This document shows positions 1-64,000 of a stretch of DNA of 64,000 bases, piece after piece. The translations under genes and the position numbers were made by a program. Origin of the DNA: Pontibacter vulgaris. GTDB taxonomy: Bacteria > Bacteroidota > Bacteroidia > Cytophagales > Hymenobacteraceae. The notes below the pieces were generated by a model that was not told the DNA's origin, searched no databases, and saw only the letters and a program-made list of their open reading frames with translations. Within the stretch, counting starts at the first letter, position 1. Every line of letters begins with the position of its first letter. The stretch is from NCBI RefSeq assembly GCF_022758145.1, contig NZ_JAJVDH010000006.1, forward strand, positions 248,001 through 312,000. The letters are read 5' to 3'.

Positions 1-110
1 CAGGATCACTGGAGGCAGCCGATATAACTAAAATCAGTGGATTATGACCTTTCAGTTCTTTTACAAAGCGCTTTAGTATTTCCTCACTAATAAAGCCGGC
101 GTTCTCTTCC
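1..110 (-). pseudogene. Possible cyanophycinase/S51-like fragment at left edge
   Basis: Read on the minus strand, about 34 codons give an open frame that runs off the left edge (FISEEILKRFVKEL, then LILVISAASSDP). The 'I-x-x-A-S-S-D-P' ending resembles the start of cyanophycinase-like S51 peptidases, where a GGG loop is followed by a helix and a strand ending in TASS. There is no start codon: an in-frame TAG lies only three codons before the NAGF segment, so this is a 5'-truncated remnant or a frame broken just upstream. The identification rests on a short motif and is weak. The bases from about 110 to 444 hold no convincing gene; one hydrophobic plus-strand frame there is interrupted by stops. 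Confidence 0.25.
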
Positions 111-444
111 TACAATTCCGGACGCTTCTCTACACTATTGTTTTTTTACCACCTATAGCCAGCAGTATGCTTTTAAGTATAGGTACCCTGATTGCCTTTG
201 TTTTCTTTTACTAGGTTTTTTTGCTCTGTTATACATCAGCTAAGGACTTTGAAACCAGATGTTTCCTAAAATACTTATACTACCTGTTGTTCCAGAGATT
301 TGCGCTGGCCTCACACGAGTATGATTAGCAGTATGATTGTGAAGATCAATATGAAGCTAGTACTTCCTGTTTATATCACAGAAAATTTACCTCTCTTGCT
401 CTGTAGAATTAAGCTCCCAACGTATAGCTTATATTCTGCACTAA

Positions 445-1731
445 TTACACAGTCCTTAGTTTCCTGGCGTTAAGGCTTTTAAACTTTCTGGAAAAGTAAA
501 CCATAGAAAAAGCTGTTAGTAAAATACCGATTGCTGAAAGGCCTATTACACTGTTAGAAAAGAATGTTACCCAGTTTAATTGCACCTTAAATATCTCTTT
601 GCTGAACAAAACTCCCACGCTGCCCACATACCCAAAAGAATCGGCCAGGTATATTAAAAACCCTACGTTGCCTGTATACTTAAAAGTAGAGATCAGCCGG
701 TCGAAGAACACAGCATTAAAGGGAATATAAACCATGTATAAGCCAAGTCCTACCAACATCATCCACCAGATTGGTTCAATTGAACTTGTAGCAAAAAGCA
801 AGGTGGAAACTCCGGCAATGATAAATCCGATCAGGATAAAAATGTGTGCGGTTTGCAGCGCTTTATAATTGTTTTTGATGAGCACCATACTGCCAATCAA
901 AACAAGTATAATAAGGGTAATGGGAGTTTCTGTTTTCGAGAATATAGCAGGCTGATTAAAATAACCCAGCTCCTTCCACATTTCAGCACCAAAGTTATCG
1001 CGGATATCACGAAAGATGGTTGCAAAGCAGTAGATTAATACGCAAGCTGCAATACCGGCATAAAATTCTTTAACAAAACCTTTCCGATCTTCTTCGGTCA
1101 TTGCTAGTCGTTCTGTTCTGAGCTGTACGTCTTCCTGACTGGGTGGCGGTATTTTCTCCATCAGAAAAACAAAAAGCAAGAGCGGCAGAGCAAAGACCAA
1201 ACCGGTATAAAAAGGCACCCAAAATTCTGTTACGCTGAACTGCACCATCAGCCAGGCACCAACAGATTTTACAAAACCGGAAGCAAAGATAAAGCTCACT
1301 GCTAAGGTAGCTCCAATGAAATCGGTGCTGCGCCTGCCTTCTACGTATGAGAAAACCACTCCCCACAGCATGCCTAAAGGAAAACCGTTTATAAAAAGAA
1401 AAACAATGTTGTAAGGAGCCGGCACCAGCGCGAAAAACAACCAGCTTAACCAGGATATTCCGGTCAGGAGGAGAATCACGCTGCCCCTGCCCGTTCGTTT
1501 AAGTTCTGAGATATATTTGATGCCATAAAATTTTGCAAGTAAATAACCTAAAACCTGACTGATAACTAATAGTGTTTTATAGCTGTAACCGGCTACTTCA
1601 ATTCCATCGAATGTGGCAACAGTAAAAGACTTTCTGAAGCCGAAGATCATAGTATAGGTTAGGAAAACCACAATAGCAGCATAGAGCCCAACTTTAACCT
1701 GGCTACTTTTCTTTTCAATTACTACTAACAT
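445..1731 (-). CDS. DUF5690 family multipass membrane protein (MFS-like)
   Basis: This 428-residue protein has about 12 hydrophobic segments and looks like a major-facilitator-type transporter. The N-terminus carries the run TYTMIFGFRKSFTVATFDG, which I associate with the Bacteroidota family DUF5690; members are related to MFS proteins but have no known substrate. The central hydrophilic loop (about residues 190-220) would be cytoplasmic. The ATG at 1731 is the natural start, because the protein begins just before the first membrane helix. It stands alone, divergent from the serine hydrolase at 2010. The fold call is firm, the family name fairly firm, the substrate unknown. Confidence 0.75.
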   Translation of the reverse strand: MLVVIEKKSSQVKVGLYAAIVVFLTYTMIFGFRKSFTVATFDGIEVAGYSYKTLLVISQVLGYLLAKFYGIKYISELKRTGRGSVILLLTGISWLSWLFFALVPAPYNIVFLFINGFPLGMLWGVVFSYVEGRRSTDFIGATLAVSFIFASGFVKSVGAWLMVQFSVTEFWVPFYTGLVFALPLLLFVFLMEKIPPPSQEDVQLRTERLAMTEEDRKGFVKEFYAGIAACVLIYCFATIFRDIRDNFGAEMWKELGYFNQPAIFSKTETPITLIILVLIGSMVLIKNNYKALQTAHIFILIGFIIAGVSTLLFATSSIEPIWWMMLVGLGLYMVYIPFNAVFFDRLISTFKYTGNVGFLIYLADSFGYVGSVGVLFSKEIFKVQLNWVTFFSNSVIGLSAIGILLTAFSMVYFSRKFKSLNARKLRTV

Positions 1732-1950
1732 ACTTTATACCTTAATCCAAGAATTGCAAATCACTTAAGCTATTGAATATAGTTATTTGTGTATAAAGTA
1801 TACTGCTTGAGTTGTGAATTATTTATGTTCTCATCGAAAAAGGCTTTCGCAGGTAACTATAGCAGCTTCACCTAAGGCTATATCACTTAGTATGTACTTC
1901 CTTAATGGCGAGCTGCTACTTAGCTTCCATCGATATTAGTTAAGCGAAAA

Positions 1951-1983
1951 TTGCGCTTTTAACTTTTATAAGAATTAACTTCA
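1951..1983 (+). promoter_or_regulatory. Candidate Bacteroidota promoter of serine hydrolase
   Basis: TTG at 1951-1953 is followed after 22 nt by TAACTTCA at 1976-1983, a near match to the Bacteroidota -7 box TAnnTTTG. It lies about 27 nt before the ATG at 2010. The last bases of the -7 box deviate, so this is tentative. Confidence 0.3.
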
Positions 1984-2009
1984 TTTGTATACACTCTAGC
2001 CTATAAACC

Positions 2010-3152
2010 ATGAAACCAGCCATAACCAGCGTGTGCTTTACTTTCCTACTCCTACTAGCTCTAACAAAAAGCAGTTATGGACAAACAGAGAAAGCCGAGA
2101 AAGAAATTCATGCAATTATGCAGGAACATGCTGTTGTGGGGCTTTCAGTTGCTGTAGTTAAAAAAGGGGACATTATTTACAGCAAAGCTTTCGGCTTAAA
2201 AGATATAGAGACAAACAAGCCCCTTGCGCAAAATGATATTTTCAGGATTGCCTCTATATCAAAATCTTTCTCTGCAACAGCTATCATGCAGCTTGTGGAG
2301 GCGGGCAAACTATCATTGGAAGATGACTTCAGTAAGTTAGTAGGATTTAAGGTAAGAAATCCAAACTATCCAAACACGGCCATCACCTTGAAAATGGTGC
2401 TATCCCATACTTCAAGTATAAATGATAGCCAGGGATATTTCACACTTGACGCCATCAATCCTGCCAAAAACCCGGATTGGGCCAAATGCTACAATAACTA
2501 CGAGCCAGGCAAGGGCTACGAGTATTGCAACCTGAATTTCAACATGGTGGGTACTATCATTGAAAAATTATCCGGAGAGCGATTCGACCAGTACATAAAA
2601 CAGCACATTTTAACTCCCCTTAATCTTTACGGCGGGTATTGTGTAGATTCGTTAGACGCTGGCCGTTTCACAACTCTTTATGCTTACGATACTTTATCCG
2701 GCAAATTTATACGTTCTCCCTCCGCTTATAACCCCAGAAGAGATGAGATCAAGAGCTATGTCATGAGCTACAGTACGCCGGTTTTCTCACCTACAGGCGG
2801 TATGAAAATTTCTGCTCCCGACCTCGCAAAGTACATGACCATGCACATGCAGCACGGCAAGTATAAAAATACCAGAATTATCTCCCGTAAAAGCTCAAAG
2901 CTAATGCAAAAACCAATTGCCAAAAACGGTTATGGAATGGCCCTGACTACGGAAAAAGATTTAATTCCCGGCAAAATGTTAACCGGACACACTGGTACAG
3001 CCTATGGCCTTTACAGCGCCATGTTTTTCCACCCAAAAGAAAAGTTCGGCATTGTGGTTATTACAAACGGATGTAGCGAACCTGAGACTGATGAATTGAA
3101 CAAAGTGATAGTCGCAACAATTAACAGCCTGTATCAGAACCTGGTAAAGTAA
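2010..3152 (+). CDS. Serine hydrolase, beta-lactamase class C / PBP-like family
   Basis: The 380-residue protein begins with a Sec signal peptide (residues 1-24, ending SSYGQ), so it is exported. The nucleophile motif SxxK is SISK within FRIASISKSF (about residue 90). The second motif is a degenerate YxN (YCN), and the third is HTG in GHTGTAYG near residue 327, typical of AmpC-like hydrolases and D-aminopeptidases. Such proteins act on peptidoglycan peptides or small esters; true beta-lactam resistance cannot be assumed. It is followed by a Crp/Fnr gene on the same strand. The ATG start is well placed for the signal peptide. Confidence 0.85.
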   Translation: MKPAITSVCFTFLLLLALTKSSYGQTEKAEKEIHAIMQEHAVVGLSVAVVKKGDIIYSKAFGLKDIETNKPLAQNDIFRIASISKSFSATAIMQLVEAGKLSLEDDFSKLVGFKVRNPNYPNTAITLKMVLSHTSSINDSQGYFTLDAINPAKNPDWAKCYNNYEPGKGYEYCNLNFNMVGTIIEKLSGERFDQYIKQHILTPLNLYGGYCVDSLDAGRFTTLYAYDTLSGKFIRSPSAYNPRRDEIKSYVMSYSTPVFSPTGGMKISAPDLAKYMTMHMQHGKYKNTRIISRKSSKLMQKPIAKNGYGMALTTEKDLIPGKMLTGHTGTAYGLYSAMFFHPKEKFGIVVITNGCSEPETDELNKVIVATINSLYQNLVK

Positions 3153-3268
3153 TTCTGAGTGTAAATGCTGGGTGTAACATAATTCAGTGCCTATTTTATT
3201 TGCTGGTAACTTTATTTCATACTTTGATAAAACAGGATGCTGAGCAGTTACTTTTAATTAAAAAATTA

Positions 3269-3844
3269 ATGACAGTAGAACCTTTAATTAAGCACGTTTC
3301 AGAAAATGTTCCTCTAAGTAATTGGGAAGCTGATTTGATCAGGCAATTGTTCGTCTTTACCAGGTTTCAAAAAAATACTGTTCTTGTAAAGGAAAATACT
3401 GTTACTCAGAAGCTTTATTTCTTAAATAAAGGCTTTATCAGGACATCGTGTTTAGAAAATGGGGAAGAAACTACAACACACATTGCAGGAAATAATACAT
3501 TCATTACAGGTTTTAAGAGTTTTGCGACAGGTACAGTAGCAGAAGAAACTTTAAAGTGTGTAACGGATTGCGAGGTATTTTATATCACCAAAACAGATTA
3601 TGACCTCCTCTACCAAAAGAGCGAGAACTGGCGAAGGTTCTGTAAAGGTGTTTATGAAAAGTATTTGATAATTACACAGCAACGCACAAAAGATATCCTC
3701 ACTTTATCAGCTGAAAAGCACTATTTGAAATTAGTATCTGATCAGCCCGAACTGATACAGAATTTACCCATACAGCACATTGCTTCATACATTGGTATTA
3801 AACCTGAATCTCTCAGCAGAATCCGCAAAAAAATAAGTTCCTAA
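3269..3844 (+). CDS. Crp/Fnr family transcriptional regulator
   Basis: From the ATG at 3269 the product is 191 residues, the usual size for Bacteroidota Crp/Fnr regulators. The open frame extends upstream to a TTG at 3200, but the first 23 residues there do not resemble the family, so I choose 3269. Residues about 20-120 form a cyclic-nucleotide-binding-like jelly roll (LVKENTVTQKLYFLNKGFI). The C-terminal helix-turn-helix reads PIQHIASYIGIKPESLSRIR. The ligand cannot be predicted. It follows the serine hydrolase by 116 nt. A paralogue of the same length lies at 51908-52483. Confidence 0.85.
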   Translation: MTVEPLIKHVSENVPLSNWEADLIRQLFVFTRFQKNTVLVKENTVTQKLYFLNKGFIRTSCLENGEETTTHIAGNNTFITGFKSFATGTVAEETLKCVTDCEVFYITKTDYDLLYQKSENWRRFCKGVYEKYLIITQQRTKDILTLSAEKHYLKLVSDQPELIQNLPIQHIASYIGIKPESLSRIRKKISS

Positions 3845-3906
3845 CATTTATCAAGTATTTATTAAGCTGTAGCTATGAGTTTTGCATTGTAAAACTCATA
3901 GCTACT

Positions 3907-4614
3907 ATGCAAAAAATAATACAACTAGCCGTTTACCCTTATGGAATGATAAATTGCTTTCTGATAAAGGGTGAGAAAAAGCATATTCTTGTAGATGCTG
4001 GTTTACCTGGCAGCGAAAAAACCATTCTGAAACAATTACAGAAGCTAGGTATAAAAAAGGAAGACATAGACCTTCTAATTATTACCCACGGGCACATCGA
4101 CCATTTTGGTAGTGCAAAAGCTCTGAAAGATGAATTAAAAATACCTGTCCTGATGCACGAATTAGACTCCAGAGCATTAGAAACCGGCAAAAGCCTGAGA
4201 GAAACATTAAAGCCCAACAAAATATACTGGAACATCCTGAAAAGAAAATTGCTTAGAGATAAGGCCATACCCTGCACCCCTGATATTATTCTAAAAGGCG
4301 ATGAAGAATTTAACTTAACAGAATGGGGAATTAACGGCAAAATAGCTCACACTCCGGGCCATACACCTGGTACACTTTCAATTGTTATGGATAGCGGAGA
4401 TGCAATTATTATGGATCTGGCTTCGTCAGGTATACTTTTGGGAGGCATTGCCTTTCATTCAAGAATGAAACATCCACCATTTCACGATGATCTGGAACAG
4501 GTAAAGGCAAGTATAAACCGGGTTCTTTCCATGAATACTAACAGATTTTACCTTGGGCATGGTCATCCTGTAACAAGAGAATCATTGATTGTTTACAGAG
4601 ATACTTTTTTATAG
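3907..4614 (+). CDS. MBL-fold metallo-hydrolase
   Basis: This 235-residue cytoplasmic protein has the zinc-binding signature HGHIDH in LIITHGHIDHFGSAKAL (about residues 58-74). Further ligands are visible at HTPGHTPGT (about residue 149) and in the C-terminal GHGHP. The pattern is that of the general metallo-beta-lactamase-fold hydrolases (glyoxalase II, lactonases and relatives); the substrate is not determined. It lies 62 nt after the Crp/Fnr gene on the same strand and could be co-regulated with it. The length is normal for the family. Confidence 0.85.
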   Translation: MQKIIQLAVYPYGMINCFLIKGEKKHILVDAGLPGSEKTILKQLQKLGIKKEDIDLLIITHGHIDHFGSAKALKDELKIPVLMHELDSRALETGKSLRETLKPNKIYWNILKRKLLRDKAIPCTPDIILKGDEEFNLTEWGINGKIAHTPGHTPGTLSIVMDSGDAIIMDLASSGILLGGIAFHSRMKHPPFHDDLEQVKASINRVLSMNTNRFYLGHGHPVTRESLIVYRDTFL

Positions 4615-4670
4615 TAGATGGCAGGTATAAAGTTGAATGAATGCTGTTGCTTATTACTAGTTTTGTTTTC

Positions 4671-4718
4671 AGATAGTCAATTATAGTTAAAGGCAGATAG
4701 TCAATTATAGTTAAAGGA
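4671..4718 (+). repeat. Two perfect tandem copies of a 24-bp unit
   Basis: Units at 4671-4694 and 4695-4718 both begin AGATAGTCAATTATAG and end in AAAGG, differing only in the last base. The array sits directly before the TTG start at 4727, so it lies in the 5' leader or promoter of that gene. Confidence 0.9.
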
Positions 4719-4726
4719 TTAAGAGC

Positions 4727-5530
4727 TTGCTACCAACAGTATTACCCAAAACCAATTATTTCATACCATTTAATAATTCAGTTAAGCATTATCCGATACC
4801 TGAAAAATTCACTTATCCTTTTGATTATAAACCGCATCCGATCAGCCTGCTCGCCTCTGAAGAACTTAAAGGCTACCTCACAAATTACCAGGAATGGGAC
4901 CACAACTTTGGCCTGACGCATGGTAAGGAAGGGAAAGTAATAGGAAAAATGTTTGGCGTCCTGGTAGTAAAAACCGAAGAAGATGAAATTGGCTACCTGG
5001 CAGCTTTTTCCGGGAAATTAGCCGGAGGCTATCACCATCCTTTCTTTGTACCGCCAGTATATGACGCACTGACAGAGGGCAGTTTTCTGAATGTAGGCAT
5101 GCAGGAACTGACACGCATTAACCTTAAAATAAAAAGGTTAGAAGAATCAGGGAAAAAGGAGAATGCAGCGGAAATTGAAGATCTTCAGAAATTGCGAAAG
5201 CAAAACTCCATTGACCTGCAAGGCAAGCTATTTGACCGGTTTCATTTCCTGAATAAATCAGGCAGAGAGAAAAGTTTGCGCACCATCTTTCAGGGCAACT
5301 CCAATAGTAATCCTCCTGCAGGTGCCGGCGAATGCGCTGCGCCTAAACTTTTGCAATATGCTTTTCAAAATCAACTTAAACCTATAGCTATGGCAGAGTT
5401 CTGGTGGGGTTTATCACCTAAATCAGACTACTGGAAGCATGGCCATTTTTATCCTGCCTGTCGTGAAAAATGTGAGCCTATATTAACTTACATGCTTGAA
5501 GGTATAGAATTGGATGAAGCTGCGGGTTAG
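4727..5530 (+). CDS. N-terminal domain of RluA-type pseudouridine synthase, stand-alone
   Basis: The 267 residues match, as I recall it, the long N-terminal extension of Bacteroidota/Vibrio RluA-like RNA pseudouridine synthases: a PHPISLLA-type start, GKMFGVLVV, GYLAAFSGKLAGG, the cysteine-bearing GAGECAAPKLLQYAF, PIAMAEFWWG and FYPACREKCEPIL. In full-length relatives of about 550 residues the catalytic RluA domain follows immediately. Here a stop occurs right after the extension (GIELDEAAG) and no synthase domain follows in any frame before 5772. It is therefore either a split form or a truncated, possibly inactive gene. No usable ATG occurs before codon 76, so the TTG at 4727 is taken as start. 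Confidence 0.7.
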   Translation: MLPTVLPKTNYFIPFNNSVKHYPIPEKFTYPFDYKPHPISLLASEELKGYLTNYQEWDHNFGLTHGKEGKVIGKMFGVLVVKTEEDEIGYLAAFSGKLAGGYHHPFFVPPVYDALTEGSFLNVGMQELTRINLKIKRLEESGKKENAAEIEDLQKLRKQNSIDLQGKLFDRFHFLNKSGREKSLRTIFQGNSNSNPPAGAGECAAPKLLQYAFQNQLKPIAMAEFWWGLSPKSDYWKHGHFYPACREKCEPILTYMLEGIELDEAAG

Positions 5531-5699
5531 CCTGAGCTGAATAGCACTGCATATAGGTTTTAAAGATAAGGCCCTTTTGCCTTTACCCTTCCGCACTTCC
5601 TTAGTGATATTTAGGACTTTGCTTTTTAAACTATAGCCGACGAAGTTTTACAAAAAGCAACAGCCCAAGAATTATCAGAAGTATAAATTTGAATTGCCA

Positions 5700-5759
5700 T
5701 CAAAGTATAAAAGCCGAAGCCACAGACAAGATGCTGTGGCTTCGGCTTTTATACTTTGA
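5700..5759. terminator. Perfect 26-bp stem hairpin, bidirectional terminator
   Basis: Arms at 5700-5725 and 5734-5759 are perfect reverse complements, with the 8-nt loop ACAAGATG. The GC-rich centre (GCCGAAGCCACAG) is flanked by A and T tracts. It lies between the convergent genes ending at 5530 (plus) and 5772 (minus) and would serve both. Confidence 0.85.
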
Positions 5760-5771
5760 GGCTCCGTTTAC

Positions 5772-6194
5772 TTAGTAAGGCATAAAATTTTTAATTGTCT
5801 GAGAGAAGAAGCAATTGCCTCCTTTCAGCGTTTGTAGCGCATCGCGTAGTTCTTCTGGTTCAGCACTTTTTAGCAAGTAACCGTGCACGCCTTCTTTCAA
5901 CAGTTTTTCTACCAAAGACTCTTCGCCATACATAGATACGATCAGAATCTTTACTTCCGGGTACTTGCTTATTATGTAACGTGACGTTACAATACCGTCC
6001 ATCTCAGGCATTTCCAAGTCCAGTATGATAATATCCGGCAAGGCAGATGCTTCTATTTTTTCGATCAGTTCAGCGCCATTACTGGCATCGGCAATTACAG
6101 TTATCTCCTTATACGCTTTCAATATTTCCAGCACACCTTTCCTGAAAAGTGTGTGATCATCGGCGATAGCGATTGTAAGTACCTGTAAATCCAT
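5772..6194 (-). CDS. NarL-type response regulator receiver domain lacking HTH
   Basis: The product is 140 residues: a REC domain with acidic pocket ADDH (residues 11-14), phospho-acceptor D59 in ILDLEMPEMDG, the conserved T/S at IVSMYG and K at LLKSAEP. NarL/LuxR-family regulators normally continue with a linker and a C-terminal LuxR helix-turn-helix to about 210 residues. Here the frame stops in the linker (SQTIKNFMPY), and the strong hairpin at 5700-5759 follows within 15 nt. It is the last gene of an operon with the histidine kinase at 6222 (27-nt gap), its evident partner. Output must be by protein contact, or the gene has lost its effector. Confidence 0.85.
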   Translation of the reverse strand: MDLQVLTIAIADDHTLFRKGVLEILKAYKEITVIADASNGAELIEKIEASALPDIIILDLEMPEMDGIVTSRYIISKYPEVKILIVSMYGEESLVEKLLKEGVHGYLLKSAEPEELRDALQTLKGGNCFFSQTIKNFMPY

Positions 6195-6221
6195 AATATA
6201 GCTAATAAAACCGAAGTAAAG

Positions 6222-7001
6222 TTACAAAATTGAAACAGAAATAGCAGCTTTTGTTCCGGAATTTGGCGCCGAATAAAAGTTAAATTTTCCGTCCAATAAT
6301 TCAATACGGGTTTGAAGGTTTAATAACCCTAACCCATGGTTATTGTTTACCTGCTGTAAAAGTGCCTGATAATCGAAGCCTACGCCATTATCCCTGTATT
6401 CTAATTGCAGATCAGAAACGGTAAAATCAAGGTTTACTGTTATTTCAGAGGCTTTGGCATGCTTCAGTGTATTGTTTAAGAGCTCCTGTACCACACGGTA
6501 TAAAAACAACTCTATCTTAGAGTCTATCCGTTTATCGGTATCATTGCAGGTAAAGATCATCTGTACTCCCGAAGAAGACGGTATAGAACGTTTCATGGCT
6601 TCCAGCGCCAGGGGCAAGCCCATTTTCTCCAGCACCACAGGCATCAGGTCGTGCGATATATGGCGCACACTCCCGATCACCTCATTAAGTAATTCCTTCA
6701 CCTGGTGGCCTGTTTCTTTATTTTCGGACTGGGCCGTAAGCTGGTGCACATTTAGTTTTACTAAGGCCAGCATGGCACCTACTTCATCATGAAGATCGCG
6801 GGCAACACGCCGGCGCTCCTCTTCCTGTGCCTGTATGGTAGCATCCAGCAACTGGCGTTGTTTGGCCTCCTGCAATACCCGCAAATGTTCCTGGTGTTGC
6901 AGCATGCGGCGCTGGTACTGAAATACAAATGCAATTATACTTACTGCCAAAACCAGCAATACAGGAGTAATAATAATAACTGGCTTCAGGATCTCTAACA
7001 T
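6222..7001 (-). CDS. NarX/DegS-type sensor histidine kinase (HisKA_3)
   Basis: From the ATG at 7001 the protein is 259 residues: one N-terminal transmembrane helix (about residues 6-25), a coiled-coil linker, a HisKA_3 dimerisation domain with the phospho-accepting His in ARDLHDEVGAML, and a HATPase_c domain with N box (QELLNNTLKHA), G1 box (DNGVGFD) and G2 box (GLGLLNLQTR). There is no extracytoplasmic sensor domain; the multipass protein encoded just upstream may serve as the sensor. The open frame extends to 7076, but 7001 gives a 7-nt overlap with the upstream gene and an AAAGGG-type ribosome-binding site. It phosphorylates the receiver at 5772, by context. Confidence 0.88.
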   Translation of the reverse strand: MLEILKPVIIITPVLLVLAVSIIAFVFQYQRRMLQHQEHLRVLQEAKQRQLLDATIQAQEEERRRVARDLHDEVGAMLALVKLNVHQLTAQSENKETGHQVKELLNEVIGSVRHISHDLMPVVLEKMGLPLALEAMKRSIPSSSGVQMIFTCNDTDKRIDSKIELFLYRVVQELLNNTLKHAKASEITVNLDFTVSDLQLEYRDNGVGFDYQALLQQVNNNHGLGLLNLQTRIELLDGKFNFYSAPNSGTKAAISVSIL

Positions 7002-7660
7002 GACGTTGCCCTTTTTAGGATGAGTATTAAAGCAGTATAATAAAGTATATTGAGAACCAGTGTTATAGCAATACAAATGCGCGCGGCATCATAAGAAGCA
7101 GCAAGGGCCTGGTTGAACATGGCATAAGACATAGTTGTGCCTGCTTTGAGAATCAGGAGGCTACAGCTGAGTAAAAAAACAGGGTCATGGTCCAGGTAAG
7201 TAACTGTAAGGTCGTTGGCAACTTTATAAAAGTATAGAATGCCCATTAGTATAAGCATCGCATTTCCGGAAACTTTTGTCAGGGAGTTCATCTGGGTTAT
7301 ACCTTCCAGCAAGAAAGCATCTATCAAACTAACGCTAATGAAAAGTATAGCAGCCAGGATAATCCCCTTCCTGAAGAGCGCTCTTTGGAAGCTAGTATAG
7401 AAGATGGCAGCTAAGATCAGGAACTCCAGTAAAGTATGAACATGAACAACCCAGATGTTATTTTTTGCACCTAAGTAAACAACCAGTTGCCCTACCCCTT
7501 CTGCCAGTACAGAAACTAACACCAACAGAAGCAGCAACCAGAACTGAATGCTTTTATGGGGTTTACGAATAAAAAAAAGTCCGGCAATAAACGGCACAAG
7601 TACCCATAGCGTTCCCATTTCTACAAGCCAGGGATAGACCTTTCTTAGAAAAAATTCCAT
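6995..7660 (-). CDS. Hypothetical multipass membrane protein, operon with HK/RR
   Basis: This 221-residue protein has about seven hydrophobic helices and short loops, with no motif I can name. Its start overlaps the stop of the upstream gene by 1 nt (TAATG) and its end overlaps the kinase start by 7 nt, so translation of the three is likely coupled. Because the kinase has only one helix and no input domain, this protein is a reasonable candidate for the membrane sensor or a signal-coupling partner. That role is inferred only from context. Confidence 0.75.
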   Translation of the reverse strand: MEFFLRKVYPWLVEMGTLWVLVPFIAGLFFIRKPHKSIQFWLLLLLVLVSVLAEGVGQLVVYLGAKNNIWVVHVHTLLEFLILAAIFYTSFQRALFRKGIILAAILFISVSLIDAFLLEGITQMNSLTKVSGNAMLILMGILYFYKVANDLTVTYLDHDPVFLLSCSLLILKAGTTMSYAMFNQALAASYDAARICIAITLVLNILYYTALILILKRATSC

Positions 7661-7986
7661 TAACTATTCAAATCTCCTCCTGTACTGCAATCCGGCGGAC
7701 AGATCTTAGAACTATCCACTACCATTTCCTCCATATCATTACCTTCAGCATTAGCACCAACTAACACTAATTGTTTCTGCCCTTTTTCGTCTCTTGCGTA
7801 ATATATCCTGATGCCCATGCATCCCTCCTGGTCTAATAATTTTTGAAGTATATCGCGGCCGTAAAAATGAGCTTTTGTTAAAGTCCCGCTTTCGTCAGCA
7901 GTAGCGTAACCGCGGTAATTTTTAGTCCAGGAAGCAGCCAGCGACAGCTCAATCGGAGCGCCTTCAGTGCCATCAAATGTTGCCAT
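7660..7986 (-). CDS. Small conserved hypothetical protein, CPPDC-containing
   Basis: The 108-residue soluble protein begins MATFDGTEGAPIELSLA and carries FYGRDILQKLLDQEGCMGIRIYYA in its middle. It ends in a CPPDCS element near the C-terminus, which could bind a metal or form a disulfide. I recall similar unnamed proteins in many Bacteroidota, often beside signalling genes, but no function. It is the first gene of the four-gene operon running to the receiver at 5772 and overlaps the next gene by 1 nt. Confidence 0.7.
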   Translation of the reverse strand: MATFDGTEGAPIELSLAASWTKNYRGYATADESGTLTKAHFYGRDILQKLLDQEGCMGIRIYYARDEKGQKQLVLVGANAEGNDMEEMVVDSSKICPPDCSTGGDLNS

Positions 7987-8074
7987 CTTGATTTAGTCTT
8001 AGGTGAAATACTTTTAAATATAGTAAATTTAATATCCATTAAAAATCTTATATTGAAGTAAATTTCTGCAAATA

Positions 8075-8878
8075 ATGAACGAGAACTACAATTTATACTT
8101 TGAGGCCAACCGTAGCCTCTGGAACAAAAAGACACCGGTGCATATTGACTCAGCCTTTTATAATATGCCTGCTTTTTTAAGCGGTAAAACGTCCCTTAAT
8201 GCGATAGAATTAGAGGAAGTAGGCGATGTAAGCGGCAAAACGTTGCTCCACCTGCAATGCCATTTTGGCCAGGATTCGCTTTCGTGGGCTCGCATGGGAG
8301 CAAAAGTTACAGGCGTTGATATTTCTGATGAGGCCGTAAACCAGGCCAGGCAGCTGAACACGCAGTTAGGATTGGATGCCAGCTTTGTCAGAGCAAACAT
8401 TTACGACCTCAAAGAAAACCTACAAGGGCAGTTTGATGTGATTTTTACCTCATACGGCACCATTGGCTGGCTACCAGATTTAACAAAGTGGGCCGACATT
8501 ATAGCACAATTTTTAAAGCCGGGCGGCACTTTTTATATCGTAGATTTTCATCCGGTTTTATGGATGTTTGATGAAGAATTTACACACATAAAATATAGTT
8601 ACCATAACACCCAGGAGCCCATTGTGTCGGAAAGCACAGGTACTTACGCAGACAGGGATGCCCCAATAAAACAAGTAGAGTATGGCTGGAACCACGGCCT
8701 CGGAGAAATTATCAGCGCCCTGACTGCTGCCGGATTAAGTATAGAATTTCTGCACGAGTACCCTTACTCTCCTTATAACTGTTTTGCCAACACTGTGCAG
8801 GGAAAAGACGGTTACTGGCGGATAAAAAACCTAGAAAATAAAATACCGATGCTTTACTCTATTAGAGCAAAAGGCTAA
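8075..8878 (+). CDS. SAM-dependent class I methyltransferase
   Basis: In this 267-residue cytoplasmic protein, motif I is degenerate but clear: TLLHLQCHFGQDSLSWARMG, followed by the acidic residue ending strand 2 in VTGVDISDEA (about residue 85). Later strands read FDVIFTSYGTIGWL (motif IV region) and FLKPGGTFYIVDFHP (motif VI). The substrate is unknown; the C-terminal FLHEYPYSPYNCF region likely shapes its pocket. It is divergent from the two-component operon, with 88 nt between the starts. The length and ATG start are normal for the family. Confidence 0.85.
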   Translation: MNENYNLYFEANRSLWNKKTPVHIDSAFYNMPAFLSGKTSLNAIELEEVGDVSGKTLLHLQCHFGQDSLSWARMGAKVTGVDISDEAVNQARQLNTQLGLDASFVRANIYDLKENLQGQFDVIFTSYGTIGWLPDLTKWADIIAQFLKPGGTFYIVDFHPVLWMFDEEFTHIKYSYHNTQEPIVSESTGTYADRDAPIKQVEYGWNHGLGEIISALTAAGLSIEFLHEYPYSPYNCFANTVQGKDGYWRIKNLENKIPMLYSIRAKG

Positions 8879-9024
8879 AATTCATACTTTATACTTGGCT
8901 TAAATATTCAGCAACGGCAATTTATTTGCTTAACCAGTAAATTATTCCGTTCTGGCATAGATAATATAATCTGTTTTTAGCATATTCATTAGTAATTTCA
9001 CACCAATACAAACCAAACCATACT

Positions 9025-9459
9025 ATGTATACAGGAATACAGCATTTTCACTCTTACATGACCTATCTGGTACTGCTGGGTCTGATTATTAGCTTAGGCA
9101 ATGCCATTGCTGGTTTAGCCGGAAACAAACCCTTCACTGATAAAGATAGAAAACTTAGCCTGCTGGGCCTTATACCAGCTCACTTGCAGTGGGTACTCGG
9201 GGTAGTTTTATACTTCCTGTCACCGTTAGGAGCTGCTAATTTTTCAGGCGAAGCCATGAAAGATTCGGTGTCAAGATTGTATATTCTGGAGCACCCACTA
9301 ACAATGATTATTGCTGTTGTACTGATAACGATTGGTTTCTCGCGTGCCAAGCGTTTAACAGATGATAACAAGCGTTTTAAAAGTATAGCCATTTTCTTCG
9401 GTATAGCGCTTTTGCTTATCCTTGTCCGTATTCCATGGAATGCCTGGCCAGGTAACTAA
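9025..9459 (+). CDS. Small four-helix membrane protein, conserved histidines
   Basis: This 144-residue protein has four predicted transmembrane helices (about residues 13-33, 47-67, 89-108, 120-138). Histidines sit near the membrane faces (HFHSYM, PAHLQW, EHPLT), an arrangement reminiscent of small b-type haem membrane proteins, although haem binding is a guess. The final motif is RIPWNAWPGN. Close relatives are, to my knowledge, unnamed Bacteroidota membrane proteins. It is monocistronic and ends directly before a strong terminator at 9466. Confidence 0.7.
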   Translation: MYTGIQHFHSYMTYLVLLGLIISLGNAIAGLAGNKPFTDKDRKLSLLGLIPAHLQWVLGVVLYFLSPLGAANFSGEAMKDSVSRLYILEHPLTMIIAVVLITIGFSRAKRLTDDNKRFKSIAIFFGIALLLILVRIPWNAWPGN

Positions 9460-9465
9460 GCCGGT

Positions 9466-9505
9466 AATAAAAAAGGGACTCAGCTTACTGAGTCCCTTTT
9501 TTATT
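9466..9505. terminator. Perfect 18-bp stem terminator
   Basis: Arms 9466-9483 and 9488-9505 are perfectly complementary around a CTTA loop, with GGGACTCAG in the stem and A/T tracts on both sides. It serves the plus-strand gene ending at 9459 and probably the minus-strand gene ending at 9550. Confidence 0.9.
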
Positions 9506-9549
9506 ATTTAGAGTATAGTCAGAATCTGGTAATAAACTACTTTATTTCA

Positions 9550-11154
9550 TTAAAATCCTTCTCTGTCGAAATCACTAATCTTGTGGTTGGCTGATATTCT
9601 GAATTTCGATTCTGAGCCAAGCTTTAAATGATTGCCGTTCTGTTTATCATAAACTATAGTGTGTTTGCTCCAGCCTTTTACATGTGATATATCTTCTACC
9701 TCGTCTTCTCCTTTGCCTCCAATTATAGATACCTTTATACTTTTATTCACCTTTCCGCTCACTTTAAACTGGTCATCATCAGCTAAACCATAAATCCTGA
9801 TTTCTTTTGTGTCTTTCAAATAAAATACCCGGTGATATAAAACAGCATTATCCTTTGCTCTGTGCATAGTTATTAACATTCTTTCATCGTCTAATCGCTC
9901 AACTATAAAGTTCTCCTTCTCGTCAGAGCCCACTATAACTACCACCTTTGCAAGCAATTTATAATATTTATGGGCTACAACCGGCAAAAGGTCTCTCCTG
10001 CTTTTTATACTTTGTTCGGTTATTGCCCCAACCAGACTGTATACTTGTCCTGGGAATTTATGCACCGCATTTGCAATGACTTTATCTGTTAAGCGCTGTT
10101 GCAAATCCTTTGCAAGAGAGTCAAACTCTGCCTCGGTTATTTCGGATAGAAATTGCTGATCTATATAGGCACTCTTTAACATGAGCGCATGCAGGTTCCG
10201 GTAATCGTTGTGAAAGCCTGTAAACTTTTGATAGTTAAGTCCCCGACCAAATAAATGAGGAAGTACGCCATGTGCAAACTTATAAAAAGCCTGGTCACGG
10301 TCTTTAGGGACAGGTTTGTAAAGCGTTTGATCTTTAGCCTTAAATTCCAGCCATTCCCATTGCCCCTGGTGCCTGTCGCGGTCATTCAACAGCAAATCAA
10401 AAAGCCGTTCCTTGGCAAAAGCTATCGCATCTACCTGGTGCTTATTGTCTTTAAACCGTCGTTTCAGCAGCTTTTTAGAACTGATTATATCAGACAAACT
10501 TCCCGCTTCGTCTCTATACCAATTCCTATCATCCAGCTTTTCTTCCAGCATATACAATTTATCTCCGGCCATTAAAGTATACTTGCCAAGTATAACTGAA
10601 TCTGGAGGCAGGTAAACAAGTTTCGGATTAGCATGCGGAATGCCCGCTGCTTCAGCCAGCGGAGCAACCACTAAAGCGGCATATGGGTTAAGGGCAGCGG
10701 TCTGGTCGCGCATAAAATCTGCAACAAACGTTTGCCGCAGCAACGGAGACAATGAACCCGCCGGGTCTTTATCAAGACTACGCAGCGCATAACGAAGCCC
10801 CTTGTCATTTACCAGGGTAAAACTTGTAGTCTGTAAATTTCCGCCCACTTTTTCAATCTGAAAACCCTGCTGTTGCAAGTATAAAACCTTAACACGTACA
10901 GGGGCAGCCCAAACTTCGCGGTAATGTTGGCCCAGTAAAAAATTATAAAACTTACCATGCGCATAGTGCCTGCCAGCCTGAACTGTAACACTATCTAATA
11001 ATGGGGTTACATCAGATTTTATAGCGCTTGAATCCGGAGTCTTTACCAAAGGACTTTCTGAGAAGAAATTTTTTGAGGCACAACCAAAGCAAACTATACT
11101 TAATGCTACAGTAGTAAGGGCGAAAAACAAGGTGTATAATGGATGAGTTCTCAT
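9550..11154 (-). CDS. Lipoprotein resembling the middle domain of BamA/D15 fusion proteins
   Basis: The 534-residue product has a lipoprotein signal (cleavage before Cys in IVCFGCASK, about residue 25). The body matches the middle region of large Bacteroidota outer-membrane proteins that end in a BamA/TamA (D15) barrel, as I recall them: RYALRSLDKDP, PYAALVVAPLAEAAGIPH, LFDLLLNDRDRHQGQW and PVPKDRDQAFYKF. The DRDRH and DRDQ motifs recall catalytic loops of Fam20/CotH/HipA-like kinases, but kinase activity is untested. Full-length relatives continue into a barrel; this one stops at DFDREGF, where the barrel would begin, and a terminator follows. It is either a barrel-less version or a truncated gene. 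Confidence 0.65.
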   Translation of the reverse strand: MRTHPLYTLFFALTTVALSIVCFGCASKNFFSESPLVKTPDSSAIKSDVTPLLDSVTVQAGRHYAHGKFYNFLLGQHYREVWAAPVRVKVLYLQQQGFQIEKVGGNLQTTSFTLVNDKGLRYALRSLDKDPAGSLSPLLRQTFVADFMRDQTAALNPYAALVVAPLAEAAGIPHANPKLVYLPPDSVILGKYTLMAGDKLYMLEEKLDDRNWYRDEAGSLSDIISSKKLLKRRFKDNKHQVDAIAFAKERLFDLLLNDRDRHQGQWEWLEFKAKDQTLYKPVPKDRDQAFYKFAHGVLPHLFGRGLNYQKFTGFHNDYRNLHALMLKSAYIDQQFLSEITEAEFDSLAKDLQQRLTDKVIANAVHKFPGQVYSLVGAITEQSIKSRRDLLPVVAHKYYKLLAKVVVIVGSDEKENFIVERLDDERMLITMHRAKDNAVLYHRVFYLKDTKEIRIYGLADDDQFKVSGKVNKSIKVSIIGGKGEDEVEDISHVKGWSKHTIVYDKQNGNHLKLGSESKFRISANHKISDFDREGF

Positions 11155-11310
11155 TACAAACTATAACGTAATGCCTATATTTTGTTTCAGAAATGATTGG
11201 ATATGTATGAAGTAGTGCAACTTGTACTAATACTTTCATATTTTAGTACAATAATTGAAGCTAACAACGAAGAACTGTAACAACTTACGTTCTTGTATTT
11301 ATACTTACCA

Positions 11311-11342
11311 TTGCAAAGTATAAACCCAAAATTATACCTTTG
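11311..11342 (+). promoter_or_regulatory. Bacteroidota sigma-70 promoter of GH25 gene
   Basis: TTG at 11311-11313 and TACCTTTG at 11335-11342 are separated by 21 nt and fit the Bacteroidota -33/-7 consensus (TTG, TAnnTTTG). Transcription would begin near 11349, only a few bases before the ATG at 11355, giving a very short leader. Confidence 0.6.
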
Positions 11343-11354
11343 CCCTAAGCCTAT

Positions 11355-12128
11355 ATGCAAACCAAAACAGCGCCTGTTAAACGCCCATACCGCAACAAAA
11401 AAAAGAAGCCTATACCCCTACGGTTTTGGATTGGCATGAGTATGTTAGGTGCAATTGGCCTTTTGTTCCTGTATGTAGAGTTCTTTGGCGAACGCCACAC
11501 CTCAGTCTGGCCCAAGGGCCATGATATATATGGCATTGATGTGTCTCATTTCCAGAAAAACGTTAACTGGCAGAAAGTACAGGAAAACAACATCAGCTTT
11601 GCGTTTATTAAAGCTACGGAAGGCAATTACTTAAAAGACAAAGAATTTGAACGCCACTGGAAGGAAGCGGGCCAAGCTGGCATAATAAAAGGAGCTTACC
11701 ATTTCTACAGGCCACGCCTCAGCCCTGAAAAACAAGCCAGTAATTTTATAGAAACTGTGCAGCTTTCTAATGGCGATTTGCCACCTGTGCTGGATGTGGA
11801 GCATCGTGGATTGAAGTCAGGCGCAAGATTCAGGGAGGAGCTGCAGACCTGGCTAAACCTTGTGGAGCGCGCTTACAATACCAAGCCCATACTTTACACA
11901 AATTATCAATTCTACAAAGACCACTTAGAAGGTTATTTTGACAATTACCCGCTCTGGATTGCTCATTACCAGGTACCTAAATTACGTATTTCGCCGGGCC
12001 ACAACATTAAGTTAAGCTTCTGGCAGCACACCGATATTGGCACTGTAGAAGGTGTTGAGGGTAAAGTAGACTGCAATGTTTTTTATGGATCAATGCGGGA
12101 TTTGCGTAAGCTTTGCATTGAAAATTAG
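11355..12128 (+). CDS. GH25 family lysozyme, membrane-anchored
   Basis: This 257-residue protein has a basic N-terminus (PVKRPYRNKKKKP), then one transmembrane/signal-anchor helix (about residues 25-42), then a glycoside hydrolase family 25 domain. Family hallmarks are GIDVSHFQKNVNW with the first catalytic Asp, FAFIKATEGN, GAYHFYRP, PPVLDVEH with the acid/base residue, and a tail WQHTDIGTVEGVEGKVDCN. GH25 enzymes cleave the beta-1,4 bond between N-acetylmuramic acid and N-acetylglucosamine. The anchor places the enzyme in the periplasm, where it could act in wall remodelling. It is monocistronic. Confidence 0.9.
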   Translation: MQTKTAPVKRPYRNKKKKPIPLRFWIGMSMLGAIGLLFLYVEFFGERHTSVWPKGHDIYGIDVSHFQKNVNWQKVQENNISFAFIKATEGNYLKDKEFERHWKEAGQAGIIKGAYHFYRPRLSPEKQASNFIETVQLSNGDLPPVLDVEHRGLKSGARFREELQTWLNLVERAYNTKPILYTNYQFYKDHLEGYFDNYPLWIAHYQVPKLRISPGHNIKLSFWQHTDIGTVEGVEGKVDCNVFYGSMRDLRKLCIEN

Positions 12129-12176
12129 TACACTTAAGTATAAACTGTCCAGAGATATACTTATAGTATAACAAAA

Positions 12177-12220
12177 AATGCTTCTTTTAACAAGTGTTTA
12201 TACTTGCCAAAAGAAGCATT
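12177..12220. terminator. Terminator between convergent GH25 and ABC-F genes
   Basis: AATGCTTCTTTT (12177-12188) pairs with AAAAGAAGCATT (12209-12220). Inside, CAAGT pairs with ACTTG. It lies between convergent genes and can act in both directions. Confidence 0.75.
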
Positions 12221-12238
12221 AAAGCTAGTTCCTGTTAT

Positions 12239-13882
12239 CTATTTTGCAACAGCTCTTTCGATCTCGCGCAGGTTTTCCATCTTCTTGTTACGCAGGAAAC
12301 CATTGATATCTTCGAAGTGCTCCCGGATGCGTTTGTTGCCAAATTCAAACACTTTAGTAGCCAGGCCATCCAGGAAGTCACGGTCGTGTGATACAAGTAT
12401 AAGTGTACCATCGAATGCCCTTAAAGCATCTTTCAGAATATCCTTTGTTTTGATATCGAGGTGGTTGGTAGGTTCATCCAGGATAAGCAGGTTAACGGGC
12501 TGAAGCAAAAGCTTAATCATAGCCAGGCGCGTTTTCTCTCCGCCTGAAAGTACTTTCACCTTCTTTTCTATCGTATCGCCACTGAACATGAAAGCCCCAA
12601 GTAAGTCTTTTACTTTAGTTCTGGCATCACCAATAGCTATCTGATCAATGGTCTGAAAAACGGTTAAGTCGCCATCGAGCAAAGATGCCTGGTTCTGGGC
12701 AAAATAACCTACCATACAATTGTGCCCTAGCTGCAGTTTGCCTTCATAGTCTATTTCGCCCATAATGGCTTTTACCAGCGTAGATTTACCTTCACCGTTT
12801 TTACCTACAAATGCAATTTTCTCGCCACGCTCAATCGTCATGGATGCATCGTTAAACACAGTGTGGTCGCCGTATTTTTTTGTAATGCCATCTACAATTA
12901 CCGGGTAGTTACCAGAGCGAGGTGCAGGCGGAAATTTCAAATTCAAAGCCGAAGTATCAACTTCATCTACTTCAATAATCTCAATCTTCTCCAACATCTT
13001 TACCCGCGACTGTACCTGTAAAGTTTTAGAGTAAGTGCCCTTAAAACGATCTATAAACGCCTGAATTTCGGCAATCTCTTTTTGCTGATCGTCAAACTGT
13101 TTCTGTTGCTGCTCGCGGCGCTCTTTACGCAGTTGCAGGTATTGGCTATAGTTTACTTTATAGTCATAAATGCGCCCCATCGTAACCTCTATGGTGCGAT
13201 TGGTTATGTTATCTACAAAGGTTTTATCGTGTGATATTACTATTACAGCCTTGGCATTATTCACCAGGAAATCCTCCAGCCATTGTATGGATTCAATATC
13301 CATGTGGTTGGTAGGCTCATCCAGAAGTATAAGATCGGGTTTTTGTAAGAGTATTTTGGCAAGCTCGATGCGCATACGCCAGCCCCCGCTGAATTCGCTT
13401 GTAGGGCGCGTAAAATCTGGCCTTAAGAAACCAAGTCCGAGCAGTGTTTTCTCTACTTCTGCATCAAAGTTTATCTCTTCAATAGAGTAATATTTCTCGC
13501 CCAGTTCCGATACCTGTTCAATCAGTTTATAGTAATCATCAGAGTCGTAATCGGTGCGGGTTTCGAGTTGCGCATTCAGCTCATCCATCTGCGCTTTCAT
13601 ATCCAGCACTTTGGCAAAGGCTTTCGATGCTTCTTCAAATACGGTACAATTATCTTCGGTAAGCAAATGCTGCGGCAGGTAAGCAATTACTGCATCTTTA
13701 GGCGCTGACACTTTGCCCCGTGTTGGCTTATTTACGCCAGCAATAATTTTAAGAAGCGTAGATTTACCAGCTCCATTTTTACCCATCAACGCAATTCTGT
13801 CGTTCTCATTAATGTTAAATGCAACATTGCTAAAAAGTGCCGATCCGTTAAATTCGACTGTAACTCCGTCTACTGAAATCAT
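12239..13882 (-). CDS. ABC-F family ATP-binding protein
   Basis: The 547-residue protein has two ABC ATPase domains and no membrane segments. Domain 1 has Walker A GKNGAGKST (residues about 34-42), signature FSGGWRMR and Walker B LILLDEPTNHMD. Domain 2 has GKNGEGKST, LSGGEKTR and LLILDEPTNHLD. A charged inter-domain linker (KERREQQQKQFDDQQKEI region) is the P-site-tRNA interaction motif expected of ABC-F translation factors. Members bind the ribosome E site and relieve stalling; some protect against antibiotics. Nothing here singles out resistance, so a YbiT/EttA-like translation role is more likely. Confidence 0.92.
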   Translation of the reverse strand: MISVDGVTVEFNGSALFSNVAFNINENDRIALMGKNGAGKSTLLKIIAGVNKPTRGKVSAPKDAVIAYLPQHLLTEDNCTVFEEASKAFAKVLDMKAQMDELNAQLETRTDYDSDDYYKLIEQVSELGEKYYSIEEINFDAEVEKTLLGLGFLRPDFTRPTSEFSGGWRMRIELAKILLQKPDLILLDEPTNHMDIESIQWLEDFLVNNAKAVIVISHDKTFVDNITNRTIEVTMGRIYDYKVNYSQYLQLRKERREQQQKQFDDQQKEIAEIQAFIDRFKGTYSKTLQVQSRVKMLEKIEIIEVDEVDTSALNLKFPPAPRSGNYPVIVDGITKKYGDHTVFNDASMTIERGEKIAFVGKNGEGKSTLVKAIMGEIDYEGKLQLGHNCMVGYFAQNQASLLDGDLTVFQTIDQIAIGDARTKVKDLLGAFMFSGDTIEKKVKVLSGGEKTRLAMIKLLLQPVNLLILDEPTNHLDIKTKDILKDALRAFDGTLILVSHDRDFLDGLATKVFEFGNKRIREHFEDINGFLRNKKMENLREIERAVAK

Positions 13883-13901
13883 AATATTTTGAATAAGGTG
13901 G

Positions 13902-13909
13902 CAAAGATA
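13902..13909 (-). promoter_or_regulatory. -7 box upstream of ABC-F gene
   Basis: On the minus strand TATCTTTG (complement at 13902-13909) matches the Bacteroidota -7 box TAnnTTTG and lies about 20 nt before the ATG at 13882. I could not identify a clear TTG -33 element at the right distance. Confidence 0.4.
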
Positions 13910-14089
13910 CTATTTTCTCTCCCCCATTGCCCGAGATTTTTCCGGTAAAATGTTAGTTTATACTTTCTGTAGGTATACTATAACCAGAGCAGCATACTTG
14001 TTGTGTAATCATTATGGCAGGTATAAAGTTCGTTTGTAACAATTTATAAACTATAGAAATTCAGGATTAAGAATTGGCTGATAAAAAAA

Positions 14090-14127
14090 CTTCCTGCCCT
14101 AAGTATACATACACTTAAAGCAGGAAG
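14090..14127 (-). terminator. Terminator after the 14165-14506 gene
   Basis: CTTCCTGC (14090-14097) pairs with GCAGGAAG (14120-14127), with an inner TAAGT/ACTTA pairing. On the minus strand it follows the stop at 14165 and runs into a T tract. Confidence 0.6.
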
Positions 14128-14164
14128 TCCTGTTATCTAATAAAATGATGGGTTGAAACGTTAA

Positions 14165-14506
14165 TTAAGCAGCCTCATCAAATTCAAAATCATGTTCTCC
14201 TACGTAACGCGCTACCAGGATGGCACCAACAGTAACAGCACCGGCAGCAAGTATAAGTTGCGTAGTTGTCATTTTTTTAGCTGCTTTTAAAACAAGTGTT
14301 CCTACATCGTGCAATAACTCCGGTAATTTTTCGTGACGCCCCTGTAATACGTGCATCGCAGACTCTACTGTTTTTGACATATCATGCGGTTGCAGCAACT
14401 TCAATGAGCTTTCAGAGGAACTACTGCTACTCTTATTACCCTGTCCTTTCTGCTGACCGCTGCCACCGTTACCGGCAGCTTTGTTTTGCATATTTTCGTT
14501 TTCCAT
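14165..14506 (-). CDS. Small low-complexity protein with C-terminal membrane helix
   Basis: The 113-residue protein has a Gly/Gln/Ser-rich N-terminal third (a run of six serines near residue 26). A helical segment with LLHDVGTLVLKAAKKM follows, then a single hydrophobic helix LILAAGAVTVGAILVARYVG and an acidic tail. The layout suggests a tail-anchored or membrane-associated protein with a disordered N-terminus. I do not recognise a family. A terminator follows at 14090. The gene upstream (14575) lies 68 nt away on the same strand and may be co-transcribed. Confidence 0.6.
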   Translation of the reverse strand: MENENMQNKAAGNGGSGQQKGQGNKSSSSSSESSLKLLQPHDMSKTVESAMHVLQGRHEKLPELLHDVGTLVLKAAKKMTTTQLILAAGAVTVGAILVARYVGEHDFEFDEAA

Positions 14507-14574
14507 AGTTTTTTTAGTCCAATTGGTATATAATAATAAACTTGCTTGTTATACGGTCAAAATTGGTAAAAGCT

Positions 14575-14850
14575 TTATGATTTAGCTTTTCCGCCATATT
14601 CTTCAATCATTTGCGTCATGCGCTGTACCAAACTATCCGCATTCAGCATCATACTTGCCGGAAACCCAACAGAAAGATCATCAATCTCGAGCGATTCTGC
14701 CTCAGAATTATAGTTATACTTTGCAGAAACGCCTTTTTCATTAATTTTCCCTGCATCTCCTTCCAGGCTTAAGCCCATAGATTGGAGCTTACTTTTTAGT
14801 TGATTATATACTTCAGGTGTTACACCAGTATAATGTGCACTTCTGGCCAT
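14575..14850 (-). CDS. Small conserved hypothetical protein
   Basis: This 91-residue soluble protein begins MARSAHYTGVTPEVYNQLKSKL and ends GGKAKS. It has no signal peptide or membrane helix and looks like a small alpha/beta protein. I do not recognise a family. It precedes the low-complexity gene at 14165 on the same strand. Composition and frame (acidic-basic alternation, few rare residues) look like genuine coding sequence. Confidence 0.55.
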   Translation of the reverse strand: MARSAHYTGVTPEVYNQLKSKLQSMGLSLEGDAGKINEKGVSAKYNYNSEAESLEIDDLSVGFPASMMLNADSLVQRMTQMIEEYGGKAKS

Positions 14851-14997
14851 ACGTATTAGGTTTAGTTGAATAAGATTAAGTATAACGCAAGAAGATATGT
14901 TTTGTTAAACTATGCAACAATCGTTTTAATGATGAAAATTATTGAACTGTAAACCAATTATTTCCGAATTAGCTACAGAAAAATTCATGTAACTCCA

Positions 14998-15027
14998 TTG
15001 CAGAAATAAAATCACCCCTTATATTTG
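14998..15027 (+). promoter_or_regulatory. Promoter of tRNA-Glu
   Basis: TTG at 14998-15000, a 19-nt spacer, and TATATTTG at 15020-15027 form an excellent Bacteroidota promoter. Transcription would start around 15034, sixteen bases before the mature tRNA. This is one of the clearest clues to the phylum in the window. Confidence 0.7.
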
Positions 15028-15049
15028 CATCGCAATACAGCAATTGCAT

Positions 15050-15121
15050 GGTCCGTTCGTCTAGGGGTTAGGACTTCAGATTTTCATTCTGGCAACAGGG
15101 GTTCGATTCCCCTACGGACTA
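15050..15121 (+). tRNA. tRNA-Glu (anticodon TTC)
   Basis: A 72-nt cloverleaf: acceptor GGTCCGT pairs with ACGGACT (15114-15120) through one G-T wobble, with discriminator A at 15121. The anticodon arm TCAGA/TCTGG encloses the loop TTTTCAT, giving anticodon TTC. The T arm AGGGG-TTCGATT-CCCCT is perfect. The 3' CCA is not encoded. A promoter precedes it and a terminator follows within 5 nt. It is the nearest tRNA to the accessory block at 16.3 kb, but I found no repeated copy of its 3' end downstream. Confidence 0.95.
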
Positions 15122-15125
15122 CTAG

Positions 15126-15159
15126 AAAGCCTCTCAGTTTATTCTGAGGGGCTTTTTTT
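15126..15159 (+). terminator. Terminator of tRNA-Glu
   Basis: AAAGCCTCTCAG (15126-15137) pairs with CTGAGGGGCTTT through one T-G wobble across a TTTATT loop, followed by a T run. Confidence 0.85.
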
Positions 15160-15316
15160 ATTGTCATACGTACACATTAGCGTACAAGTCGTAACATCTG
15201 GCTAACCTCTGCCATTGCGTACGGCTCTACTTTTCTTCTACCCTGTTTCTAGTCTGGTTTTACCTCTTTTTGCCTTCTAGATGTTGTGCTAAGCAAGATC
15301 ACATCAAGGAAGATTA

Positions 15317-15574
15317 TTACCTCAGTTTTTCCATGAGCTCTTTCAGATCAATATCATCTAAATACGGCTCAAAGAGTAGGCTGCTTACAAAACCATGCAC
15401 CAAGGCTATCTGACTATCTTCGGGCGAATACCAGACTTTTGCAAAGAAGCAGGGCATCTCGTAAAGTGCTAAGCTACACCCCATATGAGAGCGCAAGTCT
15501 AGAAATCGTCCTGACTGCCCCACCAGTTCTGCCCGCTTATCATTTGGAAGATAGTTGAATTGATAGTAGTCCAT
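15317..15574 (-). CDS. Small hypothetical protein
   Basis: This 85-residue protein begins MDYYQFNYLPNDKRAELV and ends DLKELMEKLR. It is soluble, with no signal peptide, and mixes aromatic and acidic residues as a small folded cytoplasmic protein would. The fold and function are not recognised. It lies between tRNA-Glu and the defence-like island, on the minus strand. A start at the ATG at 15574 is natural. Confidence 0.5.
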   Translation of the reverse strand: MDYYQFNYLPNDKRAELVGQSGRFLDLRSHMGCSLALYEMPCFFAKVWYSPEDSQIALVHGFVSSLLFEPYLDDIDLKELMEKLR

Positions 15575-16315
15575 AATCTAAAACCTACTGTACTACTACG
15601 TTTTCACTTCCAAAACAGACAACAATTAAACCGGAGCGTAATAAGAGCACAGATTATTACCTTCCCTCCTATGCACTCCTTGCATATCATTTTCTAACAA
15701 ATTAACAGGTGCTATTCCCTTCCTGCAATAACCTCTCGAGGAACCCTTGTTGATGGTATGTATAATAGCAGGTAGTTTGTTTAAACCACAAGAACCTCAA
15801 AAACAGGTAGAAAAATCTACAATAAAAAGTAATCCGAATATAATACATAGGCCAGCCAAGTATGTCTATGACCGTCGGCGCTTTATTAAGCGTCGACGTT
15901 TCTAAAGAGCAGGTGAGCAAGGACAAGTACGGCAGTCGAGAATTTATACACATTAGGGCGGCCAGAATAGCAATGCTAAGCTATTTTACTAAATTCGGTT
16001 TCAGGAATTTTATGTTCACCACATCACAAATACCTTACCATTACTTAGCAAAGCTGTATTTCCCAATAAGAATGGCTACAGAAAAATCCCAAAAATTTCA
16101 GACATTTCAGTTTCAGGTGATTGTTAGTAAAGGGCGGGAGTGGCTGAGGCAATTGAAAACAATTTGAGTTGACTGGGTGGGCATTATTTTTTAGGCTTCA
16201 TTTGTAGCAGCGATTTGATGAGTAGGTCAAATGGACATCCGGAAGCGTAAAATCTGAAGAGCATGCGTTAAGTACCTACAGCCAACTAACAGAATCATTA
16301 TAATCAAAATTAAAA
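15575..16315. other. Intergenic boundary region, no supported gene
   Basis: This 741-nt stretch marks the passage from backbone to the island. Two overlapping open frames on opposite strands (15862-16167 plus, 15702-15953 minus) have no family resemblance and atypical composition, so I leave both out. No integrase fragment, direct repeat of the tRNA end or terminator was found. Confidence 0.5.
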
Positions 16316-19198
16316 TTATTTAGAATGCTTTTTTATTCTACTTTCCAACGAATAGTTAACTGAGCTTCTATAAATATCAACTAAAGAACTATTAAATTTA
16401 TTAGATAAATCATTATTAAGAGTGTTTACGGGAATCTCACTCATCCAGTGCTTTATGGAGTTGTTAAGATTTTTACCAACATTTTTACTTATAAAATTTG
16501 ACCACTCTGATAAGGAGCTACCTTTGATACCGGCACGAACTGCCAATTCACCTTGATCAGAATGTGATTCTGCTTGCAATTGATTGTTCCATTCTGCTAA
16601 AGCTGCTGAAAGTATATCAATTTGGTCTTTACTTCGAACATCAATTCCAATCAAATCTACTGATTTATGCAAAATTGATGGAATAATCTTACCAAGTTCT
16701 GCTGCTAACTCTCGTAACAGGTTTGGATAGTTGGATAAGAGCTGAACGACATGTTCCTGTAATAACAAAGCTTTTGCATTCTCAATAATATTTGCGCGCT
16801 CTTTATCGTGTTCATTCCCTAATTTACGAAGCAGTCTAATGTGACAAACAAGAACTCGCAACACTTCAATAGGTTCTGTATGTTCAGTAATAGTATGTTC
16901 GGCTTCTTTTATAAATGTGAGTGCTAAATCTAATTTACCTTGTGCTTCCTGTATTAACGCAGACTGCAACAACAGTTCACGAACAAGTAATTTATTTCCT
17001 GACTTATTGACCGATAGTAGTGCCCGATTTACTAAAGTTTCCGCCTCTCTAAATAAACCCATCATACGAAGAGCCTCTAGTTCAAGGTGATAGAGTGGGC
17101 TAGTTGGACTTCGTTCTTGCCTCTCTCGCAGTACATCTAATGCACCTATAGCATTTCCAGTCTGAAGATGACGCTGTGCAGTTTTAGCAGTGATTTCTTC
17201 CCAGTATTCCAAGTCTGATCGTTTAAGTAAATTTGTATCGGGTGTTACCCCTAATTTTGAAGAGAGCCAGATACGAGCACGGTCTGGAAGTTCTTCTATT
17301 GCATACTGTAATAGTGGTTTTAATGTTGGTTGCCATAGATTATCAACTTTAGAGAATTCATCTCCACGAGAAAGCCTATGATAAATTTCTTCTGCACGTG
17401 AGAATTCATCATGTAAATCAGCATAATATTCAACTGCAAGATCGTGTATCGATTTTAAAACATCACTTGAGATTTCATTCTTTAGATCATTTATCATGAT
17501 ACGACGCACATCTTGCCGATGCCGCAGTGAGCTATCCAATGGATCAACTTCAACTAGTGAAACTTCCTTGGAAAGACTTTGCATTAGCAATTCAGCTTCA
17601 TAATATGAATTTAGTTTTAAGTTGCACGGTTTTGCTAGCACATTGATTATGACTGACGGTGTGATACGTCGTACAACTAGACCTGGAAAAGCTAATTTCT
17701 TAACTTCTGGATCATGAATATGAGCTAAGATTCTTCCATATAACCGTGCCTGTATTACTTCATCATTTACTCTAGAAATCAGCCATCCTCGTGAGCCTAC
17801 ACTTCGTAACTTTTCAACACCTTGTTCTTGGAAAACTTTAACAGCAAGACGAAGACTCAGAGGATTATAACCTACAACATCTAAAATCTCCTCTACAATT
17901 TTTTTATTAATAATTATTTCCTTCTCGGACTTACTTAAACATACCTCTAGAAATTGACGAGCCTCCCTTCTATCGAACTCTTTCAAAAGAAGTTTTTGAA
18001 CAGGAAAATTTCGAACCAGCGCTCTTCCAGATATGATTATTCTTAGATTAGGAGCAAGTTCTTGTATAGTCACAAATAAACTCCATAATTCCTCCACAAC
18101 CTCATTACCAAGAAATTGGGCTTCCTCAAACGTGTCCACAACAAACAATACTGGAGCGTTTACAGATCTTACTAATTCTCCGAATACTCTCGCGGATGAA
18201 CTAATGTGAGAATCACTATAATTACTAAGAATAATAGACTTTGATATTTCATAATTGTCCATATTGAGCAAGGCAACTTCAATAGCATCTTTAAGCCGAT
18301 TAAACTCAAGCTCCAATTCTAAATACTGACTTGCCAACTGACGAGCTCCTTCTAATAGAAGAGTGCTTGGTTGTTCTAAGTTCAATATTGGTCTATCTAA
18401 ATCAAGATAAACAAATGGTAATTTATCTGTGCTTGTTTTTTCAAAATGATCTAAGATAAATCGCGCTAATAAAGTAGACTTACCCATTCCACCCGGACCA
18501 TATACTAATAATGGGGGCCTTTCAAACAAACTATATACAAGATTGGAAGCGAAACGCCTTACATTGCGCAGGAAGTCTTTTGTTGGCAAAACACCAACAT
18601 AATCAGCTAAAATAACCAATTCTTCTTTTCTTCCAATGAATGTAGTTGAATTCAAACGACGAAGTGGTTCTAACAATTCTGCAACCGGCAAAGTTTTCTC
18701 CACCTGTTCTTTAACTGCTGTTGCTTCCACTAATATGTTATCAAACCATTGTAAAATTGATAACAATGAGAGAAGTTCTGTGCGTGTAAAGTCCTCTATA
18801 CTTACTTTACCAGTTTGAAGAAATTCATTTACAAATTTTTGACCAGGAACTTGTGGTTGAATTTTACTTGCTTGTAGTACTTTTAACATTTGCTCCCTTG
18901 TACCCAAGCGCTTTAATGCAGCCCGACGTACTGAAAGATTAACTTGCCAAAAGTTACCCTCACTAGAACCTACATAAGGCTCACAATATTTAAGAAAATT
19001 TCTCCAGCCTTTATGATTCTTATGTGTTATTTGTTTTTTATATACAGGATGAATTTGTTCAGGATCAAAATAAACAAGTAAACATGCTACTTCTAGATAA
19101 GAGGCATCAAGGTCTTCTTCAGTTTCAAAAATTTGTTTATATACCAACCTGTACTGATCCTGAAATTGATCTAGTTCTTCTTTAGAAAATTCCTTCAT
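16316..19198 (-). CDS. STAND-class NTPase, NACHT/NB-ARC-like, with helical C-terminus
   Basis: This 960-residue protein has three parts. Residues 1 to about 180 are helical with no named motif and may be an adaptor or effector-associated region. Residues about 185-480 are a STAND NTPase: Walker A GPGGMGKS (234-241), Walker B VLFVVDTFEEAQ (350-361), an arginine-bearing strand RIIISGR (386-392), and GYNPLSLRL, the STAND counterpart of the NB-ARC GLPL motif, before a winged helix. The remainder looks like TPR-type helical repeats (ALDVLRERQERSP, EALRMMGLFREAETLVNRA) and probably senses the trigger. Its ATG overlaps the upstream stop by 4 nt (ATGA). It is the last gene of the operon and the likely NTP-driven switch. 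Confidence 0.85.
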   Translation of the reverse strand: MKEFSKEELDQFQDQYRLVYKQIFETEEDLDASYLEVACLLVYFDPEQIHPVYKKQITHKNHKGWRNFLKYCEPYVGSSEGNFWQVNLSVRRAALKRLGTREQMLKVLQASKIQPQVPGQKFVNEFLQTGKVSIEDFTRTELLSLLSILQWFDNILVEATAVKEQVEKTLPVAELLEPLRRLNSTTFIGRKEELVILADYVGVLPTKDFLRNVRRFASNLVYSLFERPPLLVYGPGGMGKSTLLARFILDHFEKTSTDKLPFVYLDLDRPILNLEQPSTLLLEGARQLASQYLELELEFNRLKDAIEVALLNMDNYEISKSIILSNYSDSHISSSARVFGELVRSVNAPVLFVVDTFEEAQFLGNEVVEELWSLFVTIQELAPNLRIIISGRALVRNFPVQKLLLKEFDRREARQFLEVCLSKSEKEIIINKKIVEEILDVVGYNPLSLRLAVKVFQEQGVEKLRSVGSRGWLISRVNDEVIQARLYGRILAHIHDPEVKKLAFPGLVVRRITPSVIINVLAKPCNLKLNSYYEAELLMQSLSKEVSLVEVDPLDSSLRHRQDVRRIMINDLKNEISSDVLKSIHDLAVEYYADLHDEFSRAEEIYHRLSRGDEFSKVDNLWQPTLKPLLQYAIEELPDRARIWLSSKLGVTPDTNLLKRSDLEYWEEITAKTAQRHLQTGNAIGALDVLRERQERSPTSPLYHLELEALRMMGLFREAETLVNRALLSVNKSGNKLLVRELLLQSALIQEAQGKLDLALTFIKEAEHTITEHTEPIEVLRVLVCHIRLLRKLGNEHDKERANIIENAKALLLQEHVVQLLSNYPNLLRELAAELGKIIPSILHKSVDLIGIDVRSKDQIDILSAALAEWNNQLQAESHSDQGELAVRAGIKGSSLSEWSNFISKNVGKNLNNSIKHWMSEIPVNTLNNDLSNKFNSSLVDIYRSSVNYSLESRIKKHSK

Positions 19199-20280
19199 GC
19201 TATAGAAACATTATTTGTTCGTAAAAAAGCGCGAAGCCTCTCATGAATTAGTCTCATACCTTCTTTATCTAGAGCAGGAGGAGGAACTATTAAGCCAGCG
19301 AATATTTCGCTGCACTTAGTTTCAATCTCAACGGGCGTATAATTACTCCCAGAGGATTGAGCAACTTGTACTAAGTAATTTTCTATATCTTTCTTGTCAA
19401 GTGGTATAATGTCCTCTACAAGCACCCCACCCATAGATTTAAATGCGGATGTGTTATTATGTCCAAGCACTACAATCCAAAGATTTATACTCGGATTGTC
19501 TGCAACGTATTTAACTAATTCATCGACAAAAATTTGTGAATCTGACCCAGCTTCGCTCAAATCATAATGATCAAACACAAGACACCACTTAACATCATTT
19601 CCAAGAGCATTTCTGGCCTGTTCCCTTAAGTACCCACCTAATACAGATGGAAAATTTTTTATTTGCCTAGATAATTGTGCTTCAGAATCAGGAAACCTTT
19701 CATTTGGCAGAGACATTTCATTTTTAAGCTTAAAAATCATATCCTCTAAACTGTTGTTACCCATATCAATTTGAACCGCTAGTATTTTCTCGTGTTCTGC
19801 AACATACTGAACCAACCATTTGATATGAGTACGACCACTATTTCTTGGCCCACTAGTAATTAATGCATGATAATTAAAAGTACCACCTGGTGGCTTATCG
19901 AATAGGTTTTTTAGCTTGCTTTTTAAACTTTGTCGGTCAACAACAGGTTTGTCAAATGGCGAAAGAGCATCATATGGATTCTTAGTTCGTAAACCAAGAT
20001 ATTCACATATAGCACTACGCAACTCAGGCCAAGGGCTTATCATCAAAAGATGGACTAAAAATCTATTTAGAGTAACATTATCCATCTCTAACTGTTGCAT
20101 CAATTGAAAAACTACTGTCTCATAATTTGGACCAATAGAATATTCTTCAAGTCGCCTATTTAAAGCATAGTACACAACAGCGTTTAATTGGTCTAATGTA
20201 TACCTTCTAATTTCTTTCTCTAGCCGTTCCCGCTTATTCATGGCTATTCTATCTGTTATTTCCCCAAAAAATTGGAACAT
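19195..20280 (-). CDS. STAND-like NTPase module with altered P-loop, possible EAD
   Basis: The 361-residue protein has two parts. Residues about 15-100 form a helical domain (YETVVFQLMQQLE region) resembling effector-associated domains in pattern. Residues about 135-340 form an ATPase-like module. Its P-loop reads SGPRNSGRTH (143-152), where the invariant lysine of GKS/T is replaced by arginine; the Walker B strand reads WCLVFDHYD (232-240) and sensor strand IVVLGHN follows. This looks like a degenerate ('inactive STAND') module that may bind but not hydrolyse nucleotide. The start is ambiguous: the ATG at 20280 overlaps the upstream gene by 32 nt, while the ATG at 20241 leaves an 8-nt gap. 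Confidence 0.7.
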   Translation of the reverse strand: MFQFFGEITDRIAMNKRERLEKEIRRYTLDQLNAVVYYALNRRLEEYSIGPNYETVVFQLMQQLEMDNVTLNRFLVHLLMISPWPELRSAICEYLGLRTKNPYDALSPFDKPVVDRQSLKSKLKNLFDKPPGGTFNYHALITSGPRNSGRTHIKWLVQYVAEHEKILAVQIDMGNNSLEDMIFKLKNEMSLPNERFPDSEAQLSRQIKNFPSVLGGYLREQARNALGNDVKWCLVFDHYDLSEAGSDSQIFVDELVKYVADNPSINLWIVVLGHNNTSAFKSMGGVLVEDIIPLDKKDIENYLVQVAQSSGSNYTPVEIETKCSEIFAGLIVPPPALDKEGMRLIHERLRAFLRTNNVSIA

Positions 20281-21358
20281 TAGTCTTTTGTTCCATCTTG
20301 CTTATAACATGCCTAAGTGGTACACATTGATTATACCGTATGCCATTAGGATCACTTGCATGATGTATACCAAAAGGAGAAAGGTTGACATCGAAGCAGG
20401 GAGATCCCGAGGAACCATTTTCAGTATTTACACTGTGCCTTAATCGGTTTGCGTTCGTGTTGTAATTAAGGACTGTACCAAACGCTAATTCTAATGGCCT
20501 TCCTTGAGGATGTTGTGGTATCAGCACGACATCATTGGATTGCATAACAGTTGGATTGTTTTGAATTTGAATCCATCCTCTTTTTTTACCCTCCGGCAAG
20601 ACATCTTCACCAACATCTTCATTTAACTGCACCAAAGCATAATCTAATTCTGTATTTGTTGGCTCTACATTTGATTGACCTATATCTGCAAGCGCATAAG
20701 GACTGTAATCAATCAGCCATGAGCTTGCTACCGTAGTAACCCTACTCCTAACTTGCTGAGATAAGCTTACATCAACGGAATAATCAAAACGACAAGCAAT
20801 ATCTCCTGGAGCAAAACCATTCAATTGTTTATGCACATCCATAATGACATGATAGGCTGTTAGAATAAGGTTTGGAGCAACTAACCAGCCTGTTCCTACG
20901 GCATTGCCTTCTGGAATCTCAATACGGCAAATCTGACAACCTATAGAACGGAGGCGCTGAGTAAAGTCAGTAAACCCTTGAAATGATGTACGTTGCTCAA
21001 GAATTTTCTCCAGCGTTCGACTAGAGGTAATCACATCAATTGGTAGTGTCTCCTGATAATCTGGAGGTATAACCTGTTGAGTTGTCAAACCTAGTTGCTG
21101 AAGTAAATTTTGCAATCTTAAGTTGCCATTCCTATAACCTCCTGCCCCTATCAACAATTTATCAAGCCATCCTCCCTTCAGTGCTTGATCTACGAGCTCA
21201 TTAACAATAATAGTAAAACCTACTTGTAAGCCAACCTCATCTTCTAATCTTAATCCTAGCTTCAACATCAACATTCGCTTGAAATGATTGAGATCAAACG
21301 CGCTTTTAAGAGCACTCTCTATTTGCTCTCTCTGTTCTAGTGTAAGATTATCTATCAT
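20249..21358 (-). CDS. EAD1-trypsin-like serine protease
   Basis: Residues 1-93 of this 369-residue protein match effector-associated domain 1: LTLEQREQIESALKSAF at the start, then a helical core and a YRNGNLRLQNLL-type end. EADs are death-fold-like adaptors that join conflict-system proteins by like-with-like contact. Residues about 140-355 are a trypsin-like protease with His170 (LILTAYHV), Asp239 (ELDYALVQL) and Ser317 in GSSGSP. GTGWLV precedes the His strand, as in the EAD-linked protease group. There is no signal peptide, so it acts in the cytoplasm. It follows the protease-nuclease gene by 17 nt. I infer that a STAND partner activates it. Confidence 0.85.
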   Translation of the reverse strand: MIDNLTLEQREQIESALKSAFDLNHFKRMLMLKLGLRLEDEVGLQVGFTIIVNELVDQALKGGWLDKLLIGAGGYRNGNLRLQNLLQQLGLTTQQVIPPDYQETLPIDVITSSRTLEKILEQRTSFQGFTDFTQRLRSIGCQICRIEIPEGNAVGTGWLVAPNLILTAYHVIMDVHKQLNGFAPGDIACRFDYSVDVSLSQQVRSRVTTVASSWLIDYSPYALADIGQSNVEPTNTELDYALVQLNEDVGEDVLPEGKKRGWIQIQNNPTVMQSNDVVLIPQHPQGRPLELAFGTVLNYNTNANRLRHSVNTENGSSGSPCFDVNLSPFGIHHASDPNGIRYNQCVPLRHVISKMEQKTNVPIFWGNNR

Positions 21359-21375
21359 GGTTTGGAGTTGTGTGA

Positions 21376-23514
21376 TTATCTAAATCTTATTTGGTTAACA
21401 TTTGTCAAATATAACTCAGGAACCTCGAGTTGAGTATTAAGAGGATCCACTTCAGTTAATTCACCAAAAGATAAGCCCGTTCGTTGCTCAATAAGTGTGA
21501 TAGGCACTTGGGCTGTCTTATGCTTACCAAAGATAAATTCGTCCTCACTAAGGTATTCCTTCTGTGACATAATGTATCCAGTAGCACAGAGTTCATTTGT
21601 ATCATCATGTACAAAAGCTATTACTTTCCAAAAAGAAAGAGGTACTTTTACACCTTCACTATACTTTGTTATTGGATCACTATCTTCCAAAATGGGTCCA
21701 GTAAATACGGAAATTCGCATATCATCGGCGCGTGCATTGTGAAGAGCATAGTTTTCTAGTTCAAGCCAAACCCCTCCATTATGTATTTGCATTTGTGGCA
21801 CAGCATTTGTAACATGCATTGAGTCAGCATTCCCTTTCATAGCCTCCTCATCACTACCCCATATCGGATCTTCTCTCCTTGTCATATGGCCACGGCTAAA
21901 TTTAGGAGGAGCGCCATAACACTCTTTTATAATTTGGGTTTCCCTAGGTATCCTCGGATCTAGCTTCCAGCCAACTCGCTTCATGCCTCTTGAGCTTTTC
22001 CCATCGATGTTAACTGCACTGAACAAACAAATACGACGGGTGCGACTCATAACAACGGAAAAATGCTGATATTTAAGCTCATACTCAGCTCCGTCACTTG
22101 TGCTGAAAGTAAGTAAATCATGCTTACGTCTTGGGTCAACTACCTCAGGAAGAGACACTATATAATCTTCTCCTATAAAGTTAACATTGTAGCCTTTCCG
22201 ATCTAAATAGTCTTCAGGTCTAGCTTCAATATCTAAATTGACGTCTTCACCATCAACAGCTATAGATGTATCATCATTAAGGTTATAGATTTCTTTCCCA
22301 TTTAAAGACTCTCCGAAAGAGATAGTCACCTGCAGCGGTATAGTAAAAGTAGTTGAAGCAAGGGACCTCTGATTATGCTTCAGATTATCTGTTGATATAA
22401 AGCTAATTGAGTGCTTATTATTTGATGGAGTTACTTTATTTTCACTTCCTCGCTTAGTCTGGAGTGTGTCTGGAGTATAGGAAGGCCTTCGATTTTTAGT
22501 AGCAAGTTGCAAATTCTGCTTAACTATAGAGGCCGGGACTGCAAAATTTGCTTCTAGAAATCGCCCGGCAAAGTGTAAACCCAGAGCCTCACCAGATGAT
22601 AAATCGAAAACTACTGAACCGGAGTTACCGCCCAAAGTAGAGCAGTCATGTAGTAAAGTTTTACCAACTGAGATAACTTGACCGGGAGCTAATCGTTTCT
22701 TGTCAAATACATCTCCAAAAATATCAATCATAAGCTGCTGATCAGGTATTCGACTATCACGGGCAGGATAACCAATAACAGCAACATCTGGGTTACCATC
22801 AATGTGTCTAGTTGAGAGAGTAATTGGACTTGGCATTTCCTTCCCATCAACTGGTTCAACTTGAAGAAAGGCTACATCTGGAGCATGACTTTCTGCAATA
22901 TGTAGAATCCTTTTGAGCCTGAATGTGAAATCCCTTGGATTATCAGCCTCCTCCAAAAAATCTATAGAAGCTCTAATACTATTTCCATCGGTACCTTGTC
23001 TAAAAACAAAACCATTTCCGTTACTTCTACCAAACAATTCTGCTACATGACGATTGGTAACAACAATATCTTTTTCTACTAACCATCCTGTTCCTAGCCA
23101 AGTGTATCCTACTGGATGATTTTCTACTTCTATTCTGCCAACTGCTTGTATAGCGATATTTAATTGTTCTTGTGCAGCTATCAATTTATTTCTCCATACT
23201 TCACTTTCTGCCTCTTTAAAATTTAGAATAGTTTCACCTTCATATACAGAAAGAACTGGCCGTCCAACACGAAGTACAATAGTCTCTAGTGCTGAATTCT
23301 TGAGAGCAGGTGTTGTTTGAATTCCTTCAAGCCCTCCAGCTGATTCAGTAAACACAGATTTAAGCCTCGGTACTAGCTGTCCAGCTTGTCTTTTAAACTT
23401 TTCTGCATTTCTTATTTGTTGTAGCTCATCTGCTAACTGAGAATCACTCTTCTCAATTTTGCCAACAAATTCACGCACTTTACCATCTAAGTCATTTGCT
23501 GTTAACGTGATCAT
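21376..23514 (-). CDS. Trypsin-like protease fused to DNA/RNA non-specific endonuclease
   Basis: The 712-residue protein is leaderless. Residues 1-120 are a helical N-terminal region, possibly an adaptor. Residues about 125-335 are a trypsin-like protease with His156 (VVTNRHVAE), Asp213 (PDVAFLQVE) and Ser298 in GGNSGS. A linker follows (about 340-390), then residues about 395-690 are a NucA/Serratia-type endonuclease with the His543 motif SRGHM (family DRGH), TNAVPQ (family SNMxPQ) and HNGGVWLELE carrying the expected metal-ligand Asn. Such nucleases cut DNA and RNA non-specifically. An intracellular nuclease joined to a protease suggests a self-processed or proteolytically released killing effector. 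It is the first gene of the four-gene operon. Confidence 0.88.
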   Translation of the reverse strand: MITLTANDLDGKVREFVGKIEKSDSQLADELQQIRNAEKFKRQAGQLVPRLKSVFTESAGGLEGIQTTPALKNSALETIVLRVGRPVLSVYEGETILNFKEAESEVWRNKLIAAQEQLNIAIQAVGRIEVENHPVGYTWLGTGWLVEKDIVVTNRHVAELFGRSNGNGFVFRQGTDGNSIRASIDFLEEADNPRDFTFRLKRILHIAESHAPDVAFLQVEPVDGKEMPSPITLSTRHIDGNPDVAVIGYPARDSRIPDQQLMIDIFGDVFDKKRLAPGQVISVGKTLLHDCSTLGGNSGSVVFDLSSGEALGLHFAGRFLEANFAVPASIVKQNLQLATKNRRPSYTPDTLQTKRGSENKVTPSNNKHSISFISTDNLKHNQRSLASTTFTIPLQVTISFGESLNGKEIYNLNDDTSIAVDGEDVNLDIEARPEDYLDRKGYNVNFIGEDYIVSLPEVVDPRRKHDLLTFSTSDGAEYELKYQHFSVVMSRTRRICLFSAVNIDGKSSRGMKRVGWKLDPRIPRETQIIKECYGAPPKFSRGHMTRREDPIWGSDEEAMKGNADSMHVTNAVPQMQIHNGGVWLELENYALHNARADDMRISVFTGPILEDSDPITKYSEGVKVPLSFWKVIAFVHDDTNELCATGYIMSQKEYLSEDEFIFGKHKTAQVPITLIEQRTGLSFGELTEVDPLNTQLEVPELYLTNVNQIRFR

Positions 23515-23876
23515 AAGTAATGGATTAAGATTATTGTTTTATAGCGATAGTTATTTTCTTTAAAAAGCATTTGAATAACTGTATACAGGTAAAGGTGCAG
23601 TTAGAGCAAATTAATACCACGCGGTCTTAAACTTTAAACATCTAATGCTTCTTTTACTTTAAAAGATTACCCTATAAGCAAGTCATTCCGTTAAACATAG
23701 GCCCAAATCATAATTTTCCCTATAAATACCATACATCCCACATTTATATGTTAATACTATACATATTTAATTTTATAATATATATTATAATTAAAAACTA
23801 AATATCAATATTTAAAACTAATTCGTATAACTATAACAATTTTCATTTTAATATTATCAACTAATTATGCAATGCT
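23515..23876. promoter_or_regulatory. Divergent AT-rich promoter region with 18-bp palindrome
   Basis: These 362 nt separate the protease/nuclease operon (minus) from the subtilisin gene (plus) and must hold both promoters. The sequence is strikingly AT-rich. A perfect 18-bp palindrome TTATAATATATATTATAA lies at 23773-23790 and could be an operator, though AT palindromes arise easily by chance. I found no good TAnnTTTG box for either direction. Confidence 0.5.
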
Positions 23877-25229
23877 ATGAAAAAGCCTAAACTGGGAAAG
23901 CAAATCTTCTTATCTGAGAATAATGAAAGACTTCATTCGTTTGAAAAGCATATGCTTGAGAGTGGAAATGGTTATTCTTCTGACAAGCCTCTATACACAG
24001 GGAGGTACTTTATGATTTATACAAATGGGTTAGAAGGTGCTGCCAGAACTGAATCTCTATTGGAATCAGCAGCGGGCTTAAAAGTAGCGAGCATAACCGA
24101 TTTCTCTCCTAGAGAATTTACAGAAGATAAAGTTGAGGATGCAGATGTTTTGCTATACCCTCAGTTTGGAATCGCCTTGGTCAGCGCAGAGGAAGGCCAA
24201 ATACAAATGCTTGAAGCCAGAAGTCACGGACGGGATTATATATTAGAACCAGAAAAGATAGTATATGTGCCTGACGATATTCCCTCCGCTCTTAATGTAC
24301 CTACTACTTGGGGCATAAGTGCAATAAGAGCTAATTCATCTCCCTTTACTGGAAGAGATGTAAAAATAGCTGTGTTGGATACAGGCTTTGATCTTGATCA
24401 TCCTGATTTCAAAGACCGTGAAATTATTTCTGAATCTTTTGTTCCTAATGAGTCAGTAAATGACAAGCATGGACATGGAACACACTGCATAGGTACAGCC
24501 TGCGGTAATATAAATTATAACGGTATTAGGTACGGGGTTGCCAGAAATAGTATTATATATGCAGGAAAGGTGTTAAGTAACAGAGGCAGTGGCGCACAGG
24601 CATGGATTTTGAATGGCATGAACTGGGCTATATCAGAAGGATGTCGTGTTATATCTATGTCTCTCGGATCTGCTGTATTCCCAGGTCAAGGTTATGATCC
24701 TGCATATGAGCGTGCAGCAAGTTTTGCTCTTTCTAAAGGCACAGTTGTAGTAGCTGCTGCCGGTAACGAGAGCCGAAGATCTCATGGAGTTGTAAATCCG
24801 ATAGGTAGCCCCGCAAATTGCCCTTCTGTTTTAGCTGTTGGAGCACTCGACCGTTACTTAAATGTGGCAGACTTCTCTTGCAAATCAATAAACCCAGGAC
24901 AAATGGTAGATATTGCAGCGCCTGGAGTAGACGTATACTCTTCATGGCCTATGCCAACTAGGTACAGATCTATTTCTGGCACAAGTATGGCGACGCCTCA
25001 TGTTGCAGGTATATTAGGCTTACTTTTTGAGCAATATCCTGCTGAATCTCCGCAATTTGTTGTGTCACAATTATTAGAAATGGCACAGCCGCTTGAGCAG
25101 GATTTCAGAGATGTAGGACGAGGATTAGCAATATCACCTTCAAAAGTTTATCATGAAGCAGAAAGTAGTTATTACAATCAAGAACAAGTATTTAGACCAA
25201 CTTCCAGAAATAGAGTCCATGCTTACTAA
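23877..25229 (+). CDS. Cytoplasmic S8 subtilisin-family serine protease
   Basis: This 450-residue protein has no signal peptide. An N-terminal region (about 1-140) precedes the catalytic domain. The triad is clear: Asp168 (AVLDTGFDLDHPDF), His200 (HGHGTH), oxyanion Asn297 (AAAGNES) and Ser370 (SGTSMATPH). The tail is short (YYNQEQVFRPTSRNRVHAY). Without a leader it should act inside the cell, unlike most subtilisins. It is divergent from the STAND/trypsin/nuclease operon and overlaps a small propeptide-inhibitor gene by 77 nt. In context it may be a further protease of a cascade; alternatively the pair is an independent protease-inhibitor unit. Confidence 0.9.
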   Translation: MKKPKLGKQIFLSENNERLHSFEKHMLESGNGYSSDKPLYTGRYFMIYTNGLEGAARTESLLESAAGLKVASITDFSPREFTEDKVEDADVLLYPQFGIALVSAEEGQIQMLEARSHGRDYILEPEKIVYVPDDIPSALNVPTTWGISAIRANSSPFTGRDVKIAVLDTGFDLDHPDFKDREIISESFVPNESVNDKHGHGTHCIGTACGNINYNGIRYGVARNSIIYAGKVLSNRGSGAQAWILNGMNWAISEGCRVISMSLGSAVFPGQGYDPAYERAASFALSKGTVVVAAAGNESRRSHGVVNPIGSPANCPSVLAVGALDRYLNVADFSCKSINPGQMVDIAAPGVDVYSSWPMPTRYRSISGTSMATPHVAGILGLLFEQYPAESPQFVVSQLLEMAQPLEQDFRDVGRGLAISPSKVYHEAESSYYNQEQVFRPTSRNRVHAY

Positions 25230-25389
25230 AGAAGGTCTAATTATAGATAAATCGTTTGAATATGGAGTAATAACAGGACAGATAGAAGAGAGTCAAATTA
25301 AGCTCCTTAGTACATTACCTGAATTTGAAGACTTTAAATTGGATCAGGTGAAAGAATATCTTCCTCCACCTGATTCTGAGGTTCAATAG
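25153..25389 (+). CDS. Small I9-type protease inhibitor/propeptide-like protein
   Basis: The 78-residue protein matches the pattern of stand-alone subtilisin-propeptide-like (inhibitor I9) proteins: KVVITIK at the start, a helix, G-V-I-T-G in the middle, LSTLPEFEDFKLDQVKEY, then the tail PPPDSEVQ. In I9 proteins the extended tail occupies the active-site groove. Its ATG lies within the subtilisin gene in another frame, 77 nt before that gene's stop, so translation is probably coupled. Inhibition of the neighbouring subtilisin is a strong inference from family and overlap. Confidence 0.8.
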   Translation: MKQKVVITIKNKYLDQLPEIESMLTKEGLIIDKSFEYGVITGQIEESQIKLLSTLPEFEDFKLDQVKEYLPPPDSEVQ

Positions 25390-26121
25390 ATGCTCTATTT
25401 GACTACCGATGTCTACACTTTACTGTTTCATAAGAATAAAGTAAAAGGCACCTTAGATATATGTTTGCTTCTAATTAGCTAACGGCTAATGATTTCATCC
25501 ATGGAATAGTTGAGGTTGATAGTTCTATATAATATTTCTGAAAATACTCTTGAGAGCCTTCATCTATCATAGTGAATATGTTTATCCATTTAGTTTGATA
25601 GATAAAATTTACAAATAACAATTACACAATTAAAGGAATAATTTATACTAAAAGTAACTTAAGTAAATTAAGCAATATGGCATATAAAGGTTATGATCTT
25701 TTATTGAATAAATCATTTACTTATATAATTTATTAATTTTTTATTACAAAAGTAACATTCATCATTTTGACAAAAAGTATTTTGTAAAGTTAAAGCTTGG
25801 ACTTATTAATTCCCATTGAAGGTTGATGCATACTGAATGTTTCTTCTAACAGGTAAGATTCCATTACATTCAAATCCTTGTGGAAATAGTTCGATAATAC
25901 CTTCCTTTGGTCTACTAAAAAGCCTATTAGAGCAATCTTAAAGGCTTTTCTTTCCAGGACGTAGTCAGCTACTCATCGATTAGCGCCTGTTCTACTTATT
26001 GAATACTTCTTCTTTTTGCAAAGTCCATACCTGTAAGATAATCAGTATCCTTCACCCTTTGGTAGCAGATTAAAATTTCAAATCATGCTTTAGGCAGAGA
26101 TCAAAAGCTATTGCTCCATAC
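25390..26121. other. Non-coding region at the right end of the island
   Basis: These 732 nt have no supported gene. The first 450 are very AT-rich. Element A (25871-25949), a member of the dispersed TTCGATAAT family with its terminator, lies in the middle. The last 170 nt read as 3' flank of the LytTR gene. Confidence 0.6.
25871..25949 (+). repeat. Dispersed element copy A with terminator
   Basis: It starts CAAATCCTTGTGGAAATAG, contains TTCGATAATACC, continues CCTTTGGTCTACT, and ends in a hairpin AAAAGCCT (25918-25925) / AGGCTTTT (25942-25949). Copies B, C and D share the same order of blocks. The hairpin's first 21 bases also occur in the terminator at 33732. Confidence 0.75.
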
Positions 26122-26799
26122 TTACATGATCTGCAGTTGCTGCATGTAAGATGCCCCGACAGGCACAGGATTGCCTTTTATACAAACTTGGTGGCGCTCA
26201 ATTTTATCGATCCGGTCTTTGGCTACAATGTAGGAACGGTGCACACGTATAAACTTACCGGGTGGCAGCAGCTCGCATACTTCGCTGATGGTCATGCGAG
26301 TCAGTAGCTTTTTATTTTCCAGCACAAACGTGACGTAGTTGCCGGCAGCCTCCAGGTATAAGATTTCGGAATAATATACTTTTACCTGCTCGTAACCTGT
26401 TTTAAGAAATAAATAATCTTTGACCGATGCAGGCGAGTTGCTACGCAGTTGCAGCAGCTCCTGTGCTTTGTTGCAGGCCTTCACAAAGCGGACCAGCGAA
26501 AAAGGCTTCAGCAGGTAATCGATGGCGTCCAGTTCAAAACTGGTAACAGCATGTTCAGAGTAGGCAGTTGTAAAAATGACCAGCGGCTTTTTCTGCAGGC
26601 TCGTCACAAACTCCAGACCCGAAATATCGGGCATTTTGATATCCAAAAACAACAGGTCTACTGACTCATTCTGCAGGTACTCCAGCGCCGTAAAAGCATC
26701 GGTAAAACAGGCAACTAGCTCTAGGTAAGGCACTTTCACCGAAAGCGAACGCACTACCTCCAGCGCCATGGGTTCATCGTCCATTGCTATTGCTCTCAT
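26122..26799 (-). CDS. LytTR-family response regulator
   Basis: This 225-residue protein is a REC domain (acidic pair MDDEP, phospho-acceptor D53 in LLFLDIKMPDISG, conserved K in YLLKPFSLVRF) followed by a LytTR DNA-binding domain (about residues 130-225). The latter shows YLEAAGNYVTF, RMTISEVCELLPP and FIRVHRSYIVAKDRIDKI. LytTR regulators usually bind paired short repeats upstream of targets. It follows the kinase gene at 26846 on the same strand with a 46-nt gap, so the two form a classic LytS/LytR-like pair. Confidence 0.92.
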   Translation of the reverse strand: MRAIAMDDEPMALEVVRSLSVKVPYLELVACFTDAFTALEYLQNESVDLLFLDIKMPDISGLEFVTSLQKKPLVIFTTAYSEHAVTSFELDAIDYLLKPFSLVRFVKACNKAQELLQLRSNSPASVKDYLFLKTGYEQVKVYYSEILYLEAAGNYVTFVLENKKLLTRMTISEVCELLPPGKFIRVHRSYIVAKDRIDKIERHQVCIKGNPVPVGASYMQQLQIM

Positions 26800-26845
26800 A
26801 CTTGTTCTAGTTTATACCTGGTCCTGAAATCTACTTCCGTTATAC

Positions 26846-28366
26846 TTACAATTGCAGTGTCAGGTGCACAAAATATTCTTCAGGCGTTTCCCGGATAATG
26901 AGCTCGTGCTTGTTAGGGTACAGCAGGTTAAGGCGCTGTTGCACATTCTGCAGCCCTATTCCTGATGTGTTCTTCTCCGGGTCATGCTCCTGCTTGGTGT
27001 GGGTGCTGTTGTAAACATCAAAATAGAGCTTGTTCTTATCGCTATGCAGCGATACTCTGATCCAAGACTTCTTTTTAAGGCTGATGCCGTGTTTAAAGGC
27101 ATTTTCTAAGAACGGGATGAGCAGCATCGGTGCGATGTACTTGTTATCAACCACCTCTTCTATTTTGGTTTCGATCGCGATATTGAGTGAGGAAGAGGTG
27201 CGCAACAGCTGCAGATCGATGTAATTGCGTACGTACTCGATCTCCCGCGACAATAGAATTTTTTGCTGATGATTCTCGTGCAACATAAAGCGCATCATGT
27301 CGCCCAGCATCTGGATACCCTGTGCCGTGCGCTCACTGTTTTCCTGCAGGGCCGTGCCATACAGCGTATTCAAGGCATTGAATAGAAAGTGCGGGTTAAT
27401 CTGGGAGCGGAGAAAATCGAGGTTGGCGTTGGAGCGACCCAGCTCATTTTTCAGCACATACAGTTCTTCCTTTCCCTTCATCTGGCGTTTGAACAGCACC
27501 CAGATAAGCGGAACCGTTATAAACAACTGGAAAACGGCGTTGAACATGCTGAACCCGAAGGCAAAGTCCTCGTCCTGCGTTAGGGGCATCGATATCAAAG
27601 CAACAGGAAAATACGAGGCGGCCACTATCAGCGCACAAATCAGGGCGTAAAACCGGAACGGCTTTTTCTTGCTGAGCGCCTTTGGTATCAGGGTGTAATA
27701 CGCATAGCAGTAGAGGATAATGGCACTCAACGACAAGATGGCCCAGCCTACCGTAATTTCTTCGCCAATGTTGATGATCAGGAACAGAAATACGCTCACC
27801 ATCCATACCACAAAAGCCATAAGGCCGTCGCGGGTGATGATTCGGTATTTAGACTGTAGGGTGGCCGAGTCTGCCAACAGGTATATTCCGCTATACTTGA
27901 TAACGATATAAAACCCGAGCATCAGCAAGAGCCAGAAAGTATAATGAAAGCTTTTCTGGAAAATGAATTCATACGTCTGATCTTCTGAACTGAACCTGTT
28001 GAAAAGATAGGCCTTAGTATAAGTGTCTGTTATGCCAAAAATTATTCCCAGCACAACAAAAGTCATGAGCGTCATGAAAATGTTTTGCCATACTTTTTCT
28101 TTCCGGATCAGCCGGGGCACGACCACAAAATTCATGAACAGGAAGGCCAGGTATAGCACCGTGAACCGTACCAGCTGCGGCCAGAAATAATGCTCGAAGT
28201 AGCGATAAACAATTCCGGCCTCTTCGAAAAACGATTGATTCGGGCTGATTTCGGTCGAAAGCGAGAACAGAGCAAACACATAAATGGTAGTGGCCGCCCA
28301 AAACTCCACTTTGTTCCGGTGGATTGGTTCAGCTATATAATTCTGGATGGTGAGATCATTTTTCAT
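26846..28366 (-). CDS. LytS-like sensor histidine kinase (His_kinase family)
   Basis: In this 506-residue protein, residues about 20-300 contain about eight transmembrane helices in two groups of four, forming the sensor region. A short coiled coil follows, then the His_kinase domain with the phospho-His in SQINPHFLFNALNTLYG (about residue 332). The HATPase region has PMLLIPFLENAFKHG and GIGLQNVQQRLNLLYP. It partners the LytTR regulator 46 nt downstream. No periplasmic domain of note is visible, so the ligand may be a membrane-soluble or physical signal. Confidence 0.9.
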   Translation of the reverse strand: MKNDLTIQNYIAEPIHRNKVEFWAATTIYVFALFSLSTEISPNQSFFEEAGIVYRYFEHYFWPQLVRFTVLYLAFLFMNFVVVPRLIRKEKVWQNIFMTLMTFVVLGIIFGITDTYTKAYLFNRFSSEDQTYEFIFQKSFHYTFWLLLMLGFYIVIKYSGIYLLADSATLQSKYRIITRDGLMAFVVWMVSVFLFLIINIGEEITVGWAILSLSAIILYCYAYYTLIPKALSKKKPFRFYALICALIVAASYFPVALISMPLTQDEDFAFGFSMFNAVFQLFITVPLIWVLFKRQMKGKEELYVLKNELGRSNANLDFLRSQINPHFLFNALNTLYGTALQENSERTAQGIQMLGDMMRFMLHENHQQKILLSREIEYVRNYIDLQLLRTSSSLNIAIETKIEEVVDNKYIAPMLLIPFLENAFKHGISLKKKSWIRVSLHSDKNKLYFDVYNSTHTKQEHDPEKNTSGIGLQNVQQRLNLLYPNKHELIIRETPEEYFVHLTLQL

Positions 28367-28476
28367 AAATCAATGATAAGAGATAGCGGTGAGGAAAAAC
28401 AAAAAAAGTGATGAAAGCCTTAAAGCTTGGGACGAAATGAGTATAAATTAATGATACTCCTCCCTGCTAACAGTTG

Positions 28477-28695
28477 CTACTCTATCTGAGACAGCACGAT
28501 AGAATCAGTTACCGACTCTATTATTCGTGGGTTAAAAGTTGACGCTACTAGTGCAGTAGCAACCGAAGCAGCAATGCTTTCCGTTATTTGTGATTTAAAT
28601 GTGCAGGATGTGCCCGCCACTATATTTATACTCAATAAAAATATAATGCTAAATCTTTTCCTGCAAACCGAGTTGAGTGGTTTAAAAGCGCTCAT
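28477..28695 (-). CDS. Possible small exported protein
   Basis: This 72-residue frame has a basic start (MSAFKPLNSVCRKRF) and a hydrophobic stretch (SIIFLLSINIVAGTS) suitable for a signal peptide. A Ser/Thr/Val/Ile-rich remainder follows. No family is recognised. A Cys after the hydrophobic stretch recalls a lipobox, but position -3 is Gly, so it is a poor lipoprotein signal. It could equally be a chance frame in an accessory region. Confidence 0.3.
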   Translation of the reverse strand: MSAFKPLNSVCRKRFSIIFLLSINIVAGTSCTFKSQITESIAASVATALVASTFNPRIIESVTDSIVLSQIE

Positions 28696-29462
28696 AATAA
28701 TATCATAGTTTTAGATGTTCCTAGGCTGATTATGAGCAAGGTTAAGCAGGAATTACAACAGGCTAAACTAAATGTGATGAATAACTAATAAGATGTGATG
28801 AAATGCATTTTAAACAGATAGTTTCATGCATTTTTATTTTTATAAAATTAGATATAAGTTGAAGTAACTATATACAAGGAGCGAAAAAAACTAGTTATAC
28901 CTGTTGCGGGATGAAAAAAGCCGCTCCTAATGAAGAACGGCTACTCACTTTTGAACACCAGACTTTGGCATGCCCTTATTATCTGCCTTTTGTTCGGGCC
29001 TCTATCAGTTCCTTTTCCGCATAATGGTCGGCTTTATCCTTTACATTATAGAAAACAAAAAATGTTTTCCGATTATCTCCTCCACCTCAAAGCAGTTATC
29101 AACGCACTAACAAATTGCACTAAATCTATTGCTATACAACTAGATTACGGATCAAAAATATAGAAAAATATACAATTTCTATTAGCTATACTATCCATAT
29201 CACTAACCCTGTTGGGCATGCGTCTAACTAACAACTATACAATTCTATAGCAAAATCCTTCTGTAAAATCGTATTTATATTCATAACACATTATTTCAGG
29301 ACTCTTGCAAGAATATCCTCTTTCACGTCTGCTTGCTGAAAACATCAATAGCAAGCCCTCTCTTCTTATGTACTGCCGATCAGTCACTCCACCACATTTA
29401 CCAGGTTTTCTTCCCTATATAGTTCAATTCGATAATTTATATCATTCAAAAGCAATTCCGCT
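28696..29462. other. Gene-poor accessory stretch with degenerate terminator
   Basis: No convincing gene lies in this stretch of about 767 nt. A degenerate hairpin (AGCCG near 28919 / CGGCT near 28938) resembles a worn copy of the AAAAAGCCG-type terminators seen elsewhere. A 77-residue plus-strand frame starting at 28930 begins inside that hairpin and is rejected. Confidence 0.5.
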
Positions 29463-30119
29463 ATGAAAAAACAAATCAATCCAACTAAAATATTACTGTA
29501 TTTATTTATCTCATTCTTAATTGTAGGAGGTCAGGCTTGTGATCATATGGATGATGAAGATGTTGTTCCGTCTCCAAACACATCACCACCAACACCAGCA
29601 ATTAATCCAACAGGGAGGGTATTTGACCTTAATGTAGATCTGATTCCGGCTAATGATAGTAGCTACTATTATTTTTATACTAGCTTCGATTCGCTCAATG
29701 TTGCACTCGACTCTTTAGATGTCGTGTTGGCTTACATTGAATATGATATTGATATCGACACAGCAGGTAACATTTTAAGTATTTGGACTCTTTTGCCTCA
29801 CACAAGGTATTTATCTGATAATCAGCGAGGAGTCTTTTATGAGTTCTTCTTTTCACGTTACAACTTTTTCCTGACCGCTGAATCTCCTTTCAATTTAATT
29901 GATACACCGAGTTTGATTCAAAACCAAGTTTTCAGACTCGTAGTTATACCTGGAGAAGTCCTCGCAGCTACATCGGGAGGAAGTATGCATATCGATTACT
30001 CTAACTACGATGAGGTGATCAAGCGATTTGGTATTTCAGAAAGCAATGTGAAAAGGATTGATATAAAATCTTTGGATTCAGATTTTTCAAAATCAACCAT
30101 TAACAAAGGGTTATTCTGA
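29463..30119 (+). CDS. Hypothetical lipoprotein
   Basis: The 218-residue protein begins with a lipoprotein signal (hydrophobic LLYLFISFLIVGG, then Cys in GGQACDH at about residue 26). An acidic and Pro/Thr-rich linker (DDEDVVPSPNTSPPTPA) follows, typical of surface-exposed Bacteroidota lipoproteins. The mature part is rich in Asp, Ser and aromatic residues. I do not recognise a domain. It sits among accessory genes with no partner; the next gene is a convergent acetyltransferase remnant. Confidence 0.6.
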   Translation: MKKQINPTKILLYLFISFLIVGGQACDHMDDEDVVPSPNTSPPTPAINPTGRVFDLNVDLIPANDSSYYYFYTSFDSLNVALDSLDVVLAYIEYDIDIDTAGNILSIWTLLPHTRYLSDNQRGVFYEFFFSRYNFFLTAESPFNLIDTPSLIQNQVFRLVVIPGEVLAATSGGSMHIDYSNYDEVIKRFGISESNVKRIDIKSLDSDFSKSTINKGLF

Positions 30120-30236
30120 AAAATTGGATAAGCACGTTGGCTGAATTTAATTAAACCTGCGCATAGCTTTCTAAAATGATTCTGAAGATCACCTTCAGGT
30201 ATAGAGCGTTTGTTTGATTGCGTTTAAATACCAATC

Positions 30237-30693
30237 TTAATTTGCCTGAACAAGCAATTCCGGCTCCATCTGCTGCTCTAAATTGGTAGGTTTCAGCTGC
30301 TTGATGCCACGTGCCGGGTTGCCTACGGCTATGCAATTATCAGGTATGTCTTTCACCACCACAGAACCGGCGCCGATACGGACATTGTTACCGATCCGGA
30401 CCTCGCCAATGATGCACACATTAGAGCCAAGTTCCACATTGTTGCCAATTACCGGAGAACCGGAATAGCTGCCATCCTCACGCCGGATGTTACCGAGTGT
30501 GGTGGAGTGCCGGAAGAAACAGTTTTCACCTATTACTGTACACCCGTTAACCACGAGCGCCTGACCGTGCCCCAGATAGAAATTCTTTCCGACCATAGTC
30601 CAGTGTGGCAGTTCTATACCCAGGAACCACTCGACGAGTACTTTGTAAAAGGCCAGATATGGCAGCCAGATCTCCATCAGGTGTTTCCCGAGG
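30237..30693 (-). pseudogene. Serine acetyltransferase-like fragment (left-handed beta-helix)
   Basis: The open part (ATG 30677 to 30237) encodes 146 residues of hexapeptide repeats: VGKNFYLGHGQALVVNG, IGENCFFRH, IGNNVELGSN, IGEVRIGNNVRIGAGSVVVKDIP and AVGNPARGIK. This fits CysE-like/maa-type acetyltransferases, which O-acetylate serine or sugars with acetyl-CoA. The usual N-terminal segment is missing. In frame upstream, SAT-like residues RLGKHL directly follow a TGA, and beyond it the DNA switches to a piece of a trypsin-like protease (30694-30915). The gene is therefore a truncated chimera; the short form might still be translated from 30677. Confidence 0.65.
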
Positions 30694-30915
30694 CGTCAAA
30701 AAGAAAATATCCGGTCTGAGCCTGAAAGTCTCCCCACTTAGGGGTTCTCCTGCCACAGTCCGCTCATAGCCCATGTTAACAAAGGAGTTTCTGGCCACTT
30801 CGCGGTTGGGTAGCACATAATGGTTGGTAATCAGCAGCTCCTCACCGATCAGCCAACCCGTACCATACCCATTGCCAGCAATATCGACCCTCTCCCACCT
30901 CCAGGTATTTACTCA
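30694..30915 (-). pseudogene. Fragment of an EAD-type trypsin-like protease
   Basis: On the minus strand about 70 codons read as the first half of a trypsin-like protease of the same group as the 20249 gene: GNGYGTGWLIGEELLITNHYV, then NREVARNSFVNMGYE, FRLRPDIFFLT. The position of the catalytic His carries Tyr (NHY for the family NHH). The similarity ends abruptly at FFLT, where the acetyltransferase sequence begins in another frame. At its 5' side the reading frame fades into dispersed element D. Both ends are thus broken: this is a relic of a second conflict-system protease. Confidence 0.6.
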
Positions 30916-30920
30916 CAACA

Positions 30921-31050
30921 GCCAAATCCCTGTTAATTGGTTCGATAATTCTACCCTTCAGACTACTATTATAAAAAAGCCGCTCTATATTAAATGGAGC
31001 GGCTTTTTTGGTTCGTTAAATTTCCCCTTTGGTTAGAATTATCGAACTCA
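30921..31050. repeat. Dispersed element copies D and D' around a bidirectional terminator
   Basis: Copy D (30921-30972, plus) reads GCCAAATCCCTGTTAATTGG, TTCGATAATTC, then GACTACT. The hairpin at 30973-31010 has CCGCTC/GAGCGG flanked by A6/T6. Copy D' (31011-31050) is on the minus strand and again contains TTCGATAATTC. The terminator is therefore flanked by inverted copies of the element. The remaining bases to 31218 are AT-rich leader of the amylase gene. Confidence 0.65.
30973..31010. terminator. Bidirectional terminator within element D
   Basis: AAAAAAGCCGCTC pairs with GAGCGGCTTTTTT over a 13-bp stem with an A/T-rich loop, with U tracts in both directions. Confidence 0.85.
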
Positions 31051-31218
31051 GATCTTGCCCCACAACGTTCGTCTATACCCCATCTATGAACATATTGTGT
31101 TTATTATAGATAAACGATGTTAAAACGTTATATACCAACATTATATATAGAATATTAGTATATAATTTTCTTTATTTTACTTTCAGAAAATATTTTATCC
31201 ACACTTTAACCCAAACCT

Positions 31219-33570
31219 ATGATTAAAATTTTACACAATTCTAAGAAAACGATCAGTGCTCTGGCCGGAGCATTATTGCTCCTTTCAGCAAACCCGGTGG
31301 CTGCCCAAGATGACGTTATGATGCAGGCCTTTTACTGGGATGTACCGGTAGATGCGACCAACAAGAACGGTACCTGGTGGGATAACCTTACAGCTAAATC
31401 CAATGGTATGAAAGCTGCTGGTTTTAAAGCGCTGTGGGTGCCCTCTCCGGCTAAAGGCAACTTTGGTATTTACGACATGGGTTATGGCATTTTCGACCAT
31501 TACGACTTGGGCAACTATAACCAGAAAGGTACTGTAGAAACCCGCTTTGGTAGTAGAAGCGAGCTGCAATCCATGATCACTAAGATGCATTCGAATGGCA
31601 TTCATGTGTATGCTGATATCGTGTTGAATCACCTGTACACAAGCGACACAGAATCGGAGACAAACCCGGCTGTAAAAAAATATGTATTTGACCAGGCCTA
31701 CCGAAATGGCACCCAGTACCAGGCCTATCCTACCAATGAAATAACCTGGGTAATCCCTAACGCTACTGCCGGCGATTATTACATCCAGATCAAAGGGTAT
31801 CTGTTGCAGTGGAGCGCTGCGAAAGGTGAAAGAGGCTATGATGTGTCTATCGACTGGACAGGGGCTGGCGCCAACGGTACTCCTACCTGGGAAACCGAAC
31901 CAAACAACGGTGGCGGTCAGTTCAACGTGTTCCCTGGCTCGGGTAAAACAGTTCAGGCACATATCGAATCGCAATCAGATATTGACGAGTACAAAATAAC
32001 TGTAACCTCTCCGCGTGACATTGTGATTAAACTGACAGCTAAAAGAGAGCAGAATCCTTTCTCTTGGGAGTGGGCATCGCAGGAGAACGGCTATTACCCT
32101 GTAAATATCTGGTACAACGGCAGTAACCTTGCAAATACCTCTCTGCAGGCTCGTACCAATACAGGAATAAAGTATGTAAACCATACCGGTACAGGAGAGC
32201 CAAACTATACCTGGAACTATACCAACTTCCACCCAGTAGATAACAGCGACTGGCTGGGTTTTGCAGGCTCTGATGAGATCATCACGAATACCAAAATGTT
32301 TGGTAACGACTTTAACACCTTCAGCACGACTGTGCAGACTAGATTTATGGACTGGGGCAAATGGCTGGTAAACGTTATTGGTTTTGATGGTTTCCGCCTT
32401 GACTTTGTAAGAGGTTTCCAGGAACCATATGTAGCAAGCTGGGTAAAAAGTCTGCCGTTGCTAAATGGTGGTCAGCGCTTTATAGTTGGTGAGTACTGGG
32501 GCTCTGATGCCAGGATAAAGAACTGGGTAAATGCAGTTGCTAGTAACGGCGCCGATGTAGACGGCTTCGACTTCCCGTTGAAGAACACACTGAAGGATAT
32601 GTGCAACGGCAACCAGGGCAGCTTTGATATGAAATGGCTGAATACTGCCGGCATGGTGCGCAATTCAAGCGGTAATTCACTGCCAGGCACCTCGGTAGTA
32701 ACTTTTGTAGATAACCATGACACCGGAAAGGAGCACGACAAATGGGTGACCAAAGACTTTAAGATGGCCTATGCTTACATTCTTACCCACGAAGGAAGAC
32801 CGTGTGTTTTCTACTCGCACTATTATGGCGTAACTCAGGTAGATGCCCACAATTCGTCTTATACCGTACAGGCACCGTCGAGCCTGCAGGGTGATATTAA
32901 TAAACTGATGTTTGCCCGCAGAACGTATATGGGCGGTTCCCTTTCTGTACTAAGCCAGACCGGTAATCCTTACCCATCAGCTGATACTTATAACACTTAC
33001 GTAGCACGTCGTCAGGGCAATGGCACCAAGAACGGAGCCATAATAGTTATAAACAACCATGATTCGGCTACCAAAGGTTTGTGGATTGATAGTTCGCCTG
33101 CGGGCTATCAGAACTGGGCAAATACCAAATTAGTAAATGCCTTTGACCCTACACAAACTGCCCAGGTACAAAGTGACGGACGTGTATTCGTATCTGCTCC
33201 TGCCAGAGGCTACACAGTTTGGGTAAAGGAAAGTGAGTATGTTGCTTACTCGGCACCTGCTCATGTTAGCGCCTTGCAGGCAACTGATATTCCATCAGTA
33301 TCAGATCAGGCATTTACAGTAGAACAGAACTTCCCGAACCCATTTAGCTCAAACACAACTATAAACTTTACTATTCCGGAAATGGGTAACGTGAAAGTAA
33401 GCGTGTATGATGCCATGGGCCAGTTAAAGGAGGTAGTGGTGAACAGCATGTATGAGACAGGCTCGCACGAGTTGAACTGGAGTGGGTCTGCTTTACCAAG
33501 CGGTACTTACCTGTGCACGGTAAACTATAACAATAAACTGATTACTAAACGCATGATCGTAATTAGATAA
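31219..33570 (+). CDS. Secreted GH13 alpha-amylase with inserted domain and T9SS tail
   Basis: This 783-residue protein has a signal peptide (1-29, ending VAAQ) and a GH13 barrel with the four conserved regions: DIVLNH (region I), GFRLDFVRG (II, nucleophile Asp), VGEYWG (III, acid/base Glu) and FVDNHD (IV). Between regions I and II an insertion (about residues 160-350) has a beta-rich, pre-peptidase C-terminal-like module (TWETEPNNGGGQFNVFPG, DIDEYKITVTS). The last ~80 residues are a Por secretion tail (FPNPFSSNTTI, PSGTYLCTV, KRMIVIR), directing export by the type IX system. It hydrolyses alpha-1,4-glucans such as starch or glycogen outside the cell. It stands alone. Confidence 0.92.
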   Translation: MIKILHNSKKTISALAGALLLLSANPVAAQDDVMMQAFYWDVPVDATNKNGTWWDNLTAKSNGMKAAGFKALWVPSPAKGNFGIYDMGYGIFDHYDLGNYNQKGTVETRFGSRSELQSMITKMHSNGIHVYADIVLNHLYTSDTESETNPAVKKYVFDQAYRNGTQYQAYPTNEITWVIPNATAGDYYIQIKGYLLQWSAAKGERGYDVSIDWTGAGANGTPTWETEPNNGGGQFNVFPGSGKTVQAHIESQSDIDEYKITVTSPRDIVIKLTAKREQNPFSWEWASQENGYYPVNIWYNGSNLANTSLQARTNTGIKYVNHTGTGEPNYTWNYTNFHPVDNSDWLGFAGSDEIITNTKMFGNDFNTFSTTVQTRFMDWGKWLVNVIGFDGFRLDFVRGFQEPYVASWVKSLPLLNGGQRFIVGEYWGSDARIKNWVNAVASNGADVDGFDFPLKNTLKDMCNGNQGSFDMKWLNTAGMVRNSSGNSLPGTSVVTFVDNHDTGKEHDKWVTKDFKMAYAYILTHEGRPCVFYSHYYGVTQVDAHNSSYTVQAPSSLQGDINKLMFARRTYMGGSLSVLSQTGNPYPSADTYNTYVARRQGNGTKNGAIIVINNHDSATKGLWIDSSPAGYQNWANTKLVNAFDPTQTAQVQSDGRVFVSAPARGYTVWVKESEYVAYSAPAHVSALQATDIPSVSDQAFTVEQNFPNPFSSNTTINFTIPEMGNVKVSVYDAMGQLKEVVVNSMYETGSHELNWSGSALPSGTYLCTVNYNNKLITKRMIVIR

Positions 33571-33888
33571 AAGTATAAAAGGCAGTAGACAATATAGAAG
33601 TCATTTATCTAAAAGAGGATAGTCATAAATACTGGCTAGAATTATTATATTAAAATTATACAAAATTAAAGAACGTCCTATTGCTCTGCTACTGCTGAAA
33701 GAGTGTGACAATTTCATTAATTGAATTACATAAAAGCCTATTAGAGCAATCTAGTAGGCTTTTCTTTTTAAGGAATTTATAATTACGTTAATAAAATAAG
33801 CTACCGAGTAAAGTTAAATAATAAGTTGTGTTCATTCCGGCATGCTATCAATTGGGTTATATAGTCGCTAAGCAGTATAAAGACATCA
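33571..33888. other. 3' flank of amylase with terminator, no gene
   Basis: About 318 nt without a gene. The only structure is the terminator at 33732-33763, 160 nt after the amylase stop. Confidence 0.6.
33732..33763 (+). terminator. Terminator downstream of amylase gene
   Basis: AAAAGCCTA pairs with TAGGCTTTT, and inside them TAG pairs with CTA, followed by T-rich sequence. Its first 21 bases are identical to the hairpin of element A at 25918, an unusual degree of identity for two terminators 7.8 kb apart. Confidence 0.75.
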
Positions 33889-34091
33889 TCATAAAAAAGA
33901 AATCAGCATAGCCTGAAGGGTATTTGAGTAAGTGGATATAAGGAGCCCCAGCACCGCCAGCAGAAAAACGACGGCAACTATATAGATAGTGATTAAGCTG
34001 CCTCCGATACAATACCATACCCTACCCAGGAAATATGGAGTCCGATTGTCAGCACAAAGAGGCCGAGAATCCATAAGGAGGAAAGTTTTCT
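33889..34091 (-). pseudogene. Frameshifted remnant of a small membrane protein
   Basis: One minus-strand frame gives LWILGLFVLTIGLHISWVGY and then hits a stop. The frame one base away continues with IGGSLITIYIVAVVFLLAVLG and LISTYSNTLQ to a stop at 33889. The two hydrophobic halves join smoothly if one T is added in the ATTGTA near 33993, giving a two-helix membrane protein. No ATG exists for the first half, so the 5' end is also lost. No family is recognised. The evidence is only the continuity of the two helices. Confidence 0.35.
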
Positions 34092-34100
34092 AAGTATAAA

Positions 34101-34510
34101 ATGGTGCTTTTAAATAGGCTTATCTATGATCCCAAAGTCTTTAAGTTTGATGATCTGTATACGGTAGCCCAGCAACATTCCAACAAGATTGCTGTCTGTC
34201 CGGTAGACGCCTCCATCTACTTTTTATAGAAACCGATGTGCATTTAACAAGCTCCTATGCACGCTTTATGTATGTTAAAGAGTTAGAGTTCTCTCACGAA
34301 ATCAAAGAAATTAACAAGGCAAAGATATACCTATACTTAAACAAGGATGAAACGAGCCTTAGTGAAGATGACCGTAACCAGTTGGACCAGTCGCATAGGC
34401 AGACATTTGATAATCATGGAATAAAATACCATGAAGGACGAGTTAAGCAGGCAGTAGAGGTCATTAAAAGCCAACTGGGCATTCCATCTGAACATCTACA
34501 AAGTCTCTAA
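34101..34510 (+). pseudogene. Hypothetical gene broken by a 1-nt deletion in a T run
   Basis: The ATG at 34101 opens MVLLNRLIYDPKVFKFDDL and runs 42 codons to a TAG at 34227-34229, right after a T5 run (34221-34225). The -1 frame then continues FIETDVHLTSSYARFMYVKE to 34510. One extra T in the run would join both into a 137-residue soluble alpha/beta protein ending GIPSEHLQSL. The downstream part also has a GTG at 34238, but no ribosome-binding site is evident. The function is unknown. A real mutation, a sequencing error in the homopolymer or programmed slippage are all possible. Confidence 0.55.
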
Positions 34511-35237
34511 ATAGTCTTTTACCACCGAAAAATCCTGGTGGAAATGGTTCGATAATTCCATCTTTTGGTCTACACAGTAAAACTTAAAAAGCCACTTATT
34601 TGATCAAATAAGCAGCTTTTTTGTTTCTAGAGTAATATATGAGTAACAGAAAAGATTTATGTATTGTTACTCTCCTATTTTGGGGTGTTTACGCCATGTT
34701 TTGATTTTGTATTTCTCCTGCCATTTAATCTAAGTGAAACTATGGCTAATTCACCAATTTAGCTAAGAGTCTACAGAGTGGCTCTTGTTTCAAGAGAATT
34801 CACACAGCTATCTAAAATGGAAGGTTTGACACTACCGGGTAAACTATAAACTAGACCTTCTTTCTCTTACTTCAACCTTCTCTCCTTTTCATTTATAGCA
34901 TCAAACCAGAAGTACCTAAAATAGTATGGCTATACTTGTCCAACTCTGTGATATAAGTTCACCCATATCTGCTTTGCTTGTGAAGTAGTCAATAGGATAA
35001 CGTTTGTGTTTTCGCAGTGGTGCGCTTCCGAAGCCGCGTCCTGTCCCACGAAACCAAACGTAGAACGAAGTTAAAAAACATATAGCTTACACCGCACCAT
35101 TACAGAAACATTTTGCTAGCAACATGAGCCTTTCTTCTCGCAATTAGTGTCGGTCGTTACATTGTCGTCATGGAGTCGTGGAGTGGAATTAATTGTCTCG
35201 CCATCGTCATAACATGCCAATGAATGTTTTACCTTTT
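34511..35237. other. Non-coding stretch holding element B
   Basis: 727 nt with no supported gene. Element B occupies 34522-34623. The remaining ~600 nt before the permease stop show no frame, repeat or strong hairpin that I can support; base composition shifts upward in GC around 35020-35060. Confidence 0.5.
34522..34623 (+). repeat. Dispersed element copy B with terminator
   Basis: It reads AAAAATCCTGGTGGAAATGG, TTCGATAATTCCATC, TTTTGGTCTAC, then a hairpin with AAAAAGC (34586-34592), an 18-bp palindromic core CTTATTTGATCAAATAAG (34595-34612) and GCTTTTTT. It lies 11 nt after the broken 34101 gene and would terminate it. Confidence 0.75.
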
Positions 35238-37568
35238 TTACTCTACTTTTAAAACTTTTACAGGTTCAATTTGCGCCGCTCGAATGGTTTGGGACAGGAC
35301 AGTCAGTAACCCGACTATAGCAACCGAACCAAAGCCTATACTTACATTTAGAAGACTTAAATCAACATGACTGCCCATTTCTTTTCTTAATAAATCACCG
35401 CAAAACAAGCCAGCCGGAACGCCAATAAGTCCGGCAATTAGGATAAGAAAGCCAAAATTTCTGGTAACTGTCCACACCAATTCTATGTTGCTGGCTCCCA
35501 TTACTTTTCTTATACCCAGTTCTTTAGTGCGAATTTCTACGGAGTAGCTTGCTATGCCTAAAATGCCCAAAGCAGCGATTATCATTACTATAAGGGCGAA
35601 GAATCCAAAAAACCCTATTCTTTCTCTACTGCCTTCTCCTGAATAATCGTCTTTAAAGTTATAGAGATTTGCTGTTTTTTCAGGAAAGTGGTTTTGCCAC
35701 AAGGATTGAATGGCTTTGGTCACTTCCAATTCTGTATCTGGCTTTATCTTTATGATCAGGGTGGTTATTTCATTTGGCAAATACCGATATATTAAAGGAA
35801 TTGGTTCGTCAAAAAATTGATTGGGCATGATGCCAATGACTTGTACATAGGCAGAGTCCAGTAATAGCGCTTGTCCCACTAAAGTCTCCGATTTGGATTC
35901 CAATAATTTTGCAGCAGCTTCATTCACCAACACATATTGCTCAATATTTTGGGGCATGTTTTCAGGAAAATTTTGCCCAGATTTTAAGCTGATATCTTCT
36001 GTTTCAATTGTTTTAGGGTCAATGCTTACATAGTTTATTATCAAGGTTTTATCATTTAATTGTACAGAAGATTTGCCCATTTTAAAAGCATCAAAATACC
36101 AGTTAGTCGCCAAAGTCGTTTCTACTTGACTTAACCGGCTTATTTCGTTTTGCAGGGTTTCATATTTTTCACCTTTCAAATCAAGTGTCAGGACATTAGG
36201 TGGAATGGTTAAGCTAATGATTGCATTATTTTTTCTTTCATAATCGACTAATATGACAAAAAATATCATTAGCATGGTGGTCACTGAAAATTGTAAGACA
36301 ATCAAAGCCTTGTAAACAGTAACACTCTGGAACAGCTTTATATTCTTCATTTTACGCAAAACCTGTATGGGCTGAAACGCTGACAATAGCCATGATGGAA
36401 ATGCCCCTGCGACTAAGCCTGTGATAACTGCGTAGGTTAACAAGCCTAAAATCAAGGTTGGATCATAAGAAAACGCCAAATCCATTTCGGGTATATAGTG
36501 CATTAAAATCTCAACACATGGCATTGTAAACAACAAAGCAAACAGGGAAACAAGGGTCGATTCCATTAAAAACTGACCAATAATTTGTCCTCTTGTTGCG
36601 CCTATCGTTTTGCGAATCCCTACTTCTCGCGCTCGGGAGAAGGCACGCGCCAATGCCAAACTGATGTAGTTGAAAGCAGATAAAAGGGTTAGGGATAGAA
36701 TTAAGGATAGCTGCGTTTTTATGCCCGTCCAATCGACGCCCGCATTGTGGTCATTTTTAATGTCTTTGTTTCGAGGGGTAATATCATCTATGGGTTGTGC
36801 CAAAAATTGAAGATTGCTCTTCTCCAATTTCTGGTTATAGTTTTGGAGCGTTGTATTGAGCTGCTTTAAATTATCTTCTGATTTTAAACGTGCGTAAATT
36901 GCTACACTCTTGAAGTCTCCCCAATTTTGTGAAATATTAGGGATTGCCCCCTTTTTTTCAAGCATTTCAGCTGAATTAATAGAAAGCATTGCCTCAATGG
37001 GTAGATGTGTTTCTAAAGGTGGGTCTTGGATAATTCCCCCAACAGTATAAGAACCTAAGTTTTCAAATTGAACAGTTTGTCCTAAAGCATTGGTGCTACC
37101 AAATATCTTTTCTGCTGTTTTCTCAGTTAAAAAAAGGGTGGTGGGATTATTCGTAAGGCTTTGTGCATTACCTGACAACAGTTTAAAGCCAAAAACATCA
37201 AAAAGAGAAGGCTCTGAAAATTTTATGTCAATAGGTACATCACCTCCGTCGGTTTGCAAATTATGTTTTCCTGCCAGACGTACTTTTACCGTTTTTTCAA
37301 CAAAGGAGACGCTATCCATTTGAATCGCCAATGGCAATGGAGCTGTTGCCCATTTAGTTTGTTCCACCTCATTTGTTTCCTGCGTGAGTATCCTCACTAT
37401 TTGATTTAATTTTGGATGAAAATGGTCTGTATCGTGATTGGCTTTTAGGCCTGTAAAAAGAATAACACCAACCGCCATACTCAGTGACAAGCTCAGTATA
37501 TTGACTAATGAAAAAAGTTTGTTTTTCCAGAGTATCCGTATAGCGATTTTTAGATTGTTCTTTATCAT
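35238..37568 (-). CDS. FtsX/MacB-like ABC transporter permease
   Basis: The 776-residue protein has the duplicated layout of Bacteroidota MacB-type permeases: an N-terminal helix (LFSLVNILSLSLSMAVGVIL), a periplasmic MacB core, an FtsX domain (helices near 285-410 with VGIRKTIGATRGQIIGQFL), a second core, and a C-terminal FtsX domain (TKELGIRKVMGASNIEL, final helices ending in VKVLKVE). The RKxxGA motif before the helices contacts the ATPase. Such proteins mediate mechanotransmission or efflux of peptides, lipids or drugs. No ATPase gene is adjacent, so it must use one encoded elsewhere. Fewer AAGTATA-type words than in neighbours may mean acquisition. Confidence 0.88.
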   Translation of the reverse strand: MIKNNLKIAIRILWKNKLFSLVNILSLSLSMAVGVILFTGLKANHDTDHFHPKLNQIVRILTQETNEVEQTKWATAPLPLAIQMDSVSFVEKTVKVRLAGKHNLQTDGGDVPIDIKFSEPSLFDVFGFKLLSGNAQSLTNNPTTLFLTEKTAEKIFGSTNALGQTVQFENLGSYTVGGIIQDPPLETHLPIEAMLSINSAEMLEKKGAIPNISQNWGDFKSVAIYARLKSEDNLKQLNTTLQNYNQKLEKSNLQFLAQPIDDITPRNKDIKNDHNAGVDWTGIKTQLSLILSLTLLSAFNYISLALARAFSRAREVGIRKTIGATRGQIIGQFLMESTLVSLFALLFTMPCVEILMHYIPEMDLAFSYDPTLILGLLTYAVITGLVAGAFPSWLLSAFQPIQVLRKMKNIKLFQSVTVYKALIVLQFSVTTMLMIFFVILVDYERKNNAIISLTIPPNVLTLDLKGEKYETLQNEISRLSQVETTLATNWYFDAFKMGKSSVQLNDKTLIINYVSIDPKTIETEDISLKSGQNFPENMPQNIEQYVLVNEAAAKLLESKSETLVGQALLLDSAYVQVIGIMPNQFFDEPIPLIYRYLPNEITTLIIKIKPDTELEVTKAIQSLWQNHFPEKTANLYNFKDDYSGEGSRERIGFFGFFALIVMIIAALGILGIASYSVEIRTKELGIRKVMGASNIELVWTVTRNFGFLILIAGLIGVPAGLFCGDLLRKEMGSHVDLSLLNVSIGFGSVAIVGLLTVLSQTIRAAQIEPVKVLKVE

Positions 37569-38407
37569 GACTTAAAGAGTTGACTTTAAATGAAAAAACA
37601 GGCTGAATACTGAGGGGGACCTCTCAATTCTATTGGCCAATTTTTCTCATAAAATACAATTAATTATAAATATTTTATACAGATTTTTGTTCAAAACGGT
37701 TTGATTTTGGTACTCTTGTCATATCGATTTGATACAGTCAAGTACAAAATATTTTACACCCAAATGAGACTGCGGCACTTACTTTTATATCAGTGGGTGT
37801 TTGCCGTGGAGAAGCTTATTGGTAGGATTGTCAAACGTTTCATTGTTGTCTGGGAACATTTGTCGGGTGACAATAAAGGGCATTGTTGTATATGGGTAGT
37901 TAATATAGGTGCTTAATAGAGATTATATAATGTTCTTATTAATTAATTCAACGCATGGATGGTATGAGAGTAGATGAAAAACTTTGCTGTGGTAGCTTAT
38001 TAGTGCGCATAATATGGCTTCAAGCCTAACAATCTCTTAGCATAAAGCACACTCTCCTTAAGCAGCCAAATCCTTGTGGAAATGGTTCGATAATTCCATC
38101 CTTTGGTTCTACTAAAAAAGCTCATCAGTTGATTTTGAAGGGCTTTTTTATTTTAACTCTCCCCATTTAAAGCCTACAACTAGCTGCACATATCCAAATA
38201 CGACCTTACCTTCCTGATTTATTTTATACCTGACAACACCATAAAGAGCTGAACGTATCAAAAGACACGATTAATAAATAAGTGTTTCTTACCAATAAGA
38301 ATTTAACAGCAATCAGAATATAACTGGGATATTGCTTTAATTAGTAACTTCACAGACATATTGTACCTGCTATACCGGCAATTTCCTTACTTTCTAAAAG
38401 TATAACT
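37569..38407. other. Non-coding stretch holding element C
   Basis: 839 nt with no supported gene. Element C lies at 38065-38149. A 71-residue plus frame at 37701-37916 has no family resemblance or promoter-start logic and is left out. Confidence 0.5.
38065..38149 (+). repeat. Dispersed element copy C with terminator
   Basis: It reads GCCAAATCCTTGTGGAAATGG, TTCGATAATTCCATCC, TTTGGTTCTACT, then AAAAAAGC ... GCTTTTTT (38114-38149). CCAAA and TTTGG can pair outside TGGAA/TTCCA, giving a nested hairpin before the terminator. This is the best-preserved copy with B. Confidence 0.75.
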
Positions 38408-39235
38408 TTGCAGACAAGATTCTACACACCAAATGTTTTGCTACAGGAGTTCATCAACTGTATCATGGTTGTACATGCCGAAGTAGAAACGAACTCAACT
38501 GCTGTAATTTGCCCCTACCCTCCTGCCCCCCAAAACTCTCTTTTCTTTTACATCAATGATTGTATCAGTGTACAAAAACAGGGCGATACCAAATTTACTA
38601 TGCAGCCAAGGAGTGTGGTGGTAGGCCCTATGGTAACACGTGTTTTACTGGATATTAACAAAAGCCATAAAGCCGTTCGGGTCGGATTTCATCCGGGTGG
38701 TTTACATCGTTTCCTGGGGATTTCAATGGCCGAAATGATCGATGAACATTACGATGCAACAGCTGTCTTTGGACGTGATATAGAGCAAGTGAATACCAGG
38801 TTGCAGGAAGCTAAGAGCTTTGATGAGATAAAGAATGTAGTGGAGCAGTTCCTGCTCCAAAAGGTAAGTTACATCAAACCCGCTTTACCTTTCGACAGGG
38901 CCATGCTTGAACTCATGCGCGTAAACGGTAATATTCCTATTGAACAGATAGCCTCCCTTGCTTGCCTGAGCCTGCGCCAGTTTGAACGTGTGAGCAAAGA
39001 ACGAATCGGGCTACCCCCTAAATTTTTTGCACGCCTCATACGTTTCTCCAAAGCCTACCGGATGCGGGAGAACTTCCCTGAGCTAAGTTGGACACACATT
39101 GCCTACGAATGCGGCTATTTCGACCAGATGCATTTCATTCGCGACTTTAAACAGTTTGCTGGTGTAGCGCCGAGTATCATAGAAAAAGAATTGGAGAAAA
39201 CTCCCGTCCGCTTGCAGGCTGAATTACGCTTATAG
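38408..39235 (+). CDS. AraC-family transcriptional regulator
   Basis: The 275-residue protein has an N-terminal DUF6597-like cupin-type sensor domain (residues ~5-140, with PYPPAPQNSLFFYIN and VRVGFHPGGLHRFLG) and a C-terminal AraC HTH pair (IEQIASLACLSLRQFERVSK, then WTHIAYECGYFDQMHFIRDF). The longest frame uses the TTG at 38408; but TAACTTTG at 38403-38410 fits a Bacteroidota -7 box and overlaps that codon. If that box is real, translation starts later (TTG 38438 or ATG 38465). The metalloprotease-like gene 44 nt downstream (67 nt to its chosen start) is a likely target or operon partner. Confidence 0.85.
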   Translation: MQTRFYTPNVLLQEFINCIMVVHAEVETNSTAVICPYPPAPQNSLFFYINDCISVQKQGDTKFTMQPRSVVVGPMVTRVLLDINKSHKAVRVGFHPGGLHRFLGISMAEMIDEHYDATAVFGRDIEQVNTRLQEAKSFDEIKNVVEQFLLQKVSYIKPALPFDRAMLELMRVNGNIPIEQIASLACLSLRQFERVSKERIGLPPKFFARLIRFSKAYRMRENFPELSWTHIAYECGYFDQMHFIRDFKQFAGVAPSIIEKELEKTPVRLQAELRL

Positions 39236-39302
39236 TTGTCGTTTTTATACTATTCCATGTCGGTTTATACTTCGAAATTTGATTAAACTAAAAATCAGAT
39301 TT

Positions 39303-40208
39303 ATGAAACCGTACATTTTACTTTCCATGGTAGTTGCCTTGTTACTGGCCCAGCCAGCAGAGGCCCAGCAATACAAACAGCTCCACGCTTTAAACAACCA
39401 CAAAGCACAAGTATACTATAGCGCCGGTCATGCTGATCGGGCAAATACTATAGCTACCCGGGTTGACAAGGCAATGTCTTATTACCAGCAATTACTTGGT
39501 TTTAAGCCTACGGTTACGCTGCTCATACTAAGCCCGGATGACTGGACAAAGTATACGAATGTGCCTGTAGTTTATGGCATGCCCCATTATGCTGATGACA
39601 AAACGCTGGTAATGGCTGCCGAAGACAATGCATTCTGGAAGAGTTTTATTCCTCCGCTGGACCAACTGCCACAGGATTTAAGTGACCAACTCAAATCAGC
39701 GTACCAAGACGAAAAAGGCAACCTGAGTATGCAACCCTTCTTTGACCTGCTGGCCCTGCATGAACTTGGACATGCCTTTCATTTTCAGGCGGGACTTAAC
39801 ATGCAACGCAAATGGCTGGGAGAGCTTTTTGCCAATACCTTGCTTCATACTTATGTAGCCGAAAAGGAACCGAAATCTTTGCCTGCCTTAACGCTTTTCC
39901 CGCAGATGGTTGTAGGCAGTGGTGCAAAGGAATATACTTATACCAGCCTGCACGACGTAGACCAACGTTACGATGAAATAGGCCAGAAACATCCCAAAAA
40001 CTATGGTTGGTATCAATCCAGGTGGCACATGGCAGCCGGACAAATTTATGATGCTGGTGGCAAGTTGGTAAGCCGACAACTATGGAATGCACTTAAAAGT
40101 GAAGAAAAGAAATTAAACGATCACCAATTGTTGACAGTTTTGGAAAAGCAGGCTCATAAAAGCTATGCCGATATGGTGAAGAATTGGGACCGGGATACAA
40201 AACTATAG
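39303..40208 (+). CDS. Exported zincin-like metalloprotease
   Basis: From the ATG at 39303 the protein is 301 residues. I reject the TTG at 39279 because 39303 gives a clean signal peptide (MKPYILLSMVVALLLAQP, ending EAQQ). The zinc signature is HELGH in LLALHELGHAFHF (about residue 160), with GELFANTLLHTY supplying a third ligand Glu as in gluzincins. The rest is helical. The substrate is unknown, and some such periplasmic proteins are only weakly proteolytic. It follows the AraC gene on the same strand. Confidence 0.7.
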   Translation: MKPYILLSMVVALLLAQPAEAQQYKQLHALNNHKAQVYYSAGHADRANTIATRVDKAMSYYQQLLGFKPTVTLLILSPDDWTKYTNVPVVYGMPHYADDKTLVMAAEDNAFWKSFIPPLDQLPQDLSDQLKSAYQDEKGNLSMQPFFDLLALHELGHAFHFQAGLNMQRKWLGELFANTLLHTYVAEKEPKSLPALTLFPQMVVGSGAKEYTYTSLHDVDQRYDEIGQKHPKNYGWYQSRWHMAAGQIYDAGGKLVSRQLWNALKSEEKKLNDHQLLTVLEKQAHKSYADMVKNWDRDTKL

Positions 40209-40709
40209 TAACCATAATTTCACAACTACCTATACTCATGCACATAAGTATTTTTTGCTTTTAAGTATGTTCGAATTGTAAAATATCAGCTAATAAAGTA
40301 GCCACCTGATAGGGATAATTCGATCATTTGGCTTACATCTACAATCAATAACCCGCTTATTTATCTAAATAAGCGGGTTATTGATTTCACAGCAACATAA
40401 AAAAATAAAAACACTTTTGTCCTCAAACTCTCCTTCTTCAAATCTACCACTTATAAATCTTCCCCTTTTGCTCCACAGCGTTCGCTATCGAACAGGAATT
40501 GTTCATTATCGAACAAGAACAGATTTGAAAAACCCTAAATGGGAGCTTCTAAGAACATTTTTAAAAAATGGCACACCAATTGATAAAACACAATAAAATC
40601 ATACTATTATTTAATTTATTACAGCGCTTATGAAACAGACTTAAACTTGAATTCCAGATCAAAAGCTACCACACATTCTTAATCCACTTACAAAATAAAA
40701 CTATTGATA
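40209..40709. other. Non-coding region with hairpin, no gene
   Basis: About 500 nt without a supported gene. It contains a diverged relative of the dispersed element near 40310-40340 (AATTCGATCATTTGG) followed by the hairpin at 40344-40385. A 71-residue plus frame starting inside the hairpin at 40381 is rejected. Confidence 0.55.
40344..40385. terminator. Perfect 20-bp stem hairpin with 2-nt loop
   Basis: Arms 40344-40363 and 40366-40385 are perfectly complementary around TC; the stem includes AACCCGCTTATTTA. It lies 136 nt after the metalloprotease stop. There is no long T tract, so it may act as a processing or boundary hairpin rather than a strict terminator. Confidence 0.7.
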
Positions 40710-41942
40710 ATGAGAAAGTTAAAAAATTTAATTTCCAGCTTATTGCTGGGAGCCATGGTTGCTTTTACATTTAGCAGCTGCGATAAAGAAGATGCCAAGC
40801 CGTCGAATCCCACTGATCCGACTTCTCCTACAGATGATGAAGTGATAGAGACTCCTTTCACTGCTATTCCTGCGAAGTTTGTCGGTACCTGGTATATTGA
40901 CCATAACCAAGGTCCTCTTTCTGCTAATTGGGAACAGGGTACTTTTCAAGGTGAGCAGGGTTTCCGCGAATTCAGGACAATTGTGATGACGGCAGATGGG
41001 AAAAATGCGGTGGAGTATACATCTGATGTAACGAATGTGGGTGATGAAGTAAAACAGTACATCTACAAAATGACAGGAACATTAGAGCACCAGGCCAATC
41101 CGAATACAATCACATTTCATGCAAAATCGGGTAAAATGCGGGTGTTTAGCAACAAATACACTGGCTACAAGGAATCTGATATTATTACCAAAGATGTAAA
41201 AGTTTATAAAACGGTTTTCATTAACCCAGAGGCCTCTACTTATACCAACTCTCCGAACTTTATGACAGCCAAACGACTAGATGGCAATATGCAGCAGTCT
41301 GTGAGGTTTAAAAAAGTGGAAGGAGGCACCAGTACCCCTACCAGCCCTGGAGGACTATACTCGCAGCCACCAGCCACAGGTACATATGTTCAAATTGGCG
41401 ATAAATACTACCCGACTGTAACTATAGGTAACCTGGAGTGGATGTCGGTTAACTACGCAGGGCCTGGCGGATTAAACGATGCTGACAATCCTGAGTATGG
41501 CACTTTTCTGAAGTATGAAGATGTAACAGATATTCAGGTACCCGCAGGTTGGCGGCTACCAACGCGGCAAGACTATCTTGCACTTTTGAAGTCGCAGGGC
41601 ATTGTATATAATGAAATCTGGGATAGTACTGACGGATCCGATTTACAATCGAAGCGATTGCTGGGCCAATTAATGTCTGCTACTGGCTGGCTGAAACAGG
41701 ACGGGTATGCAAACAATAAGTCTGGTTTTAATGCTGTGCCTGGTAACCTGATGGTAACCTCAGGCAACCCACAAGGCAAAGGCACCAACTGCCTGCTCTG
41801 GACAGCCAACAAAGATACAGAAGACAACCCGATTGTGTTTAAAATCATCCAGTTACCAAGCGACACATATGCTTCTTTCTCAGGTCAGCCTATCGGGTAT
41901 AACCCGCCGCACGTGCCCGTAAGGTTTGTTAAAAACAAATAA
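40710..41942 (+). CDS. FISUMP-domain lipoprotein
   Basis: I take the ATG at 40710; the track of codons before it (TTG 40704) adds only two residues. The 410-residue product has a lipoprotein signal (LLLGAMVAFTFSSC, Cys about residue 24) and a Pro/Thr/Asp linker. A beta-rich domain (about 50-210) follows, then a C-terminal Fibrobacter-succinogenes-major-paralogous domain: VTIGNLEWMSVNY, PAGWRLPTRQDYLALL, ATGWLKQDGYANNKSGFNA, LLWTANKD, VRFVKNK. FISUMP proteins are surface proteins of unclear role. A clean terminator follows at 42083. Confidence 0.8.
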   Translation: MRKLKNLISSLLLGAMVAFTFSSCDKEDAKPSNPTDPTSPTDDEVIETPFTAIPAKFVGTWYIDHNQGPLSANWEQGTFQGEQGFREFRTIVMTADGKNAVEYTSDVTNVGDEVKQYIYKMTGTLEHQANPNTITFHAKSGKMRVFSNKYTGYKESDIITKDVKVYKTVFINPEASTYTNSPNFMTAKRLDGNMQQSVRFKKVEGGTSTPTSPGGLYSQPPATGTYVQIGDKYYPTVTIGNLEWMSVNYAGPGGLNDADNPEYGTFLKYEDVTDIQVPAGWRLPTRQDYLALLKSQGIVYNEIWDSTDGSDLQSKRLLGQLMSATGWLKQDGYANNKSGFNAVPGNLMVTSGNPQGKGTNCLLWTANKDTEDNPIVFKIIQLPSDTYASFSGQPIGYNPPHVPVRFVKNK

Positions 41943-42082
41943 AGACAGTGTCTGATGGGATACTCTAGTTTTAAATTAATCCAACAGGAAATCATGATTA
42001 CTGCATCAGTATAAGATAAAACAGTAGCTAACTCCATTTGGGTTAGAACTATAATCCAAACAACAGGTCTATATCAAAAAAC

Positions 42083-42118
42083 TAAAAAGCCGCTTCATAT
42101 AAATGAAGCGGCTTTTTA
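42083..42118 (+). terminator. 16-bp stem terminator after FISUMP gene
   Basis: Arms 42083-42098 and 42103-42118 (TAAAAAGCCGCTTCAT) pair perfectly around ATAA. The upstream 40 nt (TTAGAACTATAATCC, GGTCTA) look like a very worn copy of the dispersed element. Confidence 0.85.
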
Positions 42119-42218
42119 ATTATACGGTAATTGAAATCCTTTATCTCTTTTCCAATAATTTGTACTCATAAGTAATCTTCTCCACCGACCCTTCTTCAAA
42201 AGTTTTTACTGCACTTAC

Positions 42219-42255
42219 AGATCAAATTTCTCCAGGGCTCGAAATGACAGAATGG
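42219..42255 (-). repeat. REP-like unit, left copy (inverted)
   Basis: On the minus strand it reads CCATTCTGTCATTTCGAG, CCCTGGAGAAATTTGATCT. It matches the units at 42647-42681, 42702-42732 and 42741-42773 and lies just upstream of the GIY-YIG gene in opposite orientation to the first unit downstream. Confidence 0.75.
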
Positions 42256-42303
42256 AGATCTTCACTTGCTAACAGGATTACTTACGCTTTCGTAGTGTAT
42301 TAC

Positions 42304-42609
42304 ATGCGCAGTCATAACTACTTTGTGTATATTACCACCAACCCAACAAAAACGGTACTTTACATCGGAGTGACAAATACACTGCAGCGGCGGCTGGAGG
42401 AGCATGCACTTAACGCAGGTATTGCTGAAACTTTTGCGGGGCGTTATCACTGCCATTATCTGGTATACTATGAGCGATATTCCCAAGTACATCATGCCAT
42501 AGAACGCGAAAAGGAGCTTAAGAAGTGGAACCGAAAGAAGAAAGAGGCGCTCATACAAAGTATAAACCCCAACTGGAATTTTCTGAATGAACAGGTGCAG
42601 GAAGATTAG
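42304..42609 (+). CDS. GIY-YIG nuclease-family protein
   Basis: From the ATG at 42304 the protein has 101 residues, the normal size of small UPF0213/YhbQ-like GIY-YIG proteins; the open frame to 42244 adds residues overlapping a repeat, so I prefer 42304. The motif is present as YFVYITTNPTKTVLYIGVTN (positions of GIY...YIG), with RRLEEH carrying the catalytic Arg and a Glu in HAIEREKELKKW. The fold cuts DNA in homing enzymes and repair proteins; the role of the short form is unsettled. It is flanked by inverted REP-like repeats on both sides. Confidence 0.85.
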   Translation: MRSHNYFVYITTNPTKTVLYIGVTNTLQRRLEEHALNAGIAETFAGRYHCHYLVYYERYSQVHHAIEREKELKKWNRKKKEALIQSINPNWNFLNEQVQED

Positions 42610-42646
42610 AAAATTTCAGCGACTATTAGACCAAGCTGGAATTTAC

Positions 42647-42732
42647 CATTCTGTCATTTCGACCAACGGGAGAAATCTGAAATAACCAAACCTGTATTAT
42701 ACTTCAGATCTCTCCTTTCGTCGAGATGACAG
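42647..42732. repeat. REP-like palindrome pair downstream of GIY-YIG gene
   Basis: Unit CTGTCATTTCGACCAACGGG, AGAAATCTGAA (42651-42681) faces unit CTTCAGATCTCTCC, TTTCGTCGAGATGACAG (42702-42732). The two are imperfect inverted repeats separated by 20 nt, forming a long hairpin. Confidence 0.8.
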
Positions 42733-42740
42733 TTTAGTAT

Positions 42741-42773
42741 TTGTCATTTCGAGCCCTGGCGAGAAATCCGGGT
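42741..42773 (+). repeat. REP-like unit, extra copy
   Basis: TTGTCATTTCGAGCCCTGGC, GAGAAATCCGGG: the fourth unit of the family within 560 nt and, in its middle, closest to the left copy at 42219. Confidence 0.75.
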
Positions 42774-42793
42774 TAATCACCGACTGCCTCAGA

Positions 42794-42994
42794 TTACTCC
42801 TCAAACCCCTCCCGCATACCCTTCAGATGCGCGTAGCACACCGGGCTGCTGAATCCGCTTTGCTCCTCTGTTTGAACAGGCTCAGTACCCGCATGTTCCG
42901 GAGCGCGCAGTTTATACTTTGGCACCATCTTCAGCGCTGCCTTCTGAAAACTTATGCCAAACACCAGGCGTTGCCAAAGTGGGTAATGTTGCAT
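42794..42994 (-). CDS. Small conserved-looking hypothetical protein
   Basis: This 66-residue frame begins MQHYPLWQRLVFGISFQKAAL, continues MVPKYKLRAPEHAGTEPVQTEE and ends FSSPVCYAHLKGMREGFEE. The composition (amphipathic helix, Pro/Glu-rich linker, conserved-looking SSPVCYA) is much more protein-like than the overlapping plus-strand frame at 42827. It would be a cytoplasmic protein with a single Cys. I do not know its function. It is flanked by the REP-like repeats on its 3' side. Confidence 0.45.
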   Translation of the reverse strand: MQHYPLWQRLVFGISFQKAALKMVPKYKLRAPEHAGTEPVQTEEQSGFSSPVCYAHLKGMREGFEE

Positions 42995-43160
42995 ACGAAC
43001 CTAAGTTTAAAAAATAAAGATCTCCTGTTTTATACGCAGGCACAGCAGCTGCAGCGCCATCTGCTTTACCCGGTAATCCTACTTATTGCCTTGCACCATA
43101 CCACAGTATTGGGAAAGAAACAACTAGGAGTTTATACTTAATGGTGCCAATTTTAACAGC

Positions 43161-43910
43161 ATGAAAGCAAAAGTAACCCTCCTGGGCCTGGTATTGGCGC
43201 TACTAGCCCTGCTGCCAATCAGATCCTTCGCGCAGAACGAGCGCATAAAAGACACCAATGCCAATGGCTGGTACATGTACTTCGGCGACCATAAAGTGGC
43301 CGACCGCTGGGGCATCCATGCGGAGCTACAACTCCGGCGCTACAATATTATCAAAGATCCGCAGCAAGTGCTTATCCGCACCGGCATTAATTACGACCTT
43401 GCGTCAAACGCCCTGTTTACGCTGGGCTATGGCTTCATCGAAACCTACCCATACGGCGATTATCCGGCAGCTTCGCGGTTTCCGGAGCAGCGCCTTTACC
43501 AGCAGCTACAGCTAAAAGGCAACCTGGACCGGCTGGGCCTTACGCACCGCTACCGCCTGGAGCAACGCTGGGTAAAACAACCCGACGCCAGCGATTATAC
43601 TTACCTGAACCGCGCACGCTACATGCTCAAAGCCACCCTGCCGCTCGCCGGCACCAGCCTGGAGCCGAAAGAGTTTTTTGTGGCAGCCTACGATGAGGTA
43701 TTTGTTGGCTTCGGCGAGAACGTAAAAAAGAATATATTCGACCAGAACAGGGCCTACGCAGCTTTTGGCTATAAACTAAGCAACGCTGCCTCGCTTGAGC
43801 TGGGCTATCTGAACCAGATCGTACAAAAAGCCAACGGAGTAGTTTTCGAACACAACCATACCCTGCAGGTGAGCTTTTTCCATACCCTCAACTTCGCCTC
43901 ACAGGAATAA
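43161..43910 (+). CDS. DUF2490 domain outer-membrane protein
   Basis: The 249-residue protein has a signal peptide (1-24, ending RSFAQ), then a DUF2490 domain: NGWYMYFGDHKVADRW, GIHAELQLRRYNI, VLIRTGINYDL, TLGYGFIETYPYGDYP, THRYRLEQRW. Alternating aromatic strands and a C-terminal HTLQVSFFHTL fit a small beta-barrel in the outer membrane. The function is unknown. The ATG at 43161 follows an AT-rich leader. The GC content is clearly higher than in the accessory region before it, marking a return to backbone. Confidence 0.8.
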   Translation: MKAKVTLLGLVLALLALLPIRSFAQNERIKDTNANGWYMYFGDHKVADRWGIHAELQLRRYNIIKDPQQVLIRTGINYDLASNALFTLGYGFIETYPYGDYPAASRFPEQRLYQQLQLKGNLDRLGLTHRYRLEQRWVKQPDASDYTYLNRARYMLKATLPLAGTSLEPKEFFVAAYDEVFVGFGENVKKNIFDQNRAYAAFGYKLSNAASLELGYLNQIVQKANGVVFEHNHTLQVSFFHTLNFASQE

Positions 43911-44093
43911 CAGGCATTTAGTACCAGCTGAATGATTCAACATAGCAAACACTTTTTTTAACAATCATCAAAAGCAAAAAACGGTAAGCTATAAATGGCT
44001 TCACAAGTTTTCCGGGATTGCTGCCTAACGTATAAAACTTGGCATGACCTACTTCCCGTAAGTCTGCAATACCACCACACCGAGCGCACCTCC

Positions 44094-45488
44094 ATGAACG
44101 ATGTTAAAGGATTTCTACAGCTGATATGGTCTGCAGTAAAAGGCAAAGAGAATGACTATACCACGCTGGGCATAAGGACAAGTATTGTGCTGCTGGCCGT
44201 TCCCATGATCCTAGAAATGCTGATGGAATCGCTGTTTGCTGTAGTGGACATCTTTTTTGTCGGCAGGCTTGGGTCAGACGCGCTGGCAACCGTTGGCCTC
44301 ACCGAATCCATACTTATGCTGATCTATGCCGTTGGTATGGGCATCAGCATTGCTGCCACAGCGATGGTATCGCGCCGCTTTGGCGAAAAGAACTACCGCA
44401 AAGCAGGCAGCATTACGTTTCAGTTACTGGTTACCGGAACCGTGCTAGCACTTTTACTTGGAGGCACTGCCTTATACTTTGCACCCGAAATACTGACTTT
44501 GATGGGTGCATCAGCCGGAGTTCTGGCAACAGGAACCGGCTATACACGCATCATATTTGCGGGTAATTTTGCCATCATCCTACTCTTCCTGATAAACGGT
44601 GCCTTCAGGGGAGCGGGTTTGCCACACCTGGCTATGCGCGCTCTCTGGATCGCGAACGCCTTCAACATCGTGCTGGACCCGATCCTGATCTTCGGAATAG
44701 GCTCTTTTACTGGCCTGGGGCTGGAAGGAGCTGCCTGGGCAACAACCTTAGGGCGCAGTATTGGGGTGGTATACCAGCTTTACCATCTGCTTAATGGCAA
44801 ACATTCTTTAAAGATCCTGCGCGAAAACCTGGTGATCCGGGTTACTGTAATTCTTAAAATCCTGAAGGTTTCGTCCGGCGGCATTGGCCAGTACCTCATC
44901 GACTCTGCCAGCTGGATCTTTCTGACCCGCATAATAGCTGAATTCGGAAGTAACGCCCTGGCCGGGTATACCATTGCGTTTCGTATCATCATATTTACGC
45001 TGCTGCCGGCCTGGGGCCTTAGTTCTGCCGCAGCCACGCTGGTAGGCCAGAACCTGGGTGCCCGTAAAGCTAAAAGAGCCGAAGTGGCGGTATGGCTTAC
45101 AGCACGTTACAATGTTATCTTCATGGCAGTGGTTACGCTGGTCTTCCTGCTCTTTGGCAAGCAAATGTCTGCCTTCTTTTCTCAGGATGCCGAAGTTATC
45201 AGCATTTCCTCCGAAGCGTTGAAGATCATCACGCTGGGTTATATCTTTTTCGGGCTGGGCATGGTTATGGTGCAGGCTTTTAACGGAGCCGGCGACACCA
45301 GAACGCCAGCGCTCATCAACATCGGTGTACTTTGGCTGATAGAGATACCACTAGCCTATACACTGGCACTTATACTTAAACTGGAAGCAACCGGCATTTT
45401 CATAGCCATTGCTATATGCCACTCCCTGCATGCCCTGGTAAGCTGGTGGTTTTTCAGGCAGGGCAAATGGAAGAAGACCCAGGTATAA
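44094..45488 (+). CDS. MATE-family efflux transporter
   Basis: From the ATG at 44094 the protein is 464 residues with 12 transmembrane helices; the frame extends to 43995 but the extra 33 residues look non-coding. Two homologous halves are visible (AVPMILEMLMESLFAVVDIF and SSGGIGQYLIDSASWIFLTR), with the MATE features FVGRLGSDALATVGL and GAGDTRTPA in the C-terminal part. MATE proteins export cationic drugs or metabolites using H+ or Na+. The substrate is not predictable. The start MNDVKG places a short cytoplasmic tail before helix 1. Confidence 0.88.
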   Translation: MNDVKGFLQLIWSAVKGKENDYTTLGIRTSIVLLAVPMILEMLMESLFAVVDIFFVGRLGSDALATVGLTESILMLIYAVGMGISIAATAMVSRRFGEKNYRKAGSITFQLLVTGTVLALLLGGTALYFAPEILTLMGASAGVLATGTGYTRIIFAGNFAIILLFLINGAFRGAGLPHLAMRALWIANAFNIVLDPILIFGIGSFTGLGLEGAAWATTLGRSIGVVYQLYHLLNGKHSLKILRENLVIRVTVILKILKVSSGGIGQYLIDSASWIFLTRIIAEFGSNALAGYTIAFRIIIFTLLPAWGLSSAAATLVGQNLGARKAKRAEVAVWLTARYNVIFMAVVTLVFLLFGKQMSAFFSQDAEVISISSEALKIITLGYIFFGLGMVMVQAFNGAGDTRTPALINIGVLWLIEIPLAYTLALILKLEATGIFIAIAICHSLHALVSWWFFRQGKWKKTQV

Positions 45489-45565
45489 AAATGGCTGTAT
45501 GCATCATGCAAAGTATACACCATTTGCTTATTTTGCCCCAATTTATACCTTAACCTATACCAATA

Positions 45566-46021
45566 ATGAAAAACGTATTTAACCAGGCTGACGCTGAGGA
45601 ACTGATCACCCGGATTAACAACCTAAGCCCGGAAACAAAACATCTTTGGGGAAAAATGAGCGTAGCGCAGATGCTGGCTCATTGCAACGTAACCTACGAA
45701 ATGGTTTATGAGCAGGACAAACATCCGAAGCCAAACACTTTTAAAAAATTCCTGATAAAGCTGCTGGTAAAAAACTATGTGGTAAGCGATAAACCCTTCA
45801 GGCAAAACGGCCATACAGCACCGCAGTTCATCATCAAAAACGACAAAGACTTTGCAGCTGAAAAAACTCGCCTGATCAACTTCATACAGAAAACACAACA
45901 GCTAGGCGAAGTTCATTTTGAAGGAAAGGATTCTCATTCATTCGGCAACCTGACCAGCAAAGAATGGAACAACATGTTTTACAAGCACCTTAACCACCAC
46001 CTGAACCAGTTCGGGGTATAA
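45566..46021 (+). CDS. DUF1569 (DinB-like) protein
   Basis: This 151-residue cytoplasmic protein matches DUF1569: NLSPETKHLWGKMSVAQMLAHCNVTYEM at the start of the four-helix bundle and WNNMFYKHLNHHLNQFGV at the end. The His residues (AHCN, HLNHHL) occupy positions that bind metal in the DinB superfamily. The enzymatic role is unknown; relatives transfer thiols or act in stress responses. It follows the MATE gene by 77 nt and may be co-transcribed. Confidence 0.8.
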   Translation: MKNVFNQADAEELITRINNLSPETKHLWGKMSVAQMLAHCNVTYEMVYEQDKHPKPNTFKKFLIKLLVKNYVVSDKPFRQNGHTAPQFIIKNDKDFAAEKTRLINFIQKTQQLGEVHFEGKDSHSFGNLTSKEWNNMFYKHLNHHLNQFGV

Positions 46022-46116
46022 CTGCTAAAATACTTTGGAAATGTTGCTTTTGGAGCCAAGTTTAGGTTGGGCTGCACCCTACCCTGAGCAAATAGATTAG
46101 TGAGGTAAAATAAGAC

Positions 46117-47013
46117 TCATTGAGATTTTTCGGCTCCTTTCAGATCAAATGTGCGTGAAATATTAAAGCCAAAATAAATATCACCATCCGACCAATAACC
46201 TGTATTTTGTGGAATAAAAAATTTCTCAACCATACCTTGAGCATTCGTAAATATCAACTGGAACACATGGCCGCCGGTTTCAATGTCAAACCCGAGTGAA
46301 AGTGCATTTCTGAAATTGTTGCGCGTGGCTTCTGAAAGCAGGTAATAATACTCGGCATTAAAGGAGGTGCGTTTGGTTAATTTAAACCTGCCACTTGTGC
46401 CAATCGCATACACATTATTTTCATCGCTGCTGGTTTCTACTAAATTGCGGTGTACCAAAGTAGGCGACAGCTGAAGGGAAAACCGTTCAGTAAACTTACG
46501 GGCAAAAAGTAACTGGTGCGTATAGGTAAGCCGGTGCTTAAAGTCAAAGCTGGTTTCCTCTGGCGGCCAGCGCAGCGATCGTATGGCAGCACTGGTAAAC
46601 AGGGTAAGGGTAACCGGCATAGCCAGGCCCTGCCCGGTTTGTTGTTGCAGCAATTTATACTTCAGGAAACCATCATACGTCTTTTCCAGTGAACTTCGTC
46701 CCGCTCCAATGTTTAAATTATCAGTTATTCCGTATTCCAGGCCTAGTCGGATAGTGGCCTGATCCAGGCCAAAAAATTCATAAGCTCCACTATTCAGTGT
46801 ACCAAACCGGTGAGAGATCAGAAAAAGTAGCGAACCGTTTCCGTTAGTTTCTACAGAATGGCCATTTACCAGGCGCGTTGCTTTAAATGTACCACTCACT
46901 TTTCCTGTAAAAGTGCTGTCTGCGGCTTCGGCCATTTTGAGCAGTTCGTCCTGCCCCCGTGCCGCTATAGCCAGCAGATTGAACAATACGATCAGAAGAT
47001 AATTTTTGATCAT
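46117..47013 (-). CDS. DUF5777 family beta-barrel protein
   Basis: The 298-residue protein has a signal peptide (1-20, ending AARGQ) and a DUF5777-type barrel: ATRLVNGHSVETNGNGSLLFL, ISHRFGTLNSGAYEFFGLDQ, RLGLEYGITDNLNIGAGRSS and alternating strands to FGFNISRTF. It is the last gene after YceI (2-nt gap) in a group with a cytochrome c and a CHRD protein. In Bacteroidota this grouping of DUF5777, YceI and cytochrome is recurrent, I believe, and suggests a periplasmic/outer-membrane electron- or lipid-related process, but the role is unknown. Confidence 0.8.
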   Translation of the reverse strand: MIKNYLLIVLFNLLAIAARGQDELLKMAEAADSTFTGKVSGTFKATRLVNGHSVETNGNGSLLFLISHRFGTLNSGAYEFFGLDQATIRLGLEYGITDNLNIGAGRSSLEKTYDGFLKYKLLQQQTGQGLAMPVTLTLFTSAAIRSLRWPPEETSFDFKHRLTYTHQLLFARKFTERFSLQLSPTLVHRNLVETSSDENNVYAIGTSGRFKLTKRTSFNAEYYYLLSEATRNNFRNALSLGFDIETGGHVFQLIFTNAQGMVEKFFIPQNTGYWSDGDIYFGFNISRTFDLKGAEKSQ

Positions 47014-47015
47014 AG

Positions 47016-47585
47016 TTAAAGGCTTTTTCCGGTAAAAGGTACATATATCATATCCACAGTTATGGCAATGGTTTTGGCTATATTATTCCGTACCAGACGG
47101 GGTATCGTGATACCAAACTCCTGGGGTGTAACCGAAAATTTAGATTTACCCAGCAGCTGCAATCCCTTCACCTCTAAAGTTCCTACAGTATCTATGGCCT
47201 TATGCTGCCCATGTATGGTAAGCACACCTTTTACATTTACTTTGTAAACAGCTTCCCTTTTAAGATCTACGTCCTGTATGTTAGTCACTTTCCCTTTAAA
47301 AGAGGCTTTGGGGTATTTATCAGATTCTACATAGTTCTCGTTAAAATGTGTTTGCATAAGCGATTTCCGGAACTGGAATTGTTTCATAGGCACCGAAAAA
47401 ACCAGCTCCCCGGTTTTAAGATCCAGTATAGACACAACCTGCTGGTTATGCGCTTCAATATTTTCCAATGGGGCCTCAGAAAAAAAACCGATGTGTCCAG
47501 TTTTAGTAAAATACCGGTCCTGTGCCTGCATGGCTTCTGCTAAGCAGAGCAAACTTATCAGCAACAGTATAGTTATACTTTTCAT
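47016..47585 (-). CDS. YceI family protein
   Basis: This 189-residue exported protein has a signal peptide (1-21, ending MQAQD) followed by a YceI lipocalin-like barrel: YFTKTGHIGFFSEAPLENIEAHN, VFSVPMKQFQFRKSLMQTHF, KYPKASFKGKV and VKGVLTIHGQHKAIDTVGTLEV. YceI proteins bind isoprenoids or other lipids in the periplasm. It lies between the cytochrome (11-nt gap) and DUF5777 (2-nt gap) genes, so the three form one operon. Confidence 0.88.
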   Translation of the reverse strand: MKSITILLLISLLCLAEAMQAQDRYFTKTGHIGFFSEAPLENIEAHNQQVVSILDLKTGELVFSVPMKQFQFRKSLMQTHFNENYVESDKYPKASFKGKVTNIQDVDLKREAVYKVNVKGVLTIHGQHKAIDTVGTLEVKGLQLLGKSKFSVTPQEFGITIPRLVRNNIAKTIAITVDMIYVPFTGKSL

Positions 47586-47596
47586 AAGGGCAGGAT

Positions 47597-47986
47597 TTAA
47601 TTATTAAGTGCACCCGAATCAACCCATTTTTTTATCTTGGCAATATTACAATCTGATAATTTATTACCTCCTTGCGGCATAGGCGGAAACCCCGGAGCAT
47701 GTGTGATCACTCCTATTAAATTCCCGCGGTCTGCCTGTTGTTTTACACCTGCATAGGTATCTAACACCACCCCACCTTGCGCAATTGCTGATGCATGGCA
47801 ACTATAACAGTTTGAGGCTAAAATGGGAGCTACAGTTCCGGAAAAGGTAACAGATGTTGTATCGCACTGCTGCGGTAAGGGATCAGGCTTCGGGTCAAGG
47901 TCCTCTTCGTTGTCGCTGGAGCAGGCTGATACAAGTGAAAGTATAAAACTAAGTATAGCGAATAAGGCAAAGTAAAGTCGTGTCAT
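47597..47986 (-). CDS. Lipoprotein c-type cytochrome
   Basis: The 129-residue protein has a lipoprotein signal (IFSLVSAC-type lipobox at about residues 15-22), a short Asp/Glu-rich linker and one haem-binding motif CYSCH (about residue 59). A distal Met could be the axial ligand in FPPMPQGG, a usual cytochrome c motif. It would be attached to a membrane and exposed to the periplasm as an electron carrier. It opens the YceI/DUF5777 operon; the CHRD gene 80 nt upstream may belong to the same transcript. Confidence 0.8.
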   Translation of the reverse strand: MTRLYFALFAILSFILSLVSACSSDNEEDLDPKPDPLPQQCDTTSVTFSGTVAPILASNCYSCHASAIAQGGVVLDTYAGVKQQADRGNLIGVITHAPGFPPMPQGGNKLSDCNIAKIKKWVDSGALNN

Positions 47987-48066
47987 AGTTTTTTAAGTTT
48001 AGAAGTATAAATAATATAGTTGCCCGGCTGCCAGTGAGCAGAGCAGCCAGGCAACAGATTTTTAAC

Positions 48067-48567
48067 TTACTGTGTTATCTGGCCCCTTATTTCGCCCTCG
48101 CGAAATTGATCACTGTGTATATTTATATACCAGTTGCCCGCCAGTAATTCAGCTTCCTGGGCTTCTGTTATAGGTGCAGTAGTACCAACAAGAGGGCTGA
48201 TAAATGGGTTAGAGCCGGAGTATGGGTCTGAGCCAGGATTGATAGGGACTATAGCCGGGCCATCTACCCCTACTGCGCCACTATGGAAGTGCATTTCAAT
48301 GGGTGTAATACCCTGGAAGGTAATGGTGTACGAGATTCTGTTTGTATTCTTGTCGTAGCTGCCTTTAAATGTACCTGTGGCCTGTGTAGTTACCGGCGGT
48401 ACCTCTTGTGACCCGGTAAGTGCAGCGTCCTTAAATGTAACTATGTCGGCAGTTGGGGTAGCTGGTCCATCATCGTCATCGTCGTTGTCATTGCAGCTAC
48501 TTAACATAACTAACAAACTCAGCAATACGCTGCAAAGTAATCCAAAAGTGATTCGGTAAGTTTTCAT
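48067..48567 (-). CDS. CHRD-domain lipoprotein
   Basis: The 166-residue protein has a lipoprotein signal (LLVMLSSC, Cys about residue 25), an Asp-rich linker (NDNDDDDDGP) and a CHRD domain: LTGSQEVPPVTTQATGTFKG, YTITFQGITPIEMHFHSG, WYINIHSDQFREGEIRGQI. In bacteria CHRD domains occur on secreted and surface proteins; the function is uncertain. The His-rich pocket suggests metal binding. It lies upstream of the cytochrome gene on the same strand. Confidence 0.85.
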   Translation of the reverse strand: MKTYRITFGLLCSVLLSLLVMLSSCNDNDDDDDGPATPTADIVTFKDAALTGSQEVPPVTTQATGTFKGSYDKNTNRISYTITFQGITPIEMHFHSGAVGVDGPAIVPINPGSDPYSGSNPFISPLVGTTAPITEAQEAELLAGNWYINIHSDQFREGEIRGQITQ

Positions 48568-48674
48568 GATAATAATGTTTTATTCATTTATCTAAAAAAT
48601 AAAAGCATAGGGTTAGCTCCTAACACAATACAGGCTGTGTTATATCAGTGATGTAAGAAAGTAAAAGGAAGCCT

Positions 48675-49934
48675 TTAGGGGGTTTTATTAAAAGTATAAC
48701 CAGCAGTAAAAAACACTCCTGCACTTGTAAGCTTTACATTGCCAGCCCCGATACTTGAAAGCGGTATCTTTATAAAAGGCTCGGCCCCAATCGATAATAC
48801 AGGAGACAATTTGCGCGTGTACCCTACAGACAAATTCTGAATACCGAACCAGTGTCTGTTCTCATTCGAAACCTCACGGGTTTTGCTGTAAGGATCTTGT
48901 CCATAGTGATTATAAGTATAAGTATACTTCTCGTTGAGCATGATATAACTGGAAAGCCCGGCCTGCACTGTAAGTATATTTTTATCCCGCTCCAGGATCT
49001 TATACTGCAGGTTAACCGGAATATCCAGCACTTTACATTTTGCAGCAATTACATTGGGCAGTGGTTTGCCATTCCAGAAATCAGGGTAAGGTGCGTAATC
49101 CTCGGGAGCTGCATTATATAACTTGTTAGCCCATACTGCACCAGAAACCAGTCTAAAACGCCTGGTAAGCGGCACACTCACCACTATCCCGGCATTCGCA
49201 CTTACGGCATCCGGGTCTTTAAACCTGACAGTAGTAATATCCGGGGCCACTACCAGAGCAATTGTTATACTTTTAAGAAATACTCCTTGCCTGGATGTTT
49301 TGTCCTGGCTGCTATCCGGAAGTATAACCGGCGCCTTCTGCCCGTCAGGTAACTTCGCAAGTGTGTCTGATCCTGCCATTTTCATACTACCGATGGCGTC
49401 GAAATCCGTAAAGTCAGCCAACGAATCGACATCAGCAATTTCTATAGTAACCTGCTTAGGCTGTAATTCAGTTATTACAGTATCAATCTGCGCTACAGCA
49501 AGCTTACTGCGCTTTACTGCCACTGGATCGTTTTTAGACGCTGCTCCTTTACTTAAAGAAGGTACTGCACCGGAACCTGCCTGCGCATAAGGGTTTTGCG
49601 CAACGCGCGCTTCAGATTCCGGTGTGGCAGCAGTCTTCTTTTTTATAGTTTTATTCAGCTGGTCGTCCTTCCCGGTAATAGCTGGCATTGCCATCTCATT
49701 GTTTGCAGGAATTTGTCGGGTTGGAACCTCTGGTCTTTCAGTAATTTGCCATATCATTACTATACTTACCAGCAATGCCAGCAACAATACAGGCAGAATG
49801 CGTTTTAAACCTGCAAATCTATGCTGTGTGCCGTCCAGTTTACGATCCATAGCCGACCATGCCTCCTCATCGAAAGGAGGATCATAATTTGCGGCTGATT
49901 TACGAAACAGCTCGTCCAGTTCTTCGTCAGACAT
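48675..49934 (-). CDS. Membrane-anchored protein with C-terminal beta-barrel-like domain, ECF operon
   Basis: I choose the ATG at 49934 (419 residues), which overlaps the sigma-factor stop by 8 nt, over 49949. The N-terminal ~45 residues (SDEELDELFRKSAANYDPPFDEEAWSAMD) are cytoplasmic, then a single transmembrane helix (VLLLALLVSIVMIW). A long low-complexity linker follows, then a C-terminal domain of alternating strands (about 220-419) resembling porin-family beta-barrels. This one-helix topology beside a sigma factor fits an anti-sigma-like regulator, although no known anti-sigma motif is visible. Confidence 0.65.
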   Translation of the reverse strand: MSDEELDELFRKSAANYDPPFDEEAWSAMDRKLDGTQHRFAGLKRILPVLLLALLVSIVMIWQITERPEVPTRQIPANNEMAMPAITGKDDQLNKTIKKKTAATPESEARVAQNPYAQAGSGAVPSLSKGAASKNDPVAVKRSKLAVAQIDTVITELQPKQVTIEIADVDSLADFTDFDAIGSMKMAGSDTLAKLPDGQKAPVILPDSSQDKTSRQGVFLKSITIALVVAPDITTVRFKDPDAVSANAGIVVSVPLTRRFRLVSGAVWANKLYNAAPEDYAPYPDFWNGKPLPNVIAAKCKVLDIPVNLQYKILERDKNILTVQAGLSSYIMLNEKYTYTYNHYGQDPYSKTREVSNENRHWFGIQNLSVGYTRKLSPVLSIGAEPFIKIPLSSIGAGNVKLTSAGVFFTAGYTFNKTP

Positions 49935-50496
49935 ATTGTTTGCGCTCATCTCCTACACTGCTTTTTTTTAATGCCTCACGTAAGTTCGCTCTTGCCTTGG
50001 CGAGATTAGATTTTGAAGTACCAACGGCTATACCCAGCATTTCAGCAATTTCTTCATGGGTGTAACCATCTATCACATACAAATTAAACACTGCTCTATA
50101 GGCAGGCGACAGCAGCTGAACCAACAAAATCAGGTGCTCATAATTAATCTGTTGTACCACATCAAAAGGATCTGATTCCGGCTCGGCTGCTTCGAGTCCC
50201 TGCAGGTGATAATATTTCAGGTTATGGCGGTAATTGTCTAAAGCGGTATTGATCATGATCCGCCTCACCCATCCTTTAAAAGGCTTCTGCGGATCATACT
50301 GCTTTATTTTTGTGAATACTTTCATAAACCCATCATTTAGCACCTCTTTTGCCTCTTCTGAATTTTTGGAATAGCGGACACAAATGCTCATAGCATAACC
50401 AAAGAGTTGCTTGTACAGCATTCTTTGGGCTTCGCGGTCTTCTTTCAGACATCTGCGAAGCAGCTCATCCAATTCTTTGTTTTCTGTTCCGCTCAC
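49927..50496 (-). CDS. ECF sigma-70 factor
   Basis: The 189-residue protein has a region 2 (DREAQRMLYKQLFGYAMSICVRYSKNSEEAKEVLNDGFMKVF, partly quoted: AQRMLYKQLF and EEAKEVLNDGFMKVF) and a region 4 HTH (LLSPAYRAVFNLYVIDGYTH, then EIAEMLGIAVGTSKSNLAKA). Region 3 is missing, as in ECF factors. It recruits RNA polymerase to its own regulon. It overlaps the next gene on the minus strand, which is its probable regulatory partner. The region upstream of 50496 would hold its promoter. Confidence 0.92.
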   Translation of the reverse strand: MSGTENKELDELLRRCLKEDREAQRMLYKQLFGYAMSICVRYSKNSEEAKEVLNDGFMKVFTKIKQYDPQKPFKGWVRRIMINTALDNYRHNLKYYHLQGLEAAEPESDPFDVVQQINYEHLILLVQLLSPAYRAVFNLYVIDGYTHEEIAEMLGIAVGTSKSNLAKARANLREALKKSSVGDERKQYV

Positions 50497-50880
50497 TTTT
50501 CCAGAATTTCCGCTCCCATCACGGAGTAAGTTGCTGATTGGTTGCCTCGGGTTTTAGAAAAAATCAATTATTTATTTGAAATGTACGATATCCCTTAAGT
50601 ATAAATCAAAATCAAGTATAAAATATTCAGTAGGCGCCAAATGTATAACTACCTAAACCTGAATAGCTTGAGTATGTTTTCGCCTGTTAAGTATGTTGAG
50701 ATCTAATATCAGGGATTGGCGGCCCTTTAAATTGCAGAAGAGTATGGAAGCGAATATAAAAACCCAAATTCCCTAAACTGGAGCAGACCAATTTAGGGAA
50801 TCAGGTGGTTATTGCGATTTTAAAGTATAAATGACGGGCCGAGCACGACTTCAGAAACCGGATTATATTTATATTACAGG
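50497..50880. other. Intergenic region with terminator, no gene
   Basis: 384 nt without a gene. The hairpin at 50768-50801 belongs to the gene ending at 50881. The rest contains the promoter of the ECF gene, but no clear -7 box was identified. Confidence 0.6.
50768..50801 (-). terminator. Terminator downstream of DOPA-dioxygenase-like gene
   Basis: ATTCCCTAAA (50768-50777) pairs with TTTAGGGAAT (50792-50801) across a 14-nt loop. It follows the minus-strand gene ending at 50881 by about 80 nt. Confidence 0.6.
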
Positions 50881-51762
50881 TTAACCTATCTGAACCGAAG
50901 TCATAGTGAGTGAGCCGCCTACTACTTTGTCGTTAAAGAAAGTGATATCGTCCTTGTTCCCTTTTAGGCTAAGCGTATACAGCAATGGCCAGTAATGCTC
51001 AGGGGTTGGAACAGCCAGCATCGCTTCTTTTCCTAATGACTCATACCTGATCAACTTATCATGCTGCCCGTTTTGGATAAGATCTTTGAAGGTAGTATTC
51101 ATTTGAACAGCCCAATCATAACCATACTCTTTCTCATTTAGCTTGTCCCAGGCTACCATCCTGAGGTTATGTACCATATTACCACTGCCCATAATAAGCA
51201 CACCTTTTTTTCGGAGACAATAGAGTTCTTTCGCCAGATCATAATGGTATTGCGGCCCTTTGGTATAATCTATACTTAGTTGCAGTACTGGGATATCGGC
51301 CTGTGGATACATATGCCTGATAATAGTCCAGGCGCCGTGGTCAAGTCCCCAGTCATGATCGAGCTCTACGGCAGTAGATTTGAGTAAACCCGCTGTTTCT
51401 TTTGCTAAAGCAGGGTTACCGGGCGCTTTATACTGTACATCAAAAAGGGCCTGCGGAAAGCCGCCGAAATCATGTATCGTTTCCGGGAAATCCATGGCCG
51501 TGATGCGTGTACCTTTGCTAAGCCAATGCGCAGATATTACCAGTACCGCTTTAGGGGTAGGAATTTCAGTGGCTAGCTTCTTCCACTTCTGACTGAACTC
51601 GTTGTCTTCTATGCCATTCATTGGCGAGCCATGGCCCATAAAAAGAACTGGCATCAGTTGTTCCTGCTCTCCTAAGCCATCGGTAAACCTGTTAAAAGCT
51701 GATAAAGTTGTCATGCCTGCTACTCCTGTAATTATTGTTTTAAGGAACTGTTTTCTTTCCAT
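50881..51762 (-). CDS. ygiD: 4,5-DOPA dioxygenase-like protein (YgiD family)
   Basis: The 293-residue protein carries a leader (ERKQFLKTIITGVAGMTTLSAF, residues 2-22) like a Tat or lipid-type signal. The mature part matches the class III extradiol dioxygenase YgiD: VLFMGHGSPMNGIEDN, VLVISAHWLSKGTRI, HDFGGFPQALFDVQY, DHGAWTIIRHMYPQADIPVLQLSI. The His residues in GHGSP and SAHW bind metal. These enzymes open catechol rings such as L-DOPA. A leader is unusual for the E. coli form. The adjacent Crp/Fnr gene (51908), on the same strand 146 nt upstream, may control it. Confidence 0.82.
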   Translation of the reverse strand: MERKQFLKTIITGVAGMTTLSAFNRFTDGLGEQEQLMPVLFMGHGSPMNGIEDNEFSQKWKKLATEIPTPKAVLVISAHWLSKGTRITAMDFPETIHDFGGFPQALFDVQYKAPGNPALAKETAGLLKSTAVELDHDWGLDHGAWTIIRHMYPQADIPVLQLSIDYTKGPQYHYDLAKELYCLRKKGVLIMGSGNMVHNLRMVAWDKLNEKEYGYDWAVQMNTTFKDLIQNGQHDKLIRYESLGKEAMLAVPTPEHYWPLLYTLSLKGNKDDITFFNDKVVGGSLTMTSVQIG

Positions 51763-51907
51763 TTCCGCAGTTCTTTTAAATCTAACTATATTACTGGCAG
51801 CCTCTTAGTATAAAGTATACCTGCCAGCTATTTATGCAAAGTTAGCCTGCGCTGTAACAGAAATGAATGACATTTGATAGGAAATACGCTTGACATTTAT
51901 CAAGCCC

Positions 51908-52483
51908 TTATTTGGCAGATTGCTTTCGGATGCGGCTTAAGGTTTCGGGCGTAACACCCAGGTAGGAGGCAATAAGATTTAGCGGCACCTGCTGCACGAT
52001 GTAAGGATATTGCTCCAGCAAGCGATTATACTTTGCTTCGGCAGTTAAGCCTACTGTACTCTCCACGCGCCGCTGCAAAGCTATGTAAGCATTCTGATAC
52101 AACAACCGGATATAGGTTTCATACTTCGGAACTTCTGCCAGTAAATGCTGGTGCTGTTCGCGGTCAATTAACAGGAGTTCACAATCTTCAAGCGCCTCTA
52201 TGTTTAGGTTTGATGGCTCCAGTGTAAAAAAGCTATAAAGATCTGCTATCCACCATCCTTCAAATGCAAACTGAATAACATGCTGGCCACCTTTTGAATC
52301 CGTAGAATAAGAGTATAAAGCGCCTTTCTCAACAAAAGCCAGCCGGTTGCATACATCGCCTTCCTGCAACAGGAATTGCCTCTTTTTAAGCTTTTTAGGT
52401 GTGAAATAACTTCTGCATACCTGCAGCTCCTGCCCCGTTGCAGACACCTTTTCTTGAATGGATTTTAAAAGCAATTCAGGCAT
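51908..52483 (-). CDS. Crp/Fnr family transcriptional regulator
   Basis: The 191-residue protein has a cNMP-binding-like N-terminal domain (FLLQEGDVCNRLAFVEKGAL) and a C-terminal HTH (VPLNLIASYLGVTPETLSRIR). It is a paralogue of the regulator at 3269 and shares the IASYxGxxPExLSRIR recognition helix. It lies between the cation diffusion facilitator gene and the YgiD-like gene on the same strand. The sensed signal is unknown; many such Bacteroidota proteins respond to oxidative or nitrosative stress. Confidence 0.85.
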   Translation of the reverse strand: MPELLLKSIQEKVSATGQELQVCRSYFTPKKLKKRQFLLQEGDVCNRLAFVEKGALYSYSTDSKGGQHVIQFAFEGWWIADLYSFFTLEPSNLNIEALEDCELLLIDREQHQHLLAEVPKYETYIRLLYQNAYIALQRRVESTVGLTAEAKYNRLLEQYPYIVQQVPLNLIASYLGVTPETLSRIRKQSAK

Positions 52484-52533
52484 ACTAAATTATACTTGGA
52501 GTAAGTCTTTGACCTGGCGTGATATGCCTCTAT

Positions 52534-53421
52534 TTATTGCTCCGTACTTTTATCTTCTGCCGGCTCCACATGTATCAAAACCTGGCCGATTTCCGGAATT
52601 TCTTCAACCAGTCTGTCCTGTACTTTATGGGCTATGTCGTGCCCCTGTCTGACAGTAATATCTGCATCTACCAGCACATGCAGGTCTACGAGGTATTTCA
52701 TACCGGCTTTTCGGATAAAGCATTTCTCGGTGCCTGCTACGCCCTCTACATTTTCCGACACCTGCCTCACTATAAGTATAAGGTCATCATGTAAATGTTC
52801 ATCCATAATTTCGCCGAGTGCGGGCCTGAATATTTGATAGCAGTTGTAAAGTATAAACCCGGAGGCAAAAAGAGCTGCCCAGTCATCGGCTGCTTCGTAA
52901 CCTTTGCCAAGGTATAAGGCTAATGATATACCTATAAATGCCGCAACAGAGGTAATGGCATCGCTCCTATGGTGCCATGCATCTGCTCTAAGTGAGGAGC
53001 TGTTGGTTTCTTTGCTTCTTTTAATTACAATTCTATAAGAAATCTCTTTCCAGATTATAATTCCTCCGAGCACAACTAAGGTAAAGGGCTTTGGCAAAGC
53101 ATGCGGTGTTCGTATATTCTGGATGCTTTCGTAGGCAATAACTGTGGCTGACGTAATTAAAAACCCAACAACTATAAAAGTAACCAGAGGCTCGATGCGG
53201 CCGTGCCCGTAAGGGTGGTTTTCATCAGCTGGCCGGCTGGAATATTTAAGTCCGAATAAAACCAGAAGCGACGAAAAAATATCCGCTGTAGATTCGATCG
53301 CATCAGCTATTAAGGCATAGGAGTTTCCGAAAAAGCCTGCCAGCCATTTAATAATAGCTAAACTCGCATTACCTATTATACTAAAATAGGTTGCTTTTAT
53401 GGCTGTCTGCTCTTTCGTCAT
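52534..53421 (-). CDS. Cation diffusion facilitator transporter
   Basis: This 295-residue protein has five to six transmembrane helices. The metal-site helices carry ALIADAIESTADIFSSLLVL (helix 2, with the D-x-x-x-D pair) and SLRADAWHHRSDAITSVAAF (helix 5, HHRSD in place of the family HxxxD). The cytoplasmic C-terminal domain (about 210-295) has the CDF cupredoxin-like DEHLHDDLI, YLVDLHVLVDADITV and GQVLIHVEP. CDF proteins export Zn2+, Mn2+ or related ions in exchange for protons. The exact ion is unclear. Confidence 0.92.
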   Translation of the reverse strand: MTKEQTAIKATYFSIIGNASLAIIKWLAGFFGNSYALIADAIESTADIFSSLLVLFGLKYSSRPADENHPYGHGRIEPLVTFIVVGFLITSATVIAYESIQNIRTPHALPKPFTLVVLGGIIIWKEISYRIVIKRSKETNSSSLRADAWHHRSDAITSVAAFIGISLALYLGKGYEAADDWAALFASGFILYNCYQIFRPALGEIMDEHLHDDLILIVRQVSENVEGVAGTEKCFIRKAGMKYLVDLHVLVDADITVRQGHDIAHKVQDRLVEEIPEIGQVLIHVEPAEDKSTEQ

Positions 53422-53574
53422 CTCTCGGAGTATGTATAAATCATTAGACCATAAAGGTACATCTTTTACTATTTTAATTCTTTAACCGTTTTACCCAGAA
53501 AAAATTAATTAAAAGACCTTATAAGATGTTAGCGAAATTACTTTGTAGCTTTTAGAATGAACACAGCTTACTTT

Positions 53575-53623
53575 AGAAAACAAAAAGCCGCTTTACGTAA
53601 ATAAAAGCGGCTTTTTGTTTTCT
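53575..53623. terminator. Perfect 20-bp stem terminator
   Basis: Arms 53575-53594 and 53604-53623 pair perfectly (AACAAAAAGCCGCTTT in the 5' arm) around a 9-nt loop and end in a T-rich tract. It lies between the CDF and SDR genes on the minus strand and terminates the SDR transcript. Confidence 0.9.
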
Positions 53624-53659
53624 GTAAATATTTAAAAATCGCCATTAGGCGATCTGGGT

Positions 53660-54376
53660 TTATGGATTGGTAGAGAAGATACTGGCTTCTTTCACAAATA
53701 CCCTTCTGTTCAATTTTAGCTGCGCAATGATGAGTTCTGCAAAATCTTCCGGGTGCATAACACGTTCCGGATCTCCGGTTATCAGGTTGGCACTTTGAGC
53801 AAGCTCTGTTACAATAGTGCTCGGCGCCAGCGCAGTTACCCGTATGTTATGCTTGCGTACTTCCTGCATCAAACTTTCTGACAAACCAAAAACAGCAAAT
53901 TTTGAGGCGCTGTAAGCACTGGTTACCGGGCTACCAGACTTACCTGCCGTAGAAGAAATATTAATGATATCGCCGGTTTGTCGCTCGATCATTTGCGGCA
54001 ATACAGCACGGGTAGTATAATATACTCCGAATACATTTACTCTTACCTGCTGCTCCCATACTTCAGGCTCCAGTTCCAGAAATTTACCAAAAGTAGCTGT
54101 GCCGGCATTGTTGATCAGGATGTCAATTGGCCCCAGCTCTGCTTGTACTTTTGCAACAGCAGCTTCAACCTCTGCCCTGTTACTCACATCAGCAGTTGCA
54201 AATGCAGCTTTTACGCCCAAAGCAGCTACTTCATCTGCCACGGCTTTAACATCTTTTTCAGTACGGGCTACCAAACCAACATGCACACCTTCCTGGGCAA
54301 GGGCAATTGCCACTGCTTTACCAATTCCTTTGCCTGCGCCGGTTACCAACGCCACTTTATCTTTTAATGATTGCAT
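53660..54376 (-). CDS. Short-chain dehydrogenase/reductase (FabG-like)
   Basis: The 238-residue protein has the NAD(P)-binding glycine motif [11 protein letters not shown] (about residues 14-24), the structural NNAG (about 88), catalytic Ser in INISSTAG, and the YSASK pair (Tyr and Lys of the active site). Arg in GLVARTEKD suggests NADP(H). It belongs to the FabG/3-oxoacyl-ACP-reductase-like group, but the substrate cannot be assigned without other context. It is separated from the CDF gene by the perfect terminator. The ATG start fits the family. Confidence 0.92.
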
Positions 54377-54499
54377 CTTTATCTATTCTTAAAAATTATA
54401 GTTCACAAAAGTAGGTATGTACATCGATTTCATACGCATTACCCGGCTGGTAATATTGGGTTCAAGTATAAAACACACTGTTTGAGAAAGCAAAAATAA

Positions 54500-55414
54500 C
54501 TAAGAAAGTGCTTGCGGTGCTGGCCCACCAGCTGGTTTCGTTTTGTCTGCAGGAAGCGGCATATACTCTTGGTTATCTGTAGGTGGCAGCAGTATTCTGC
54601 CCTCTTTCCAGTCTGACTTAGCCTGCTCTATTCTTTCTTTTCTGGAAGAAACAAAGTTCCACCAGATAAAGCGTTCCCCAAGCGGCTCACCTCCCAGCAA
54701 CATTAGTGTGGTTTGTTCTTTTGCAAGTATAAGCGGGTCATTTCCTTTGTTAAATACGAGCATCTGACCTACTGTATAAGTATGGCCTGCTACTTCTATA
54801 CTTCCTTTAGCTACATACAAGCCCCGTTCAGTATGCTCCTTTGGCAGCCCGAATCGTGCTCCCTTATTAAGTACAACATGCAGGTAAAATAAAGGCGAAT
54901 GTGTTTTAACATCGTTTCTTAACCCGTAAGCATCCCCTGCAATCAATCTCATCCATACACCAGTTTCTGTAAATATGGGCAAATGCTCTGGCTTATAATT
55001 GTTAAATGCCGGAGCGGCCTCTTCATCTTTCTCGGGCAGGGCTACCCAGGTCTGTATCATTTCCAGGTTACCACCGGCAAGGGCTGCCGGGTCTTCGAAG
55101 CGCTCTGAATGCGCAATTCCGCGGCCGGCAGTCATCCAGTTCACCTCTCCCGGACGAATTACCTGCTCTACCCCCAGGCTGTCGCGGTGCGTTACCTGCC
55201 CGCCAAACAAGTAACTTACTGTAGACAAACCTATATGCGGATGCGGGAGAACATCCATAGAATGTACTAAGTCTGGTTGCACCTCTACCGGGCCGGCATG
55301 ATCCATAAAAATAAACGGGCCTACCATCCTGCGCAACCGAAAAGGAAGTATACGGCGCACATCCATTCCGGGAGCAAGAGAGGCCTTACGCGCTTCAATT
55401 ACTATATCCAGCAT
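54500..55414 (-). CDS. Pirin-family protein
   Basis: This 304-residue protein shows the pirin bicupin: GPFIFMDHAGPVEV, HPHIGLSTVSYLFGGQVTHRDS with metal-binding His residues, NWMTAGRGIAHSER and, in the second cupin, PLFYLHVVLNKGARFGLP. Pirins bind iron; bacterial members include quercetinases and redox regulators. Both are possible. The tail ends PAGGPAPQALS. It lies 123 nt upstream of the SDR gene and may share its transcript. Confidence 0.9.
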   Translation of the reverse strand: MLDIVIEARKASLAPGMDVRRILPFRLRRMVGPFIFMDHAGPVEVQPDLVHSMDVLPHPHIGLSTVSYLFGGQVTHRDSLGVEQVIRPGEVNWMTAGRGIAHSERFEDPAALAGGNLEMIQTWVALPEKDEEAAPAFNNYKPEHLPIFTETGVWMRLIAGDAYGLRNDVKTHSPLFYLHVVLNKGARFGLPKEHTERGLYVAKGSIEVAGHTYTVGQMLVFNKGNDPLILAKEQTTLMLLGGEPLGERFIWWNFVSSRKERIEQAKSDWKEGRILLPPTDNQEYMPLPADKTKPAGGPAPQALS

Positions 55415-55582
55415 ATATTACTTTTAATTTCTTCTGCTTTAAAACGAAAATAAGAGCTTATCGGGCTATAGTTTTATGGGATATGTAAAGTATAAATCAG
55501 ATTACTGCAATTTGAAATGAGAAAGAATTACTGCTGTAAAGTTATACTTCTGAGATAAAAAAATAGATAATACGTTGGCTTG

Positions 55583-56695
55583 TCAGGCTTTAAAGTATAC
55601 TTTAAACTCTGTTCCTTCGTCTTGTTTAGAATTTACTTCAATGTATGCGCCGGCATTATCAATAATTCTTTTAATGATGTATAACCCGATTCCGGAACCT
55701 TCAACATGATCGTGAAAGCGTTTGAACATCGTAAAAAGCTGTTCCTGGTTTCGTTGGCTCATACCTAAGCCGTTATCTTTAACCACAAGCACAACCCATT
55801 CTTTTTCCCTGAATGTTTTCACCTCAATTTTGCAATCACAGTTCATAGACCTATACTTGATCGCGTTGCTTAGCAGGTTATATAAAATGCTGCGAAAGTT
55901 TTTGCGGGAAAATTTAAGGGATTTAACCTCGAAATCTATTACCACCTCGCAGGGTAATTTAAACTGATCGAATAAGAAGTCCACATCAGCCTTTATATCT
56001 TCAAAAACAGCCACAACATCTACTGTCTCTTCATTGTTTTCCTCTTCTAAACTTCGTTGCAGGCGGCTAATGGTTGTTAAATCCTCTATCGTAGTTTTAA
56101 AACGCTGCACCGAATTTAGAATATGACCGACAAGTTCCTCAAGTTCAGAATCGTTGATAGCTTTTTTATCAAATAAGTGTGAAAGACGTTGGATCAGACC
56201 TTCGATATTAAGAATAGGCGCTTTCAGATCATGCGAAGCAGTATAAATAAAATTATCAAGGTCTTTGTTGGTTGAGGTTAACTCCTCATTTTTTTTTGAG
56301 ATAGTTTCCTCTATAATCTTCTTATCTGTCAGGTCTTTGGTAACTTTCGTAAACCCGATCAGCTCGCCTTTATCATTGTATATAGCAGTTAGCGCCACAC
56401 CGGCCCAGAATAGTGAACCGTCTTTTTTTCGGCGCAACCCTTCATGTTCAAAATGTCCTTCTCTTTTTGTGGCTTCTAATTGTTCCTGTGGCTTTCCCAG
56501 TTGCTGGTCTTCTTCGGTGAAAAGCATACCGTAATATTTGCCAATTACATCCTGTTTGGTAAAACCCTTCATCCGCTCTGCTCCCTCATTCCAGGATACA
56601 ATTTTGCCATCTACATCTATGGCAAAAATGGCATATTCTTTCACCTGCTTAATGAAATTGGATGCTATCTTATCTTTAATAAAGTTTGAATTCAT
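55583..56695 (-). CDS. PAS-domain sensor histidine kinase
   Basis: The 370-residue cytoplasmic kinase has a PAS domain (residues ~10-125: YAIFAIDVDGKIVSWNEGAERMKG and a PAC part FTKVTKDLTDKK), a short coiled coil, HisKA with the phospho-His in YTASHDLKAPILNIEGL (about residue 157) and HATPase_c (N box LLSNAIKYRS, G1 VKDNGLGMS, G2 GSGIGLYIIKRI). No membrane helices are present, so it senses an internal signal such as redox or light through PAS. It is divergent from a single-domain response regulator at 56986 with 290 nt between. Confidence 0.92.
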   Translation of the reverse strand: MNSNFIKDKIASNFIKQVKEYAIFAIDVDGKIVSWNEGAERMKGFTKQDVIGKYYGMLFTEEDQQLGKPQEQLEATKREGHFEHEGLRRKKDGSLFWAGVALTAIYNDKGELIGFTKVTKDLTDKKIIEETISKKNEELTSTNKDLDNFIYTASHDLKAPILNIEGLIQRLSHLFDKKAINDSELEELVGHILNSVQRFKTTIEDLTTISRLQRSLEEENNEETVDVVAVFEDIKADVDFLFDQFKLPCEVVIDFEVKSLKFSRKNFRSILYNLLSNAIKYRSMNCDCKIEVKTFREKEWVVLVVKDNGLGMSQRNQEQLFTMFKRFHDHVEGSGIGLYIIKRIIDNAGAYIEVNSKQDEGTEFKVYFKA

Positions 56696-56985
56696 GATGT
56701 AGCCTTAGTAAATGTATACTTTAGCGAAATGCTCCCCGCTATATTAAAAACCTGAAAAGTTAAATCCGGTTAATCGTTAAAATTGAGTTGCCAGAAATTG
56801 CACTTTTGAAGCTAACGCAAAACGATTACAGAAGTTAGTAATATCCTATTTGTTAACGCATGCGGACCCAAGGGGTATTATACGGCATTTCCGGGTATTG
56901 AATAAGTATTAACGCAATGCGAGCTATTTTTAAACCTACTCTCAGAAAGCAACGTTACTAGCAGCACTAAAAACTACATTTATTG

Positions 56986-57435
56986 ATGGCTAATAAGTTA
57001 AAAGAGGTTTTAATAATAGACGATGACATGACAGCTAATTATCTGAACGAACGTATCGTAACCGAACTGCAAATTGCTGATCATGTCAAGATCCTGACAA
57101 ATGGTAAAGATGGGCTGGACTATATTTTAGAAAAATGTGCAGATAATAAAGAAACCTGTCCGGAGCTTATTATACTTGATCATTTTATGCCTTTAATGGA
57201 CGGATTAGAATTAATGGAAACACTGCATAAATCCGGAAAATTAGAAAATATGCGAGCGGTTTTCCTTCTGCTAGCCATCCATACAAATATAAAAGACCTG
57301 AAAAGATTTAAAATGCTGGGAGTTCAGGAATTCACAAATAAGCCATTATCAAGAGAAAAATTACTTGAGTCTTACCAAAAGTATTGGGCTGACGATACTG
57401 TTAAAGATCATACTTTACCTGAACCAAACTTTTAA
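56986..57435 (+). CDS. Single-domain response regulator (Rcp1-like)
   Basis: From the ATG at 56986 the protein has 149 residues; the TTG at 56983 adds only one. It is a lone receiver domain: acidic cluster LIIDDDMTANY, phospho-acceptor Asp in LIILDHFMPLMDG, and K in FTNKPLSREKL. Such CheY/Rcp1-like regulators act by protein contact. The divergent PAS kinase at 55583 is its probable partner. The 'DDD' pocket and MPLMDG are intact, so it should be phosphorylated. Confidence 0.9.
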   Translation: MANKLKEVLIIDDDMTANYLNERIVTELQIADHVKILTNGKDGLDYILEKCADNKETCPELIILDHFMPLMDGLELMETLHKSGKLENMRAVFLLLAIHTNIKDLKRFKMLGVQEFTNKPLSREKLLESYQKYWADDTVKDHTLPEPNF

Positions 57436-57557
57436 TCAGCATTTAATTTTTAAGGAATATTAAGGCACTTACCTATTCTATTGAACAGTGCTATGTAATG
57501 CTATTCATGCATCGCCATACTCTGATTAACAGGCAAGTATAAATATTAGAAGCTCTG

Positions 57558-59324
57558 CTAAATAACCAGCCTAACGCCACCCAATTCCTGTAAGCCATAT
57601 GGGAAGCGATTGCCGGGCGAGCCAATAAACATGAAATTTTTCGGGATGCCCCACTTATAGGAGAGCCGCTGAATCAGCTCTGGCCCGAAATGTCCTCTGA
57701 TAATAATAAAATCGACCACCAATTCCGGGTAAGCCAGATCCAATACTTCTACCTCGTGCATTAATCTTTTAGGAGGCTCCTCTCCCTCCTGCAACACGTT
57801 TACAATTTTGAGCCGGTTAGTATGCTCATTGTCTACTATGTAGCGCATTACCTTATTTATGTTGGCGATGTTATCACCCTTGGTAAAAAACACAAACTCC
57901 TGCGACCTGATAGTTTGGATAAGACGCAATGTGGCGTAGGATTTAAAAGGCAGAATTTTCTTAAGGGGCCGCTCTACCTGCTGCAGAACATAAGCAAGTA
58001 CACTGAGCAACTCAATCCGGTATAGCATGATAAAAACCACTGAAACCGTAGGTATAAAATACTTAAGAAAAACCCAGACATAAGCCGGGTTAAGAAGGGC
58101 GTTACCTAATAAAGCAGCCAGAACAGCAGATATAGCTATGAAGAGGACCATGCCGGAAGCTCTTACCGGACGAGGAAGGCGGTTTCTGCGCAACTTAAGT
58201 AAGATATTACCAAAACCGAATAAGGCCATAACCGACAGAAAAGATATAGTATAAACGCCGGCCAAAGCACCAATGTCACCCTTGGTAATAAGCAGAATAG
58301 AAACACATAACAGAAAAAAACTTATCATGATCAGGTAAGCAGATCCTCTTTTATTTGTAGCCAGCAGGAACTGAGGAAGGCATCGGTCCAGTGTCATGCG
58401 TTGTACTAAGCCCGTTACACCAACATAGGAGGTTAAAACTGCCCCGCTTAGCACCATGGCTGCATTAACAGAAACAAGTACAGCTAACCAGTTGCCCCCG
58501 GCTACTTCGCCCATATAAGCAAGTAAAGCAGTCTGGTTCTCGGCCACAGCGGCCATAGGTATGATGGCAATAGCCAGAAAAGCTGTTAATGGGTTAAAAA
58601 TTGTAACAGCCAGCCACATATTGCGCAGTGTTTTCGGAAATACGCCGGGCGCCTGCTCTTCTACAAAGTTTGCAGAGCTCTCAAAACCAGAAATACCCAG
58701 CATAGCGGCTGCAAATCCAAAAAACAGGGCCTTCCAGATACTACCTTCCAAGGGCTGGTTATAATTGAGTGTAAGTGTGTCAAACCCATGGTTGAACAAA
58801 AAGAAAAACCCCACAATTACCAAAAGCGATAGCGTGGAAATATGTGTTATGAAAATAATAATCGCGACAATGGAGGACTCACCAATACCCATAATTGTTA
58901 ATCCCATAAAAAAAGCCAGCAACCCGATTGTGGCATATAAAATGGGTAACCCTTCCCATAGATGATGCACATAGTGCATGGCCTCGCTGGCCGAGATAAC
59001 GGCTGTGGCCATGTAAGAAAGCAAAGTCAGGCAGGCAGCTAAAGACGCCGTGGTTTTGCTGGTTGTATTGAGCAGCGCATTATAAGCTCCCCCATTTAGT
59101 GGCAGTGCTCCCACCACTTCTCCGTAAATGCTCCGGAACAGAAACAGAACTCCCCCTACCATTAAAAGTGCCACCCAGGCATACTGGCCAGAATAGATAA
59201 TAGCAAGTGCAGACACATACAAACAGGAAGAGGTAATATCGTTCCCGCATATAGCAGTGGCTGCCAGTTCTTTCAGTTTAGGATGATGCGTTGGCGAAAC
59301 GGAATTGGAAGTATCCTGCTGCAT
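57558..59324 (-). CDS. APC-superfamily permease
   Basis: This 588-residue protein has about 12 transmembrane helices (about residues 25-460) with the APC hallmark near the start (GNDITSSCLYVSALAI) and GAYNALLNTTSKTTASLAACL in helix 3. A hydrophilic C-terminal domain of about 110 residues follows (NINKVMRYIVDNEHTNRLKIV, LAYPELVVDFIIIRGHFGPEL), which resembles a regulatory domain rather than a transporter helix. APC proteins import amino acids or amines. The substrate is undefined. Its stop is 123 nt from the response regulator gene, and the two are convergent. Confidence 0.85.
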   Translation of the reverse strand: MQQDTSNSVSPTHHPKLKELAATAICGNDITSSCLYVSALAIIYSGQYAWVALLMVGGVLFLFRSIYGEVVGALPLNGGAYNALLNTTSKTTASLAACLTLLSYMATAVISASEAMHYVHHLWEGLPILYATIGLLAFFMGLTIMGIGESSIVAIIIFITHISTLSLLVIVGFFFLFNHGFDTLTLNYNQPLEGSIWKALFFGFAAAMLGISGFESSANFVEEQAPGVFPKTLRNMWLAVTIFNPLTAFLAIAIIPMAAVAENQTALLAYMGEVAGGNWLAVLVSVNAAMVLSGAVLTSYVGVTGLVQRMTLDRCLPQFLLATNKRGSAYLIMISFFLLCVSILLITKGDIGALAGVYTISFLSVMALFGFGNILLKLRRNRLPRPVRASGMVLFIAISAVLAALLGNALLNPAYVWVFLKYFIPTVSVVFIMLYRIELLSVLAYVLQQVERPLKKILPFKSYATLRLIQTIRSQEFVFFTKGDNIANINKVMRYIVDNEHTNRLKIVNVLQEGEEPPKRLMHEVEVLDLAYPELVVDFIIIRGHFGPELIQRLSYKWGIPKNFMFIGSPGNRFPYGLQELGGVRLVI

Positions 59325-59708
59325 ATATCTGTTTTAGAAATGTTAAGCAGTATACGCACTAGTATAATGGTGTTGTTGTATAAGTATGACCAGTTAAAAA
59401 GTAAAATGACCAACTATATCCATAGAACAATAACGGGGACGAGGGCTTACTTCCACATGGTTCCCCTTGCTATACTTTAACCCAACCACATAAGCTATTA
59501 TTTTACTAGAGTAGTATAAGTATGGAGAATGCCTATTTCCTGGAGCTTATTATTTTTTTAATTTTTTTTACTGAATACGTAACCTTACTGTTAACGGCAC
59601 CGTAAAAGAACATGGCTAAAAGTTGAAAAGTTTTTTATAAAACTGATCATAAACAAGAAAAGGCTCCCAGACGGGGAGCCTTTTCTTGTTTATACCTATA
59701 AGCAAAGT
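59325..59708. other. Intergenic region with strong terminator, no gene
   Basis: 384 nt without a supported gene. It contains the promoter area of the APC permease gene (start 59324) and the terminator at 59649-59693 for the gene ending at 59709. Confidence 0.6.
59649..59693. terminator. Perfect 20-bp stem terminator
   Basis: Arms 59649-59668 (AAACAAGAAAAGGCTCCC in the 5' arm) and 59674-59693 pair perfectly around a 5-nt loop, followed by T-rich sequence on the minus side. It ends the serine hydrolase transcript at 59709. Confidence 0.9.
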
Positions 59709-60947
59709 TTAGTTTACAGAAGTATGTTGATCTTTGCTGTGGGTTTCAGTAGCAGCCATGTTCTCAGGCTGAGCCGGGTAGAGAAAATTCTGAACATCCT
59801 TTAAATGCCTCAGGCTACCATTAGGCAGATTGCTTAAAACAATCAGGGCGCTATGGTCTTTAGGATTTCGCAGCAAGTAGGTAGTATAACCGTGCCATAA
59901 ACCTGCATGGTACACAACAGTATCGCCGCTCTCCAGCTGTTTAATACGCCAACCAAAACCATAATCTTCTTTTCTATTCTTATCGGTGCGGGAGCCGGTA
60001 AATGCTTCTTTCAGAGTTTCGTGTTTAACTAATTTGTCTGTATACAGCGCTTGGTCCCATTTATATAAATCTTCTACAGTAGAAAAAACGCCTTTATCAC
60101 CTAATACTGTATCTAAATAATCAGAGGTCCGCATTTGCCTGCCTCCGGTGTGGCCGGTAGCAATTGGCCCTGTTAATGCCGCCATATTCTTACTGAAAGT
60201 GAAGGTGTGCTTCATTTGTAAAGGCCTAAAGATATTGGCTTGCATAAAATTGGCAAATGGCATACCCGAAACTTTTTCTACAATAGAAGCCAGTAAAAAG
60301 TAGCCCGTATTGCTGTAATTAAAACGTGCATTTGGCTGTAAATAAGTTTTAGGCTTGTGTACCGCCATAAGATTCAGGACATCATTGTTGGTGATATCAA
60401 TGTTACGGTTTGGCCAGAGCTCATCGCTGAAGTAAGTATAATTAGGCAAACCGGACCGATGGGTAAGCAACTGTCGAATGGTAATGCCTTTGTAAGGGAA
60501 ATCGGGGAAAAACTGCTGCACACTATCGTCGTATTGAAGCTTCCCTCTTTCCTGCAGCATCATAATTGCCATAGCCGTAAATTGTTTCGATACGGAGGCT
60601 AACTGAAAAGCTGTCTCTGTAGTTAGCGTATCTTTCCGGTAAAAATCGGCATAGCCAAAAGCACCTTTGTAAATTACCTTATCATACTTGGTAACCAGCA
60701 CCGTTCCGTTGAAACCCTTACGCTTATGTAAGTGATAGAAAATAGAATCAAGCTGGCTTCCCAGCTTTTTGGCGCTCGCAGCTGTAAACGAAGCAGGAAC
60801 AGCAACGCGCTGCCTGTTTTCCTTTTTGGTAAATAACTTTTTTATTTGATCATGCTTTTCTGTTCCAGGGCAAGCTGTAAGGAACAGACAAAAAACAGAT
60901 GCTATTACACATCTAAGAGATATATAGTGTATTCTAAGAAAGGCCAT
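59709..60947 (-). CDS. Serine hydrolase, beta-lactamase-like lipoprotein
   Basis: I take the ATG at 60947 (412 residues) rather than 60965, because it gives a better lipoprotein signal (IASVFCLFLTACPG, lipobox LTAC). The SxxK motif is SVSKQF (about residue 117), the second motif is YSN in FNYSNTGYFLL, and the third is a relaxed HAG in YHAGLWHGY. The family includes class C beta-lactamases, DD-peptidases and esterases. Outer-membrane or inner-membrane anchoring is expected. It is a distant paralogue of the gene at 2010. Confidence 0.85.
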   Translation of the reverse strand: MAFLRIHYISLRCVIASVFCLFLTACPGTEKHDQIKKLFTKKENRQRVAVPASFTAASAKKLGSQLDSIFYHLHKRKGFNGTVLVTKYDKVIYKGAFGYADFYRKDTLTTETAFQLASVSKQFTAMAIMMLQERGKLQYDDSVQQFFPDFPYKGITIRQLLTHRSGLPNYTYFSDELWPNRNIDITNNDVLNLMAVHKPKTYLQPNARFNYSNTGYFLLASIVEKVSGMPFANFMQANIFRPLQMKHTFTFSKNMAALTGPIATGHTGGRQMRTSDYLDTVLGDKGVFSTVEDLYKWDQALYTDKLVKHETLKEAFTGSRTDKNRKEDYGFGWRIKQLESGDTVVYHAGLWHGYTTYLLRNPKDHSALIVLSNLPNGSLRHLKDVQNFLYPAQPENMAATETHSKDQHTSVN

Positions 60948-61210
60948 ACCAAAAACTACCAACACAATTCCAGCTCTAAATATACTTTATCTACTGAAGC
61001 ATACTTTAGCAAAATGAAAAAATACTTTTTACAAAGACAAACCATACCCGTAACCAAAAGGGTTCATACTCATTTAAATTATTGGTATAACGTAAATTTA
61101 TACTAGCCCAGGGGCAGACATAGTAGAGCATGCTACTGTTTGTTCCAATAAAACCTACATAGGCTCAAATAAGTTAAAGCAGCAAATCCTTAACGGTCTT
61201 CCTATGATGT

Positions 61211-62050
61211 TTATTTGAATCTGATTACGGCTACCACTGGTAAATGGTCTGAGGCGTATCTTTCTGGTATTACTTTATGTAAAACTACTTTATAAGGCAA
61301 TTCTTTCTTAAAGGCAATAAAATCAATGATTTTATTGGGAATATCCTGCGGAAAACTGGCTTCACAATTACGGAGGCAGGTGCGTGTAAATGCCTTATCT
61401 AATTCGTCAATTGCGTAGCTTTCAGGTTCAGCGTTAAAATCGCCGGCAACAATAAACGGCACAGTTTCTTTAGCTGCAATCGCATTAATCATACTTACTT
61501 GCTGTACCCGGTTGTCGGCGCTAAGCACATCCAAGTGGGTACTGCCGAAGCAGATTACCTCACCACCAGGTAAAGTAATTCTGGCTTTTGTAAGCACGCG
61601 ATCCTCAGCTTCCGGGTTATCTTCTTCAGGCAAAGGTATAACTGCGGTTTCCGTAAGCGGATATTTCGACAGAATAGCCACACCATATTGTCCGCCATCA
61701 TAATCAATTGCTCTGCCAAAGAAAACGTGCATATCAAGCTTCTCAGCAATAACTTCAGCCTGGTTAACTTTACCGGAACGTGCCAGATTTACATCTACCT
61801 CCTGCAGGGCAACCAGATCAGGATTCTCATTTCTGATAACTTTCACTATTGCATCAATATCTACGGCACCGTTTCTTCCGTGGCTTGGCGGATTAGCGTG
61901 CCGTATATTGTAGGTCATTACCTTAACCTGTTTTAACTTTCTGGTGGTTGCAACGGAGGCCGTTCTGCCTGAAGAAAGCTTATCAGAGCAGGCTGACAAA
62001 AGCGTTAAAAGCATTAGTATAGTTAAACTGCTAGAAATTGTTCTTTTCAT
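61211..62050 (-). CDS. Endonuclease/exonuclease/phosphatase-family lipoprotein
   Basis: The 279-residue protein has a lipoprotein signal (LMLLTLLSAC, Cys about residue 21) and an EEP fold: VMTYNIRHANPPSHG, PDLVALQEVD with the metal-binding Glu, GDFNAEP, and SDHLPVVAVIRFK with the catalytic His. Substrates in this superfamily range from nucleic acids to phosphoinositides and phosphodiesters; export and the lipid anchor favour a small-molecule or nucleic-acid scavenging role. It stands alone on the minus strand. Confidence 0.9.
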   Translation of the reverse strand: MKRTISSSLTILMLLTLLSACSDKLSSGRTASVATTRKLKQVKVMTYNIRHANPPSHGRNGAVDIDAIVKVIRNENPDLVALQEVDVNLARSGKVNQAEVIAEKLDMHVFFGRAIDYDGGQYGVAILSKYPLTETAVIPLPEEDNPEAEDRVLTKARITLPGGEVICFGSTHLDVLSADNRVQQVSMINAIAAKETVPFIVAGDFNAEPESYAIDELDKAFTRTCLRNCEASFPQDIPNKIIDFIAFKKELPYKVVLHKVIPERYASDHLPVVAVIRFK

Positions 62051-62264
62051 GGTAGGAGAATTATGAACAAAAAGATGAAGCGATAATGTACTTAAAAAAA
62101 ATTATACAGCTACTATAGCGCTTTAAGGGTTCTTTATATTTTGTATAAAAGCTAAAAACGGATTAACTGCTTTTCGTGAACAGGATTTGCTATATTTAAA
62201 ACATCCTTTATTGCAAAGGCAATTACTTGCCGCCATTAAGTATAGCTAAAGCATTCCGCCCTAT

Positions 62265-62654
62265 ATGATTGCCTTAAATAAAATACATCATGTTGCCATT
62301 ATCTGCTCCGATTATGAAAAGTCGAAGTCATTTTACACAAATGTATTGGGGCTTAGCATCATCAGGGAAGTATACAGGCCAGAAAGGCAGTCATATAAAC
62401 TCGACTTGGCGCTTAATGGGCAGTATGTGCTGGAGCTTTTCTCTTTTCCGGATCCTCCTAAGCGCCCCTCCAGACCCGAAGCCACTGGCTTGAGGCACCT
62501 AGCTTTTGAAGTTGATAATATCGAGGAGATTGTAGCAGCACTAGAGGCAAAAAGTATAGTTGCCGAGCCTGTCCGTACAGACGAATATACCGGCAAACGC
62601 TTTACATTTATCAGTGACCCGGATTTGTTACCCATTGAGTTTTATGAAAGTTAA
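62265..62654 (+). CDS. VOC-family protein (glyoxalase I-like, GloA2/YaeR type)
   Basis: This 129-residue single-domain glyoxalase-fold protein matches the YaeR/SMU1112c subgroup: IHHVAIICSDYEKSKSFYTNVLGL, YVLELFSFPDPPKRPS, GLRHLAFEVDNIEEIVAALE and GKRFTFISDPDLLPIEFYE. His residues in the first and third motif plus Glu in the last bind a divalent metal. The substrate of this subgroup is not known. It lies 42 nt upstream of the GH92 gene and could share its transcript. Confidence 0.88.
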   Translation: MIALNKIHHVAIICSDYEKSKSFYTNVLGLSIIREVYRPERQSYKLDLALNGQYVLELFSFPDPPKRPSRPEATGLRHLAFEVDNIEEIVAALEAKSIVAEPVRTDEYTGKRFTFISDPDLLPIEFYES

Positions 62655-62696
62655 TCCCCTGAATTTATACTTTAACAGAACATTTATACTTGCCTG

Positions 62697-64000
62697 ATGA
62701 AGAAACTTTTACGACCACTCTATTTTATACTTCCTGCATTTATACTTGCCTTTGCACCCAACACACAGGCACAAAAAAACAAGCCACGCTTTGAGCCTGA
62801 AGAACTGGCAAACCCACTGATGGGCAACGATTCAAAAGTGAGTTTATCTAATGGGAACACCTACCCTGCTGTGGCGGTGCCCTGGGGCATGAACCTATGG
62901 ACTGCCCAAACCGGCAAAATGGGAAACGGTTGGGCTTATACATACGATGATGACAAGATCCGGGGCTTTAAGCAAACGCACCAGCCATCGCCGTGGATGA
63001 ATGATTACGGTCAGTTCGTGGTCATGCCGGTTACCGGTAAACTCAGGTTCAGGGAAGATGACCGCGCCAGCTGGTTCTCTCATAAATCAGAGATTGCTAA
63101 ACCGTACTATTATAGCGTATACCTGGCTGACCACGACGTAACAACTGAATTTACGCCAACAGAACGCGCTGCCCAGTTCCGGTTCACTTATCCAAAATCC
63201 GACAGTTCTTTTATAGTTATCGATGCACTTGATAAGGGTTCTTATATCAAAGTCATCCCATCTGAAAACAAGATTATTGGATATACTACCCGAGCTGCCC
63301 GCAGTAACCCAAAGGACTTTAAGAACTACTTTGTAATTTATACTGACAAGCCCTTTACAGTAGCTTATACCTGGCACGACACCACTCTTGTAAAAAGTAA
63401 ACTGGAACAAACAGCCAACCATGCCGGGGCTATAGTCGGGTTTAAGACCGCGAAAGGCGAAAAGGTGAATCTGCGCGTGGCTTCCTCATTTATAAGTATG
63501 GAGCAAGCCGAACGTAACCTGAAACGCGAACTGGCCAACGACGATTTTGACGCTACTAAACTAAAAGCGAAAGCCCTCTGGAATAAAGCGATGAGCCGCA
63601 TAACCGTGGAGGGTGGTACCGATGAGCAGATGCGTACATTTTATAGTTGCCTGTACCGCACGCTGTTTTTCCCGCATAAAATGTATGAGTTGGATGCAAA
63701 TAACCAGCCTGTTCATTACAGCCCTTATGATGGTAAAACCTACCCGGGCTACCGCTTTGCCGGCACCGGTTTCTGGGATACCTTCCGCGCTCTTTACCCC
63801 TTCCTGAACCTGGCTTACCCAAGTATAAACAAAGAAATGCAGGCTGGTCTGGTTAACGATTACAAAGAAGGTGGCTGGTTGCCCGAGTGGTCGAGCCCGG
63901 GTTATGCCAACATTATGATCGGGAACAACTCTGCTTCGGTAGTAGCTGATGCTTATGTTAAAGGACTTCGGGATTACGACATTAACACTTTGTATGAAGC
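62697..64000 (+). CDS. GH92 alpha-mannosidase, 5' part (runs off right edge)
   Basis: From the ATG at 62697 an open frame of 434 codons runs past the end of the window. A signal peptide (1-25, ending NTQAQ) is followed by the GH92 N-terminal domain: NPLMGNDSKVSLSNGNTYPA, VPWGMNLWTAQTG, GFKQTHQPSPWMNDYGQF, and further on TFYSCLYRTLFFPHKMYE and GFWDTFRALYPFLN. GH92 enzymes are calcium-dependent exo-alpha-mannosidases (mainly alpha-1,2) that trim N-glycans or mannans in the periplasm. About half of the usual ~750 residues is present; the catalytic acidic residues lie further on. Confidence 0.9.
   Translation, partial: MKKLLRPLYFILPAFILAFAPNTQAQKNKPRFEPEELANPLMGNDSKVSLSNGNTYPAVAVPWGMNLWTAQTGKMGNGWAYTYDDDKIRGFKQTHQPSPWMNDYGQFVVMPVTGKLRFREDDRASWFSHKSEIAKPYYYSVYLADHDVTTEFTPTERAAQFRFTYPKSDSSFIVIDALDKGSYIKVIPSENKIIGYTTRAARSNPKDFKNYFVIYTDKPFTVAYTWHDTTLVKSKLEQTANHAGAIVGFKTAKGEKVNLRVASSFISMEQAERNLKRELANDDFDATKLKAKALWNKAMSRITVEGGTDEQMRTFYSCLYRTLFFPHKMYELDANNQPVHYSPYDGKTYPGYRFAGTGFWDTFRALYPFLNLAYPSINKEMQAGLVNDYKEGGWLPEWSSPGYANIMIGNNSASVVADAYVKGLRDYDINTLYE

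Follow-up and report, generated by a model that had tools for sequence, protein, structure and literature searches.

In System 3, which is mostly alphaproteobacterial, a proteolytic cascade has been proposed to deploy a NucA nuclease (Kaur et al. 2020, PMC7159879). The NucA domain is either fused to a trypsin-like peptidase or shares an operon with it, and some members have an S8 peptidase. A subset of these systems has an EAD1-bearing trypsin paralogue together with a further EAD1 protein encoded in the operon or elsewhere in the genome, and some operons encode a STAND NTPase with a Death-like bDLD2 domain and a trypsin fused at its N-terminus. LypABC of Caulobacter crescentus is a CARD-NLR-like system in which the protease serines of LypC and LypA and the ATPase are essential for lysis, the LypC nuclease residues H471 and N505 being dispensable (Banks et al. 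2026, PMC13236601). The CARD of LypA binds the N-terminal domain of LypB, and overexpression of LypABC is toxic. Its demonstrated role is the release of gene transfer agents; in the available text of that paper phage defence is neither shown nor excluded, and the activation of CARD-NLR/LypABC systems and the route by which they kill are described as unknown.

Two further kinds of system offer points of comparison. Gasdermin CARD-NLR systems pair an adaptor-bearing trypsin with an NLR-like ATPase, with endonuclease or phospholipase effectors in some variants (Wein et al. 2025, as cited in PMC13236601). In Hachiman and AVAST, a trypsin under the control of a sensor ATPase or helicase activates an MBL pro-nuclease (Tuck et al. 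2025, PMC12799240).

Organisation of the locus

The locus described here lies in a 64,000-nucleotide stretch of the Pontibacter vulgaris genome (the window). A first-pass annotation had described a four-gene minus-strand operon, a divergent subtilisin gene and a small ORF overlapping the latter, all of which were found where it had placed them (Table 1), with intact catalytic motifs.

Table 1. Features of the locus, in window coordinates
Feature	Position	Strand	Basis
P0004, trypsin-NucA	21376..23514	-	Pfam, catalytic motifs, LypC alignment
P0003, EAD1 + trypsin-like protease	20249..21358	-	Pfam; LypA trypsin alignment
P0002, helical N-terminal domain + small AAA+/STAND ATPase	19195..20280	-	Profile-profile comparison, AF2 core, fold matches
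P0001, NLR-like STAND ATPase with TPR tail	16316..19198	-	Sub-cut-off Pfam, blastp, fold matches
P0005, subtilisin (S8)	23877..25229	+	Pfam Peptidase_S8
78-aa ORF, candidate I9/propeptide-like inhibitor	25153..25389	+	Relative in L083; no Pfam family
AT-rich divergent intergenic region, presumed site of both promoters	23515..23876	.	Sequence reading

The ORF coordinates likewise bear out the operon gaps of 17 nt or less and the single ATGA overlap: P0004 and P0003 are spaced by 17 nt, and P0002 and P0001 share 4 nt. Read from its first ATG, P0002 overlaps P0003 by 32 nt; the later ATG at 20241, 7 nt past the P0003 stop, is the likelier start. A Bacteroidota-type promoter pattern has no match in the divergent intergenic region, and its three matches across the window are at or below chance level.

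The identical four genes occur in identical order in Chitinophaga tropicalis (L060), so that the arrangement is far beyond chance, and L066 shows the same order except that its P0002-type (P2) and NLR genes are fused. The first-pass annotation had itself proposed, as a test, that three or more of the genes should occur together in unrelated genomes, and this is what we found. Comparison of the insertion site in five genomes of the same genus showed a conserved HK-RR pair on one side, with the other flank non-syntenic within 19 kb and no clean empty site.

Correspondence with LypABC and the split of LypA

We named one of the relatives (L139) as the LypABC operon because all nine published residues (9/9) are placed correctly in it. 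This fit takes starts that lie 4 codons (LypA) and 33 codons (LypC) downstream of those of the longest ORFs, with LypB unshifted, and these inner starts reproduce the published end-points 592 and 662.

P0004 corresponds to LypC. It carries Trypsin_2 (1.9e-14) and Endonuclease_NS (4e-41) domains with catalytic residues H156, D213 and S298 in the trypsin and an RGHM motif with H543 in the nuclease, and LypC aligns to it in two segments (37.6% and 33.0% identity) that cover both domains. Its best PADLOC match is the model 'nacht' (6.6e-18), through the trypsin part. P0001, with a Walker A motif GPGGMGKS (K240), is the LypB equivalent. Its blastp match to LypB is low in identity (23%, E 3e-5) and the Pfam matches (AAA_16/NPHP3_N/NACHT and TPR) are all below cut-off, the fold matches being to the STAND-TPR protein 6mfv, CED-4, Avs3 and NRC4. 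The N-terminal domains of P0001 and LypB (the LypA-binding part) match with probabilities of 73 and 51.7 in two comparisons. P0003 (Trypsin_2 4.5e-15; H170 within TAYH, S317) corresponds to the protease part of LypA, whose trypsin region is 26% identical to it. The first-pass annotation's description of an NLR-like STAND protein, an EAD1-protease and a protease-nuclease is therefore supported by Pfam, folds and the LypABC alignment.

The same annotation had called P0002 an independent STAND-like protein. Its altered P-loop is real (GPRNSGRT, with Arg in place of the P-loop Lys), but rather than being independent P0002 is better explained, on profile and gene-context grounds, as the detached C-terminal degenerate ATPase of LypA. 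While blastp of P0002 against LypABC gives no match, its family profile matches LypA C-termini with a probability of 98.3 across 227 columns. The P2 profile matches NLR ATPases as well as it does the LypA ATPase (98.7 and 94.1), and so what links P2 to LypA is the comparison made from LypA, whose C-termini score 0.1 and 3.7 with NLR ATPases, together with gene context. The AF2 model of P0002 contains an ATPase core with fold matches, preceded by a low-pLDDT helical bundle. In LypA-type genes trypsin and ATPase are fused, whereas a P2-type ATPase detached from the trypsin is found in at least 12 other loci including L060. A sequencing frameshift as the origin of the split was ruled out, as L060 and L066 likewise encode the trypsin in a gene of its own, and ATPase and trypsin are not joined in the remaining split loci either. 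The tree needs two changes between split and fused forms rather than a single origin of the split, although one clade of split forms is not rejected (AU p 0.07). As a reverse anchor, P2 gave one weak match besides the window in 395 genomes of the phylum and none in plasmids.

The likeness to LypABC thus comprises the trypsin-NucA fusion, the TPR-bearing NLR ATPase with its Walker A motif, an adaptor-bearing trypsin and a degenerate ATPase, with intact catalytic residues. In contrast to LypABC, where LypA is a single CARD-bearing protein and the order is LypA-B-C, the window has two genes in place of LypA, EAD1 on the protease, an ATPase with Arg for the P-loop Lys, the order NucA-trypsin-ATPase-NLR, and the additional S8 gene and small ORF. 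We consider the locus LypABC-like in its working but do not file it as LypABC, because LypA is split in two genes. It shares with System 3 (PMC7159879) a NucA with trypsin (P0004), an EAD1-trypsin (P0003) and an S8 peptidase (P0005, here a separate gene). A STAND NTPase is present as well, but P0001 has no fused trypsin, unlike the System 3 STAND fusions, and neither a separate small ATPase nor a small S8-linked ORF is mentioned in the available text on System 3. The earlier statement that no named system has this gene set is not supported, System 3 and LypABC both being close to it. The kind of gene cluster is already described, and what distinguishes the window is the split LypA and the flanking second protease with its possible inhibitor. 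The locus ties System 3 to LypABC; 'Kaur' and 'EAD' are absent as whole words from the text and reference list of the LypABC paper (PMC13236601) as available.

The suggestion of a gasdermin-less cousin of CARD-NLR systems agrees with the LypABC correspondence. A gasdermin system was ruled out, as all ORFs of at least 90 aa in 16316-25389 were assigned and none is a gasdermin. AVAST type 1 was rejected, since NCBIfam Avs1b gives 13 bits over 29 residues of P0003 against a cut-off of 1500 and the nuclease is Endonuclease_NS; the Hachiman/AVAST pro-nuclease also differs in being an MBL-fold protein from a separate gene, the NucA of the window being fused to a protease.

Matched adaptors and the neighbouring subtilisin

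EAD1 is found in P0003 at 2.7e-5 and 25.0 bits, barely above the cut-off of 24.2. Searching the host genome for EAD1 (E up to 1) returned a single match, P0003 itself at 28.2 bits; a diverged second copy could escape the model, since P0003 itself barely exceeds the cut-off. Homology of EAD1 to the LypA CARD found no profile support, EAD1 of P0003 against LypA N-termini giving probabilities of 0.0-0.2. Among LypA-type proteins, that of L091 matches an iterated EAD1 model at 1.4e-6 through its N-terminus.

Four other loci have EAD1 on both the trypsin and the P2 ATPase, two at the Pfam cut-off (L122, L053) and two with the iterated model (L041, L040), which suggests, at the level of domain composition, docking in place of fusion. 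Weaker EAD5-type pairs occur on the same two proteins in L048 and L051. Since several loci equip the protease and the ATPase with equal adaptors, the surfaces that should bind can be predicted. That the N-terminus of P0002 is itself a hidden EAD1 is unsupported: hhalign scores against EAD1 are 0.2-0.3 (P 0.12-0.15, not significant), and the own-pair z of 3.0 in the window falls to -0.2 and -0.1 in the two closest relatives. Some loci are exceptions to the idea of matched EADs: the P2 N-terminus of L058 scores z 7.5 with the EAD1-trypsin of L041 and -1.1 with the trypsin of L058 itself, for which EAD1 gives no match, and the own pairs of L020 and L124 score -0.6 and 0.9.

P0005 is a subtilisin (2.8e-51) with DTG at 168, HGH at 198 and GTSMA at 368; it appears leaderless, as first described, no signal peptide being seen by eye, and its N-terminal region is shared with the S8 protein of L083. 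The small ORF is present and overlaps the S8 gene by 77 nt as first described, but its label as I9-type depends on a pattern judged by eye and a weak match to a relative, a Pfam hit being absent. The relative is an 85-aa ORF situated 19 nt after the S8 gene of L083 (E 8e-4 when 22 sequences were compared). ORFs of 80-83 aa that follow S8 genes in L015, L018 and L102 do not match it.

Relatives were taken from the best 80 of 216 in the scan. The count of 85 loci excludes the window's own locus (L022) and L044, which is the same stretch as L014, drops loci without a fused trypsin-NucA ORF (e.g. L020, L100, L102), and includes both L088 and L089, whose genes are identical. The trypsin-NucA gene has no partner in view in 35/85 loci, and thus the trypsin-nuclease is not always accompanied by an NLR; in 29/85, less than 5 kb is available on a side. 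Fusions of trypsin with NLR occur in L023 and L040. Seven plasmid records match P0001, or six distinct ones after dropping a near-copy by listed figures; the NLR has a neighbouring trypsin gene in 5/6 and a NucA gene is present beside it in 2/6.

Possible working of the locus and alternative readings

The locus probably serves programmed cell death in the manner of LypABC (CARD-NLR-like; System 3), with two genes taking the place of LypA. A trigger related to infection or stress would be sensed by the TPR tail of P0001, whereupon P0001 would assemble through its ATPase, and P0002 may bridge P0001 to the EAD1-protease P0003. One relative carries P2 and the NLR as a single fusion, and in LypA the counterpart of P2 is joined to the protease. 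Once clustered, P0003 would become active and set off a proteolytic relay involving the trypsin domain of P0004; the relay may process P0004, and probably host targets as well, freeing protease and nuclease activity and causing cell death, which would block the spread of a virus or other element. The subtilisin could be a second protease module feeding the trypsin-nuclease or the cascade, restrained by the small protein. The trigger, cleavage order, killing step, bridge and inhibitor role are what we infer. In the split form, each of the four parts (sensor, bridging ATPase, protease, protease-nuclease) has a gene of its own, making the links separable. A more speculative proposal, which we hold to be rather doubtful, is that covalent fusion and matched EADs (EAD1-EAD1 or EAD5-EAD5) are interchangeable wiring and that one trypsin-nuclease can receive its input from two alternative modules, an NLR relay and an inhibitor-held subtilisin, placed back to back here.

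Alternatively, the locus could consist of two independent systems, one being the NLR/EAD1-trypsin/NucA operon and the other a subtilisin-inhibitor pair that is unrelated to it and happens to lie upstream. The S8 gene is on the opposite strand, and S8 is absent from the stretches examined around L060 and L066, the nearest full operon homologues among the matches listed. Against this separation, S8 lies within 8.5 kb of the trypsin-NucA gene or is fused to it in 10/85 loci (a raw count; 9/56 where at least 5 kb is available on both sides), S8 and a small ORF stand directly upstream of the trypsin-nuclease in L015 and L018 (the NLR not being in view), the nuclease gene is fused with S8 in L091 and L096, and Kaur et al. 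place S8 in System 3; two separate systems seem rather unlikely. The first-pass annotation had given the subtilisin and small ORF no role, and such a pair recurs beside an equivalent trypsin-nuclease.

Within the cell-death reading, that annotation made the nuclease the executioner, the relay freeing the NucA domain to destroy DNA or RNA, a cascade also proposed in Kaur et al. 2020. The nuclease motif [RK]GH[ML], along with the serine motif GxSG, is present in 17/17 NLR-linked loci from the scan and the plasmids (16 distinct) and in 4/4 Caulobacteraceae loci added later, and trypsin-activated pro-nucleases of Hachiman and AVAST (PMC12799240) provide a precedent, albeit with a different fold. 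However, cells with LypC H471A/N505A still lyse, one homologue lacks the nuclease domain and the protease serines are essential (PMC13236601). With the catalytic nuclease residues of Caulobacter LypC dispensable for lysis, the nuclease as killer in the window locus is unproven, and an executioner role is conceivable but somewhat less than even in probability.

It is far less probable that the locus, rather than serving defence, is a module for lysis or development that a mobile element or gene transfer agent has co-opted. Gene-transfer-agent release is the role demonstrated for LypABC (PMC13236601), but no feature linking the window locus to gene-transfer-agent particles was seen, and relatives of P0004 were absent from 50,697 phage records, with none confirmed in a scan of viral contigs. 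Plasmids do carry relatives: we examined 9 of 100 records matching P0004 and five further records matching P0001, the sixth being one of those nine. By a reading of annotations with no control set, defence-type genes lie nearby in 5/14 of these plasmid regions.

A locus of the System 3 and LypABC kind

The locus, in which a four-gene operon (P0004 to P0001) stands divergent from a subtilisin gene (P0005), is of a kind already described by Kaur et al. (2020) and Banks et al. (2026). All six open reading frames placed by the first-pass annotation lie where it had put them; for P0002, the ATG at 20241, giving 348 aa, is a likelier start than the first ATG. By motif inspection, the catalytic motifs of both trypsins, the nuclease and the subtilisin are intact, as is the Walker A motif of P0001, and the P-loop of P0002 has arginine in place of lysine. 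A G+C content of 0.36-0.39 from 16 to 26 kb (2-kb steps) places the region on the AT-rich side of the window, where values elsewhere are 0.37-0.48, so that low G+C is not unique to the locus.

Genes of the window locus and features noted beside it or beside related loci (L-numbers)
Feature	Position	Strand	Description
P0004	first in operon transcription order	-	712 aa; Trypsin_2 and Endonuclease_NS
P0003	second in operon transcription order	-	369 aa; EAD1 and Trypsin_2
P0002	third in operon transcription order	-	361 aa counted from first ATG
P0001	fourth in operon transcription order	-	960 aa; STAND with TPRs
P0005	divergent from operon	+	450 aa; Peptidase_S8
78-aa ORF	77-nt overlap with P0005 gene end	+	small ORF
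tRNA-Glu	window 15050-15122		near downstream end of locus
L091	4304-14651		1278-aa gene combining trypsin, NucA and S8; adjoins further trypsin, LypA-type protein and NLR
L096	8698-19556		1310-aa gene, otherwise as L091
L021 (Paraburkholderia pSYMBR3459)	18051-19821		CBASS pair, DncV-like synthase and activated phospholipase (annotation), close to LypABC-type operon
L017 (Bradyrhizobium pB41S5)	14093-20821		Dpd/queuosine-type cluster, dpdA, dpdB, queCDE (annotation), adjoining trypsin-nuclease and trypsin genes
L013 (Rhizobium phaseoli plasmid)	406-7512		MoxR ATPase and SAV_2336 N-terminal domain protein, adjoining trypsin and trypsin-nuclease genes
L020 (Hymenobacter plasmid)	9001-10825		trypsin-nuclease gene apparently in pieces; adjoining trypsin, P2 and NLR genes open
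L122 (Paracoccus plasmid NZ_CP102356.1)	9404-15995		three large hypothetical proteins after trypsin-P2-NLR trio with no NucA in view

In passages of Kaur et al. (2020, PMC7159879), System 3 has a core of NucA and trypsin, with a subtilisin (S8) or a STAND NTPase in some cases; in a subset, a trypsin paralogue bears the adaptor domain EAD1, and a proteolytic cascade is proposed for the system. The lysis system of Caulobacter crescentus consists, in passages of Banks et al. (2026, PMC13236601), of LypA (a CARD-trypsin-ATPase without Walker residues), LypB (an NLR, or P0001-type STAND ATPase, with TPRs) and LypC (a trypsin-endonuclease). Locus L139, from the same family as the host of L091 (Asticcacaulis), is by its sequence the LypABC operon: the published residues are correct at 9/9 positions (LypA S262, T356, S360, F361; LypB K230, D335; LypC S296, H471, N505) when starts are taken 4 codons (LypA) and 33 codons (LypC) inside the longest ORFs, LypB being unshifted, and the shifted starts also reproduce the published end-points 592 and 662.

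Compared with this operon, P0004 matches LypC at 37.6% (nuclease) and 33.0% (trypsin), P0003 the LypA trypsin at 26% and P0001 LypB at 23%; P0002 has no blastp match in the LypABC of L139. By hhalign, whose pairwise values are rough, the profiles of the P0002 family and of the LypA C-termini match each other (prob 98.3, 227 columns), while control comparisons of LypA C-termini with NLR ATPase profiles reach 0.1 and 3.7 only. The profile of the P0002-type small ATPases (P2) matches NLR ATPases at 98.7 and 94.1, a resemblance to be expected within one superfamily. The tie between P0002 and LypA draws on gene context in addition to the profile match.

Distribution and gene partners

Among the 59 genomes searched, its own included, full-length P0004 occurs only in the window's genome, the matches in 16 others being to the nuclease domain alone; relatives on rhizobial plasmids show 45-48% identity across 89-98% of the protein. 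Scanning one genome per species identified 216 P0004 relatives, the best 80 of which were used and come from Bacteroidota, Actinomycetota, Acidobacteriota, Planctomycetota, Pseudomonadota, Myxococcota and other phyla. ORFs called in these loci and in those from plasmids were compared with profiles for which the window proteins served as seeds.

In this set (best 80 of 216 plus plasmids), 85 loci have a fused trypsin-NucA gene, with a further trypsin nearby in 46, an NLR in 17, an S8 in 10, a separate P2 in 9 and none of these partners in 35; the corresponding counts are 35, 13, 9, 8 and 17 among the 56 loci flanked on each side by 5 kb or more. All 17 NLR-containing loci have a further trypsin. 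Among six distinct plasmid records matching P0001, a trypsin gene adjoins the NLR in five and a NucA gene in two, the sixth being a short match with neither. The MoxR and SAV_2336 genes of L013 perhaps resemble the MoxR-vWA conflict systems found in passages of Kaur et al. (2020, PMC7159879).

The detached ATPase and its adaptors

Besides the window, twelve loci (best 80 of 216 plus plasmids) have an NLR next to a P2 that is encoded separately from the trypsin (L020, L023, L040, L041, L048, L051, L053, L058, L060, L066 and the plasmid loci L122 and L124). The P2 and NLR of L066 form a single ORF of 1294 aa, an extra trypsin is carried on the NLR in L023 and L040, and the NLR of L041 appears to be divided between two ORFs that overlap. 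A single ORF holds trypsin and ATPase in LypA-type genes (L021, L085, L086, L088, L090, L091, L096 and others), and strict Walker A was found in none of seven LypA-type C-termini examined. Fusion of the ATPase to the protease in some loci and to the NLR in others argues that it may connect the two. The trypsin-P2-NLR trios of L122 and L124 have no NucA gene within the stretch examined, and the nuclease therefore looks exchangeable. The large hypothetical proteins of L122, the first two without a Pfam match, are possible alternative effectors.

Six of the 13 separate-P2 loci, namely the window, L060, L066, L041, L053 and L124, have a P-loop ending in GR[ST], against GK[ST] in the remaining seven; the altered P-loop is therefore a family trait rather than a loss confined to P0002. 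In an NLR tree of 23 rows the window groups with L060 and L066 (99/99) and fused and split states require two changes; a single origin in one clade passes the AU test (p 0.07).

EAD1 scores above the Pfam cut-off on both trypsin and P2 in L122 (8e-11 and 2e-13) and in the Cupriavidus locus L053 (5e-7 and 9.5e-6); in L041 it is found on the trypsin at 4.8e-9 and on P2 at 2.3e-4, the latter under the cut-off. An iterated EAD1 model, whose seed included the P2 of L041 and L122 and excluded those of L040 and L053, matches P2 in L053 (1e-18), L041 (2e-17) and L040 (9e-14), where the trypsin has EAD1 at 1.5e-5. Pairwise scoring matches trypsin and P2 of L023 (z 10.5), this P2 having no match by the iterated model, and in L048 and L051 the trypsin carries the adaptor EAD5, which the P2 N-termini resemble at prob 33 only. 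Three pairs count against matched adaptors: the P2 N-terminus of L058 seems nearer another locus's EAD1 than its own trypsin, and own-pair scores give no match in L020 and L124. The P0002 N-terminus has no significant EAD1 match, although its partner P0003 has EAD1, and scores z 3.0 against that partner; own pairs in L060 and L066 give z about 0. Searching the window's genome found no second EAD1. Across the loci (best 80 of 216 plus plasmids), EAD1 is on 22/56 further trypsins.

The EAD1-trypsin and S8 as such are already in Kaur et al. (2020). What varies on the known kind is that LypA is split, that a protease with EAD1 stands next to a separate ATPase, that EADs are matched, and that the NLR module and S8/small-ORF module are found jointly at one locus; among the open-licence papers listed by the searches, the gene set was seen in Banks 2026, Kaur 2020 and the 2021 sequel to the latter and in no other.

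Proposed relay and the subtilisin module

Most likely, P0001 would act as sensor and P0002 as bridge, clustering would activate P0003, and a protease relay of P0003 with P0004 would end in cell death. We regard such a LypABC-like relay as the best explanation, and a rather probable one. In passages of Banks et al. (2026, PMC13236601), LypABC requires the serines of both proteases and the ATPase of the NLR, and nuclease residues are dispensable for lysis. The nuclease motif is conserved in 17/17 NLR-linked loci (best 80 of 216 plus plasmids) and in 4/4 additional Caulobacteraceae loci, L139 among them; given this conservation, the NucA domain would be expected to act on nucleic acid alongside lysis. 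Protease-triggered nucleases have precedent, but of another fold (in part of Tuck et al. 2025, PMC12799240).

The 78-aa ORF is read, by pattern only, as a putative propeptide-like inhibitor. It is matched (E 8e-4, 22-sequence set) by an 85-aa ORF 19 nt past the S8 of L083, and that S8 has an N-terminal region in common with the window's. In L015 and L018, the trypsin-nuclease is directly preceded by S8 and a small ORF, and the stretch examined contains no NLR; in L102 S8 is followed by a related small ORF, upstream of a trypsin-less NucA ORF. The small ORFs of these three loci match one another and not the 78-aa ORF, and none was recognised downstream of the S8 genes checked elsewhere. In L091 and L096 one gene encodes both S8 and the nuclease.
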